Source: Thuidium tamariscinum (lineage: Eukaryota; Streptophyta; Bryopsida; Hypnales; Thuidiaceae). From it: a DNA stretch of 64,000 bases. Below the pieces are notes generated by a model that was not told where the DNA came from, searched no databases, and was given only the letters and a program-made list of their open reading frames with translations. Below, piece after piece: positions 1-64,000 of this stretch (positions are counted from its first letter, which is position 1; each line of letters starts with the position of its first letter). The stretch covers positions 47,653,821 to 47,717,820 of the forward strand of contig OX344750.2 of NCBI GenBank assembly GCA_947034885.2, written 5' to 3'. Position numbers and translations under genes: made by a program.

Positions 1-904
1 AGGAAGCCATCATATACATATTAGAGGTGGGCGTCTAACGTTAAACTCAAATCCTCCTTTTCTTGATGCAATTGTTAGACCAAGCGAGTGATTAGAATCA
101 AAGGCCACAAGCTAATTGTAATTAGGGAACCGCAATTAGCAAGTATGGAATGAAACAAAGGAACAACCATGAATTAAAAGGGACAAGTGAAAAGGAATGC
201 AATACATAGGCTAGAATAAATACAAATAGTTAGAGTAAACACATAAAATACGTAGAGTAGATTAATCAAATCCAAGATACGTAGAATAGAATAAGAAAAT
301 ACCATAGGTAGAGTAGATTAGTCAAAACCAAAATACGTAGAGTAGAATAAGAAAATATCGTAGATAGAGTAGATTAGTCAAAACCAAAATACGTAGAGTA
401 GAGTAAGAAAATACCATAGGTAAAGTAGATTAATCCAATCAAAAATACATAGAGTAGAGGAAGCACATACCATACATAGAATAGACTAAAAAGATACAAT
501 ACATAGAGTAGGCTAAAACAAATACAAAGACATAGATTAGATTAATCGAATCCAAAATATGTAGAAGTAGAGTAATCCCATACAATACATAGAGTTAGAT
601 TAGATACATATAAGACGTAAAGTAGATTAATTGAATCCACAATGTGTAGAGTAGTGTAGGAAAATACTACAAGTAGAAATAGGAAAGCATGACATAGAAA
701 GGGAACTCAAATCACTTGGGCGAGAAGGGAACCATGCCTCAAGTAGAAACAACACACACATTAGAATAGGTAGGTTAGTAAAAAGATTCATTGCTTGAAA
801 GGCACAATGGATTGACGCTTAGACACCCGTAGGTAGTAAGAATTATTAGGATTAGAGCCTGGTTGTGATCGCTTGATTCCAAGGGTGGAAATAAAGCGCC
901 CACA
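1..904 (+). repeat. 3' portion of a long LTR, cut by the window edge
   Basis: This matches the 3' part of the LTR ending at 41655 and, inverted, the copy at 34766-35650. The shared block reads: degenerate array of TACGTAGAGTAGA-like units (about 180-660), then a segment around CATTGCTT(G)GAAAGGCACAA, then GGTTGTGATCGCTTGATTCC and an end in GCGCCCACA. No primer-binding site or gag follows, so this is a solo or truncated LTR. The 5' end lies outside the window. Confidence 0.7.
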
Positions 905-1773
905 ATAAGCTATCATCTCTAGCCTTTTGTAAGTAGCTTTGCAAGTCAATTTTTGAAGAGCTCTTTGAAGGTTCAAAATTTTCTAATGATTAAAGCCTAT
1001 CTATAGGTTGTTCAAGAAATACTTGCAATTTATAAGAAAATCATTGGTGGTCTTTCAATCATTCAATGGTAAATTTGAAGTAAAGAAGGAGATGACCCAT
1101 AAAGTACCAAGGTTGTTAAAATGTCTTCTAATAAGAATTATATATTAAAGACTTGAATGTATCAATGATGTAGATAATGCTTTCAATCCTTATAGACTAA
1201 AGCAGACATCTTTTGTTTAATAGATGACAAAGGACTTTTTTTGGGAAGACAAAAGTAAAACTATTCATCTTTCAAATTTTGTTGTGATAAAGAAAGATCT
1301 TTGTATGGTAGTGTGATTTCCACTAATTTCTTAAATTGCACTTTTTAAAAATACTATAATGTAGCAAAAGGGATGATTTCCATAGACTCTAGGGGTGGCT
1401 GCAAGAAACACTTACTACTTTTCATAGCGTTTTACTGAGGACTACATTTTTGTTGTATATATTGTACTGCCAGTACTACAAGTTTTATTAGCAAATTGTC
1501 AATGCATTGTGCTTTTGACATGTGTATTGGAGTCAGGAGTTATTGTAGCCATTGAATGACATTATCTTATATACTTTATCATTTAAAAAGTTTGACAAGT
1601 GGGCAAATGTGGGATTAAAGTCAGATGCGGGAGTACTATGTCTATGTAGCAATACTTAGGAGTAGAAGATTGCAATTTTTTTTCAGAAAATACAGTGATC
1701 CAATTTTAATTCATAAAAAATCAAAAGTGATTTAATTATTTATTTTTAATTATGGCCATTTGTCCAAATCTCC
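905..1773. other. AT-rich intergenic DNA between LTR and transposon
   Basis: No ORF with recognisable content, no RNA gene and no clear inverted repeat was seen here. It is the left flank of the 18-kb transposon and supplies the left TTAT target-site copy at 1774-1777. Confidence 0.5.
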
Positions 1774-1777
1774 TTAT

Positions 1778-1805
1778 AAGGCCTTATTCGTTAAAATGAG
1801 ACAAA
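1778..1805 (+). repeat. Left terminal inverted repeat of the 18-kb element
   Basis: It begins AAGGCCTTATTCG and continues to GAGACAAA. A single mismatch (C versus T at the 12th base) separates it from the right TIR. A second AAAATGAGAC follows at 1812-1821, 19 bp after the first, suggesting a repeated transposase-binding word. Confidence 0.85.
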
Positions 1806-2234
1806 ATGGTCAAAATGAGACTTTGAAGAAGTAAATGCAAAGATCCATGAGATCCATAGTTGTTGAAATCAAAGATACAAGAAGCTTGAGGTACGAGAGA
1901 GATCATGGAGTGCATTGAACATGTTCCCACTTATGACATCATAGAAGTAAGAGGAATTACATTGATAGTGAAAGAAACGAATTGCTAAGTGAAAGATGCA
2001 TATATGGAAGAGCAATTGAATTTACATTCCGTACAATTTATGTGGCCAAAACTTTAAGTCCAAAAAAGAGTGCCCCTAGTTACTCACAGTGGCACTTAGA
2101 GGTAATGAAGTACCTACTACTTTGTTTCGCGTGTGTAAGCTTAGAAATGAAGAAGTTCACTGTACATGGAACTCACTTCTTTCTGAATATGGTGTGCAAT
2201 GCCTAAATATTGAAGACCTCACAGACAAATGATT
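1806..2234. other. Sub-terminal non-coding DNA of the 18-kb element
   Basis: Lies between the left TIR and the end of the minus-strand cargo. It holds a second sub-terminal AAAATGAGAC word and no convincing coding sequence. It should contain the 3' ends of the minus-strand transcripts, but I see no clean AATAAA signal. Confidence 0.5.
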
Positions 2235-3149
2235 TTAGGGTTTAAGGGTTGTTGCCTCACTACTAGTATTGGCTGTACACTTTGGCTTCGAGCTTTCCAT
2301 CTCTTTGAGTTTAGCGAGCGCCCGGAAGATATCCTCGCGTCGAGAGGGATAGTGAATTTTACTTTCAGAACCACCTTCGCCGCATGAGCAGAGGCTGTGC
2401 GACCTACTCTCCTTTCGCTTCGGCTTCTGGTTTCTCGGATGAACCTCCAAGTTTGAGAGAGACCTGGACCCACGAGGCGGCTTCGGCACCGACGTATTGA
2501 CACTGTTTATGTACGCACGACCCGATCCAATGGACTTCGAGTCCGAGGATCGTCGATGATCTCTAATAACTCTTTGACGAAAAAGAATGTCGGCGGAAGA
2601 AGTTCTCTTCACCCCAACAGAGAACGCGGGCCTGGAATCGTTATCTTCGAGTCGAGGATGCTGCTTTGCTGGGGACGATTCCAAACGTTCGGTCTTCGAC
2701 TGCAGAGCGACGCGCAAATCCGGACCACTCACGTCGACGACATGTTCCGGGGTGGTCTTCACATCCCCATCTTCGCCTCGAGGATTGGGGGCAGCCTCCA
2801 TAACAGTGAGGTCCAATTTCCGGTTTGTCCCCACCTCCGTCCGCGGAGATGGGGAGAACGAGTGTTCTCGACCCGAAAACGTGCACTTTAGGGGCGACGG
2901 TGAGCAGATGGGCGTCCGCAGGGGTCCCCGACTCGGGGGACTGTCAACGACGCCGTCCTCGATGTCGCCCTTGGAGAAGTCGATCGCCGCGGACGCGGCG
3001 TCCGCGGCGGAGCGCATCATGAATGGTTTGGAGACCGGGATCGTCTCGCAGCTCCCCCCCACGGAATCGGAGGCATGTGAGACGGACTTCTCGGATCCGG
3101 AGAGAAGACTCCTCGTTAGTTTTTGTCCTGCAAGCGTCTTCCCAAGAAC
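2235..3149 (-). CDS. Disordered Ser/Pro/basic protein exon, possibly 3' exon of the FCP1-like gene
   Basis: An open frame of about 305 codons follows a good minus-strand splice acceptor (TCTTCTCTTCTGGCAG, exon from 3149). The upstream part of the 327-residue ORF is probably intron. The product is rich in Ser, Pro, Arg and Asp, has a basic stretch near the C-terminus (PKRKESRSHS) and ends in a short charged helix (REDIFRALAKLKEMESS). No domain was recognised. A donor at 3354/3353 (GTC|GTAGAG) in the neighbouring FCP1-like frame is in phase 0 with this acceptor, so the two may form one gene through a 204-bp intron; without that join this exon has no start. Three element-specific palindromes or degenerate copies lie in it and are translated, one as RLED. 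GC content is well above the flanks. Confidence 0.5.
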   Translation of the reverse strand, partial: VLGKTLAGQKLTRSLLSGSEKSVSHASDSVGGSCETIPVSKPFMMRSAADAASAAIDFSKGDIEDGVVDSPPSRGPLRTPICSPSPLKCTFSGREHSFSPSPRTEVGTNRKLDLTVMEAAPNPRGEDGDVKTTPEHVVDVSGPDLRVALQSKTERLESSPAKQHPRLEDNDSRPAFSVGVKRTSSADILFRQRVIRDHRRSSDSKSIGSGRAYINSVNTSVPKPPRGSRSLSNLEVHPRNQKPKRKESRSHSLCSCGEGGSESKIHYPSRREDIFRALAKLKEMESSKPKCTANTSSEATTLKP

Positions 3150-5121
3150 CTGCCAGAAGAGAAGAGGATGCTTCGCTTGAAAAGACAATGTACAAAAAAC
3201 CAGAACATGCATCGACAATCGCAGAGAGAATATCAGGTTTGGAAGTCAAATTTTTATATACAAAATAATGTACCATGTACAAATTTACAGCGTTCATGAA
3301 GTGCCTAGCCACTAAGAGTGAGTCACGCGGGTGCTACGCCTGGCTGGCTCTACGACTATGCCTAGTCCACGGAGGTCGTAACGATGGCCAAGGTTATTGG
3401 CGGAGTTCCTCATCCCCTCCAACATGTTCTTGACATGGTAATCCGAGGCTTCCAGCGGTTTCGACCCAATGCGATTGGCCTCGACGAATTCCCGCATGCC
3501 CCCTCGGCGACACTCCGTATCCAAACGATGGAGCCAGGGCAACAACTTCTCCAAGAGGAAGTTGTCCCTCCGCTGTCCGTGGCTCCATTTGTCCAGGAAA
3601 ATGGCATTCCCCCTCTCATTGCAGAGGCTCTTTTCAGGAGTATCGTCAATGAGGAGGGTATTGTCCGGCCCGAATGATGTGTCCCCACTAGGATTAGAGA
3701 AAAGCTGTTTGGAAAGATCCTTGAAGAGGCTATATTTTCCTGCGCGCGAGAGGAAATTCCCCTTGGACAACTCTATCTTCCTGCACTGCTCCTGTGCTAA
3801 GACATCGAAAGGGGCCTTGCACTGGCTGAAAAGGTGCGCTGCGATAGGTTCTGTGTTGGACCTGTACATCGAGGTCCACACCAGAATCCTATCCGCGAAC
3901 TTGGAGACCTCTCGGAGGAACTCCACCACATTCTGGCGCACGAAGACCGCTTTGGGTCCGATGATAGTGGGCACTCTGTGGCAGAGAACATTGTCTTCGA
4001 CCCTGTACGTCTTCATTTTTTCGGCATACGCTGTCAGGGCGCATTGGCACAGTATTCCGTTGAGGTCAAAGACAATGTTCAGCCACTTCCTCCGCGCCCC
4101 GGGTACTACACGGGGAACCTCCCTCGGTACGCTCTCTCTCCGCTCCCCGCACTCTACCTGATCATTGCAAGACAACAGAGAAAAGAGTTACCTGGTTGAA
4201 CGCAGAGGTTGGGGAGCCAGACAGTGGGGTCATGCATTGCATTCCTCTAATTGACTGTGGGCTCCCGTTAGGACTTGCTTTCAAAGGCAGCGGACGGCAT
4301 ACGCTTTTGTTTTTTGCGAGCTGATAAAAAACATGGAGAATAACAATACAATTAGAGCGGAGGCATTTTGTATATTCAATTCCGTATAATTTATTTATAT
4401 AGATTAGAGGGTACATTCAAAATTGTTGTTCATCCAGAACCGACGGTTTCTACATTCACAGCTATGCTACACTACTCCACACACATCCCAGTCGCAGACG
4501 GGATCGCCGTCCACACCGAGCGGTTAAGGATTAGACACGCCGCCCTGTCAAGCCGCATCAATGCAAATGAGAGTCCACTACTATCGCATGCACAGAGTCG
4601 CTCAGGCAAATACACACTTGACGACGACCACCAACAAACACGTGATTTGTGTCAATCATATTTGTATGGATCCGATGATTGTACCTAAGCGGGACTCTCC
4701 CTTGGCATTTGCACTGCGCCCTCTACAAATGTCTCCACGGCGAGATTCTCGTCCTCCGTTTCTTCCTCTTCCTCTTCCTCCTGCATCCCCTCGCCGTAGT
4801 CGACCATCTCTTCGTCGGGATCATCTAACGCTTGCTGAGATGTTTGACACTCCACTGCCTCACCTTCTGCACCAGAGTTAGGTGCATCTTCCACAGCCGC
4901 GTCGGTCCTCCCAGCTTCCTTCATGGGGTCATCTTCGACTCGAAGATCGCCCCCCTTCACAGAATTCACTTCTACAACCCTGTGAGGCTCGGTCTGATGC
5001 TCGTCGAACGCCAACTGGTCTGACGACGCAGACACAGCGGGCATTGCAGAGGCTGGAGTGGACGAGACGAGATCCACATGCGCCAGCGAAACCACATCCT
5101 CAGTATCTTCGAGTCGAGGAT
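2643..5121. repeat. Palindrome copies inside cargo coding exons
   Basis: Copies of the element-specific palindrome occur at 2643-2659 (one mismatch), 4931-4947 (perfect) and 5105-5121 (one mismatch), with degenerate forms at 2769-2785 and about 2533-2550. All lie in open reading frames on the minus strand, where they are translated as PRLEDN, LRVED, PRLEDT and PRGED. Confidence 0.8.
3312..4175 (-). CDS. FCP1/NIF-like HAD-family protein with altered catalytic motif (transposon cargo)
   Basis: The 287-residue frame carries an FCP1-homology (NLI-interacting-factor-like) HAD domain. The motif-I segment is IVFDLNGILCQ, where family phosphatases have DxDx(T/V); the second Asp, the general acid/base, is Asn. 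Later landmarks are ILVWTSMYRSN (the conserved WTS/T segment) and LLIDDTPEKS (the DD-x-P-x-K metal-site motif). Active relatives dephosphorylate Ser/Thr residues, for example on the RNA polymerase II CTD; with D-x-N this copy may bind rather than hydrolyse phosphoprotein, which is inference. The N-terminus is uncertain: the frame begins with TTG, a splice acceptor CAG lies at 4158-4160, and the nearest in-phase upstream exon (ATG at 4242) would need an improbable 34-bp intron. It lies between the disordered exon and the large cargo gene on the same strand. Confidence 0.7.
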   Translation of the reverse strand: MSCNDQVECGERRESVPREVPRVVPGARRKWLNIVFDLNGILCQCALTAYAEKMKTYRVEDNVLCHRVPTIIGPKAVFVRQNVVEFLREVSKFADRILVWTSMYRSNTEPIAAHLFSQCKAPFDVLAQEQCRKIELSKGNFLSRAGKYSLFKDLSKQLFSNPSGDTSFGPDNTLLIDDTPEKSLCNERGNAIFLDKWSHGQRRDNFLLEKLLPWLHRLDTECRRGGMREFVEANRIGSKPLEASDYHVKNMLEGMRNSANNLGHRYDLRGLGIVVEPARRSTRVTHS

Positions 5122-8100
5122 GGGAGACAACATGCTGCACTTGCTGCAGCACAGGAGCAGCAACGGTCGGAGCTGCAGCTTGAAAATCAACAGTCTGGGA
5201 AGGTGCAGTCTGCGCACTCTGCGCAGGAATTGAGTTCTGCGACTGCACCATTGCCATGAGTCTGTTGATCTGGGTGTTCAGCTCGGAGAATCTGACGTCT
5301 GAGTTTGCCTGCACTTCCTTCAGCTCCCTCTGGGCAGCCTGCGAAGCCGCGATGGCTTCCGCGAGCTGCCTGTCCTTCTCCTCTCGCTCCTTCTTAAGCG
5401 CGGCTGTCTCATTCTTCCTCTGGATTTCTCGAGCCCGCCGTTGCTTGCGTCTCTCCTCGTCTTCCGCCCACCAGCCTTTCTCCACCTTGACGGTCACTCC
5501 TGAAGGTGCAATCACAGGCTTGAGTTCCACCGCCTTGAATGGCCTATCAGACTCGTAATCGTCATCTGAATCGTGTCAATGATCTCCGGGCGAGTCCGGA
5601 CCATCCAGAATTATGAGATCATCTGGATTTTCAGGACCCCAAGGCATCGCTTGTGTCTCCTCAACGACAAGGAGATCTTCATCCATGATCTCAGGAGAGA
5701 GGGCACGCGGGGTCGGCTGCATCGCGCGCATCTCGTCACCCTGCACAGCACGTTCTCGTTGCTGGATCTCCCACTCCGTATCGGACTCGATATCCTCTAC
5801 TACCCTGTCGGGAGGGGGGAGCTCTACACGAGCTGCAGGAACAGGCTCTCCTCCCAAGTCAGTGGGAGGAGGATCCGCGCGTACAGCAGGAGCCACCATC
5901 CAACCATGAATTTGGAAAATATTTGTTCCAAATTCACCTATCCCCTGTACTCCAGGGTCGTCAGTGGTTTGGGGGCCCAAATTCTCGCGTTCACGGATCA
6001 CTGGGCCAGTGGAATTAGGCGGCGAGACTAAATCTGTCGTTGGAGTCGGTGGAGAGTTTGAGTTCACTATGACAGGACCCCGACTTGCTGGACGCTCGTA
6101 TGTTAGCGAATACAGAGAGTTCGCAAACATATAATCATTTGCATCCATCTTATCAGCAAGATATGCTATCTTGCGCAAGCCTTTATCATCACCACGGTCT
6201 ACAAATCCGTAGAAGTATGCTCCGAACATCTGTGCGCAAACAAGAAACTGATTAGAAGTATTTCTACCAATACTCATCACGCACATGAGATAGAGGAGCC
6301 TTCACCATCTTCGACTTGAAGATGGTGTCAAAGAATTGTGCCTACAAACAAAGTAAAATACAATGTCCATGAACATGATTCAAAGAGAAGTCAAATGTTG
6401 GAGATATCTTCGACTCGAAGATATCTTTGAGTATAGCCTACTAGTGACGTACCTTGGAAGCCAAAAGAAACTTCGTGCCACAGTAAATTCCCAAAATGTT
6501 GTCTTCTGGCTTTGCAAAGTCCTGGAGGATTTGCAGATAAAACTCCATGCGGAGTTCAGAGACACTGATCCGCCATTTCACCTCCGTGTTCCACCTGAAC
6601 TCGGAATAGTACAACACGTCACTAGGAACGCTGTAGCGCGTTCTAACGTAAGCGCGGGCTGTGGTAGCGAAGACATTCCCTTTCTTGAAGAGAAAGAGAA
6701 GCGGCACATCGGGAGCCTTCTCCGCGGATCTGTTGGAGATATTGTTGATCCTCTCTGCCTTAGATGGGAGATACTTCGACGACACAACGTCGTAGTCCTT
6801 CATCTTGGCAGCCGCGAATTTCTTTGCGGCTTTCAAATCCTCAGGGCCGTCCAAAATAAAGAGCCACACGTTTGCCTCTGACATCTTTGGCTCCAGTTTT
6901 GCAGCTAGGAAATCCAGAAACGGATCAAGGGCAGCTGCTGTATCCGTTGGCTTGGACCTCGGCACCTGCCTTCCGTCCAAGACGGCCAGGTTTACAACTC
7001 GACTGTGGTAGTGATAGCTCGTGCTTGTCACCAGTGCCTTGGCCGCAATTTCAACTCCTCTCACCATCACCCCTCCAGAAGGTTCCTTCAATTTATACTT
7101 GAGCTTGACGAACTGAGTCAGCATATGGAGTACTTGTGGGAATTTCTCCGCAAGGTCCAGGGCTGTCTTCGTCCACGCATCATTTTGGAGCCTCCGCTTG
7201 AAGTAGTCTGCAGGGGGATGAGAGAGCAAAAAATCCCAAGTTCCTAACGTAAATTTATGGCGAGCCTTCCAGTCTTTCCACGTCTTGTCGACGACATCCC
7301 CGTCTGTATTAAAGAATTTCAGGGATGGCCTCACTGCCATCAAATCCTGAAGAATAACTTTCTTCCGCTTACGGCGGTCCACCCAATCTGTTGCTGTCAT
7401 GTTGTCCACTATCAACAACCTCGGCCTTGCCACGGACAGTTCCGGGTACGCAACTCTACGGTTTGGCGTCTCACCAAGCAAGTGGATTGCAAAAGCCTTG
7501 AAGTCGTTATCAGTGAAACGACCAAAGTGTCTGAAGAACTCTTTCTTCAGTGCTGATTTGGCGCGATTGAATGTCTTTGGAGCTCTATAGGGCTTCAAAG
7601 TGAAGGGGTCAATTAGATCACCGTCAGCGTGCATCGTTAAGAACCGTTGCCAGTGGGAAAAAATATCATCCGGCAAGGTGATAATTTGTAACTCGTTTTT
7701 CAGATCTGCTGGCCCTCGGATCTACACCCCTTCATTCTCTGGATTGATATTCTGAAAACGTTTTACTATCAACCTTGTGAATTTCTGCACAATGAATAGA
7801 CGAGAAATTTCTGTCAGAAAACATAGATTACTGTTTACACAAACTCGTGTATGACATGTACACGACTAGTTAAATTGGCAATTACAGGACTACATGAATT
7901 TTTATGAGAGGGTTACCCGTTCATCATTTAATTGAAACAGAAGTTCTACTTCTAGCCCAGCATCTTCGACTCGAAGATACTTAGAGGATAGAGCGCCGTA
8001 CCTCATAGCTCTTGGTACAATGAACTGCACCATTTCCCCGCGTTGCGCCTTCGTTTTCGTCGTCGCTAGGCCGTTCGCATGAAATCCAAATGTTCCTACA

Positions 8101-9423
8101 GTTGATTATTTGGTTTCCCCACGTTGGTTGCGCGTGGTTCAAATGGTTCGTGCAATTGTAGAACTTAGAAATCGTTGTCAACTTTGCCGTATCCAAAGTC
8201 CACACAATGTAGGCATCCCATGTTTGGAGTTTCGATTTCCGCTCTTCACTGCAGCTTGCAACCTGGAGTTCCTTCGAGGCCGAGATGCTGTGTTGGCCAT
8301 TTATGATCATGAACTTGCCCTTCTCTATGTCTTCCCATTTTCTGGGCTTCGAATTCAACAAGTTCAGGTGCTTGTCCACAGGTGTCAGGCACACCTTCTG
8401 ACGCTGCCTCACATCTATGATTTGCACTAGCTCCTTCTTCACAGCATCAACGATATCTCTTTGCAGAGTCCAAATAATGTACTCATCACGCGCGATATGG
8501 CACTGATCTATGTTTACTGGGAAAGTCTCCATCCCAAAGAGAAAGCAAGGTTCATGAACAGCCCAAAACTCCTTCTGGATGAGGTTAAATTTCTCATGCT
8601 CTACCATGGGTGCGTCCTGTTTAAGCTGAGTAGCTTGCACTGTTGTGAGCCTTGAACCTAAGCTCCCCGTGGCTGCAGATGCACTTAACGGATTTGACTT
8701 CTTCTTTTTTCGCCCTGATTCCCCAGGAGTAGAGCATGCCTCCACGAGTTTTTGGGGCTCGGATCGCACCTGAGACGGTCTTGGTCCGCGACTTCGTGGT
8801 GGTGTTGAAGTTGATTGCGTGCGCTTTGTACTTTGCGAGGGGTTCTGTGCACGAGTCAATGCACCACCTACTGCTGGCCTCTTCTCAACATTCTTTACTA
8901 CATAGTGATCCAGTACTTGCCATATGAGGCGAAGCCTTTTGGCGTTTGACTTTGCAGTACTATGTCTCCAAGGTACATAGCCAGCGTTCTCAAATTCTGC
9001 GTTCAGAGCATCCATTTGCGATCCCTCTAGAAACGTCATTAGGTTCTGCAAGTCAAATTTCCCGTGGTGTGCATTTACGTCGAGCACAATGGAGTGACTA
9101 TGCACTCCGGCCTTTCCACTGTCGTCTACTTCTCGGAGGACGATAACGACGAAATCATCGCGGTGTTCCTCGATGACAGTGACTTTTTCCTTCAGATTCC
9201 ACGGGAGATACACCTCTTTTCCCTGAATTCGGTACCGAAGGTAGACGAAGTCTTTCCAACGGTTAACTCCAAAACTCCATGTCGAGATGTGCTCTTTGAA
9301 TTGCCACAGCTTCCCGTAAGATTCCTCCATTTCGTCAAAGAATGGTTTGTCTAGGAACGGATTTATGAATTCCTCCAGATGGTGTTCAGTTGGTGAGTAG
9401 TCATAGTCGTCGTCGTAGTCCAT
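4685..9423 (-). CDS. Large multi-exon cargo gene: GQH (ParB-like) segment, possible methyltransferase-like segment, coiled-coil tail
   Basis: Four exons join in phase 0: 9423-8002, 7784-6453, 6341-6285 and 6229 onward, with donors GTACGG, GTACGT and GTGCGT and clean acceptors. ATG at 9423 directly follows an intron acceptor (TTTTTCAG). Exon 1 (474 residues) has a Tyr/Asp-rich start, a basic Ser/Pro linker and a C-terminal segment with MIINGQHSISASKEL, resembling the GQH(R) motif of ParB/DGQHR proteins. Exon 2 (444 codons) ends FAKPEDNILGIYCGTKFLLA, which may correspond to the motif-I region (PGD.VLD.FxGTGTT) of beta-class DNA methyltransferases; I see no intact catalytic DPPY/NPPY. The tail holds an R/K/E/Q-rich coiled coil and an acidic C-terminus. 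In-frame stops TAG (7722-7724) and TGA (5576-5578) interrupt it, so this copy may be defective, or end at 5576 with 1154 codons instead of about 1451. Function unknown. Confidence 0.6.
5576..5578 (-). other. In-frame TGA in the large cargo gene
   Basis: The frame runs uninterrupted before it (DGPDSPGDH) and for about 295 codons after it (HDSDDDYESD, then the coiled coil). It could be the true end of the protein, a disabling mutation, or be removed by an intron using the acceptor CGATTCAG just downstream; I could not pair that with a good donor. Confidence 0.55.
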
Positions 9424-9899
9424 TTTCTCTTCCTGAAAAATTTAGTGTAATCGTACTTAGTTGCTTCTTATCTTCGAGTCGAAGATAAGATTGGTCTTTG
9501 CCTAGAACTGGTCTCTTTAGAGTTCACCATGCAAAATTCTAAGGTTGTAAATTAGTCGAGAATAGCTTACCCAAGTACTATATTCACGTGGACTTTAACT
9601 GATTGAGCTCTGGAGTGGTTTTTTAATTATTAATAGAGTCTGCGATCTTCGACTCGAAGATATTAGTGTCCTCTAGTTATTATTTTGTTCACAGCTTTCT
9701 GGAGTTTTAGCGAAGGAAACCTAGTTTTAGTGAGACGTATTTGAATCCAACGGTTCTATACACTATCTTCGACTTGAGGATAGTGTTCAAGACTTACTAT
9801 TGGCTTGAAGTTTCACTCGAGCACTCATGCAACGATAGAATCAGGTTACAAATATTCTAAACATTGACAACCGAGTAGGCTATCTTCGAGTCGAAGATA
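6303..9899. repeat. Palindrome copies in cargo-gene exon, introns and leader
   Basis: Copies lie at 6303-6327 (inside the 57-bp exon), 6402-6426 and 7962-7978 (introns), 9466-9490 (leader intron next to the ATG), 9645-9661, 9760-9786 and 9881-9899 (leader region). The core is ATCTTCGA, one S base, TCGAAGAT. Several are extended to 25-27 bp by extra self-complementary bases that differ between copies. Confidence 0.85.
7722..7724 (-). other. In-frame TAG in the large cargo gene
   Basis: This is codon 21 of exon 2, between NPENEGV and IRGPADL. The frame on both sides looks coding and continuous from the acceptor at 7784. No intron of plausible size removes it, so it is a nonsense mutation, a sequencing error or a sign that the exon structure differs. 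Confidence 0.6.
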
Positions 9900-10560
9900 C
9901 CTTACCCAAGTCAGGAGGACCCCTGGAGAAGGCGAGTAACCACAGTCTGAACCTTATTCCTCTCAGAATTTCCATTATTAACGTCCTAAACCCTAATGCA
10001 CAACCAGTTTCTCCGAATCTTTGCGAAGTTCATCAAAATTTACACTGGTTCAAAACCGTAATGGGCAATTACAAAACAATTGCACAATCTTTACAGAAAA
10101 ATGCAGAACCTTTCCTATCAGCGACTCCAAAGAAACATTCAGAATTCAAACTGCTATTAAAAAAATGCAGTAGGCACGGGATTCTTACCTTCCGAGAAGC
10201 ACCTAAACCAAGTCCTGCTGTGGAAGTGCACTCGACAACCCAAAAAACAAATTGCAAGTTCTGCAGTTCTCACAGAGGTTCGCTGTCAATTACCGTAAGT
10301 GATCACCTCGAGGTACACTCCTCTCAGGTGGAATCCTAAACCCTGAATAATGTGATGACCTAAACGCATTGAAACAGAAGAAGTTACGAGCTCCGTAATC
10401 CTAATTTACAGCTTCGAATTGCAGACCAAGCGCCAAAACCTAAACCCTAAACCCTGGCAATCCTGTTACCAGAAATCGGAAAAGCTCTTTCTACAAATGC
10501 AGCAAGAAGTTCATTAGGAAGCGCTTAGCTTGAAAATCTGAAGCTAGGTTCCTAAACTAC
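9900..10560. other. Leader or upstream region of the large cargo gene
   Basis: Non-coding, moderately AT-rich. It contains several plant telo-box-like AAACCCTA words (near 9990, 10337 and 10437-10455). These are common in plant promoters, but here are only suggestive. Confidence 0.35.
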
Positions 10561-10599
10561 AAGAAGAATAGGAATCCTACGATGAAGCCCACACACCTG

Positions 10600-11160
10600 A
10601 GAGGTTTCTGAATACGCCGCAGCCGCCGCTTCTCCGGACCAGCCCCCGCTCACCGCGCACACAACGTTCACACACCGAAGCACCCCTCAATCACGACCTT
10701 CCCCGCAGAATTGCAACCCCACCGCGTGAAGATCCCGACGATTGCGCGGACTCCCAGGAGTAACCCAGATCACAAAACCCCACAACCCACGAAAGACCCC
10801 TTCGCTAAGAACACGAGAAGTGCACACACAACAGAGCAATGCAGAGGAGATGCAAATATAAAGAACACGCGAAGGAAGTCTCCCAACAAGGAAGCGCTTG
10901 CGGCCGAGGAAACCACGCAGACAGGAACGCGGCCGAGGAAGCGCTTGCGGCCGAGGAAGGGAGACGACCAGCCGAACCTCTCCGCCCCGGTAGTTCCCGA
11001 ACCTGCCAGCCGCCCGTTCATTGCCGAACCAGCCTGGCCTACTTACGTGGCCGAACCTGCCTGCCGCCCCGGTCTTTGCCGAACCTGTCTAAGAGGTTTC
11101 CCAGGCCTGACCTCCTCCGAACCTGCGTATGAGGTTTGGGTAACCGTGAACTCGAACGAA
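10600..11160. promoter_or_regulatory. GC-rich island upstream of the minus-strand cargo genes
   Basis: A GC-rich stretch set in AT-rich DNA, placed where the promoter of the minus-strand gene would be expected. It contains a direct repeat, GGAAGCGCTTGCGGCCGAGG, at about 10890 and 10937, and four or five spaced copies of CCGAACCTGCC or variants between 10990 and 11130. A 162-codon plus-strand frame (10711-11199) runs through it but reads as repeat translation (AEPA, EPAC), so I do not call it a gene. Confidence 0.35.
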
Positions 11161-11199
11161 ATTCCTAGATACATTGTCTCCGTTTGGATGAAAACATAG

Positions 11200-14100
11200 A
11201 GGAGTCCCTTTTTTGTAGACGAAGTAGATGAAGAATGGTTAGTATGTAACAGTAGAAGTTTAGGAATGCAATTCACCCATTTATCTCCCCATTTGGATAA
11301 AGAATTGGATGGATCAGTCTCTATTTTTAGAGTAAGAATTTTTTTGTATAACAATCAAAGGTTTAGCTTAACAATTAAAGTTTATATATAACGATAAAAG
11401 TTTGTACGTAACATTGAAAAAATGATCCACCAATTTCTATGAGACAAAGTACCCTAAAAATTCTTTACATCTACATATAAGCAATTTCATATTCAGTGTG
11501 AATAGCATTGGTAAATTTCATGCAAAATAATTTTTTTTCTATTTGAACTAGGAAGCAAACCAAGATTCGGTGTACACTACAACTTTCACACCTACAAATA
11601 AAGTATGCCTAAGCTTTTTAAATCTTTAGTGTAAAGTGCAAGTTGAAGCACCTTTCAAAGTATCGTGCATTTATTTTGATGATAATGCAAAATGAACTAG
11701 TATGAAAATTTGAATAAGAGCATTGAATTTGAACAACATATAAGCATTAAAGAATTTTCAGAAGTTCCTAATTCAAAATAGAAAGCGTCCCACAAGAGCT
11801 ATTTTAATTTTGTATGCAAAGTGACACGAGCATGGAGTATTTTTGTTATTACAAAAATAGTTGAGTGATCTCTCTATAAGAGATCAACCACATATAGTTC
11901 TCTATTCTTCTAAAATTAATAATTCTTTTAATTATAATTTTTGTTAAGTGAACATTCCCTAAGAATAAAGAACATAGAAGGACAAATTATATTAACGTGT
12001 TGTACTATACCGTAGAACCCTTCTTTTAAAGTAATTTTTAAATTTACAATAATTTTTTCTTAAAATGACTTCAAATTCAATCGAAGTTTTAGGCTTAATG
12101 CTATTCATCAATTATTTTGTTTCAAAAAACATAATTAAAGGAATTTGAACCTAAACAACTTCTTGAAATACAAACTACTTAAAATAGAAATTTGGGTAAG
12201 TTTTAATTAACTTCAAATTTCTGCAAACACCAGATTCTCGTGCCTTGGGTAGTTAGGGGTTAATGTACAAGAAGGTACTCTGAATACGTTTTTGAAATCT
12301 GGAATGCCTTCATTCAAAAGAATGTCCAAAGTGACAATTATCATTCCTTAAACATATTTACAAGAGAAAAAAATTGAGCAAGTTCCAAAGGCATATAGCA
12401 TCCATGTTCTATGAGAAATGTTCATGTCACATGTTGAATTCTTTGGAGTTCTTTATTTCCAAAGAAAATGCCAACTACGTTGTTGATCCCTAAACCCTTC
12501 AAATACAAAAATACCATTATTCTTATGTAGAGAACTAAGGAAAAAATAATGTACAATTTCCAAAGTCATAGAATGTCCATGTTCTATGGCAAATTCCCTT
12601 GTGATGTGCAATGCTGACCAGAACTCAGTTTTACTACATAAGCGTTGAGTTTCCCATTGTTCTTAATTATGTGGAAAGCAACAAATACATAGACATTTAC
12701 GTATCCTAAATAGAAGCAAAAAGTAGGGAAAGATCCAAACTCGTAGAACATACATGTTCTATGAACAATCTCATGTAATGTACACGATTGAGTCCTTGAA
12801 ACCTAGAAGTCATTTGCCATGAAGTTATCAAAAGGGATGAACATTTGAAGATTTATGTGTGTCACGTAAACAAAAATAACGTGCAGAAGTTACCAAGTTA
12901 CTAATTCCTATAAAATATTTTGGAATTGCTGAAAATACCGTTTTTTATGGAGAGGGCCATCTCTGTCAATTTGTAAAAATGAAGTACAACAATGCCTTTC
13001 ATTGAGGACTTACTTGACAGAAATTTAACCTCAAGTTTTCTAAAGTTGTATGTAGCGTTCTCACAAAATCTTAGCCTTGAAGTTGCATAATTATAGAGTT
13101 ATCTCTACATATTAAATACGAACTTGAACTCATAGGTTATCGTTTAGAAATGAAACCTATTTTTGGAGTGCCCAAATTTTATTGATTTTCAACTTAACCG
13201 AGATATACTTTCTATAATAAACCCTATTTTAAGCAATACAAAGCATCTCAAATAGTAAGTACTACGAGATATTATTCAAATTTTTAAAATTCGCTCATGA
13301 CAGATGTCGATGGGAATATAGAACTCAGTATTGACAATGATATGATTAATTACTAGACATTCATGATTTCTCAAATGTATATAGTGCACTATAGAAAGTC
13401 ATAACCGTAGAGAGCACTTACTGTATGAATTACTAATTATTAGTATAGTGATGAAGTCCAACTCCAATCATTAGGAATAACTACTTCATCATCATTGACA
13501 ATAGTTCACTTGCCTGAATACATAAATAACGTGTACTTGTCCACAACTCACATCATTGAATAGAGCACTATGTATTATTTTCATGACTATCTATGCCTAA
13601 TTCCTAAGAACTAAGGCCTTCCAATGTATAATTACATATGTAAAACAAATAAAAATGATACAAAACATTTATAAATATTTTATGCTATAATGAAGAGGGT
13701 TTGTTTCTAGGATTCAAATACAATGTAATGTATGTACATAATTTGCGAAATATGCAATGTGAACGTTTCACAAATAATGACGGTGTGGCCCTTTTTCGTT
13801 TTCCAATCTTGAATTAGGCAATTCGATGCCATGATATTCAAATTCGTGCTTGAAATAGGGTGTCCAAGGACTTTACAACTTTCACGTATTTTTTTTGGCT
13901 TCCCTTGACGTGGAGTTTTTGACATTTGAGGGATTTGGGTTCGAAGTCAAACAATGGCAGTGCGGCCCTTTTTTATTTTCCAATCTCGAATTAGGCAATT
14001 CGATGCCATGATATTAAAATAGCAAAAGTCTTTCACTGTAAAATTTACTTTTACGTTAGTATTTAGGTTTTTAAGAAAATGGAAATTCAAAATTTGTGGG

Positions 14101-15060
14101 AAATTCATACAACATTAATGTTTTCAATGTGTAAATTCATACAATATTAAAAGTGTAAATCGTGGCCCTTACTTTTGTACAAATGAAATGAAAAGTCTTA
14201 TATGGCTTCCTCATTATGTCACAAGATCTTAGGGCTACAAGAGAAACAAAAGCTATAAAATCATGAAACACACATGTTCCATGGTTTTTTACCATCAACT
14301 GCTTATAATTGGTCTAACACTTTTTTCCTAACCGTTAATCCTAAAGCATCCAATTTTGAGAATACTATTCATAATCTCATACAGAATGTGTTAGAAAATG
14401 AGAAGCATGTTAGTAGACAGAAACTAGAAATTGTCAAATAATGTAGAAGTCATGCACCACAATTTTTACAAATGAAAGGCTTCAACATGTTCAAAACGTA
14501 GTGTTGAAAGGAATCATTAAAAAAATGGTGCAATTTTGTAAAGAAATTTACAAAATCTCTTGTGCTTCGAAAATTACGTGCAATTGATAGGAAAAAAAAT
14601 GAAGTTGTAAAATCACAGAACACTGAAGTTCCATACTAATTTCAAATGACATCTTCATTACATGTGTAAAACTCTTTTTCAAAAATCGTAAATACTACAG
14701 CTTCTAACATGAAGAGAAAATGTGCACAACCTTTCAATTTCTGAAAATGGCATATGAATTAGTGGTCATGAAATATACAAGTTCAGATTCCTTAAACCCT
14801 AGAGTTGAACCCTAAACCCATATTCTAAACCTTAGCCATGAGTACCTATGAGATGCCTAGAACAACTGCAAAAAGTCGCTGGAATTTAAAGGCATGCTGA
14901 AATAGTAGTAGGTAGGTGGGAAAAAGTCATTGAAGACAATAATAGATTAATACTATAGGCATCGAAGTCTTTGTTGCCCGCGATTGAATGCACCTAGGAA
15001 GTTGCACCGTACAACTGTAAAAGTGACCCGAAATTCCGAAGTTCCCGAGGAATGTGGGAA
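11200..15060. other. AT-rich non-coding centre of the 18-kb element
   Basis: Nearly 4 kb without a credible coding frame, RNA gene or palindrome copy. A short block is duplicated: GGCCCTTTTTCGTTTTCCAATC... at about 13790 and GGCCCTTTTTTATTTTCCAATC... at about 13965, each followed by GAATTAGGCAATTCGATGCC. Otherwise I see nothing. It separates the two divergent transcription units. Confidence 0.45.
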
Positions 15061-15107
15061 GAAAGGTGCATGTACCGGACAGGTGTTTGCGGAATTTGAA
15101 ATGAAAA

Positions 15108-15167
15108 TTTTGGCGGAAAAGTTTTCCCGCCTCTCCCCTCGCGCCCGCTCCCATCTTTCCGCGGGAA
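15108..15167 (+). promoter_or_regulatory. E2F-like site cluster upstream of the transposase gene
   Basis: Three words fit the E2F class within 60 bp: TTTTGGCGGAAAA (15108-15120), TTTTCCCGCC (15122-15131) and TTTCCGCGGGAA (15156-15167). The island is GC-rich inside AT-rich DNA and about 1.2 kb upstream of the transposase ATG. In plants and animals E2F sites drive S-phase expression; applying that here is inference. Confidence 0.45.
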
Positions 15168-15579
15168 CTGCACGAGCACGGCGGATGAGCTCACAGCGAA
15201 GCGAAGCGAGGCTTTTCAATTCTTGCATTGTCGGCTGTGCTCTCCGGTCCATCGCATTCTTGTGAGCATTTAGTCCATTCATTTCTTTGAGTTCTTGACA
15301 CACTTGCTGAGCGGACGTAGGAAGTTTACTTCCTACCAAGTTTCTGTTTAGTTCTTGTAGGTTGGTGCAGGAAGTGGTACTTGCGGGTCATATTGAATCT
15401 CTTCTTTCATGCAGGTACGATATCTGAAGGTCTGAACAATTCGTGAATATTGTCTTCGTAGCTTTGTCATTGGAGCGAGGAATTTGTTGGAGATTAATTT
15501 CTGTAGTCGACTCAGAGCGATTCCGAAATTTGTGCCGTAAATTCTGGACCACAATTGTGTTTTGGCATTGATTAGTACA

Positions 15580-16332
15580 TTATATTCGAGTCGAAGATAA
15601 CCGAAGTGGATCTTCAGTATATGTTATGTAATTGTCACTGACAAATCCAACAACATGTATCTTCGAGTCGAAGATAACGATAGGGGGAGTGTAGTCCTTT
15701 GAAATTGAGTCGTAATTTCAGAATTCAAAAGAAATCATACTTCACTGCTAATGTCGCCGTCAACTATCTTCGAGTCGAAGATATCAAGATCTTTCTTCGA
15801 ATGAATGTTTCAGAGTACTATTATCTTCAATTCGAAGGAACTTAAGTTAAGTATGTTTGATGTAAAGATTGTGTAAACAGACGTCTTCAACAGGAAATTG
15901 TTTCTTGATCAAAGTTTTGCATCTGAGTGTTGAGGACTGAAGGACATGCAAGGCATTTGTCCTTAGGACTAACAGAGATAGAAACCATGTATCTTCGAGT
16001 CGAAGATAACACAGTCAACTATCATGAACTAACTGACATAACAATTTCCTTATCTTCGAGTCGAAGATAGTCATCGGGTATTAGAGACTTTGGTCTTTCA
16101 GAACTTATCGTTTTGAAAGTGGGGAATGATACGTCAGTGCGAAGTTTTTTGTGAAGTGAGCTCTTACGATAGCAAATACATAGACAGGATGGCTTTATAC
16201 ATACGTATATGCTTATAGTAGGATGTACATCGCCTATTACAATCTCAGTCAATTCTTACGTACTTAACGGCTTCTCTGTATATTTCTATTAGACATCTTA
16301 CAAATACATTCCTTATCTTCAAGTCGATGATA
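15580..16332. repeat. Palindrome cluster in the leader of the transposase gene
   Basis: Seven copies in 750 bp: 15580-15600 (one mismatch), 15658-15676, 15765-15783, 15823-15839 (degenerate), 15990-16008, 16051-16069 and 16314-16332 (two changes). The perfect form is TATCTTCGAGTCGAAGATA. The last copy sits just upstream of the acceptor that precedes the transposase start. Confidence 0.9.
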
Positions 16333-16358
16333 TGTATGTTCTGTTTTCTTTTTGCAGA

Positions 16359-19214
16359 ATGGACTATCATGGACCACATGACTTTGTTACTCCAATTCCT
16401 ACACTTCCACTTGATGTTCGTTTGTGTGACGGAACACCTCGTACAAAATGGGTCACGCAGCCTGTCACTCTTCAAGATGTGGACGGAGTGGACGTTGCAA
16501 GGGGAGTCATTCAGAATGTTGACCCTGAGCTATGCATTGATCAGAATGGGAAGTGTCTCGGTGATGATCGAGTTGCTGTTCACATTGCGGAGTCCTTGAA
16601 TGAGGAGTTGTTCTCAGCTGCAAATATGTGGTCTTTGCGTTCTTGGCCCATTAGGAGAGTGTTTCTGCATGATGGTGTTTCTTTGTACGACCACGATGAA
16701 ACGCATAAGTACAATGTAGCCATGAACCCCAAAAAAATTCGAAAGGGAGTTCGAGCATATGAAACATCTCGTGTCAAAATTGATCCTGAAATCCCTCCGA
16801 AGAAGGAACTTCTCATGACTATGGAATCGATCACAGACGTTTCTACAAGAACTTGTTGTGAGAAGAATTGTGTTCAACCTTTTCCGCGTGCACAAATTCA
16901 AGCAATAAGGACCGACTTGTATGGAGGAAATGACTACAAGGCTCGCAACAAGACCCTTCTGGAGGTGCATAGGCAAATCCATAGAGATGGTAGTGGGAAA
17001 GAGATGATCACCTTAAAAGACCGGGAAGTATGTCCTACTGCTTGGTGGATCATTCATGGGATTGCAAAATGTATGTACTATAGGTACAAAGAGAAAGCTA
17101 GAAATGGGATGCAAGCTGATGTGCATGGGAACATGGGAAGCAAGAAGCCTCGTATGCAAACTCTTCAAGCTACTGCCACACTTCGGAAGTTAATTGAGTC
17201 AGATGTTGATAAAATGCCACACAAGACAAGGACACTCCAGTCTGGGGAGAAAGTCACTGCCATGGTTCTCCCATCCTCGTTTCGTTGGAGTGATCAATTG
17301 GAAACAATCAATGAATCCAATGCTACGTTCAATTTGCCACCAATTTCTTCCAGTAGTTTGAGTAATATTCGTCGTGATTCTTTCCCTGAGTTCGCTGCAA
17401 AGGCTCGTGGAGATTCATTTGCTAGATGTGGATTGTGTGACAAATACAATCAGCTGAGAAGTGTTTGTGTGGGTGAAGAGGCAAAATCAAAATGGGAACA
17501 ACTGAAGAAAGTCCACAATCAAGGGCAATTGGCTCATAGACAACTCTACTACGGACATCGTGATCAATCAGTAAAAACGCCAGATAAGGTGTTGTGCATT
17601 ATTCACGACAAGATGGATCATTCCAAGACTGCTTCTCCACACTTTTCCCACAAGACTAAAGTGACAGAGTCGTTCATGAAAATGCCTGTTGCAGTTACAG
17701 GTATGATTGCTCATAGGCATGGGGATGTGCGATATGCACACTATGGTTTGGGCATTTATCCAACTGATTCAAATCATACCATAGGGTCGATTGCAAGGTT
17801 GTTGCGTGATTTGGAAGGAGCTCCAAAGAATTCATCGCGCAAGTTATTTTCAATTGAAGATAATCAGTCCACGTTGACGAAGGCGCTTTTAAATGGAGCT
17901 GAAACTTGTTTGGACTCTCTTCTTCCACCTCCAAATGAACCTCTTCCAGCTAAACCTCTTCCCCCTGTTCTAATGTTACAGCTGGACAATTGTTCAGGGG
18001 ACAACAAGAATCGTTATGTTTTTGGTTTTTGCTCTTTACTTGTGTGCAAAGGCATTTTTCGTGAAGTTTACATCAACTTTCTCATTGTGGGACACACTCA
18101 TGAAGACATTGATGCTCTCTTTGGTCGATGGAGCTCAAGATTAAAGACAAATAACTATCCAACACTTCCGAGGCTTATGAAGTCCTTCATGGATACTGAA
18201 GAGCACCCTGTGATTCCTCATCTCATTGAAGAAGTTCCTGACTTCAAGGCGTTCGTACATGGATACCTCGGCACGGGTGGGGACTTCCTAGAGGGTCATT
18301 CCAGATCTCAACAATTCAAGTTCTTCAAGGACTGTAATGGATGGCCTTTGATGGAATATAAACATTTGTGTACGGATGATAAGTGGTTGCCTGAGGATGG
18401 CAAGGGGATTAGATTATGGTCTGAGACTGCAGACGGACTTCCTAAAGTACCAATAGGAAGTCCTCCACCTTTAATTCCTGAACCAATGAAGGCTCTTCTA
18501 GACATAAAGAAGGGTTTGAATGGTTTTGTTGAGTATTGGAAAAAAATGGCAAATGACGATTATACAGGAGAGTTCAGGCGAAAGAATGGCGCCTTGGAAG
18601 ATTATTGGAAAGGCGTTCGAGTGGCTTTGGATGCACCTCTTCAAGTGCGTGAGTCATTACTTGATGGATTCTGGCCGGCCTCCAGGATTGCCCCTGACGA
18701 AACAGATCGCATGCAAAGAGATGGCACATTGCATGAAGAAGATGCAGAAGATGCGCCGTTCGTTGGACGTAGACGTGATCGACCGCGTCCTTCATTCCGT
18801 GTTAATATTGATACGCACGAGGGTTCTTTCATTGCAGTGCGCCCCGCTGATGGTGATCCTAAACCATTTTGGCTTGCCAGGGCCATCACAGCTCCAAGTC
18901 CAGATCCAGGGCATATGCATATGATCAGAATTCAATACTGGACACCTACCTCAAATCGACACATTAATATGGATACCTATGAAGGATGGGATATGAAACA
19001 AGGGAATGTGTGGCATGAGGACACTGCGATCAAGCCAACATGGTCAAGTACGGGTTGTATCCTAACAACTTGGAAGCCTCGTTTTCGAGAAAATACTAAG
19101 AAACCAAAAGTGTCAATTCCAAGTTTACAAATTGGCATTATTAAGGCATCATTGGCAGCCTTGACAATGAATGATCGCAATGATGAAGATGATGAGTCAA
19201 TGGAGGAGGAATGA
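16359..19214 (+). CDS. Putative DDE-type transposase of the 18-kb element (DUF7869-like)
   Basis: A single open exon of 951 codons. The ATG at 16359 lies two bases after a strong acceptor (TTTTCTTTTTGCAG); nine further in-frame codons upstream are probably intron. Cysteine motifs occur at C166/C167/C171 (CCEKNC) and C357/C360/C370 (CGLCDKY...), possibly zinc-binding. The second half has IIHDKMDHSK (D417, D420), LQLDNCSGDNKNR (D543) and GHTHEDIDALFG (E582, D583, D585). The spacing, D420 to D543 then 39 residues to E582, fits an RNase-H-fold DDE triad. The block matches what I recall as the DUF7869 domain of non-seed plants and other eukaryotes; its role as a transposase is inferred from the triad and from its place inside TIRs. 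The C-terminus is acidic (DEDDESMEEE). No frame damage is seen. A polyadenylation signal follows at 19418. Confidence 0.8.
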   Translation: MDYHGPHDFVTPIPTLPLDVRLCDGTPRTKWVTQPVTLQDVDGVDVARGVIQNVDPELCIDQNGKCLGDDRVAVHIAESLNEELFSAANMWSLRSWPIRRVFLHDGVSLYDHDETHKYNVAMNPKKIRKGVRAYETSRVKIDPEIPPKKELLMTMESITDVSTRTCCEKNCVQPFPRAQIQAIRTDLYGGNDYKARNKTLLEVHRQIHRDGSGKEMITLKDREVCPTAWWIIHGIAKCMYYRYKEKARNGMQADVHGNMGSKKPRMQTLQATATLRKLIESDVDKMPHKTRTLQSGEKVTAMVLPSSFRWSDQLETINESNATFNLPPISSSSLSNIRRDSFPEFAAKARGDSFARCGLCDKYNQLRSVCVGEEAKSKWEQLKKVHNQGQLAHRQLYYGHRDQSVKTPDKVLCIIHDKMDHSKTASPHFSHKTKVTESFMKMPVAVTGMIAHRHGDVRYAHYGLGIYPTDSNHTIGSIARLLRDLEGAPKNSSRKLFSIEDNQSTLTKALLNGAETCLDSLLPPPNEPLPAKPLPPVLMLQLDNCSGDNKNRYVFGFCSLLVCKGIFREVYINFLIVGHTHEDIDALFGRWSSRLKTNNYPTLPRLMKSFMDTEEHPVIPHLIEEVPDFKAFVHGYLGTGGDFLEGHSRSQQFKFFKDCNGWPLMEYKHLCTDDKWLPEDGKGIRLWSETADGLPKVPIGSPPPLIPEPMKALLDIKKGLNGFVEYWKKMANDDYTGEFRRKNGALEDYWKGVRVALDAPLQVRESLLDGFWPASRIAPDETDRMQRDGTLHEEDAEDAPFVGRRRDRPRPSFRVNIDTHEGSFIAVRPADGDPKPFWLARAITAPSPDPGHMHMIRIQYWTPTSNRHINMDTYEGWDMKQGNVWHEDTAIKPTWSSTGCILTTWKPRFRENTKKPKVSIPSLQIGIIKASLAALTMNDRNDEDDESMEEE

Positions 19215-19417
19215 ATATTTTATAGTTCGAATAGTAGATTGCAGTTGTTGTATTTCAATTTCTAGATAGTGTTCTCATTGTAGTTGGAAGTATTGAAAAT
19301 GATATTTATAATGAATATTTTATAGATGTAGTAGTACATTTCAGTTGTTGTATTTCAATTGGTAGATTGCTTTTCTTAATGTCGTATGACAGTGATATTT
19401 GTATGTTTATGTAGTAC

Positions 19418-19423
19418 AATAAA
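19418..19423 (+). terminator. Candidate polyadenylation signal of the transposase gene
   Basis: AATAAA about 200 bp after the stop codon, in an AT-rich 3' region, inside the right TIR of the element. Confidence 0.45.
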
Positions 19424-19808
19424 TGGATATGCCATTCATCACACTATTGTGAGTATGTAGTGAATACGGATTTCTATTAATAGTAAATTTATATTTTTTA
19501 CAATTGTATCTCAAAAAGTTGTGCGTACAAAATATTTCCTTGCATAAAAGAGTTGGTGACCTTTAAAAGTATTCATTTAAGAAAAATGTATTCTAATTTA
19601 CGAAATGATTTGAGTATTTTCTTTACTTGTAAAACAATTGAAAGAAAAAAATTGGATATTTATAGTAGGTATTTGAAATTTGTTTCAATAAAATAATAAT
19701 AACTAAGTATAGTTTTTGGCATTTTCCAGTCTCAATTTAATGAGAAGTCTCAATTTAATGAAATCTTTTTTTGCCTTAAAATAGAAAGTCATTAAAATGA
19801 GACCACAA

Positions 19809-19836
19809 TTTGTCTCATTTTAACAAATAAGGCCTT
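19809..19836 (-). repeat. Right terminal inverted repeat of the 18-kb element
   Basis: Read on the minus strand it begins AAGGCCTTATTTG. Inverted and direct copies of the AAAATGAGAC word lie just inside (19794-19803) with two GTCTCAATTTAATGA variants at 19729-19743 and 19747-19761. TTAT follows at 19837-19840. Confidence 0.85.
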
Positions 19837-19840
19837 TTAT

Positions 19841-20484
19841 CATCACTTTCATCCAAAGAAATTAGAGTTACAATATTTTTAGAATTTGTAAATGTGCGCG
19901 CCACTGAGCTATATTATGTAGCATATACATCATACAAAAATATCTAAAAATTGGATTCCAAACCATATTCATAAGTTTATTAGGTGGAGAAACACACCAC
20001 CAAAATATCAACTCAAAAGCATTCATTTTGATTACTATGAACGTAGTGAATCCTTCTTCATCTAATGTGTGACAAGCGGACAAAATTAATTTTTAAATAC
20101 AAATTCTTTTTTCAAAAATTAAAAAAAAAATGGAACCCTTAAGCATGAAGTTAGTTATCTCTAATAAAAATTTCAAGGTGAAAAATTTTTGGATTCAAAA
20201 GTTAGAGTACAAAAAGAGAAAGTGGTGTCAATTGTGACATGAAATAGGACAAGTGTTCCTTGCAATGACCCCTAGTCAATCCTTCAAGGAATGAACAGTT
20301 GTTTGTTGTTCAAATATCAAAAAATCTTAAACAACTCCACAAAGGTTCAAAATACATGAAACAATTGGATATTTAGTTAGTTATCCATATGATATTGACA
20401 ATATTTTACAACAACGTATTTAGAATTCAAAATGACACAAAAGACCAATATATGCTTAATTTTGGCTCTACACTCTTTTTAGGA

Positions 20485-20527
<43 letters not shown>

Positions 20528-22390
20528 CATGTTTAATTTTGTAGGAATCAGAAAAAGAACCCATAAATCCCTGGTGACATATTGGGGGCTCACAATTTGC
20601 TACAATTTGCTACACCTTCGAACATAAGGTGGATTTTCATAGGAACTTCAAATTCACCTTGTAGGTGTGTCGGTTGAAATGATGTCACCATGCTCAAAAC
20701 AACTTATCGATGTAACACCATTGAATGTATTCTTCACAAGTTTACAATGTCCATGGCTCAATGTCCTCATTCCAAGCTTTAAAAATAGGGTGGTCTAGAT
20801 TTTTTAGCACATGCCATCGCTTTCAATGAATGTTGCCTCTACGCTTTCAACCTTTGTGGATGATAGCTTCTCTGATTACACGAGGGGCACGCATGTTGAA
20901 CAAAACAGAGAGTGATACAAGATTGTTGCCTTCAAAAGCCATGGAATTTGTTGATGTGGAGAACAAGAAATAACAAAAACGGAAATGAATTGCGAAAATA
21001 GTGAATATTCAACCAAAGGTTAATGCATACAACCAATGAAGGTTGCAAGACTAGAAGCCTCAATGGCCAACGAAGGTGACATAATGGACAACTTGATTTA
21101 TAGGTGGGGCGAGCACATGTGACTACAACTTTAGGGCACATGCCAATGTTAGAGGCAAGTGACCATGGGTCAAAAGTGGCACATTAGGGGAGATTTTAGC
21201 CCATAGAAGACTCTGAGTTCCCATGCAGTCCAAAACTACAGGAATTGTAGATCAACACCGTGTTGATGTGGTCGGGTGAGGACCATGTCAGATTTTTTTT
21301 TTGGACTTCTTTTTTGAATTTCATTGGCCCAAATTTTTTTTAGTTTTATTTAATTTTATTTTTTGTATTAATGTTGGTTGACAGCAATCAGCTGTTTCCC
21401 CACTACTGTTGAAATAAGAAGGGAAACTGGCTTGAAATGGTCTCTTAAAGGGCTAGATTTTCTCTAATGATTGCATATCTCAATAGGGCGACGATGAGTA
21501 GGAGGCAAATTTAGGTTTGAATTAGGGCAATGATGGATTAAAAGAGGTGACCTCAGTTGTCCTTATACAGGCGTGAGTGCCTTTCACGCATGGTCTCATA
21601 GCCATGGTCACACTATCTACAATCTCCAATGCAAGGTTGCCAATTTCCACAATTGCCTTTATCCGTGGTCACCTCCACTAATAGTCACCCTTAATCTAAA
21701 GTTGGCCTCATTCTGCAAGGGCATGCGCCTCCAAATGTACCAGACAAATGCCACATGGCATCTAGGTGGTCTTGATAAAAGGGGATAAATTTTTTGAAAG
21801 TTAAAGGTAAGTTTGACTCTATTAGACATTGCAAGGGTCTCTATTAGGCATTGTGTGACATATGGTTGTTATGATGTCACGATGTCCGAAAAGAAAACCT
21901 TGGCAAAAATGATTGTTGAAGTATGTATTAATGCTCCATCTCCAATAGTAAATCGACAAAAACTTCAATATGATCCAAAGATAAAGGAATTCTCATATAT
22001 AGAGGTAGATCAAAGAGACGAATTTGGGATTGAAGGTTCAACATTCAATGATTGTAGCTTTAGTAGTGATCTTTGAGTGTTTTCATTTTTTTACTGTATT
22101 TCACTATTGTGGCTTAAAATTTCCCTACAATTTTATGGCATTTGCTCTATCATATACATTATAGAGGCATTTAATTGTGTGTTAAAATTTTTGAATGCTA
22201 TATACAAGTGACTGACATATTTTAACTTATTATATCTTCTTATTTTGATGAATATTTAATTTCTCTTTGTATAAATTTCACAAGAAAAGATTTGTTTATA
22301 AACAATTTGATCACAATTACGTACAATCTATAATGGTTGCGATATCATGCCATAGCTAGGTGATTGCATGAAACACTTGTACTGTTTTCC
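19841..22390. other. AT-rich intergenic DNA
   Basis: Holds an (AT)n run and otherwise no supported gene. An 87-codon plus-strand frame at 21813-22076 has a reasonably protein-like composition but no recognised motif and no exon partners, so it may be a gene or transposon remnant. Confidence 0.4.
20489..20525. repeat. (AT)n microsatellite
   Basis: About 18 uninterrupted AT dinucleotides in non-coding DNA. Confidence 0.9.
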
Positions 22391-22394
22391 ATCA

Positions 22395-22800
22395 CATGTC
22401 TCATACTGATCTATTTTTTTAATCATAACTTTTGCATTTTTGCTCCAAATGATCCAAGATTTCTAAAAAAGGTACTCATGAGTATTATACACCTTATATA
22501 ATTTTTTCATAATTTTAAAATTATACTGGTGATTGAATGTCACAAATGATAATTTGGACGTTTTTGATACTAAGGAGTACCTATTTTTTAATGATTTTAA
22601 GATGAAATTTGGATGAGATGGTCTTCTAGTAAACTTCTAGCTCTTCAAGGAAGGATTTTTGAAAATAGTTAATTTTACGTGTCAAAGTCTACAAAGTGAG
22701 CTTCTTTCTATTTGTATTTTGAAACATATAATATGTTATTTTGGTGGGTTTTTTAGTGAATGACCATCTCCATAAAGTTGTTGCAAATGGCCATTTTTAT
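22395..22800 (+). repeat. Diverged single arm of the fold-back element family
   Basis: It follows the order of the left arm of the fold-back at 51744: CATAACTTTTG..., CTCCAAATGA, ...ACTCATGA, GAAATTTGGA(T)GAGATGGTCT, GTCTACAAA GTGAGCTTC, then TTATTTTGGTGGGTTTTTT. No mirror arm is present, so it is an old half-element. Confidence 0.55.
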
Positions 22801-25140
22801 TTTTGGTATTTACTTATTTTTACTATTTTTCCCTAATTAAAACATGAAGGTATGTACTTTCTTAAAGTTTGGCACTTTTCAAGTTCTCCTACTTAGAGAA
22901 TTTTTCTATACAATTCCTTTCATGGGTACCTTTGTCTTAAAGGTGTATACATAACTCATATTTCTTAAAAATTTTAAAAATTAATATTCTAATTTAATAG
23001 TACTCCAGAAAAAGTCAAGAGTATTGTTGCAAAATGCAACAAATAGTACAAGTGTTTTGTACAATCATTCAGCTATGTATGTCTTTTTTTTGGTGGTATT
23101 GTACTATTATAGTTTTTCATTCAATTTCTTTTGAACTACATGATCTTTCTATCAGAAGTCATAAATGACAAAAATCCATGGTCATAGATTTTCTTCTTCT
23201 TTTACTAAAATTATAAACCATCATTTTATTAGCTATCCTAATTTTTTTAACAATCATTAAAGGGGATTTGAGGGCTCCAAAGGGCCGTTTCGGGACTATT
23301 CCTGTAACTATTGGTTGTTGTCAAGCCAACATTTACCAAGGGGCCCATAAAAATAAAAAATTTGGATCCTAAAATATGAAAATAAGTCCAATTTTTTTTA
23401 TTAAATTTTTTTAATGTTGATGAGCAAGTCCTATAGTTATTAATTAATGTTGAACACAATGTGACCACAAATCCAAAGCCATGAAGATCGTTACTTGTAA
23501 GCTAGGTCAAAGTCAATCATTTGGGGTTGGTAGCTACCACAATCGCTCCAAAATTCCAGAGATAGCAATTTCAATTCGCTTGCAGAAACCACTAGAAGGC
23601 GGATCTGATTAATCCATGATCAGAAAGTTTCGAGAGAACCTCACTTGTCAAGCCGCTGATGCTTTTGAAGTCAAATGACTATTCTCCCCAACAAAAATAA
23701 TATATCATAGAAAATGACACCAAGCAATCCCAGGCTGGAATAAGCCCTTACCGCATGAATTCTTTCTTGAATTCTTATGGGATTTAGTTTTTATATCTTT
23801 AACTATATATATATATATATATATGGTATTATTTACCTCAATTTCATCAATTTCATCAAATTCATCATGTAAGAAGAAGTTCATTGTTTTAAAAGTGAAG
23901 CATTGGTTATGGTTTGGATGAATGTGTAGATTTGTATTAAAAAACCAACCTTGAATGGAACCTCTTTGTTCATCGTCCAAATTTCAGACATCTGAGCGAT
24001 AAGGGGCAAACTAAGGTGTCAGAATAACATTTAACTACACAAGGTTGAGAGTTACTCCAAGTGAATATATCCATTACATAAAACCTATTTAAAGATTAAT
24101 TGTACAAAAACTCATTCTAATGCAGATAGGGTTAATTAATTAATTCCACCCTCCCAATACTCCTAGATCCAAGTCAAACAATTGCTTGACCCTTAAAAGA
24201 TGCCACAGACATTTAGTGTCCAATAAATAACAAAAAATCTTTCCTTGTAATAGAAATGCAACTATTCATCCTCAATATTAGGAATGGAAAGGAAATCTTG
24301 TACAATACTTTAACTTACAATATATTTGGCTTATTCAAAGGAGATGATGTCACACAATATCAAAATGCATGATTTCCATAGCCGCAAGTCCATTCTTCAA
24401 AAGTTAAACCCAATCCCAAAAACTCACCCAAATAGCTTTCTAGATCTTCCACCCATCTCCAAAATGGAAAAAACAGAAGCGAGAGCTCATTGAGAGTTGT
24501 CACTCAATGATGAAAATTATTACATGCTCCTCTCCAAACTTCCACGCTCCCTCGAAATTGATGGATAAAAATGGAGACCTTCGCAGAGGTTCAGCTCCAG
24601 AAAACTGCAAAGCACGTTACAAACTAATTGCTTGTTCACTAGAAATTGAAAACTAAAGAGTCTCCAAAGTAGCACATCCGGTTTCTAACAGGAATTTCTA
24701 AATATTCAATGATAAATAATATGAACGAGCTCGGATGATCATGATCACAAATTTAATCAAGTTATGCTTGATCGCAAGCCCTCATGCCTCACGTACCACA
24801 TGAGTGTCTCCAGAGAGATTTAGTGCATCAAAAACAAACATGTGAGAGACGTAGTCATTTTTGAGTATTTTCTTTTTGCGCGATTACAGTTCAAAAAACG
24901 ATTATCACGTGCCAAGATAAAACAACCTGATTCCCTATTAACATCCTCACATTACCTCGGAGTTTTGAACTGTAACCACAAAGCATGAGTTGCTCTGAAC
25001 CAGAGAAGCATAGCCAGCGGCCTAAATTACTTTTCTGATCAGACAGTAACCTGCGATACAGAGAGTATATGCTTCAGCGTTGCACACAATATAAGATTGT
25101 GGCGCTACTGCATATAAAACCCTGCATTACCAGCAGAGAG
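22801..25140. other. Intergenic DNA downstream of SmD3
   Basis: No gene is supported. A short (AT)n run lies at 23803-23824. The region becomes less AT-rich toward the SmD3 3' end (24900-25160), which should include its 3' UTR. Confidence 0.4.
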
Positions 25141-25164
25141 GGTGTTCAACCAGGAAACAACCTC

Positions 25165-26975
25165 CTATCTTCGCATGGGAGGTGCAGCTCCTCTGCCCCC
25201 CATTGGAGGAGGCACGGAACCTCTTGCTGCTGAACGAGCCTGTCAACATCAAGGAATGGGTACAGTTTAGGTGTGAAATTTGTAAAACACAGGCTTGAAT
25301 TCAAATTTTTCCCAAACATTTCGTTACAAAATTAGATATTCTTTTTGCCAGTTCTGCTTAACCAGGAAACAGCAATTCATACCAGCCGAAAGCACAACAA
25401 CGCCTAATAGTATTTACAAAGATTTCTTGCGTAATGGAGGGCTTTAATGACCTTGGCCTGCATGGCTGATGCACGACCACGACCAACCCCGACTCCTGAG
25501 GATCCCTTGCCCTGCAAATCAAAAGATGAAAGGGTGATGTTAGTCAATAGAATAGGGATATTTGATCCAATTCCGGCTTACGATGATGGAGGGTTTCAGG
25601 ATACAAAATTACACATGTAGTCATGACGCGCGTTCAGAACCTTCAGAACAGAGAGGCATCACGCGCATGAGTTTACCTTAATCTTAGCATCTAAGCGCTT
25701 GAACATAGGGGCGTTCTTGAGCATATCAGGAATGATCATGTATCTGCAATACAGATACCACTACAATCATCAATAGGGACACTCCCAAACTATGTAAATG
25801 TTCACATCAGATTGTCACCTCCGATTAAGCTATTCCAACATCTCTCGGTCCCAGAGAATGCAAATAGTAACAAAACCACATAAACAACGACCATCACAAT
25901 TGATTCGACAATTTTAACAGCACTTGGCAATCCCGAACGAACGAGGACATCAGAAAGGCAGAGAAAAACACCAGTGGAAGTAAACCATGGTCCAAATTAA
26001 GCCACAAAGAATATCTATTCCTGTTCAAGAAGGAGGATAAAACATACCTCACTTTACTTCCTCGAATAAATACGTGTTCTAATTGAGAAACCTTCCCATC
26101 CTGCATTACCGCCACCACCAAGCCGTCAAAAAAAGTCCACTTCATGAAAATTAAACAAGTACGATAATGCACTAATATGCTCTTCTCGTTATCAAGTAAA
26201 TATATGTAACAAACGACAAATAATCAAGTAGTCAAAGTTGTAACACGTGTGAAACTGTCAAAACCAGCATAAGGTACAACAGAGGCAACCCAAGGAAACA
26301 ACAACGCTATCTCTTAACCAAGCAGGGTTCTTAATGACCTAAAAATCATCAAAACTTCATCCCTAAAATTGTCTTATTGAGAGTGCTTCTGGCCACACAT
26401 AACAACAAATACCGCATAAGACAATCACTCTCTTAGGCAATAAAAGAAATTCGTTCCCAGACCCAGCGTGCACAATCTGTGAGTTCAGATGCTCTTGTTT
26501 AGGATGACTTTGAACTGCGGTCATCAAAGAGAGGAAAAACACGCAAAATGAATTCAGGGGTAAATGTCCAGCTGATCATCAACGCCTCATATCCTGCAAT
26601 TGCGGATTCGACATCCAGAGAACGCAAAGAAAATCCTCTATCCTCAAGACCTGTAATGCTTGCCCTGAAGCGACCTTCCAAGCTATCATACGCCACAAAA
26701 ACCCCAAATTTTCGAAACATGGTATCCTCAAAATTGCCACAATCCACCTACACAAACCACTGCAGGCCTTCATAAAAGCAGTTCACGGCATCGACGAATC
26801 AAAGCCAAAAACTGACCTTCGCAGTGTACGTGATAGCCTCGAGCTGCGAGTTCCAGTTGTCCTCGCACTCAATCAAAGAGCCGCGATACACCTCCCCGCT
26901 CTTCAACTCTACAGTCACAATGTGACCTTCCGCCTCGTGCAGCAGCTTCACCGGGATGCCCAAACTCTTGCTCAT
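25165..26975 (-). CDS. SMD3: Small nuclear ribonucleoprotein SmD3
   Basis: Five coding exons, 26975-26817, 26100-26048, 25743-25677, 25511-25452 and 25239-25165, join in phase to give 137 residues, the normal plant length. The product is a core subunit of the heptameric Sm ring on U1, U2, U4 and U5 snRNAs, acting in the nucleus in pre-mRNA splicing. Exon 1 starts [18 protein letters not shown] and carries the Sm1 motif ([13 protein letters not shown], then ECEDNWN); exons 2-3 carry the Sm2 motif ([11 protein letters not shown]). The C-terminal tail (GVGVGRGRA..., RGAAPPMRR) is glycine/arginine-rich, as usual for SmD1 and SmD3, where arginines are methylated. The exon-4 donor is the weak form AAG|GTCATT; the others are standard. 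Sequence conservation leaves little doubt. ATG at 26975 matches the family start; the frame upstream is 5' UTR. Confidence 0.95.
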
Positions 26976-27840
26976 CTTTCCTACTCTACAACACCGCAAA
27001 CACCTGAGCTTCTGAACTAACCACTTCACCGCGCGCATTAACTACAGTACTGTAAAACTTTCAGTGATCGCTGAGTGAGTTACTAAAAGAAAAGTGAGAG
27101 ACATCGGAGCGTTGCATCGACCAAAAATTTCAGCAAGAGTAATCGCATGGCAAGAAAATCGTGAAAACAAAACCCTAATGGACGAAAAGCTTTGTCCTCG
27201 TTAATTTCGTCCGTTCTCTGGGTGGAAAGGTTTGTAAGCTTTCCTTAAACCTCAAAGTGAAAGTGACGTCCAAACGTCCACACATCCAACAAAAAGTGGA
27301 TGCATCTTGGTCAACTTTATTGTAACTTTCATTATAACCACTTTTGGGATTTGATTTGACCTAAGAAAATCTTGACAATTTTTCTTCTATTTCATTTTGG
27401 AGTTAGTGTATCTTATATCATTGACTCATTGCCACACCCAAAATAAAAATAAATATAATTTTTAAAAACTTTGAAATTCAATGTTTTTGAAGTCCCAAAG
27501 GATGCAAAGGGCTTTGTTCAATGTAAGTGGTTGTATTTCTAATACAAAAAGAGAAATTTATCTCACAAAGATTGGACATGCAATGTAATGTATCAATTAA
27601 CATAAAATCCAGAAATCAAAAAAATTACTGCAAATGCACCTCCAATGTGTTAGAATCAAAATAACATAACATGTTATATTTTTCATTCATATTTTTCTAT
27701 TTGAAATGGACTTTTAGTTTAAATTAAAAAATTAAATTTTCATTCTAAACATCATTTATGATAAAAATTCCAATTATTAATTCCTAAATATTTTTTACTA
27801 TATTTTCACCTAAAATGCTCCTAAAATGTGATGTTTAATA
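26976..27840. other. SmD3 5' region and AT-rich upstream DNA
   Basis: The first 200-250 bp have higher GC content and should hold the 5' UTR and promoter of the SmD3 gene; an AAACCCTA telo-box-like word (minus strand TAGGGTTT) lies at about 27170, typical of plant genes for RNA-processing and translation factors. The remainder is AT-rich with nothing recognised. Confidence 0.4.
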
Positions 27841-28190
27841 CAAATGCAAAATATTAGAGAAAAAACATTTTTTGATCCATAGAATCTTATAGTAAGATAG
27901 TTTGAAAAGATGTAGAAAAACTTTTAGAAATTTCCACTGTGTAGATTATGACATATTAACATTTGAATTGATGAAAATCCTATTTTATCCCTGCAAAAAT
28001 CCAGGTACCTACAATTCACAAGGTCACATTTGTATGAAAAAATGTTCAAAATGGTAGTTATTCTTTGAATTAATTCTTCAATGTAAGTTCGTTGTATGCT
28101 CAAAAAATTTCAATTCATTTAAAATTGTACAATATATAGGAAAAAATAATAAATAGAAAGAAGTAGAAAATGATTCAAAATACAAAATTT
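27840..28190 (+). repeat. Diverged relative of the piggyBac-like element interior
   Basis: It aligns by eye with 49430-49790: shared segments include TAGTTTGA(A/G)AA(G/C)ATGT, AGAAATTTCCAC(T/C)GT(G/A)TAGATT and TTTGTATGAAAAAA. No TIR or TTAA ends were found, so it is a fragment. Confidence 0.5.
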
Positions 28191-28227
28191 TGAAAAATTT
28201 ATTTATGGAAATGAAAAATCTCTCAAC

Positions 28228-28740
28228 ATGTTGGGAGATTTTTAATATTTTTTTTGGGTAAGTCTTTTGAATTTGAAATTTGGAACATATTACCAACATA
28301 GAGGTGATTTCATAAAAAAAATTCAAGGTAAGAAACCAATTTTTAGCCTTCGGGAGGGAATTAAAGCTAGCAATTGTGAAAATTTCTCAAAATTACACAT
28401 GTTGGAAGATTTCAAATATCTTTTTTTGTATTAATCTTTTGACCTTGAAATTTTTAACACATATCGGAAACATAGGGTTTATTTCACGAAAAAAAAATTA
28501 TGGCAAAAAGAAATTCAATCTATGGGAGGGTGTCAAAGTTGAAAGTAGTGAAATTTTTTATCACAACTATATAGGTTGGTAGATTTTGAATATATTTTTT
28601 TGTATAAATCTTTTGGCCTTGAAATTTAGCATACATGTTATTAACTTAGATATAATCTTTAAAAAAAATTCAAGTTAAAATATCAAATTTTGAGCTCTCA
28701 AGAGGTTGTCCAAGTTGCCATCCTTGAAATTTCTTTCACT
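28228..28740 (+). repeat. Three degenerate tandem units of about 172 bp
   Basis: Units start near 28228, 28399 and 28573, each with (A)GTTGG(G/A/T)AGATTT, then TTTTTTTGTAT, then TCTTTTG(A/G)CCTTGAAATTT, then a purine-rich run and AAATTCAA. The divergence indicates age. Confidence 0.55.
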
Positions 28741-31700
28741 ATGAATTTGAAAACATCAAATGTTTTGATTCGTATCCCACTGTACATTACCCTCTTCTAA
28801 ACCATGAATCCTAAACTGACATCCATTTTTTGGAGTTCAGAAACATCATTGCTTTTGAAGCTTTATGGATCTAAATTCTTCAAGTTATACAAATTTCAAC
28901 TGTACAATCTTGTAGTGTACATGTTATAGATGACATGTACAAAGTTTGCAGTCATTTGGCCACATAGATTGCAAGATCATAATGTTTTAGTGTTGAATAT
29001 GGATGCTAAAATTTTCCCCAAAACACATTTGGAGGTGAAATTTGATTTCTATACCTTCTTAAATGAAAAAACTTTACACTACAAGATGATTCAAAATTAG
29101 TATACAAAGACATTGGTGAAATTTTTTTAATTCAATTGACTCATTGTGTTTACAAAATGGCTTTGAAATGTCAAAAATTGGTAAGAAAAATTGCAAAAAA
29201 CACTTCTAAAGCTAACCTTCTTTCTACTAGAATGCTTCTTAATTACTCATTAATTCTTAAATTAACATGAAATTTAGCCACACAAACTAGACTAGTATGC
29301 ACAACTTTTCTATAAAGAATTATTGAAAATGGACTTTGTGTTAAGAAGAAATAAGTTGCCAAAGTTCTCTGTACTCCAACAGTGGCAGAATTTTGAACTT
29401 CAAATTTCTTCCAAACATTCAAAACAGCTTGGATTGACATGAAAACTTTACCAAAATAACTATACTTCAAGGGAAACAAAATCCAAATTTTTTATATTGA
29501 AAATAAAAAATGGATGAAGGAGATACAAGGCCCCAAAGTTGCAATCCTAAAATGCAGTTTGGTGACTTCAAATTGAAGTTGTAAATTTTAATTAGCTTTC
29601 AAAAAATCAATACATCTTAGATTGATCTCAAAAAAAAGTCACACAAACTAGAAGAAAGAACACAATTTTTCCAACAAGTTTGATTGAATTTGGACCTTAC
29701 AAGCAAAAGTTATAGCACTTTGAACTAGACTTAATATTGTGTGAGGACAGTTTTTGTCCTCTTTGTCACTTTGGGGTTAAGAGACAAGATGGAAAATAAG
29801 AGAGAGAACAAGGGACTAACCTTTGCCTCAAGTAGCCTCAACAAATTCCTACAACTAGTCATTTACTAATCTTAATACTAATTCGACTAATCTTAGTATC
29901 AACTATTAACGAACCAATTATCAAATAAGAACAAATAAGATCAACAACAATAAGCTTTGTACATTAACTAGTCCTTTTCAACTAGTTACAAAGATATCTA
30001 TTTCAAATAGTAGGTGGTCTATATGACAACAACATAAAGATATCTCTTCTTCAATACATATCCTCTAATGAGTTTGTAGCTCCTATAATTTTTTTAGACT
30101 TTTGTAAGCTTTGTTATGTGTATGGAAATAATGTAGAAGTACCCATATACGATAAAATAAGGAATTCTAGACATGATTTGGATTACTACATGGCAAAGTA
30201 AATATTTTCAGAGGAGCATTGACAAAAATGATGGGGATTGCCAAAGATTTGGTAATTTTTGCTTTTGAATTGAAATTACTATAAAGTTTGATAGCTAAAA
30301 ATTGGACTTGATCCATAACCAACAGCTAGAATCATCTAATTCTAATAAACTTCAAAAGTATTTACCGCTCATTATGGTATGCAAAATATGGAATAAGTGT
30401 TAAGACACTTAAGTACCTATAGTACTATCAATCACTAGAAGAAAACCATGTTTTTTTGGTGTCTAGCAAAGACACACACATCTCTATGACTAAACATATA
30501 GGTGTCCATATAGATGTCTACATGTCATAGAGTGCACTTGAATATCAGGAGTGGAATTTTGTGGATGTTAGAAATGAAGGCGGAAAATTACAATAAAAAC
30601 AAGTTGGTGCTACCATTGATATCCAAATTTTCTTTGACATAGCTAAAGACATCTTAATGTTGAAATGGGTGTCTAGAATAACATTAATTGTCACGTCAAC
30701 TTTGTTGACTCATTTTTAATATGGATAATTTTATAAAAATTACTATAATTTTGAATAAAAGCTTTGCCCGAGGTAAAAAAAAAGATGGGTAGTGAATGGG
30801 CAAGTTGTGGGAAAAAAAGAAGTGACATGGTAGGTGACATGGCACCTGACATCAAAATTTGCCGGTAGGTGACGTGGTAGGTGACGTAGCAAGGAATTAT
30901 GCTAATGTGATAAAGGATAATGCTCACTTGGCATGCATTTCTGGCACATGGGTTCAACAATTGTGCTTATTCAATATTTATTTTATGATGTCTTAAGAGA
31001 CTTTGTGACATTACAATAGATGTCTGAAAAGACATCTGAAATTTCTTCAAGACATTGTTAAAAAGAACGTAACATCATTAGAGACATAGTTGTTGATTTC
31101 ACTATGTGAATGTAGACATTTTGAATACAATAGGATAGGTCAAGTGAAGTTTGTGGGAGCCTTATGACATTGTAAAAGACATCTTCAAGAGTAAAAAAAT
31201 GTTCAATGTCATGTAAATGTGAACTCCTACTTTATGCTATGCAATGTGTCTTTCATTTTTGAAAGGGTGCACTCCAAGTATATTTAGACATCACATGCAT
31301 TCAAGTCCTTCTAGCAAAGGAGCTATATAGACCTATACATTTTGCGGACGGAGATCACTCCTTATAATTTAAGGTATACACTTGAGTTAAGAAGGTATTT
31401 TATGTGGGGCTATTTACCTTAATTCTTGTATTTAGGATGACTGCATTTTTACATAAAAAGCTACAAAGGGCATATTTCCAATATCGTATAGTTTTTGTAA
31501 ATTCATTCTTGTAGGTTTTAAAATAGGGCTATATTTCATTTAAAATTTAATCACCAAATTTTTTCCTACCTCCACCTTTTCTTTACAATTTTTTTTTCCT
31601 TCTACTACACATATGTATTGTACAAGATTTATACCATAAAATCAACAACAATCAATTCAATTTAAGTGCCATTGACAAAGTGGTAGTTTTCAGCTTTTAA

Positions 31701-32280
31701 AGGTCAATTGTTCATTGAACAAACAATTGAAAATTTAGGTAGGTTCCTATAAAGTGAATTTGATTGGATGTTCATAAAATTTTGACATAGGATGTGAATA
31801 TGTATGTCTTTAAGTGAAATTTTTTTTTTCAAATAGGGATCCAAATCAAAATTATGTTCCCCTAAATATTTTTAGTAGGTTGGGCAATTTGGATATCTTT
31901 GGCACATCTTTTGCAAAAGCACTCATTGACTTTTGAAATTTGGAAAATATACAACAAATAAAATATGGCATTCAAATGTCTAAGAAAAATTTAGTTTTCA
32001 ATTCACATTCTATGAGAAATCAAACTTTGTTAACTATATTGGGGTAACTTCAAAAAAATATGTTTTATTCTAACTTCAAGTTCTATTATTTTATAACCTA
32101 TGATGTTAAAGTTCTTGAAATTTTTCTTACACATTTCAAATGTTATTAAATTTGAATCTCAAATGAAAAAGTTCTTCATTACACAAGAAAATATCAAATA
32201 ATGACTAGTGTATTGCCAATGCATTTAACCTCTTTTCATGGTAGGTTGATTTAGAATAAGTTAAATTCCATATCATGGTT
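28741..32280. other. AT-rich intergenic DNA with no supported gene
   Basis: Only short frames without recognisable motifs. Around 30430-31330 repeated GACATCT/AGATGTC words cluster after a CACTAGAAGAAAA word, which may be the left end of an old CACTA-type element. No other gene or RNA was recognised. Confidence 0.35.
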
Positions 32281-32504
32281 GCTAGTATGTGAGCATAGAA
32301 AGTGTGAGCCTATAAGCTTAGAATTCTATACACCTATAGTATAGGTGTCTATATTATAGAGACCTCAATAATTATAGTGTATCTATATTCTAAACACCTA
32401 TATTATAGGTGTTTATGTTATAAATACTTTCAATGAGTGTATTATACTTATTTATATTTAGGCTTAAGGCTCATAGGCTCACACTTCTATGTTCACATAT
32501 TAGC
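32281..32504. mobile_element. 224-bp non-autonomous TIR element (MITE)
   Basis: The ends are inverted copies: left GCTAGTATGTGAGCATAGAA, right (reverse complement) GCTAATATGTGAACATAGAA, continuing through AGTGTGAGCCTAT for about 35 bp in total. The interior is a further hairpin of ACACCTATA(G/T)TATAGGTGT units. It has no coding capacity, and no clear target-site duplication was seen. Confidence 0.7.
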
Positions 32505-34640
32505 GTCGTTGAATTCCATATTTACTTTTGAAATTTTTCATGAATGAACCTAACATCATATACTCATGAATGGTCACAAAATTTTAATCTAAAAAGGCTT
32601 AAAACTCATTGCCCTTGTTTGATAGGAATCAAAGAAAATCCTCACCTCAAACATTGTAATCTTCCAATTAACAATGTTGAAGTTTTTCATAAATGGACTA
32701 AATGTTTTTCTAGACATTTCCTTACTTGTTCAATAATTTTTTTATATTATTGAAATTTAAAAAAAAATTGAACAATGCATCTAAAATTAGATATTTGGAC
32801 TTTTCTTCTTCTAAAACACCCACTAAACTCTAGAGAATAAGAAGAAGTTTAATACTAAATACTTCCAAAATCTCCATTGAAACTATCCTATAAACATTTT
32901 GTTCAATATGATTGTGTATAACATATATGGCTTCAAAGATTTAAGTCAAATAAACCATAAATTTTCATCATTTAATTATGATCAATGTCTTACACTTATA
33001 CTTAATTTTTAATTATGCACACAATTGGTACCATGGCAAAATTTTAATGAACCACCCTTTATTGTAGAATCCTTAAGCTTGATTGTATTCAATTTTGTCA
33101 TCTATATGAAATTATCTATCCACATCTATAGTCTATACTCATTGTACAATGAAAAATTTGTACAATTTTTATTTGTTAAGGCTAGCTTATTAATAAAAAT
33201 TCCTATTATATGATGTTTTTCATAGCCTAATTTATATATAATAGAGTGCATAGCATTTCATAAACTTTATAGTAGTCCTACACATTATATAAATTTTTTC
33301 TTCTTTGAATTAAATGAACTCTATCTTTTAACTCATGTAGCTTTTTTAAAAACTAAGAGTGATTTCTCCAAGACATTTTGTGAACTTATATATGGATATA
33401 TTTATCTAAATTCATAAATTAATCTAATTTCAATTGCCCTATTTTTCATTAAAACTTTTTTTTGTACCAATTTTTTGTACCCTATGTTCATTATAACTAA
33501 AGAAAGGTTGCATATTTCTTACCAATACTTATAGGATCAAAAGAGAATTTATGTTTAAAAATTGTTTATACATGTACATAGTAGAAAGTCAAATTCACAA
33601 TTTCACACAAACTATATAGCTTTTTGAACCCTTGTCATAGAAATTATACAAACATTCACAAAAACAAACAAAATAAGAAATCATTGTTCAACACAATTGA
33701 CCAATATCCCAAATCCTAACTACTGAAAATACTAAAGTGCATGAAGATGAAGTCAAATGAGCATCATCTATAATGACTTTGAATCAACAAAAGAAATCAT
33801 TTCAAATTTTTTTAATCTAAAATGCACACAATTGCAATATAATAATGAAACTTTCCTATGTTAAACAATTTTACACTTGTGGTATTACAATTGTATAATT
33901 GTTTGACAATACTTTTTAAAAATTTATATGTTTTAGTATCAAAAATTCATTGCTTCTATACACCAATTTTACAAATGTGCATTACTACAACTATTCATAA
34001 AAATCATACTTTCAATATCAAATTAAAGATATTTTGCAATACTTAAACATATAATTTTATTATGCAAGTTGCGATATTGTTTACTAGGCCACTTGGCAAT
34101 ATTCATTTATGGTAGCTACAATATTTCATTTATGCTTGTCTTCTTCTATATTGGTTTAGTATTGCATGAGTATTATACTGTTAAGTATTTGCATCAATAT
34201 TGAAACTTACCCACATCAATACCATTTCATTTGGAAGAAGAATTTTTTTCCAATGAGTAGATTATTTGTCACTTGTCATCAACTATCACTAAAATTGGTA
34301 GCCTAACTTCTTTCTACAACTTAGGAAATCCAACTCAATTCATAGAATCTAGCCCCTTAGTTTCTTAAATCCAAATTTATTATAGTTCATAAGACTTCAA
34401 ATTTTGGAAGACCTTTTGGCAATTCTATTTTAGAAAAAAAAATAGGTAAAGCTATCTATTATCACCTACCTTTCATAATAAATAACTTGAAATATTTCAT
34501 TTTAGTGATGCTAGTTTACTTTTAAAAATTGTCTAAATTTAAGAGAAGTTAATAAAACCACCCTACACACTATAGTTAAAAAAATGGAGAGTGCTCCCTC
34601 CAAGCTTTCATTACATTCACTAGAAGTTTTAACATGTAAT
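32505..34640. other. Very AT-rich intergenic DNA
   Basis: Nothing supportable beyond low-complexity AT-rich DNA. Confidence 0.4.
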
Positions 34641-34765
34641 GACCAATGCAAAATGTTATCTTATATGTTTTGCACCCTATAGTGTGCCACGTTAGTACAC
34701 TTTGTCACCATGTGAGGCTTTTAAAATTGTTTTTAGGGTGTCAACTGAGATGTCAATTGAAACAT

Positions 34766-35650
34766 TGTGGGCGCTTCATTCCCACCTTTGGAATTAAGCG
34801 ATCACAACCAAGCTCTGGTCCTAATGATTCCACTACCTATGGGTGTCTAAGCGTCAATCCATTGTGCCTTTCAAGCAATGGATCTTCCTACCTATCCTAT
34901 CATGTGTTTGTTTCGTTCCCTTGTCCTACTTCTATGTTCCCTCTACTTTAATCTAGGTGTTCGTTTATTTCGTTCTCTTGTCCTACTTCTATGTGTTGGG
35001 GTTTGCTTTAGCCCACTTTACACATGGTATTTCCTACCCCATGTCTACGTCTTTGTATTGTTATTCTATTCTACGTATTGGTATGTATTTTGACCCCCTT
35101 CTATGCCTTTGTATTTGTCTAATCTACCTCTATGTTCTTGTATTTTTATCCTATTCTACATATTTTTATCTTGACCTACTTCTACGTTCTTGTATTTTTA
35201 TCCTATTCTACATATTTCCTATTTCTACGTAGTTGTCTTTGTCTTAGTCTATTCTACGTATTCGTCTTGGCTTTAATCTACTCTACGTATTTGTCTAGGC
35301 TTTACACCACTCTATGTATTTGTCTTTGCTTTAGTCTACTCTACATATTTGTCTAGTTTTTAATCTATTCTACGTATTTGTTTAGGTTTTAGTCTACTCT
35401 ATGTGCTTGTATTCTTTTATCTTATTTCTTCATCTTATATTCTTTGGTTGCGCATTCGTTCTTCTATTTCCTATTCGAATTGGAATTATCCTCCTAGTTG
35501 TCTTTGCTAATCACCGGGCCTTAATCCCACTTGGGATGTTGACCTTTTCCTATTAACGAATTCCTAATTGCATCCACTAATTAATTCAAAAGGAGAGTTC
35601 TAGAGACCCACCTCCGTTCCGTGTATGTCCCATGCCAAGACTTCTATTGT
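34766..35650 (-). repeat. Reverse-oriented LTR fragment related to 1-904 and 40600-41655
   Basis: On the minus strand it ends GAAGCGCCCACA and holds the same order of blocks as the other two copies: the GGTTGTGATCGCTTAATTCC-type segment, the GGCACAATGGATTGACGC block, the TACGTAGAGTAGA-like array and the AATTAGGAATT..GTTAATAGG block. Homology fades near 35650. No gag or PBS is attached. Confidence 0.65.
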
Positions 35651-36852
35651 AGAAAAATAAAGTAAAATAATTCAAGTGTCTCTTGTCTTGTTCCTTCTTT
35701 TCTATTCCAACAATAACTTGAATCAAGCTAAGCAAGAAATAACCTTCACCTCCAAATCTCCAATGGACAAATATAGAAGAAACCTTCACAGGCCTTTACA
35801 ATGGACTTAGGGCAATGAGATTTTTCTTCTTTCTAAAATCGAGAAATTACTTTAATATTGTTAGGTCATTTTTGTACTAGAGACCAAATCTACAAGTACA
35901 TGATGGTCAAATGGCCACATTAAATACTTCACCTACCGCCCTTTCTTGCATCCACGCGCCAATTGAATTGCGTCCACGCCCATGGTCTCTAGGTGACATG
36001 AATGTAAATCCCTGTGGATTTTTTTTACCTCTTAAAAAATTCAACTATGTGTTGATCACATCGGACGGACAAGAGCTCTACCAGACGAGCAAATTAGACG
36101 GACAAGCAAGCGGACAGGCAGTTTACTACGACAACTCTGAATCAAGCTTGGCACTGAGTTGCTTGAAGTTTGCTTTTAAAGTGATCTAATCATTGTTTTA
36201 AGTTTGTAAAGATTAGCAATATTGAATCCATCTTAGTCTCCATTTTGTTCTTTGTTGTAGCTAACTTGGTCTTCATCTGCTTGGTATACTAGTTGTAGGT
36301 TAGGGTATTCAAACCTATAGCTAGGCTTCCTATTACTCCAACTAGGGATAAGAGTTTGATCCCGTCCTTGTAGTGTTTCTGTAGTATCTTCTATTGCTAC
36401 TATTCTTTTGAGTTTTGTTCTTAATTTAAAAACTTACAGTCATACTTATAAACTTGTCATCCAAAGCCAAGTTTTATTCCTTCTATAGACTCTTTTGGAT
36501 TAATTCATAAAGTTAACAATTATGAATAAATTCAATTCAACATACCATCCTTATGGTCATTCAAAAAAATGAAATTTAAATACTAAGTATATGAAATGTG
36601 TGTTTTAAATGACGAATTTTCAGTGACATTCAATGTAGCAATGCATATTTTTATGTTAACAATATTGTTTGTCATAACATCAAGATGTTATGGTTGACAT
36701 TAGATGATGAATTTTAAGTGACATCAATGTAAGAACTTATATTTTTATATCAACAATAATGTTCACTATAATATTAAGAAATTATGACAAACTCTACTAT
36801 TAATATAAAAATACAAATAGTTACGTTGAATGTTACTTAAAATATGGGTTTC
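35651..36852. other. Intergenic DNA with no supported gene
   Basis: A 92-codon plus-strand frame (35911-36189) has no recognised motif. Nothing else was seen. Confidence 0.35.
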
Positions 36853-37150
36853 CTAGGGGAGAACACTTCCCGTTTTTTAATAACCTACGTGCGGCGGAAG
36901 ATAGGGTACATGTAAATAATCTTGGATAAAATTTATAAGAAATTTATATATAAAATAGGGGACATTAAAAAGGCAAAGTGTTTCAAAAATAAAATAGGGA
37001 TGATAATATGGCTGATTTTTTTGCTTTATGGTAAAATAGGGGCTCTTTTAATGTTGCCAAGTAATGATTACAAGTAATTGATAGCCCCCCTAAAGATACC
37101 CCACCGCCGCACGTGGGTCCCCCAAATACACAAGAAGTGTCCTCCCGGGG
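36853..37150 (+). mobile_element. 298-bp MITE, copy 1
   Basis: The ends are imperfect inverted repeats, left CCTAGGGGAGAACACTTCCCG and right (reverse complement) CCCCGGGAGGACACTTCTTG. It is nearly identical over its full length to the copy at 54225-54522, so both belong to one family. No coding capacity. Confidence 0.75.
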
Positions 37151-37813
37151 TGGGTTTCTTATTGTAAATTTTTTTGTGTACAATCTTAAGCTCATTTTAG
37201 GTGAAAAATAACAAAAACTAGTGAAAGAACTCCGGTTGTCATTTACATTGAAGAAAGATGAGCTCTTACAATTTTTAAAGAATATTATGAATGTTCTAAT
37301 GGAATAAGTCATACCAAAAAACTAAACATTTTCATTGATTTTATATATAGCTACAAATTACAAATCTAAATCATTTAGTACTCAACATGGGATTGATATC
37401 ACATCTATTATATTTGACGTCTCATCTCGGTGAATCTCAAAGTTTGTTGGTTGCTATGATTGGGTATATTTTAAGAGCTAAAAATTTTTTATACTAAAAT
37501 TATAAGCTTTAACCATTTTGTATTTTTTTAAACAAATCTATTCCATACTTTTGAAAATAAATACTAAAATTTTTGCATACCTCTGACTATATATGATGTA
37601 ATTGTAAAATGCTCTAAATGCTAAACAACATTGGGTTGTGCCATTTCATGACTTATGTTGCTCTTAGTATGGAAATGAATCACCTCAAACTTATGCCTCT
37701 TCTTCATCTACAAAGTTGATTATACATTTATTGTAAGGTCCTCTTTCAACAATTTGTATGCTTCATACATCACTTCAAATAAAACATCATCACCCAACTT
37801 TTAGACTACCTTT
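37151..37813. other. AT-rich DNA left of the LTR chain
   Basis: No gene, repeat or RNA recognised. Confidence 0.35.
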
Positions 37814-39209
37814 TGTGAGTCCCCGATTCGTCACCGGGGTCTCACGGATTCATTTTTCGAATTCCTACATAATCTAAGGCATAATTAGGCTCGTAAAACC
37901 CACAAAAGGGCATTAAACCGGTATCAGCATTACACATACCAATGTGCCATTTGGTCATTAGAGGGGGTTTAGGATAGTTTGCATCCAAAACGGGCCTTGT
38001 CTTAGCTAAATAGACGCCAAACTGATAGTGATGTGCAGGATTAGGGTAAGAAGCCTAAAAAGGCTTTGTCTAGGCTAGGAAGTCCTCATGGAGGAATGTA
38101 GGAGGAATCCCCCACTCCCCATAGCATCGAAGAGAATACGGGCGGAATACTAACCTTGAAATGCAGGTATTGGGCGATTTCCTAATTCTAGGAGCACGCA
38201 GTGGGGATGCAGATTTGCATCCAAGTGGGGGGATTCCATGGATGGTCCCCTCTAAAGTTTGAAAATTTTCCAACATTGTTTGGATATTTTCCCAAACGGT
38301 CAACCGCGGTGGACTTTGGGTGGGAATTCAAAAGAATATCCCAAAGTGCGGTAAAATCCCATTAAAAATCCGATGAGGCGGTCTCACACCAACGGAGCGC
38401 TTCTCCAAGTTTCAAGACAAACCGATAGTTGAAAGATCCCAAATCGGCGACATTCCTCCCCAACTAACAATTTAAATGACGGAAGCTGCAATTGACCGGT
38501 GTACCGGGGCCATATGACATCGGATCAAGGCCTACTTTGGGTCTATTTCTATCCCCCTCTATGTACTTAAGAGATTGGTAAAGGTTTGGGATCCAAAATT
38601 GCCAAACTCCAAAAATTGGGAATTTATCCCAACTTTGATCCCAGCCTACACTAAGATTCTTTGAAAATTGGGACCTATTGTAAGGGATAAGGGGTTTTTT
38701 TAGGCTAATTATGGCCTTCTAGACCCAATGGCGCAATCCGTTTTCCATTCGGAGCTAAACTCCAAAAGTTAGCCTTTTGAGGACAACACATGGAGGAGAA
38801 AATGGGGTTTAAGGCTCCCCGATGCCTTTTGGGGGAATTTGGGCCCCAATGGCCGTGGGTAACGTGTAGGGAATGCGTGGGGAACTCCGGGCATATGTGG
38901 GAGCAAGTACTACCTCAAAAAGTTAGTGGAGGTGGCTCCAAGTGCTTGGTGTAAGTAATTTCAAATTAAGTAGGTGGAAACACATGGGAACTTCTCCCAT
39001 GTGAGAACTTGTAGATTTTGGGGAAGGTAAATTAGGTGGTTTTGCAAGTTCTTGTGAAGTTAGGTAAGATTTGAATTACTCAATTTAAATTGTGTAAATT
39101 TTAGGTGGATAGTTAGATTTGAGATTAGTATACATGTACGGACCTCCTAAATTCCCTCATCTAGTTATTCTTAGTAAATTAAGGGGGAGAGGTGTTGCTC
39201 CCTTTTGAG

Positions 39210-39216
39210 TATAAAA
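39210..39216 (+). promoter_or_regulatory. TATA box of LTR 1
   Basis: TATAAAA followed by GGGGCGGC and a CT-rich stretch; it is the LTR equivalent of the TATATAA boxes in LTR 2 and LTR 3. Confidence 0.6.
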
Positions 39217-41335
39217 GGGGCGGCATTCTCCTCTCATTCTCTCTCTCACTCCTACCCATTTAAGGGAGGAGCACTATTGGGCCTGGGTTATACCGGATTT
39301 CCTTTGGCTTTTGATGCCAAAGGAGCCTTTGATAGTTTTGGGGTTGTTGCACCCTTGGTTCTTGTGGTTTGCACTTGGGGACTTGAGACCCCTCCAAGTC
39401 TTGTTGGAACTTTTACTAATTGATGTTGGACCACCTTTTGCATTGTGAAACAAGTGAATATTGTTGTAGGAGAGACTTGTGAGGAATCGAGGGGTGACTT
39501 GGGAAGTGACTTAGAGAGTATATTGCAACTTGTACCACCCTTCTTCTCTCTCTTCTCTTGTGCACAAGGTTAAGCTAATCTCATAGGGGACGGCAAAACT
39601 TTAACTATTAGTGTTCAAAGAGTTGTGTTCACCCTCTTCTCCCTCTTCTCTTGTTCACAGTATCAAGTTAAGTCCCATATGGATGGCAAAGCTTTGAAGC
39701 CCCTAAGGGTCAAAGCAACTAATCTTTTCCTTCTCCCTCTTCTCTTGTTCACGGTATTGAATTAAGTTTTGTAGGGACGGCGAAGCTTTAAACTCCTCAA
39801 GGGTTAAAAGCTTTGTAGTGTGACTAAAACATCAAAAACTACACAGTTATTGATAGTTGAAGTCTAGTAAAAAAACAATAACAAGGAAGAAACCCTCCCG
39901 GCCCAAACCAGCCAGCCGCAGTCCTTGGGCCAGCCCCCCAGTTCGCGGAGCTCGGCCGGAGTTAGCCCACCCGAAGGGCACCACGTGGCAGTCTCGGACT
40001 ACTAGCTTATTTGTACTTGATTTGACTGGACCGGCCTCCGTTCTTCATTCCGACTTACGGTTTAGGACTGAGAACCTATTTTGTGCACTAGAGTCGTCCC
40101 CGCGTCCGCCACGTCACCGTGCCACGTCGCCTGCGCAGTCAGCAGCTGTAGGGGTCGAACGAACCGGGAGACGCCACGTGGGTATCTCAGAATATGGTCT
40201 TATTTGTATTCGTTTCAGTTGGCACAGTGCCTTTGAGCCTAAATACAGACTTTGTTTTCTATTTGAACGCATAGTATAGGACTGATTCAATGCTTTGAAT
40301 GGATGGCCGGTTGCAAACTCTTAGAATAAGGGATAGTGTAGAGGTAGAAAATAGAATAGGAGATAGTTTAGAGGTAGAAACTAGTTTAAGGGATAGTTTA
40401 GAAGTAGAAGGTAATTAATAGTGTAGAGATAGTTTAGGAGATTAGTATAGAAATAGTTTAGGAGTGAGACCCAAGTCAAGAACAATCATAAAAGATAGTC
40501 TAGAAGCATGACTTGAAGTGGAGGAAAACAAGTTGAAGATTGGAGCCAAACACTTCAACCAAGGCGGAGGCTATGGAGGTGGCATAGATGGAGAAGGCCC
40601 GACATGAGGCACACACGGAAAGGAGGTGGTCTTCTAAAATTCTCTCTTTGATTTAATTTGTTGATGCAATTAGGAGTTAATTAGTAGAAAGGGATTAGCA
40701 CCCCCGGTGAGGTTAAAGTTCGGTAATTAGCGAACACAAATAGGGAGACAACCATAACTAGAATAGAAGTAGAAGAATGAATGCGCAAACGAAGAATACA
40801 AGATGAAGAAATAAGATAAAAGAATATAAACATATAGAGTAGATTAAGGAAATACAAATATGTAGCGTAGGCCAAGACAAATACCAAGACGTAGAGTAGA
40901 TTAAAAGAATATCAATACGTAGAGTAGGCCAAGACAAATACCAAGACGTAGAGTAGATTAAAAGAATACAAATACGTAGAGTAGACTAAAGCCAAGACGA
41001 ATACGTAGAGTAGATTAAAACAAAGACAAATATGTAGAGTAGGATAAAAGAATACAAATACGTAGAGTAGACCAAAGCCAAGACAAATACATAGAGTAAA
41101 CTAAGACAAAGACAAATATGTAGAGTAGGACAAAAGAATACAAATACGTAGAAGTAGGTTAAGATAAATACAAATACGTAGAGATGGGGTAGGAAATACC
41201 ATACGTAAAGTGAGCTCAAACAAATCCAAATATGTAGAAGTAGGATAAACAAGAACAAGACATAGAAGTAGAATAGGAGAACCAAACACAAAAATCAAGA
41301 CAGAAAGAACATAGAAGCAGGACAAGAGAATGAAA

Positions 41336-41498
41336 CACTAGAAGAAAGTTAGAAGTCTTTAACATGAATTCAACACAATCTAGATGATGTTTTGTGTTGA
41401 GTGCAACGCAAAATTTGCAAATTTTCGTTGTAGGCAATGCACAACATCATCTAGATGATGTTGAAATCACGTTAAAGGCTTCTAACTTTCTTCTAGTG
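41336..41498. mobile_element. 163-bp CACTA-type MITE
   Basis: The ends are CACTAGAAGAAAGTTAGAAG and its near-perfect inverted copy, with pairing extending over about 60 bp per arm to give an almost complete hairpin. AAA lies on both sides (41333-41335 and 41499-41501), the 3-bp target duplication expected of CACTA elements. It sits inside LTR 1, so it is younger than that LTR. Confidence 0.85.
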
Positions 41499-41658
41499 AA
41501 ACGAACACACAGTAGGATAGGTAGGTTAGTAAAAAAGATCCATTGCTTGGAAGGCACAATGGATTGACGCTTAGACACCCATAGGTAGTAGATTCATTAG
41601 GAGAAGAGCCTGGTTGTGATCTCTTAATTCCAAGGGTGGAAATGAAGCGCCGACATGA

Positions 41659-41676
41659 TGGTGCGTCTGCCGGGAA
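41659..41676 (+). promoter_or_regulatory. Candidate primer-binding site
   Basis: TGGTGCGTCTGCCGGGAA begins 3 bp after the LTR 1 end. It resembles the complement of a plant tRNA-Asp 3' end (TGGCGCCGTTGCCGGGG) with several differences. Confidence 0.5.
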
Positions 41677-41973
41677 GTAGGCTGTCTAAAAAGCTTGCAT
41701 TTTTAAATTCAGTTCGGTAGATAGTTATCTCTTAGATTACTAATTATTTAGAGTTACTTGATCAGTTAGAGAATCTAAGTTTTTATTTTCGTGCTATATC
41801 TTTAAATATATGTTTAGCTTGAACCATTAGATGTATGTGATGATATGTTTTTTGGGAGACTCTAGTTATTGACTAAGAGGTTTTTAGGACAATGTTTGAG
41901 AGTGGTAGATCCGGCATCCACATGATGATGCATGTTGGTTGACTTATAATTTAACTAATACTTTGTACAAGCT

Positions 41974-43515
41974 TTGAAAACAAGGTCCGACCGCTACTTG
42001 ATGATGGGGGATCAAGGGCCCTTTGAGCCACCAGAGCCTCTAGACCTTAATGGAGCTCCATTTAGAGAATTGATACTTGAGATTGACTCTATGATGATGC
42101 CTCGAGGGTTGCCCATTGTAGTACTTCAAGGGCTTAGGGAGATCTCAGTCCCTCGTTCTCTTCCCAAATTCTCGGGGTCTAAAGACGATGATCCTGTAGT
42201 CCATATCGAGAAGTTTGAAGAGATTCTTATCTCCCATTTGATTACCAACTCCGATTACTACTTGATCTGGTTCCCAATCACATTGACAGGTACAACCTAT
42301 GCATGGTACCATTCACATGCAGCACGCACCTTTGCGACATATAGACAGTTACAAGTGGCATTCCTTCGATACTTCCGGCCTGAGATCACTCAACAGCAAG
42401 CCTTAACAACACTCATCAATACTCGACGAGGTCCCACTGAGGACATCACCACCTATATTCAACGATTTCGAGTGGTCTCTACTCACTTTGTAGGGAGCTT
42501 GTTCAACGACAATACTATGCGATATTATTTCATCCAAGGAGTGGATTCAGCCTCGACTATTCGAGCAATCTTATCACGGAGGCCGGTTACATTGAACGAC
42601 ACCATTTTAGCCGCTTTAGAGATCGAGATCATCGACAAAGAGAGCGAGCAAATCATAGGGCGAGTTAATGACCCTAAATCGGCCTTCATTCCAATCCATC
42701 AACAAGAGGCTGATCTTCTAGCAAGCCGTTCTTCTTCGTCTAAGGAAGATGTATTTTCTTCGGCTACTCAAGATTCCATGACTGCACCTGTTGATAAGCT
42801 TCGCATAGAGATACTGCAAATCTCCAACGACATGACTTGAGCTATACGAGAGTTAACGGAGCAGATGGCGTGTTTAATGAAGGGGCAAAGCCGACAGACC
42901 AATGAATCTAGCATACATCCAGCCGGAGTATGGTATAGTCATTGTGATCAAGCCAACCACACACCACCTTTCTGTCCACGATTAAAGAACGCTCCACCTC
43001 CAACCCAGCATCGAGGCCCTGCATCTCCATATCAACATCCAAAGGTCCAAGGCCAAACGGCACACGAAGTCATCTCCTTACCTCAATTCTGAAACATTGA
43101 AGACATCATGCATATAGCTATGGGTGCCCCTAAGACCTCTACAACCATGGAGTATCAAAGTGTTTGTTGTTTAGGGGCTACAATCCCTTAGAAAGAGACA
43201 CTCCAAGGATCTTTACCAAGCTCTATAATCTATGCGGGTGGCAACTCTTCCAACCTTTATGATGAAGGGGATGATTTGGTGAAAGCCAAGGCAAACATTT
43301 CATTGGGCCAGTTGGTCTATGTGGCTTCGACCTTGCGAAAGCAGTTGAAGGAAGAGACAACGGAGGAGTTAGTCACCAACATGCGTGATGATGATGATGA
43401 CTTTGCTATTGAGCCCATCAATGGCCTCACCTTAGAAAGTTCCTCACAGTCACCACTTGAGCCTGGTAATGCCCTTCTAAACCGAAAGACACCTCTTTCT
43501 ATGATCATTCTATAG
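41974..43515 (+). pseudogene. Retrotransposon gag, broken by stop codons
   Basis: The first frame (41974-42840, 288 residues) has the Retrotrans_gag capsid signature: YAWYHSHAARTFATYRQLQ, LRYFRPEITQQQ, TYIQRFR and a FIQGV segment. It would package the element RNA. A single in-frame TGA (42838-42840) is followed in the same frame by a nucleocapsid-like zinc knuckle with Y-x2-C-x4-H-x4-C (YSHCDQANHTPPFC), where the first Cys of CCHC is Tyr. Two further in-frame stops lie between 43092 and 43276, and the frame then ends at 43515. No protease, reverse transcriptase, RNase H or integrase follows, so the element is gag-only and dead. Confidence 0.75.
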
Positions 43516-43538
43516 TCTCTTCTATTTTTTTTGATTTG

Positions 43539-46500
43539 TGTGAGCCCTCGAGATGGCACTCAGGACTCTGGGTCCATTTTTCGCAATTAAATAGCAAAAA
43601 TTAGCTAAAATATACAAGAAAAAAACATAAAAAAAGTGTTGAAGGAGTTCTGGTGTTAGTCTATGCCAAAATGGTGGAAAACCAACTTAGAAGGTGGAAA
43701 ATTCCTAATCCTAGAAATTTGAATCATTCTAAGTCTCCAAAGTAAGTTTATGTGAAGATTTAGTAATTCCGAGAAAAATAAGGAATCGAGAGTTAGTCAG
43801 TCTTAGTGACTGTCTGTGCAAAGTCAACCTTTTAAGGATGCACATGACATACTGAGTAAGCTAAAAGAGTCTACTACGAGCCTAGAAGACTTACCAGGGC
43901 TTAAATTCAATTTTGGAACAAATTGGATTTAAAAGTAAAACCACTACAAATGACTTGGAGAATTCGAGCTTCACGAGATAAAAGATGGAGGATTAGAGAG
44001 TAAAGACTACAGAAAGGTGTTCCAAGGGTAGGAGCATGCCAGGAGCAAACAAGAATCAAACAATTGTCCAAGATTCCCGGGCATCAGGATTTAAATTGTC
44101 CAATTTGGCAAAATAATTCCAAATTACTAAAATTAGAATAGTGCAAGGTTGCGTGAGACTTGCACTAAGAGTCTAGGAGCGCCCTAAATACTACCCAATT
44201 TATTTCGGATTTTTCCAAAATTCCACGTTGACTCCATAGGAAGTCAACCGCACATAGAAATGTTTGTAAATTCATAGAAATTACGTATGATGCGGTAAAA
44301 TCTCACTAAAAATTAGGATAGGTTTTTTTGTACTTAATAAGCGCCCGGTCAAGTTTGAAAACATTCCGACATTCTCAACTACTAGAACCGGCATCGACAT
44401 CGAATTTCACTGGAATTTACAAGTTGGCGGTGGGTTGACCGGCGTATCAGGGGCGAATGATGTCCGATTGTCGCAAATAAGGAGTCATTCCTTACTCTTA
44501 CGGACATTCCTAACAACCCTGGCCTGACAGATTCATCAAAATGCGCAAATCCTAGAAGTTAGATTTTTGACTTTTAATTGGAGTTATCGTAATTCCAATT
44601 TGGGCGCGCAAACGGCCTAGGAGTGAGGGGTAAGGAGTCCCTTAGGCTTATTGGGGTCTTCTAAAGACAATGGCACAGACTGTTTTTCGTTTTGAGTTGT
44701 TCCCTAAAAGATAGAGAGGGTCAGCTCTTAGTTTGACTTTTTAATCATTAATTGTAGTTAATTAGAAGTGATTTTGGAAATATCTCTTGGAAAATCAAAG
44801 ATTGGATTTGGTCAAGATCTCTTTCTTGCATAGAAAGCCATCTTTGAGCTAAAGAAAGACAATTTTCAAAATGACTTTTGGTTAATTTGCAAAATATCTA
44901 CGTAAATTAGGATTAATTCCAAAATATTTTGGGTTAAGATCTTGGATTTGATTTGGCCAAGATTTCATTAGCCAAATGGGGATGTTTTTAGAAATTTTCA
45001 CCATTAAACAAGTATTATTTTGGAATTACATTATGGTAGTTTAGGATAGAAAGTAATAAAATGTTTTCACTGGCAATTACCAAGAGGGGCCCGACCACGG
45101 GTATATAAGGGCCCCCCTCAAGGTTGCCAGTACCCTTTCTTTTGTGCACCGACACCTTGTTATTCCATTTTCATTTCCGTGTCACCGGCGTTGTCGGAGC
45201 ACCACTTGGACCAAATTTTGGCCAAGTCTAGTTCAATTTCTCAATACACTTTGAAGGATTAGGGCCTCTTCACTTGGTTTATTTGCTTTTAGAGTACACA
45301 AGGCAAAAGCTTCAAGTACTAGTTAACTATTGCTCGTGGAAATTTCAAGCATCAAGTACCAAAGTTTGGTTTAAACACTGTCACGTGTACCTCCTTTGGT
45401 GGCAAAATCTTGAAATATTAAGAAATTTCAAAGGTTTAAAGTGGAAGTTCGGTTCAAACACTGTCATGTGTACCTCCTTTTGCAAATAAAATCCTTGAAA
45501 TAACGATTAACACTTTCAACGGCAAAGCTATCAACCTTCAATTAAGCCTCAAGAACTTCCCATTAGAGTAGTATTGGGCCAAACTTATGCATGATCGTAA
45601 GATTTAAAGCCTAATCCGTCACTAGGATTATTTGCAAAGGGAAGATCAATTTGAAAAGGAAACTAAAACACCAAAATATTGATTGATAAAGATCAATTAT
45701 TAGTTGTGAGAAATTCCAAAATCAAGGCTTAAAAGCCCAGACCAGCCAAGGACCCAGCTAGTCTGGGCGGACCAAGGCTCTATCGGGCAAGGCGCTGGCG
45801 GACCAAGGGCTAGCGGACCAGGCAGACCAATGGGGGCCGAGTACGGAGCCACCAGTTGGGGAGTCCAAGGAGTCGGAGACTAGAGCGGGAGACTGGGGAG
45901 TCCAGGGAGTCCAGGCCAAATTGGTGAGTGCAAAACTCAAAGTCATATGATATCACAAAAACTTGATTTCTTATAAAATCATTGGATTGGCAGTTGGAGC
46001 CACAACTCCACCAATTTTCGTTGATTTTCACACAAATCTAATTTTTGAGATTTCACAAATTCTTCACTAAACTTCACTTACATTCTTCCGCCATAGCCAT
46101 ATCTCCTCCTCTAAGTTGTTGCAAAACACTCCGAAACTAAAACGAAATAGGAAGAAGGTGGGATTAGGAAGATTAAGGCAAAGGAATCCTAACAAGTGAA
46201 GCAAATTCTATTAAAAAACTCATTGTTGAGGAATACCACTATTGAACTTGATTCTTATTCTTCGGGGGTTGACCCTTGGGAATAAAATATCAATTTCTCT
46301 AGAATATTACTATTGAAATTATTCTTGTTCTTTAGGAATGTTCTACATTCTTTGGTAGTTAGTCATTAATTAGATTCTTAGAAGGTTTGGATTTTGTTGG
46401 TTTTGTTTTATTAGGCCTAATAAACCAAAAAGGAAACAAACAAATTGACAACCAATTTCTCTACAAATTAACGTAAATTCAAAATTAATTAGATTTGAAG

Positions 46501-47305
46501 AGATTTGATGATAGTTTTTGATTTAAAATATTCCAATAAGACAAAGGAGAAGGGACAAATTGACAACTAATTTCTCTAAGGGTTTAAATTAATTTCAAAA
46601 TTAATTAGATTTGAAAGATTTGACAATAATTTCCCATTAAAATTAATTAAATTCATTTTGAACTAAATTGGAACTAAAAACTAAAAACAACAAATAGCTA
46701 ACCATTTCCGTTGATTTCTTTAGAATAGAGCATTGACAAAATAGGTAGACTAATTTGAATTGCAGCATTTTCTAATTACCGGGGGTTTAGGAATTAAAAG
46801 AATTACGCAATTAAATTAACGCTACATAACCGTTAGTTTCATTTTAACCTGGGTAGATTTAATTGACCAACAAATGTGAGAATTATTATGGATTAGATGT
46901 AGAGCCGGGATGATTTCGATGGCGAGGTTGTGCGAGAATATTTACATATGATGATGTTTGACGACGAAACTATGGAGATTTACGCAGAGGAGGTAAACCG
47001 CTCACATTTGATTTTCATTCTCATTGTTTTACTGTTAAGTTTCTTTTTACCGAATGCTTGAAATTAAATTTAGGCACAATATCATTTGATAGAATAGAGT
47101 AGAGTAGGATAGCTTGATTGAATTTTAGAATAGAATAGTTAGAATCATAAACACAAAATTAGATTAGAAACACTTAAAGACGTGACTAAAAGAGTTCATT
47201 GCTTGGAAGGCTTTCTTTTAAAACCCAATTATAAAGAAAATTCAATTAGACACAGGACCCATGTGATAAACCTCTAGCTCGAGGGTGGAGTCAGAAGCTC
47301 TCACA
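43539..47305 (+). repeat. Long LTR, diverged relative (LTR 2)
   Basis: It begins TGTGAGCCCTCG and ends GCTCTCACA (TGTGAG...CTCACA). It has the same architecture as LTR 1, including a TATATAA box at 45102-45108 and a 3' block with TTGCTTGGAAGGC and AGGGTGGA. It is too diverged from LTR 1 to be the partner LTR of one insertion. The segment with AAACACTGTCA(C/T)GTGTACCTCCTTT is duplicated at about 45375 and 45456. Confidence 0.6.
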
Positions 47306-48517
47306 CCTGGCCTGACAGATTCATCAAAATGCGCAAATCCTAGAAGTTAGATTTTTGACTTTTAATTGGAGTTACCATAATTCCAATTTGGGCGCGCAAA
47401 CAGCCTAAGAGTGAGGGGTAAGGAGTCCCTTAGGCTTATTGGGGTCTTCTAAAGACAATGGCACAGACTGTTTTTCGTTTCGAGTTGTTCCCTAAAAGAT
47501 AGAGAAGGTCAGCTCTTAGTTTGACTTTTTAATCATTAATTGCAGTTAATTAGAAGTGATTTTGGAAATATCTCTTAGAAAATCAAAGATTGGATTTGGT
47601 CAAGATCTCTTTCTTGCATAGAAAGCCATCTTTGAGCTAAAGAAAGACAATTTTCAAAATGACTTTTGGTTAATATGCAAAATATTTATGTAAATTACGG
47701 TTAATTCCAAAATATCTTGGGTTAAGATCTTGGATTTGATTTGGCCAAGATTTCATTAGCCAAATGGGGATGTTTTTAGAAATTTTCACCATTAAACAAG
47801 TATTACTTTGGAATTACATTATGGTAGTTTAGGGTAGGAAGTAACAAAGTGTTTTCAGTGGCAATTACCGAGAGGGGCCTGACCACAGGTATATAAGGGC
47901 CCCCCTCGAGGTTGCACCGACACGTTGTTCTTCTCACGTGTTACGGACTTGGTCGGAGCACCACTTGAATCAATGAATTTTGGCCAAGTTTTTGTTTGTG
48001 TTATGGAATTTTGAAGGCTTAGGGCCCCTTCATTCAATTCTCATTTTCTACTTAGCATTAGAGGTCCAACCTCAACATTTTGTTAGTCACTACTCGAGAA
48101 AATTTCGATCATTGAGTACCAAAGTTTGGTTTAAACACTGTCATGTGTACCTCCTTTGGCAGCAAAAATTGAAATACCAAGAAATTTTGAGAATTTAAAG
48201 TGAAAGTCCAGTTAAGTGTATCTCCTTTTGCGAATAAAACTGCCAAAATACCGTTGAAAACTGCCTTGCTACGGGAACAACCAAACTAAACGGCGAAGCT
48301 TCGAACCTCTCATAATCAAACCACTTAAACACTTGGAAATCCAAGTCATTTAGACTACCGTTTAAAGGATCAGAGGAATTCAGGAAGATTAGGCCAAAAC
48401 CTTCAAGTCAACCAATTATACCATCCGTCATTCCGTATAATTTCCTTTGCATGCTTAGATAAGAATTAGTCCAAGATAACCATAATTTAGATTACAAGGT
48501 GTTTTCAAATCCAGTCC

Positions 48518-48542
48518 AAAAAAAAAAAAAAAAAAAAAAAAA
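48518..48542. repeat. A-run of 25 bp
   Basis: Uninterrupted adenines within LTR 3; absent at the matching place in LTR 2. Confidence 0.9.
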
Positions 48543-49369
48543 TTAAGTGTGAGCCAACCAGCCAGCCGTCTAGCCAACCCACTGAGGGTCGCTCTGATAA
48601 CCGGGAGCCTGGGGGGGTCCTGTCCAGGGGTAGGGGAGTCCAGGCCGGTCCGATTTTTGGAGCTAGGGCGTCGGGGCACTGGGGAGCTGGGGAACTGGGC
48701 TTCGGGAATCCAAGCGATGAATTCACAGATAAAAATCTCAAAAACTTGATTTCTTAAGAAAATCTCCGGGTTGGTAGTTTGAGCCACAACCCTTCGTTTT
48801 GTGTTTTTTTCCTCAAAAAATCTAATTTGTGAAATCTCAAAGACTCTTCATCAAAACACACTCAAACTCTAACGCCATAGCCATATCCCTCTCTAAGTTG
48901 TTGCAAAACTCTTCAAAAACAAGAATGAGGAAGAAAGGGAGTGGTTTAGGGAAGATTAAGGTGAGGGAATTCCAACATAGGAAGACAATTCCATTAAAAA
49001 ACTAATTTTCTAGGAATAACTCTATTGAAGATTGATGTTTATTTTTGGGGTTGACCCTTGAGAATAAACAAACAATTTTCATAGAATATTATTATTGGGA
49101 TTATTCTTGTTCTTTAGGAATGTTCTACATTCTTTGGTAGTTAGTCATTAATTAGATTCTTAGAAGGTTTGGATTTTGTTGGTTTTGTTTTATTAGGCCT
49201 AATAAGCCAAAAAGGAAACAAACAAATTAACAACGAATTTCTTTACAAATTAACGCAAATTCAAAATTAATTAGATTTGAAAAGATTTGATGATAGTTTT
49301 TGATTTAAAATATTTTAATAAGACAAAAGGGAAAGGATAAATTGACAACTCATTTCTTTAGGGGATTAA

Positions 49370-50313
49370 CCCCTAAATGTATTTGACTATGTTTTGCCAA
49401 AAACACTCCAAAACTGCCTCTTCTAGTACAAGACCAAAATATTTTTTGAAAAACATCTTAAGACAAATGTAACTGTAGGATATTATAGTAAAATAGTTTG
49501 AGAACATGTGGAAAAAATTTCAGAAATTTCCACCGTATAGATTGCAAGATAATAGTGTTTGAATTGTCAAAAATGCTATTTTTGTCCCTGCGAAAATCCG
49601 GGCAGCTGCACTTCAGTAGCTCACTTTTGTATGAAAAAAAGTCCAAAATGGTTGTTACTCTTTTGATTCGTTCTTTTAGTCAAGTTAGCTACATGCCTAA
49701 AAAATTTCAAATCATTTGGAGTTGTACAACATGTAGAAAACAATTAGTAAGTAGAAAGAGGTAGAAAATGAATCAAAATATTAAAATAGTAATAATTAAT
49801 TTTTGAAATTGAAAATTTCCAATCCCAATGGTTGTAATGTTTTAATAGACAATCTTCACCTAACGTGTTTATTTTTTTTCAAAAATATTAAAAATTGAGT
49901 AAAATAATGGACTTCAAAGTTTATTTTGGAGTAGAGATTCCATAACTTCCCACAAACTACCTTCAAACTAAAACTCCCATAACTTTCATTTCAGAAATCA
50001 AAATGGAATAATTAAAAGCTTTCCAAGTAGATAAAAATCTAAAGAACAAATTTCAAATTTCAAAGTTTAGAAAAAGTGATTTTTGAAGAAGTTTTTTCAA
50101 CTGCCCAGGCTGCCTGCCGAACGCAAGAAATCACATATCATGCAATAACTTTTTATTCATATTGTCAAAATTTATGAAAATTGTTGGGCCTTAAAGCTAC
50201 TCCTCGGACACACGTTGTGTGAAATTTTCAAAGAAAAAAAATAAAAAATCCATTCGTAGTGAGCTGCCCAAAATTGCTATGTTGCCAAAAAACGCAGTTT
50301 GGGCGTTTAGGGG
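49370..50313. mobile_element. 944-bp piggyBac-like non-autonomous element
   Basis: TTAA flanks both ends (49366-49369 and 50314-50317). The ends are CCCCTAAATG and, inverted, CCCCTAAACG. TTAA targeting with C-rich short TIRs is the piggyBac signature. LTR 2 lacks this block at the matching place (about 46580), which confirms an insertion. No transposase is encoded. A diverged interior relative lies at 27840-28190. Confidence 0.75.
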
Positions 50314-50666
50314 TTAATACAAATTCAAAAATTTATTAGATTTGAAAAGATTTGATGATAATTTTTGATTCAAAATAATTAATTTCAATTAACTTGAATT
50401 TTAAATATTAATTTAGAACCAAAAGAAAAACTAAAAACAACAAATAATTAACCATGAAATTTCCATTGATTTCTTTAGAATAGAGTATTTGCTAAAGACT
50501 TAACGAAATAGGTAGACTAAGTTGAATTGCAATATTTTCTAATTACCGGAGAATTAGGAATAAAAAGAATTACGCAATTAAATTAGCACTACATAAACTT
50601 TAGTTTCTTTTCAACCAGGATAGATTTAACTGACCAACGACGTAAGAATTACTATGGATGAAGGTG

Positions 50667-51236
50667 GCTTGAAAAGCGACCCTTTAAGGGCTGTCGGCCT
50701 TTTTGATGGGTTTCAGATGTTCAAAATTTTTTTCACTTATTTTTCTCTTGAAGAGGGTTTGATGAGGAATCTCACCCAAGTGGTTTCATATTTTTCGGAG
50801 CATTTATGAATTACTTATGAATTTTCAAAGAATTCTGGGATAGGTACCAATTCCTGACCTGTAGGCCTTACAAGAACCATGCACATGTGCTCTGAAAAAT
50901 GATATGGCTTGACTTCAAATCTACAGTGCTGCATCTAAAAAGTAATACATGAAGTTCCTAAATGTGATCTTACTAAAACTTCAACTAATCTGACAGTATT
51001 TTGACATTTGGAAGAAGTTAATTGGGCAATCAATTCTAATTCTGAAAAATTGAGTAAACACACTCTGTTTTTGAAATGGACCTCCTTGGCTCTAATTCTG
51101 TCTATTGACAAAGTATGAAGCAACATAGAATAAGTCTTAATTATGCACTCACAGTTATTGGCAATCCATTTTGAAACCATTGACTGTCCATTACACGCCT
51201 CCCTACAGGACCATTGAAAGAGGAGGGTCTCTTTTC
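50667..51236. mobile_element. About 570-bp TIR element within LTR 3
   Basis: The ends are inverted copies, AGGTGGCTTGAAAAGCGACC on the left and AGGTGGCTTGAAAAGAGACC on the right (reverse complement). LTR 2 lacks the block between ...TATGGAT and AGATG..GAGCCGGGATGA. No clear target-site duplication and no coding capacity were seen. Confidence 0.7.
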
Positions 51237-51743
51237 AAGCCACCTACCTTAGATGGGGAGCCGGGATGACTTTGATGGCGAGGTTGTGGGAGAATACCTT
51301 CACATGATGATGTTTGACGACGAGACCATAGAGATTTACGCAAAGGAGGTAAATTGATCTCATCTTATTTTTATTCTCATTATTTTATTATTAAGTTTCT
51401 TTTTACCCAAAGCTTGGAACTAGAATTAGGTACGATTTCAATTGACAAGTAGATTAGAATAGAAAAAGATTAGTTAAATTCCAAAATAGAATTAGGAATA
51501 TGTACCACGAAGGCTCAAATTAACAATGAATCGGGTAGTAAAATTGACACTTAAAAGACGTGACTAAAAGAGTTAATTGCTTGGAAGGCTCTCTTTGAAC
51601 ACCCCATTAGAGAGAAAACTCAATTAGACACGAGACCCGTGCGATAAATTTTTAGCTCAAGGGTGGAGTTAGAAGAGCTCACAGTAGGCTTTTGACAATG
51701 ATAATCAATGAAGGGTGATTGCAAGAAACACTTAAAGCTTTTT

Positions 51744-52575
51744 GTGACACCCTAGTTTATTTATTTATTTTTGGCCATAACTTTTGTATTTTAGCTTCAA
51801 ATGACTCAAAATTTATAGGAAAGATACTCATAGCTATGATGTATCCATAATCAATTTTTAAATAGCCACAAAAATTTCTTACAATACTTGATTTAGGGAT
51901 TTTTAGTACCATTTATCTCCCAAAAAATGAATTTTGACCTAAAATTTGGAGAAGATTGTCTCTTAGTAGATTTATAGCTATTGTACAAAGGAATTTTAAA
52001 AATACTTATTTTTATATGTTGTAGAAGTCTACAAAGAGAGCTTCATTCTACATTTTTCCAAAGGTATAAAACATTATTTTAGTGAGTTTTTTTGGTCAAA
52101 TCTCATCACCAAAAAGTTTTTTCAAGTGCTATATTTTTACAAATTTAAAAAAAAATCCTATTTTTACAAATTAAAATGTTACAAGTTGTATTTTCTTCAC
52201 CGGATACTCACCAATGTTCTATACCTTTGGAAAAAAATGTAGAATGAAGCTCTCTTTGTAGACTTCTACAACATATAAAAATAAATATTTTTAGAATTCC
52301 TTTAAACAATAGCCATAAGTCTATTAAGAGACCATCTTCTCCAAATTTTAACTCAAAATTCGTTTTTTTTGGAGATAAATGGTGCTAAACATCCCTAAAT
52401 TAAGTATTGTGAGAAAGTTTTGGGGCTATTCAAGAATAATAAATTATTTTTGAAAATATCCAAAATTCATCATGGGTACATATTAGCTATAAGTAGCTTC
52501 CTTATAAATTTTGAGTCATTTGGAGCTAAAATACAAAAGTTATTGCTAAAAATAAATAAAAAACTAGGGTGTGAC
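51744..52575. mobile_element. 832-bp fold-back (inverted-repeat) element
   Basis: The arms pair over about 370 bp each: left GTGACACCCTAGTTTATTTA, right (reverse complement) GTCACACCCTAGTTTTTTAT, and so on to the centre near 52160. TTTT precedes and AAAA follows. Arms differ at scattered positions, so it is not recent. A single diverged arm occurs at 22395-22800. No protein is encoded; transcripts would form a long hairpin. Confidence 0.8.
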
Positions 52576-52579
52576 AAAA

Positions 52580-53940
52580 CACAATAAATAGTATAAGTAT
52601 CACCTTGATCACATGTATTTGAATATAAAAAGTCATTGGAGAAATTCATTAATTGGATGCTAAAAATGTGCATGAAAGTTTTCTAAAGCATCCAATTAAT
52701 GTCTAGAATGGTGCATAGTAAAGATTGAAAAGTTTTAATTAAATTCATGTTACACTACAAATAGAACAAGTCACACATTTCAATTTAATAACAACTCATT
52801 AACAACTTCAAATTTTTAATTAACTTATTCACATGCAAGCAAAGACTGCACATTCAACTCAACCTTTTCAATTGATGAGCACTTTACACTTCTAGTTTCA
52901 ATTTTTGAGCATGCACATTTTGTTCCATTTCAATAAAACCTCTGTATTATTCTATACACTTTTATAGGGGTGGTTTAATTTAGAGCCTCCTCCTATACAT
53001 AAGTTATCTTGGTTATAGGACATAGAGATCGCATTGAAACAACCTCGGACTGTTAGGCCTGGCCTATAAATGATGGAACCCGCCCTAAAAAAATTCGAGT
53101 TCACCGGCCTGGCGTAGTAGGATCAGAGACAAAAGAAGAACGATACGTTCCTTTGTGTCTGCTATAACAAAGAAAAGAAGAGCAATCTCGAGGCCCACGC
53201 GTACGAGGGCCGATGAGGGTTCTATTTGGGCTTTTACGGCCTAAGGTAGGCCTCCATCAGAAAGGCTTTAGGTCGCCTTCAATCCCTTTGTGCAGCCTTT
53301 TTTTTCCCTACAACTGCTGATAGAAGAAGGGAAAAAAATTGAAAGTCACTCTTGTTGGCCTACACCTCTGTAGTTGATGTCAATGGCTTTAATGGGAGAA
53401 CATCAACAATTTTCTCTCTATGTCTATTGAGTGCAAGCCAAATAAGGAGTTTGTTTTTGTTAAAGCATGTTGGAGCTTGGGAGAGCTTAAAAAACCTTCA
53501 ACTTCTTGGCTTAATATCTTGGTATTCTTATTTGCTTTTTACATTATTATTTTTGTAAATAGTAGTCTATATTGCAAAGAGTGTTTCTTATTTTTTTTTG
53601 CTTCCATTTTGTGTGTAGGGTAAGGTTTAGGGTGTTTCTTCTATTCTTAGGTTTTAAAGAACACTTCTTCGTAGAAATCGATTTGGGAGAGTTTCTTGAG
53701 TGACTATGGAGTTTTCTTTTAGTACCCAAGTGGTTGTCAAGTGGATGATGTTCTCTATGGCAATGGGCAACTCCGTAAGTGACAAGTCAAGGGCTTCAAA
53801 GTTATTGAATAGTGGGACTTTAATGAAGTTTTAATTTTTTTTTTTTTTTTTGTTGCTTGCCACACGGAAGAAACCCAATGCTTCTCACTTTTTTTGGGTA
53901 GAACTTAAGCAATGCACACATTGGGATTACGTAGAGAGGG
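52580..53940. other. Non-coding DNA left of the Harbinger remnant
   Basis: AT-rich, with a more GC-rich patch at 53020-53270 containing GGCCT/AGGCC words. A T-run lies at 53835-53851. No gene supported; it may include the left end of the Harbinger element. Confidence 0.35.
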
Positions 53941-53963
53941 TGGTGTAGAGAACAAGCAATGAG

Positions 53964-55215
53964 ATGCATTATAACAAGTTTAAGAAGTTTTATAGGATGG
54001 ACTTTGGTGCATTTGAAAATTTGTTGAACATGTTGAGTCCTTTTTTGAAGAGTAGGTGTGAAAACCAAATGAGGCTACAAATAAAGATTAGAAAAATTGT
54101 AGTATGTGTAATTTATAGATTTGCTCATGGTCATAGTATAGAGCACATGGTGGATTGTTTCAAAATTGGGGCTTCAACCACTAGGAAGTATATTGACATT
54201 GTGTGTGATATACTTATCATTAAGCTAGGGGAGGACACTTCTCGTTTTTTAATAACCTACGTGCGGCGAAAGATAGGATACATTTAAATAATCTTGGATA
54301 AAATTTATAAAAAATTTATATATAAAATAGGGGACATTAAAAAGGCAAAGTGTTTTAAAAATAAAATAGGGATGATAATATGACTGATTTTTCCGCTTTA
54401 TGGTAAAATAGGGGTTCTTTTAATGTTGCTAAGTAATGATTAGAAGTAATTGATAGCCCCCCTAAAAATACCCCACCGCTGTACGTGGGTCCCCCAAATA
54501 CACAAGAAGTGTCCTCCCTGGGCAATAAAGACAAAAAATTTTAGCCATTAAATTAGCATTTGAAGTAGAGATTATCTTCTTACCGTCATCTTTGATTTTG
54601 AAGAAGTAATGGGATTATCCAATGCTTCTGGAGCTATTGACAGAATTCATATACTGTTAGCAAAGAATCTAGGAGAGAATCCTAGTAGAAGTATTACATA
54701 AGCAACAAGTGATTTTTTCAATAGGAAAAAATTCCACTTTATTATTGTACAAAGCCTTTGTGATTCAAGAAAGATCTTCTACAATATTTGTGCAAGCCAA
54801 TCTAGAAAGGTGCACAACAATAATCAATTTAAAGTTTCTAGCTTATACAAGAGTTTGCAGAGAGAAGAGATTCTACAAGAATCCATGGTTTTAGTTGGAG
54901 TAATTCGATGTACTCCTTATTTGATTGGAGATTTTGTTTATCCAATTTGCACCTACTTGATGAAGAATTGGAAGGTTTCTAATGATTTATAGAAAAAAAG
55001 ATTTGATAGATCTATGAACTTTGGAAGAGTTGTGATTGAGCAAGCTTTTGGTACATTGAAGAATATGTGGAGAATTTTCAAGAATTTCAATTCTAGAGTT
55101 GATAGGGCTGTAAAAATTACAATAGCATGTTGTTAGTTATACAATTATTATAAGATGCTGAACCAACCAAAGCCTCATATGACTAATGTGGTTTGCAAAG
55201 AGATTCATTTATAGG
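53964..55215 (+). pseudogene. PIF/Harbinger-type transposase remnant, interrupted by a MITE
   Basis: The N-terminal part (53964-54222) matches the Harbinger/HARBI1 pattern: FYRMDFGAFENLL, LSPFLKS, VVCVIYRFAHG and IGASTTRKYIDIVCDILI. A 298-bp MITE (54225-54522) follows. Beyond it the same protein continues with NASGAIDRIHI (first Asp, codon at 54640), LIGDFVYP (second Asp, 54930) and RVVIEQAFGTLKNMWRIF (Glu, 55038), the DDE triad of this family. Several stops and frame breaks occur (for example 54700 and 54990), so it is dead. Confidence 0.8.
54225..54522 (+). mobile_element. 298-bp MITE, copy 2, inside the Harbinger transposase
   Basis: Near-identical to 36853-37150, with ends CTAGGGGAGGACACTTCT and (reverse complement) CCCAGGGAGGACACTTCT. 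It interrupts the transposase between the helix-turn-helix-like N-terminus and the first catalytic Asp. Confidence 0.75.
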
Positions 55216-55633
55216 ATTTGAAAATGCAAGATTATCGGTGAATTTAGAAGGAAATTGTGCAAAACAATAAGGAAAAATACTTAGATAATAGTTATTCAGG
55301 CAATGAGTTTTTAAAAACCCTAATGACGAATGATTACATTTGTGACATTCCATGTATATTTTCTATAAATTCTGAATTCAAACGCACTCACGCATGAATA
55401 TGTAATCATTGAGATTAAAAAAATCTTTTATTTAATGTAATGAAATTTGTTACAAATCAAATCAAAGTCAAAGTCAAATCAAATCAAATTCCACACAAGT
55501 CGGGTAATATCACTCCAATGCTTTAAATCCTTCAAAGTAAGTAACATAAAAGAAGGTAGGGCTACTTACAATCCTTTGAAGAGTCCTTTGCTTTCAAAAC
55601 AATAGCAAATAACGCTACCATCTGTAATTGCCC

Positions 55634-56275
55634 TTATAATGTTTGTTCCCTATCCTTTCTCTCATTTTCAATCATCTTCTTTGCAAATTGCAATTTCATC
55701 TTCTCCACCTCCAAAATCCCTTTTGAGAAATTGTTGATTGTGGAGACAATGGATTCGTCTTCCATAACCAACTTCCTCTTCTTCTTCCCTACATTTTGGT
55801 TAACTTCCCTTTTACACCTTGGTTGATTAAGCACTTCAATGCGTGGAGAATGTGAAGAGACAATACCAACAATTGAAAGAGGACAAGGAAGAGTGTTAGG
55901 CAAAGTGCCTTCATCATCATCACTCAAAACATGGATCTCAAAATGTTGCATACAAACACCTTGATCAACACCATGAGGCACACCATTGTTTTTTGTACTA
56001 CCACTAAAAATATTGTCAAAGATTCCATATCATGAAGTCTAAGTAGAAGGAGACACTCTGGTTTCTTCTTGCTTCACCTTCTCTTTTTGATAAGTTGGTC
56101 TCATCTTATTCCACTTGTCATATGTTTGTTGCCAAGTCCATTGAGGCTTCTCTAAGAATTGAGTGTTCACTTGCCTCGCAAATGACTCCCAATTTTCTTT
56201 CTTGAACGGCTTGTAGTTGTATTTTCAATACTTTTCCTTACAAATGTTCACAAGAAACCTCAAAGTGTCCTCCAT
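55634..56275 (-). pseudogene. Myb/SANT-like partner protein of the Harbinger element, broken
   Basis: From an ATG at 56273-56275 the frame reads MEDTLRFLVNICKEKY, then an in-frame TGA (56225-56227), then the trihelix/Myb-SANT-like pattern NWESFARQVNTQF and TWQQTYDKWNKMRPTYQKEK, ending at a stop. A downstream frame (55634-55981) carries a basic patch (KKKRKL) and a C-terminal helix (EVEKMKLQFAKKMIENERK), the usual end of these proteins. PIF/Harbinger elements carry such a second gene, needed to bring the transposase to DNA and to the nucleus. It is convergent with the transposase, as is common in the superfamily. Confidence 0.7.
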
Positions 56276-56356
56276 CCACTCCCTCTTCAAATTTGAAGTA
56301 CCACAAGAATTTCTCCTTTGAGCTATTGAGAACTATCACCCCCCTCTTCATGAAAC

Positions 56357-57061
56357 CCTCGTGACGAGCCAGCCTTGAGTTTGAGGGAGGGCTCCGCTGA
56401 TCTGGGCCCTCTAGCTGCTTGACGGTAGAGATGGAAGGGTGATGCCTAAGTAGAATTTGGGCCAGGGAGGATTGCCCCCTTATTGTCTAGTTAAAGGATA
56501 AATGTAAAATTGCTCCCTATTTTGTGCCGCTAAATTTTTTATTTCTTCTCATTTCCTAGCTAATTTTGGACCTCTGATTGCAAATATGAATTCAAAATTT
56601 GAAAATTTTATCATGTATGACAAATAAAAAAATTCAACCACTCACCTTAAGGTTCTCCTTGAAAATGAAAATTTATAATTATATTGTAGTGCCCAAACCC
56701 TACGTAGCGAAGCGAGTAGGGTTTGGGTCTAGAGCGGAGCGCCGTTAGGCGCGTAGCTTCAATAATCAAGGCGCGTAGCGCCGTTTAGGGTAAATATGAA
56801 GGGGTAACCCCTACTTCTAGCTATGATCTTTTGGTTTTATAAAAAAAATTAATTTTAAAATTGATGCTACAACTTGGACCCAAATGCAATGAAATTTTTT
56901 TAATGTTTTTTTCATGCAGTGAAGTGGTGTGGGCAACCAAGCAGAAACTGAAATGCCCCTGGGTTGAAAGGAGCCCACCCTTCAATCTCTACCGTCCAAG
57001 CAGCTGGAGGGCCCAGATCAGCGGAGCCCTCCCTCAAACTCGAGGCTGACTGGAGACGAGG
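56357..57061. mobile_element. 705-bp non-autonomous element with about 80-bp TIRs and 8-bp TSD
   Basis: The left end CCTCGTGACGAGCCAGCC and the inverted right end CCTCGTCTCCAGTCAGCC continue as near-identical arms through GGGCTCCGCTGATCTGGGCC to AAGGGTG. CATGAAAC is present on both sides (56349-56356 and 57062-57069). An 8-bp TSD points to hAT, while long TIRs recall Mutator-like elements (9 bp). A GC-rich hairpin (CCCAAACCCTAC / GTAGGGTTTGGG, 56693-56728) lies inside. It carries no gene and sits 415 bp upstream of the RELCH-type ATG. Confidence 0.85.
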
Positions 57062-57069
57062 CATGAAAC

Positions 57070-57475
57070 ATGAAGGCTACTAGCCCCCCTTTTGAACTTC
57101 CATAATATCACCCCAAAATAAAAAAAACCCTAACTCACTCAAAAGTCAAAACTCTCTACCAAAAACTTCAGTGTCCGCGCAGGCGCTGTGCAGGAAGAGA
57201 CGAAGGAGAGAGACGAAGGAGAGTTGTCTGATCGCTGTCAGGCCTTTTTTTGGCCCTGTCGATTCATCTCAATTCACCCGCGCGGACAAAAATTTGTGTT
57301 AAACAGACGGTGAGGGCTCACACCCCACGTTTCGTGAACTGTGCGCTGTGAGGACTGGGTTGAGCTAACCCGCACTTCCGCGCTCTCACGTACGGCCTGT
57401 TTTTGTGCGCGGGCCTTCTCACAACGCCTAGACGCATGAGTTAGTGGGTGGCTATGGTGGCAATAACAAGCAGCC
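57070..57475 (+). promoter_or_regulatory. Promoter and 5' UTR region of the RELCH-type gene
   Basis: GC content rises compared with the left flank. The leader contains direct repeats of GACGAAGGAGAG (about 57200 and 57213). No clean TATA box was identified, so the start site cannot be placed. Confidence 0.4.
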
Positions 57476-60400
57476 ATGGCAACAACTCCTACCAGCTCCT
57501 TTTCTACCCCACACTCCCCTTCCGGTGGAGATTATGGCGCCAGCAGCAAGGAAGCGCGCCGCAAGGCGTGCATCGACTTTCTGTTGCAGGAAAACTATCT
57601 TCTTACCGCCTTCGAGCTTCTCCACGAGCTCCAGGAAGACGGTCTTGTGGAATCGGCTACGAAATTGCAGCTTTTCTTTGCCAATTCGGACATGTTTCCG
57701 CCCGATGAGCTCGCGAAAATGCAGGCCTTACAAGGTTTGACGTGCGATCCAATTTTCTCAATCATGTTCTTTGTCCCTTTGTTGCCGAGTTGCTCCCGAT
57801 GAGCGTGGAGTCTCGAATCGTCTCTTTCTCTCTGTGGCATCGCTGTTGTCTCTGTGGCAGGGCTTCTCTCATTTGAAAACGGTGTAGTGATAGGCATGGT
57901 GCTTGGTTTTAATCTCTGGAGCCTTGCACACTTGGCCGTCGAATCGCATCTGACGAAATGTTGAGCAATTCTTTTCCATTATTTCCCACAACTCTCTGTG
58001 ATTCATACATTGATAGGAGGATTGCACCTCGAAATGATCGAGGAAGCTTGGTAGATTTCCTTTAGGAAGATTGCTAAAATCCAAGGGTTCCATCAATAAC
58101 CTGATTGTTCCCGCCCTTCTCTGGTATAGCATCCTCTTTGAAGTAGGGAGAATCAATGCGCCTTGCACTATGTTCGAGTGCTTAATAGAGTGTCCTTAAG
58201 GGAGAGAGTGTTTCTCAGTTTCAGAGATCTAAATACCGATACCAGATGCAAATTTTCTGCGAAATCTTTTAAGCATTATTTTTTGAGATTAGTTGCATTA
58301 CTCATTCTTGCCACACATGCGTTACTCTTTTGTGCTTTTATTGCAAATTTCAGATCCGATCGCTCTGGTGGAGTGATCTTCATGAATGACTCTCCTTGCC
58401 CTAGTTTATGTCCTCTTCTCGATACCTCCTCTTTACTCAGTAGAACATGGAATGATGTATGCTGATTTTTTTTTATGATTAGTGAGACCTTTTTTTGAGA
58501 GGTGTCAAGAACGTGCTTAATGAATCAGACTGCTCAGAGCTGGCAGAGGACAGATAGACTTATTCTACTTTATATTTTTGAGTCTGTATTCAGGTATTGA
58601 TGCGGCACAACTTGCCGACGAGAGAGAGGTGACTGCTGAAAAAGCCGCTGTTTGTGAATATGAACTACGCCTGGCTCGGGAAGATATTAAAAGCTTACAG
58701 GAGAAGTTGGCGAGTCGTGTGGAAGTTGCTGAAGATCTGTATGGACCTGGTGTGTGCGTCTTTAAGAGCTCGTTTCACTCTTACAAAAGCCTGATGCGAC
58801 ACATCATGTAGAGTATTCTGTCTTTGCCAGAGTCAGCGCGTGCATAACTGCAGGATTTCAAACCTTTGCTCTGTAACACCTTTGATTTTGAAATGTTAGC
58901 TGGTGCTTGCAGAGGTCAGTTTGACGGGTGTTAAAACGAATGGTGAGAAATCATTGACAAGCAATGGAATTGTCAAGGAGCTAGGGAAGCTTGGCGAAAA
59001 GGAGAGGCTAGATATAAATTGTGCGCTTAAGGAATACTTGATGGTTTCTGGCTACAAGATTTCTGCAATGACCTTCCAAGAAGAGGTATTAAATTGGACC
59101 CGCAAATTCATTGTCTACAACAAGTCTCGGGAGACGTATGTTCTTGTGAATCTGCGTCCTAATTTGCGAAGTGCTTCAGAACTGCGGTATAAGTATGATG
59201 ATCTGAGACAGGGGTGGATCATACGTAGGAGATGCATGAAAGTGTTTCACTCCTACAGTGGAAACACCCAAAACCGTCCAAATAAGGAATTCAGCATAGT
59301 TGGAGGCAGTGTTTTCTAAAACTGATATTTTTCCAGTATTAGCGAGTGAAAATCATGAATATTAAAATAAAATAAAAAAAAGCAAAATTTTCGGAATCAG
59401 TATGTAATTTCTATAAACTTCCAAAGTGTTGGCTCCCTAGACCACTGGAACCGTCCTATAGGTGTACCTTTAACTGAACACCTGCTGAAATCAGTTGTCA
59501 GTGAATGAAAACTATACATGTGTCTTACAACTGCGTCAGCAAATTAGAATTAAACATTTGTCGGACGCTTTAATGAATGCTTATGGACAGATTTAGTGGT
59601 ACTCTAGGGTCCAAGAATAGGTACAGGGACGGAAATGGGTGTTTCTCCCTTAGATGAAAATCAGTTCAATCTTGTGTGCAGGTGAATCTTGATTTAGATG
59701 ATTGGCCTGATACTGCTGCACATGTGCCTGATGCTCTTCGTCGGTACTATCATGCATTTCTTTGTTCCACGGTTGAAGCGGTCCAGGTGCGTTGGCATAC
59801 ATTTTCAGCATCTACTTGATGGTCGTGGTTTTCAGCGAGTTTCCTTTCCGTGATGGTCTGTCATATGCCATGAAACTCATTCAAATGGAAACTCTTGTGT
59901 CTCTTTATTATGTAATATACAGGATATGGAAGCACTTCTAAAGGAGAAAGATATGCTTCGACAAGACAAGGAAGCTCTTGAAGTAGAGAGTCTGTCTCTG
60001 GCCAAAACAGTTGGAAACCTCCGAAAAGACCTGAGAGAGAGGGATAAGCAGGTGAATATTTGTGCTTGGTGTACACGATCCACTCGTCTGATTTCTGAAT
60101 CATGCATGGTCAATTACTAACTCCTGATGTAAATAATTCATTATAAATATGGAGGAGATAATATCTGTTGGGAGCGGACAGCTTCTTGATCCTTCAAACG
60201 ACCTGGATACATAACCTTGCTTCCTTTCTGCACTCGTCTCAGCGTTTGAAGTCTCTCACAAGACCTTGTTAATTTTTGTGGATCTTGTGTAGGCTCTGCA
60301 GATGAAGGAGACAACAGAGCAATCGACCGGGCTACTAAATGAGTACAGAGCCGAGGTTACTTCTTTGAAATTGGAGCTAGAGAGCTTGATGGCTAGGATG

Positions 60401-63400
60401 ACACTCGGAAATACGCAGAGGTCTGAGGGAGAGGCAACAGCTGTGCAACCCGAACCAACTTCTAATGCATCATTGGCAAATCTAAAGATAGAGTCAACAG
60501 ATGTACAGCTTGATCTCCCCATCATAGCAGCAGTAGTGAACCCTGCTGCAGGTTTGATTGCAGAAGCTGAAGATTTGGCCGGTGAAATTGCCGTCGAAAG
60601 GATGAAGATTTTATGTGTTGAAAGCATAGGAGCAAATGAAGAATTCAGATTTGTGGAAGATATTTTAGCAGCTGTACTAGAGAATAGCACTGCTCTAGTA
60701 GACAGTGATGGGTCAAGCATGTCAGGCCGACAGGACAGTAGAGAGGATACACTTTCTGTCGATGCGCATATGAGCTCAAGAGTCTCTGAGGATGAACGAG
60801 AGCCAGTATGTTTCTTGATTCTATGCTTTCTTAAATTGAGTCTGTTATCCTTCAATATTCATAGGTATGCCGAACAAACGAAATATATACTGCATTATAG
60901 CTATATAAGGTCCTGCATTTATTGACAACGAAGAGAGAGGGAGCAAACTAACTTTGTATATTCTTTGTTGAGCAGGAAGTTGAAACTGTGCAGATATTGG
61001 CAGATGCTTTACCCAAAATAGTTCCCTACGTGCTTATTAATCACAGAGAGGTTTTCTATCCACCCTTTCTCCAAGCATGGATAAATATGATGTTATAGAT
61101 GATATTGAATCATCTTTAAGCTATCTGTTGTGTGCTATTGTGCGTCATTAAGTGTCATACTCACGTTCCTTTCACATCTGTAGGAGTTGCTGCCACTCAT
61201 TATGTGTGCCATTGAGAGGCATCCGGAAAGCATGGTCCGAGATTCACTTACACACCTTCTCTTTAACTTGATCAAAAGACCAGATCAAGAGCAACGGCGA
61301 ATCATTATGGATGTAAGATAAGGTTCCCCTGGATTGTTGTTTTCTTGTTTAGAGGAGAGTGAATGACTAATATGTAGCAACCAGCGGTTCTTTAATTTGC
61401 CAAATTCTGTGTCCATTATCGAGTGTCTTGCTCAATGTTTAAGCTTCGTCTTGAGGTTTGTTTTAATTCTGGGATGCTCCTGCTTGAGTTCCTTATCTGA
61501 TAATATTTTTGTCTTTTTGTCAATTCTAATGGCGCAATGAGATTTTACATTTGTAAACAGGTAATGTTCTCTACTAACTGGTAAAGCTCCTGAAACAAGT
61601 TTGTTATATTCAGGCATGTGTAGACCTTTCTAAGAATGTTGGGCACTTGCGGACGGAGACAGAATTATTACCGCAATGCTGGGAGCAGGTACTATCCTAA
61701 GCGCGTTCTCTGTTACAGTTGAGGTTTACCAAAACGTTGATTCCTCATCTGTGAGCTTGTGATTCACCGTGGGTATCGTCTGCACTCTGTGATGTCTGTA
61801 TTGTGATTTGCCTGCAGATCGATCACAAGTATGAGGAAAGGAGACTTCTCGTGGCACAGTCTTGTGGGGAGCTGGGCCAGTTAGTGGGATCTGAAATGCG
61901 AACATCTCTAATCTTATCGATCATACAGCAATTAGTCAGTGACCCAGCTTCGGTAGTGCGGGAAGCTGCAGCTCATAATTTGGCTAGACTGCTGCCTCTC
62001 TTCTCCAACATGGACAAGTATTCCAAGGTCAGCCCTTGCCACGGGGCCAATCTACGGAGCTGCATTTTGACCTCCTGGCTCGCTGGGGGCACAAAGTAAG
62101 CACTGTAGTTTGGGTTCCTGTAGATTGCAATGTAGATCTCGTATGTCGTATAGAGTGTATCTGAACTTCATAATCGTCACCGTCCTAATTCAAAATGGCA
62201 GTCATTGTTCAGTCGACTTCCATGTTTTCAGCAGTGCATGGAAGAACATAGAACGGTTATGTGCTATTTAATCATGTACGGTGGAGTGCGGTTGTATATA
62301 ATCTTGGAGGTCTCGAGGGCTCTACAAAGAATCCCGTCCAGTACTAACTGCATTAGGACCGGTAATGTCTATTAGTTTCTGCTTAGAGAGCGATGGTCGT
62401 TGGACCGGGTAGTGAAAACTATTCTTCGAAAATCTAGTAGGAAATAAGATAGCCAGCTTCTGATGATTTGTTCTTCAAAATATCTCTTCTGATTTACTGC
62501 ACTCGCACGCTCGATATTTTACCAATTTTCTCTTTTTCTCTTTCACCATTACTGTGGTTTAAATGAACCATGTTGAATCTGATGCTTGGCATCTGCCTTC
62601 GTCCTCAAATTCTTTGATGGGAGTCATTGTTCACATTGATCTGAGGATGGTTTTCATTCTTCTCCGGATTAGTACGCATCAGTGTCACTCCTGCAAGATC
62701 GTGCTTGAACGATTCCTAAGAGCGAGCGCCTTCTATTTGAAGATATCCAGTTTATTTCCCTGTCTTGTACTTTTCAACTTCTCTTCAGCTCCTTGCAAGT
62801 GTTACAAGTTAAACTGGAAATTGGAACACAGCTATGTTTATTCTGTTTCATTTGTTGTTTAGAGAGTGTTGACGGTGATGTTTTGCTGCTCAATCACCAG
62901 GTGGAGGACTTGATGTTTGATTTGGTTTGCGACCCTATGGGACCTGTTGTTGATACCAGCCTGAGAGAGCTTGTTCCAGCAGTGCTGGCCTGGAATAAGC
63001 GTGAAAAGCAATCTCTCTCACAACTTTACAAGGGGCTTCTGTCCAGGCTCTTGATGTTTGCTCAGGTAGATGACGCAGTTCCTAGAATGCTAGTATTCTT
63101 ATCATTATGCGATGTTTTGAACTGGTACCTTATAACTTGATAGTTTGGGAATTGTGAGACTAATTTCCATTCATTGTTTTACCAAATGCCAGAGTTGCAG
63201 GGTCTGATATGTTAGTTCCAACTTTCTTTGGACGGCTATTAACAAACAGTGGGGATAATTTCATCATTGTGACACTGCAGCGGTGTCCACCCGTGTCAGG
63301 AGTGGAAGGCACTGCAGAAGCACAGCTTCGGACTCTGGGAGAGAGGGAACGGTGGAGCATCGATGTCTTGTTTCGCTTACTCACTGAGCTGCTTCCAGAG

Positions 63401-63818
63401 GTGCAAGAAGCTTCTATTGAGTCATGCCCTTTTTCCAATAATTCATCTGACGCAGTTAAAGATGCAACCTTCTTCTCGCAGGACGTTGTCAAGGCCTATG
63501 TTGGGTGAGCTTCGGTTCATTGTTCGCCCGATTGGGTCATATCCACAAGCTGTGTCTACTGTAGAATGTCTGTTCTTTCTTACATAGTTTATGTTCAGAT
63601 TTTGAAGTGCTCCGCAATATTTGATCATTTTTTTCTGTCTTTCAGTTTCATCTATGATGATTCAATTGATATGGCAAATCCTGCATTGACTGTGCTCCAG
63701 ATCCAATGTTGGTTGGCCAACATTTGATTGGCTAGTTACGGACTGCTTACAAGCTGTTATCCAGCTTGCGCGTATGCTCCCCCCTCGAGAGGAAAGTCTT
63801 CGAACTCGCCTCTGCAAG
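57476..63818 (+). CDS. RELCH: RELCH-type LisH/coiled-coil/HEAT-repeat protein (5' part, runs off window)
   Basis: Thirteen exons join in phase: 57476-57734, 58594-58749, 58913-59085, 59682-59786, 59923-60051, 60293-60805, 60976-61050, 61184-61312, 61614-61688, 61818-62027, 62901-63065, 63281-63504 and 63701-63818. They give 777 residues before the window ends. Residues about 24-60 form a LisH motif (ACIDFLLQENYLLTAFELLHEL). Charged coiled coils lie in exons 2 and 5 (DMLRQDKEALEVES). A second LisH-like segment ends exon 3 (LKEYLMVSGYKISAMTFQEE). HEAT repeats begin in exon 7 (PKIVPYVLINHRE, SMVRDSLTHLLFNL, SVVREAAAHNLARLLPLF). Animal RELCH binds RAB11 and moves cholesterol from recycling endosomes to the trans-Golgi; the plant role is little known. 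No damage seen. The 873-bp intron after 62027 is the longest. Confidence 0.9.
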
Positions 63819-64000
63819 GTATTTGAGCTTCTGAGTGCTAAAGGGGTTAGTGTTCCCGTCTTGTCACTATATTGCCCATCACGCCTGCCATCTCCTCGAT
63901 AGCAGTCATGCGTTTGGTGATTGCACCCTGAGCAAGTTCATGCCAAACACAATGACGTCAGTGTTTTCAAATTCGGTCTCCACCTCAAACATCACACGAA

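Follow-up and report, generated by a model that had tools for sequence, protein, structure and literature searches.

The segment at positions 1778–19836 of the window (the whole 64,000 nt stretch of Thuidium tamariscinum DNA analysed here) is a DNA transposon of 18,059 bp, complete and recently mobile, and belongs to a large, multi-lineage family in the host genome. Its main genes (exons D and C of a three-exon gene, and an ORF encoding a DUF7869 protein) are under purifying selection, and dispersed along the element are short palindromes that show covariation between their arms and slowed decay in noncoding DNA. These dispersed dyads are a new finding relative to the initial annotation of this DNA. 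The data are best explained jointly by a mobile transposon, a DUF7869 transposase and an element-encoded protein that would bind the element's own dyads, a reading to which we assign a probability of roughly one half.

The left terminal inverted repeat (TIR; 1778–1805, plus strand) and the reverse complement of the right TIR (19809–19836, minus strand) are identical at 27 of 28 positions; nowhere else in the whole window, on either strand, do as many as 20 positions agree with the left 28 bp. The target-site duplication (TSD) TTAT, read from the sequence, lies directly outside both ends (1774–1777 and 19837–19840). Near the left end the sub-terminal word AAAATGAGAC is found at 1793 and 1812, and near the right end at 19794 and 19812, there in both orientations. 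The initial annotation had described 28 bp ends flanked by TTAT, sub-terminal words shared between the ends and a complete TIR transposon of this extent; the ends and TTAT were reproduced exactly on recomputation, the words were located as above, and the boundaries and size are supported by the paired ends, TSDs and exact termini of the family.

Other copies in the host genome share the same termini. Searches with the first and last 200 bp returned 108 and 218 candidates, respectively, and 40 of each were scored. Among the 40 scored of the 108 left-end candidates, at least 18 copies align over the whole left 200 bp with no less than 91% identity, and 18 of 18 have a correctly oriented right end (the two sets of matches being paired by eye). 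Eleven of these 18 copies span 18.06–19.21 kb from end to end, as anticipated by the initial annotation, which had proposed a search for paired ends about 18 kb apart with 4 bp TSDs; three span 19.5–20.1 kb, and the four longest 23.8, 34.9, 39.7 and 51.6 kb. Termini were read in 18 copies, and a perfect 4 bp TSD of varied sequence was found in 15: TTAT twice, and AGGC, GACT, AAGT, AGAT, TGTC, TTAA, CTTA, CACT, AGAG, AGAA, TTTT, CTCA and AAAA once each, of which TTTT and AAAA are weak evidence because a further T or A adjoins. The TSDs of the remaining three copies are imperfect (TAAA/AAAA, AAAA/TAAA and ATTC/AATT). The TSD length is thus fixed at 4 bp, as befits a class II TIR element. Since the TSDs of other copies differ, TTAT is the duplication of the window copy, and a target preference for TTAT is ruled out.

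The longest ORF discussed here (16332–19214, plus strand) encodes a 960 aa protein for which DUF7869 was the sole Pfam match in four of four family members; neither a MULE nor a KDZ transposase domain was among the matches of these four. The ORF runs without interruption in 7 of 11 copies and shows a dN/dS of 0.091 between subfamilies (dS 0.63). The acidic motifs HDKMDHSK and LQLDN are kept in all four aligned proteins, and GHTHEDID in three, the fourth having K for E. The initial annotation had reported a long intact DDE-like protein: an intact, transposase-like ORF is present, and a DDE-like nature is plausible from the conserved acidic motifs. Structure prediction from four sequences was too poor to use (mean pLDDT 31), and comparison of the alignment with the PDB gave nothing usable. 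We infer that the DUF7869 protein is the transposase. No papers on DUF7869 were found in a search of the full-text literature, and the domain now gains a concrete setting, in the long ORF of an element whose ends are well defined and flanked by a 4 bp duplication.

The remaining genes lie on the minus strand. A three-exon gene, D-C-B, comprises exon D (8002–9423), which starts at an ATG, exon C (6453–7784), which the sequence shows to be bordered by an AG acceptor and a GT donor, and exon B (4688–6229). Between subfamilies dN/dS is 0.079 for exon D (dS 1.53) and 0.062 for exon C (dS 1.50); exon B is conserved at only 22–34% in the relatives. The window copy of the gene has two in-frame stops, one near the 5′ end of exon C and one in exon B. 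Exon D contains the motif INGQHSISASK, whose general form INGQHSIxAxK we take, by eye, to resemble ParB-type GQHR motifs; the ParB-like and methylase-like labels for the D-C-B product are likewise presumptive readings of motifs by eye. No significant ParB match was found for exon D, which matched DUF6551 in Pfam at an E value of 0.096 in one of three members, and exon C matched nothing meaningful in Pfam. Searches of both exons against the PDB, Pfam, PHROGs and phage records (and of exon D against NCBIfam) returned nothing usable, and neither the D-C-B product nor the other element proteins matched a recognized DNA-binding family. The structure prediction for exon D, from three sequences, had a mean pLDDT of 36 and was too poor to use.

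Downstream lies a NIF/FCP1-like gene (3312–4175, minus strand; PF03031, E value 5e-15), free of stops in 9 of 11 copies. The catalytic motif of NIF/FCP1-like phosphatases is DxDxT, which is absent here: motif I is DLNGIL in the window copy and DLNG(I/V)L in three of three aligned members. Comparison of the protein with the PDB gave nothing usable. A fourth conserved ORF, ORF A (2238–3245, minus strand), possibly with an upstream exon, has no stops in 10 of 11 copies and shares 52% amino acid identity with its counterpart in relative R1 and 41% with that in relative R2. The case for its being coding depends on these relatives, because its dN/dS between subfamilies (0.55) is no better than that of one of its other frames (0.61).

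The same gene order (DUF7869, three-exon D-C-B, NIF-like, ORF A) recurs in one complete relative, at protein identities of 41–61% across the gene set (22% for exon B), and is also kept in a second, interrupted relative. Of 101 scored exon C matches, 78 are accompanied within 25 kb by a NIF match on the same strand and the expected side; of 48 scored DUF7869 matches, 43 have exon C or NIF arranged as expected. The initial annotation had taken the minus-strand genes for unrelated cargo. This claim fails: the recurrence of their order in divergent relatives rules out the cargo reading and makes these genes standing parts of the family. The NIF/FCP1-like gene is thus a regular component of the transposon and not captured freight.

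The 17 bp dyad ATCNTCGANTCGANGAT occurs about 18 times in the window element, in promoter-proximal, intron and coding DNA, and is absent from the 44,165 bp to the right of the element. Four dyads (9470, 9645, 9765 and 9882; 9470–9898) lie upstream of exon D and seven (15582, 15659, 15766, 15823, 15991, 16052 and 16315; 15582–16331) upstream of the DUF7869 ORF, the one at 15823 being a weak match. The others fall in the D/C intron (7962–7978), the C/B intron (6307 and 6406; 6307–6422), exon B (4931 and 5105; 4931–5121) and ORF A (2643 and 2769; 2643–2785). A sister copy holds 21 sites, the R1 stretch 21 and relative R2 19, and the relatives likewise keep dyads in introns and coding DNA.

Genome-wide, two symmetric exact forms of the dyad occur 258 and 386 times, and the reversed control of each never occurs. 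Sites with asymmetric arms number 119, against 371 expected with independent arms, a deficit that partly reflects lineages favouring different forms. At dyad position 5, 47 of 79 sites are complementary compared with 29.4 in shuffles, and none of 2000 shuffles reached 47, although sites of related copies are not independent. Of 221 aligned bases inside dyads 190 were kept (86%), compared with 1150 of 2079 in the noncoding DNA around them (55%). Among the first 50 listed places of the first symmetric form, all 50 are no more than 20 kb from a scored element gene, and among those of the second 36 are; such stretches make up 1.06% of C1+C2. The other 14 of 50 places of the second form are not near a scored gene.

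We read the dyads as putative docking sites of an element protein, serving self-regulation or an anti-silencing role like that of VANC. The DUF7869 protein would act on the AAGGCCTTATT ends and insert the element with a 4 bp stagger, while a single protein of the element, the product of D-C-B being the likeliest candidate, may bind the approximately 18 dyads as a dimer and control the genes adjoining the two main clusters (window positions 9.47–9.90 kb, ahead of D-C-B, and 15.58–16.33 kb, ahead of DUF7869). Occupancy of the dyads could perhaps oppose host silencing, a role that VANC plays for VANDAL elements, and the NIF-like protein might be a core accessory factor with a possible effect on transcription. 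A more specific proposal, which we advance tentatively, is of a plant transposon superfamily with a self-address, in which a ParB-like and degenerate methylase-like core protein recognizes some 20 of its own dyads in promoters, introns and exons, the arms co-changing across lineages. Exon B holds two dyads yet is poorly conserved in the relatives (22–34%), which counts against docking. If the dyads are docking sites, they would represent a second, separately built case of a transposon marking its own DNA by sequence, and a host with many near-identical copies would allow direct tests of how large DNA transposons coordinate their genes or escape silencing.

MuDR/MULE elements duplicate about 8–11 bp, and the present element differs from the MuDR-type VANDAL transposons in its 4 bp TSD and in having no MULE transposase match. 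Polintons have a 6 bp TSD, a protein-primed polymerase and a retroviral-type integrase; the TSD here is 4 bp, and the seven ORFs scanned gave no polymerase or integrase match. A virus or Polinton identity was rejected, with no supporting match in these ORFs, and viral contigs yielded no confirmed relative of DUF7869, exon C or exon D. The likeness to Polinton/Maverick and other giant eukaryotic transposons is in exceeding 15 kb and carrying several genes (PMC6431247). VANC21 binds YAGTATTAY motifs enriched in VANDAL21, and VANC motifs are mainly noncoding, in one orientation and different between families (PMC5735166). VANDALs resemble the present element in being plant DNA transposons that have a further protein and whose own family is enriched for a short motif, whereas the VANC21 motif is 9 bp long, mainly noncoding and arrayed in one orientation, and the present 17 bp dyad is also found in coding DNA. 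Restriction of the dyad to its family largely holds here, where the binder is putative. An extra gene, presumed to influence silencing, is likewise carried by those fungal DNA transposons (Zisupton, Plavaka, EnSpm, hAT7, PHISTA and IS3EU) that encode TET/JBP, whose TSDs are given as 8, 2–3, 3, 7, 2 and 6 bp (PMC12730594); the element differs from them in its 4 bp TSD and the lack of a TET/JBP match among the seven ORFs scanned, and from Zisupton/KDZ also in having no KDZ domain in four of four members. A superfamily name could not be assigned from a comparison that took in Pfam matches and TSD lengths, but not Repbase or Dfam, and no description of the element was found in the openly accessible full-text literature on moss or bryophyte transposons, DUF7869, KDZ/Zisupton and NIF.

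Other explanations differ in what they make of the element or its dyads. The two in-frame stops in the D-C-B gene might suggest that this is an ancient relic or a stretch of captured host DNA rather than an autonomous transposon, but near-identical copies at many sites with fresh 4 bp TSDs, and a DUF7869 ORF uninterrupted in 7 of 11 copies, make this extremely improbable. Dyads acting in transcripts as RNA hairpins, for example in splicing or RNA stability, are very unlikely: palindromes can fold, and 7 of 18 dyads are in transcribed regions as modelled, but the other 11 are upstream of the two ORFs, and a 17 bp dyad that has a single base at its centre is poorly suited to forming a loop. Like ParB–parS systems, in which the DNA encoding the binder carries repeats of a palindrome of comparable length, the present element has its palindrome repeated on DNA that encodes its presumed binder. 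A parS-like use, in which a ParB-like protein spreads from the dyads and holds the element together or joins its ends in transposition, would fit a dyad of parS-like length repeated along an element encoding INGQHSIxAxK in exon D. We consider it improbable, as no ParA was seen among the seven ORFs scanned and the ParB likeness is by motif, with neither a significant match nor a usable exon D model. The element also differs from ParB–parS systems in being a chromosomal transposon.

The docking reading must also be set against a promoter switch, in which the dyads bind an element or host transcription factor that toggles the two divergent genes, with no role in silencing. This is possible though doubtful; it is favoured by the 11 of 18 window-copy dyads upstream of exon D or DUF7869, but accounts poorly for the 7 of 18 in introns and coding DNA, where the relatives keep sites too. 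The promoter switch also agrees with there being no local relief from C-to-T decay: CG decay was not significantly lower at dyads (5 of 62 inside versus 148 of 1378 elsewhere; Fisher P=0.67), and VANC-like hypomethylation near dyads, sought in the mutation spectrum, was not seen, with no sign of lasting local hypomethylation. The absence of lower decay counts against anti-silencing in resident copies. As a separate observation, C-to-T decay of CHG type was seen, lending indirect support to a plant host.

A complete TIR transposon had been proposed in the initial annotation at window positions 1778-19836. Its 28 bp inverted ends, which match at 27 positions and have TTAT on both sides, were confirmed and proved to be paired in other copies of the host assembly (363 Mb, 19 contigs; the window is C2:47653821-47717820). 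A query with the first 200 bp gave 18 full-length matches at ≥91 % identity among the 40 scored of 108 candidates. Searching with the last 200 bp (40 scored of 218 candidates) placed a correctly oriented right end opposite all 18 of these left ends. Eleven pairs spanned 18.06-19.21 kb, three spanned 19.5-20.1 kb and four spanned 23.8 to 51.6 kb, the last presumably containing later insertions. The remaining 22 scored left-end matches were partial or weaker (76-92 % identity), and come from relatives or fragments. Perfect 4 bp target-site duplications (TSDs), which follow no single sequence, bordered 15 of the 18 copies, and the flanking DNA was unlike from copy to copy. One exception carried ATTC/AATT, whilst the other two, TAAA/AAAA and AAAA/TAAA, lie on opposite strands of contig C11, ~0.5 Mb apart. 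The latter (C11:9002759-9020890 and C11:9520598-9538741) are near-identical, oppositely oriented copies with reciprocally swapped flanks, as expected from a ~0.5 Mb inversion by recombination between copies, or from an assembly error.

The minus-strand genes had been described as unrelated cargo. This description did not survive, as these genes recur in a largely constant arrangement across the genome, also in two distant relatives, R1 and R2. Scored matches, which are lower bounds, numbered at least 136 of 484 candidates for the NIF/FCP1-like gene (3312-4175, minus strand, identified by a domain match), at least 101 of 450 for exon C and at least 48 of 943 for DUF7869. For 78 of the 101 scored exon C matches, a same-strand NIF match lay no more than 25 kb away in the expected direction (2-6 kb away for 70 of the 78); for two it lay on the other side and for one on the other strand; C or NIF was found in the expected arrangement for 43 of the 48 scored DUF7869 matches. 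R2 (C1:27.93-27.95 Mb) is a complete 18.8 kb element with CTCA at both sides, and its protein identities are 61 % (DUF7869), 43 % (D), 41 % (C), 46 % (NIF), 41 % (A) and 22 % (B). For R1 (C9:16.75 Mb), identities were 57-58 % (D), 59 % (C), 34 % (B), 51 % (NIF) and 52 % (A); its exon D is interrupted by ~9 kb of other DNA, and neither the DUF7869 gene nor the right end was found within the 20 kb fetched. As judged from sequence, the NIF, D-C-B and A genes belong to the core of the element and are not cargo.

What we read as a single minus-strand gene comprises exons D (8002-9423), C (6453-7784) and B (4688-6229); GT/AG borders can be seen between C and B in two subfamilies, and between D and C in the window copy. 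The window copy has two in-frame stops in this gene; each exon is open in some other copy, and all three are open together in at least one. Between subfamilies, dN/dS was 0.079 for D, 0.062 for C, 0.091 for DUF7869 and 0.205 for NIF (other frames 0.90 and 1.49). The fourth conserved minus-strand ORF, ORF A (2238-3245), gave 0.55 (other frames 1.31 and 0.61). The plus-strand DUF7869 ORF (16332-19214; 960 aa; E 1e-44) is uninterrupted in seven of 11 copies. HDKMDHSK and LQLDN occur in all four aligned DUF7869 proteins and GHTHEDID in three, the fourth having K for E, and we infer that DUF7869 is the transposase.

MuDR and Zisupton/KDZ differ from the element, which has a 4 bp TSD and no transposase match except DUF7869. 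TSD lengths given in PMC12730594 (Zisupton 8, hAT7 7, IS3EU 6, PHISTA 2, EnSpm 3, Plavaka 2-3) likewise differ from that of the element. A literature search for DUF7869 found no paper naming it.

By the likeness of its copies, the element has moved recently. Eight of nine other wholly fetched copies were 98.5-99.5 % identical end-to-end to one reference copy, tandem-unit number aside, and the ninth was 97.4-98.6 % identical to it in longer blocks. The tandem unit (~360 bp, element position ~10.8-12 kb in sister copies) is repeated a different number of times in copies that are nearly identical in other respects. The window copy belongs to a separate subfamily: it aligns in blocks of ~91.5, 79 and 86 % identity, and under standard settings its middle did not align. 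Positions 1778-4777 (left end, ORF A and NIF) share 91-100 % identity, scored per 250 bp, with the other subfamily, and dS between subfamilies was 0.036 for NIF, 1.50 for exon C and 1.53 for exon D. The similar left 3 kb and the diverged exons make the window copy a mosaic, which is best explained by cassette exchange between element lineages.

Whilst reading the introns, we spotted a recurring palindromic word. The pattern ATCTTCGASTCGAAGAT, with up to four mismatches, has 19 matches in the element, 10 of them exact, 18 apiece in four sister copies and none in the remaining 46 kb of the window; 30 first-order Markov resamplings gave a mean of 0.5 and a maximum of 2. The looser form ATCNTCGANTCGANGAT, with up to three mismatches, gave 18 sites in the window copy, 21 in a sister copy, 21 in the R1 stretch and 19 in R2, with a single weak match in R1's inserted block and none in the 44,165 bp right of the element. 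Sites in the window copy fall in ORF A (two), exon B (two), the C/B intron (two), the D/C intron (one) and upstream of D (four) and DUF7869 (seven). R2 has sites at every one of these locations, and R1 at all those within the fetched stretch. The ~360 bp tandem unit contains none of the sites listed for the sister copy.

Exact sites genome-wide numbered 258 and 386 for two symmetric forms and 119 (64+55) for asymmetric forms, against 371 asymmetric sites expected under independently varying arms, a deficit due in part to lineages favouring different forms; reversed control patterns gave no exact site genome-wide. Among the first 50 distinct places listed per symmetric form, 50 and 36 had a scored element gene no more than 20 kb away. 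The 14 places that had none at this distance form two clusters (C1:22086886-22100747, with seven sites within 0.9 kb, and C2:36047200-36056608), which may be elements beyond the scored lists. The middle of the element (element positions 7700-14560) was taken as noncoding, since it matches a sister copy at 59-63 % DNA identity in pieces and protein-level matches were short and weak. In four noncoding stretches that align between subfamilies, the 13 sites agree at 190 of their 221 bases and the DNA outside them at 1150 of 2079 (Fisher p 1e-20). At dyad position 5 the arms were complementary in 47 of 79 sites versus 29.4 in shuffles (0 of 2000 reached 47), the sites being drawn from related copies and so not independent. 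Covariation was weaker at positions 9 and 10, and most inner positions are nearly invariant, hence uninformative. At the level of sequence, the comparisons establish a mobile element whose recurring genes are under selection and whose sites are selected, dyad-symmetric and largely element-restricted.

Such sites would be read by a dimeric element-encoded protein. The D-C-B product is a candidate reader, given INGQHSIxAxK in exon D and, at the C/B junction, G-x-K-F followed by GAYFYGF, which we take to be a degenerate methylase-like motif with D-x-R at the usual position of the catalytic DPPY; the resemblances lack statistical support for both motifs. The copies carry a plant-type methylation footprint. 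Ten sister copies, compared over their first 10.5 kb, have 395 singletons, of which 282 are C-to-T or G-to-A, and decay per site was 14.3 % at CHG, 9.6 % at CG and 1.8 % of cytosines at CHH. This footprint is consistent with a plant host and with the many TAG stops among NIF and exon C genome matches, and makes anti-silencing a natural reading of the dyad sites, by analogy with VANC, described in PMC5735166 as anti-silencing in Arabidopsis VANDAL elements. However, C-to-T decay was not significantly lower at the sites (5/62 versus 148/1378 elsewhere), which counts against anti-silencing; its main rival is that the sites act as a plain promoter switch.

Contig C11 (17.5 Mb) holds 61 of the 136 scored NIF matches, 3.49 per Mb versus 0.15-0.31 on the eight other contigs compared; it may be a sex chromosome, or another chromosome that does not recombine. 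Elsewhere in the window, a 288 aa ORF at 41974-42840 is putatively retrotransposon gag-like by eye.
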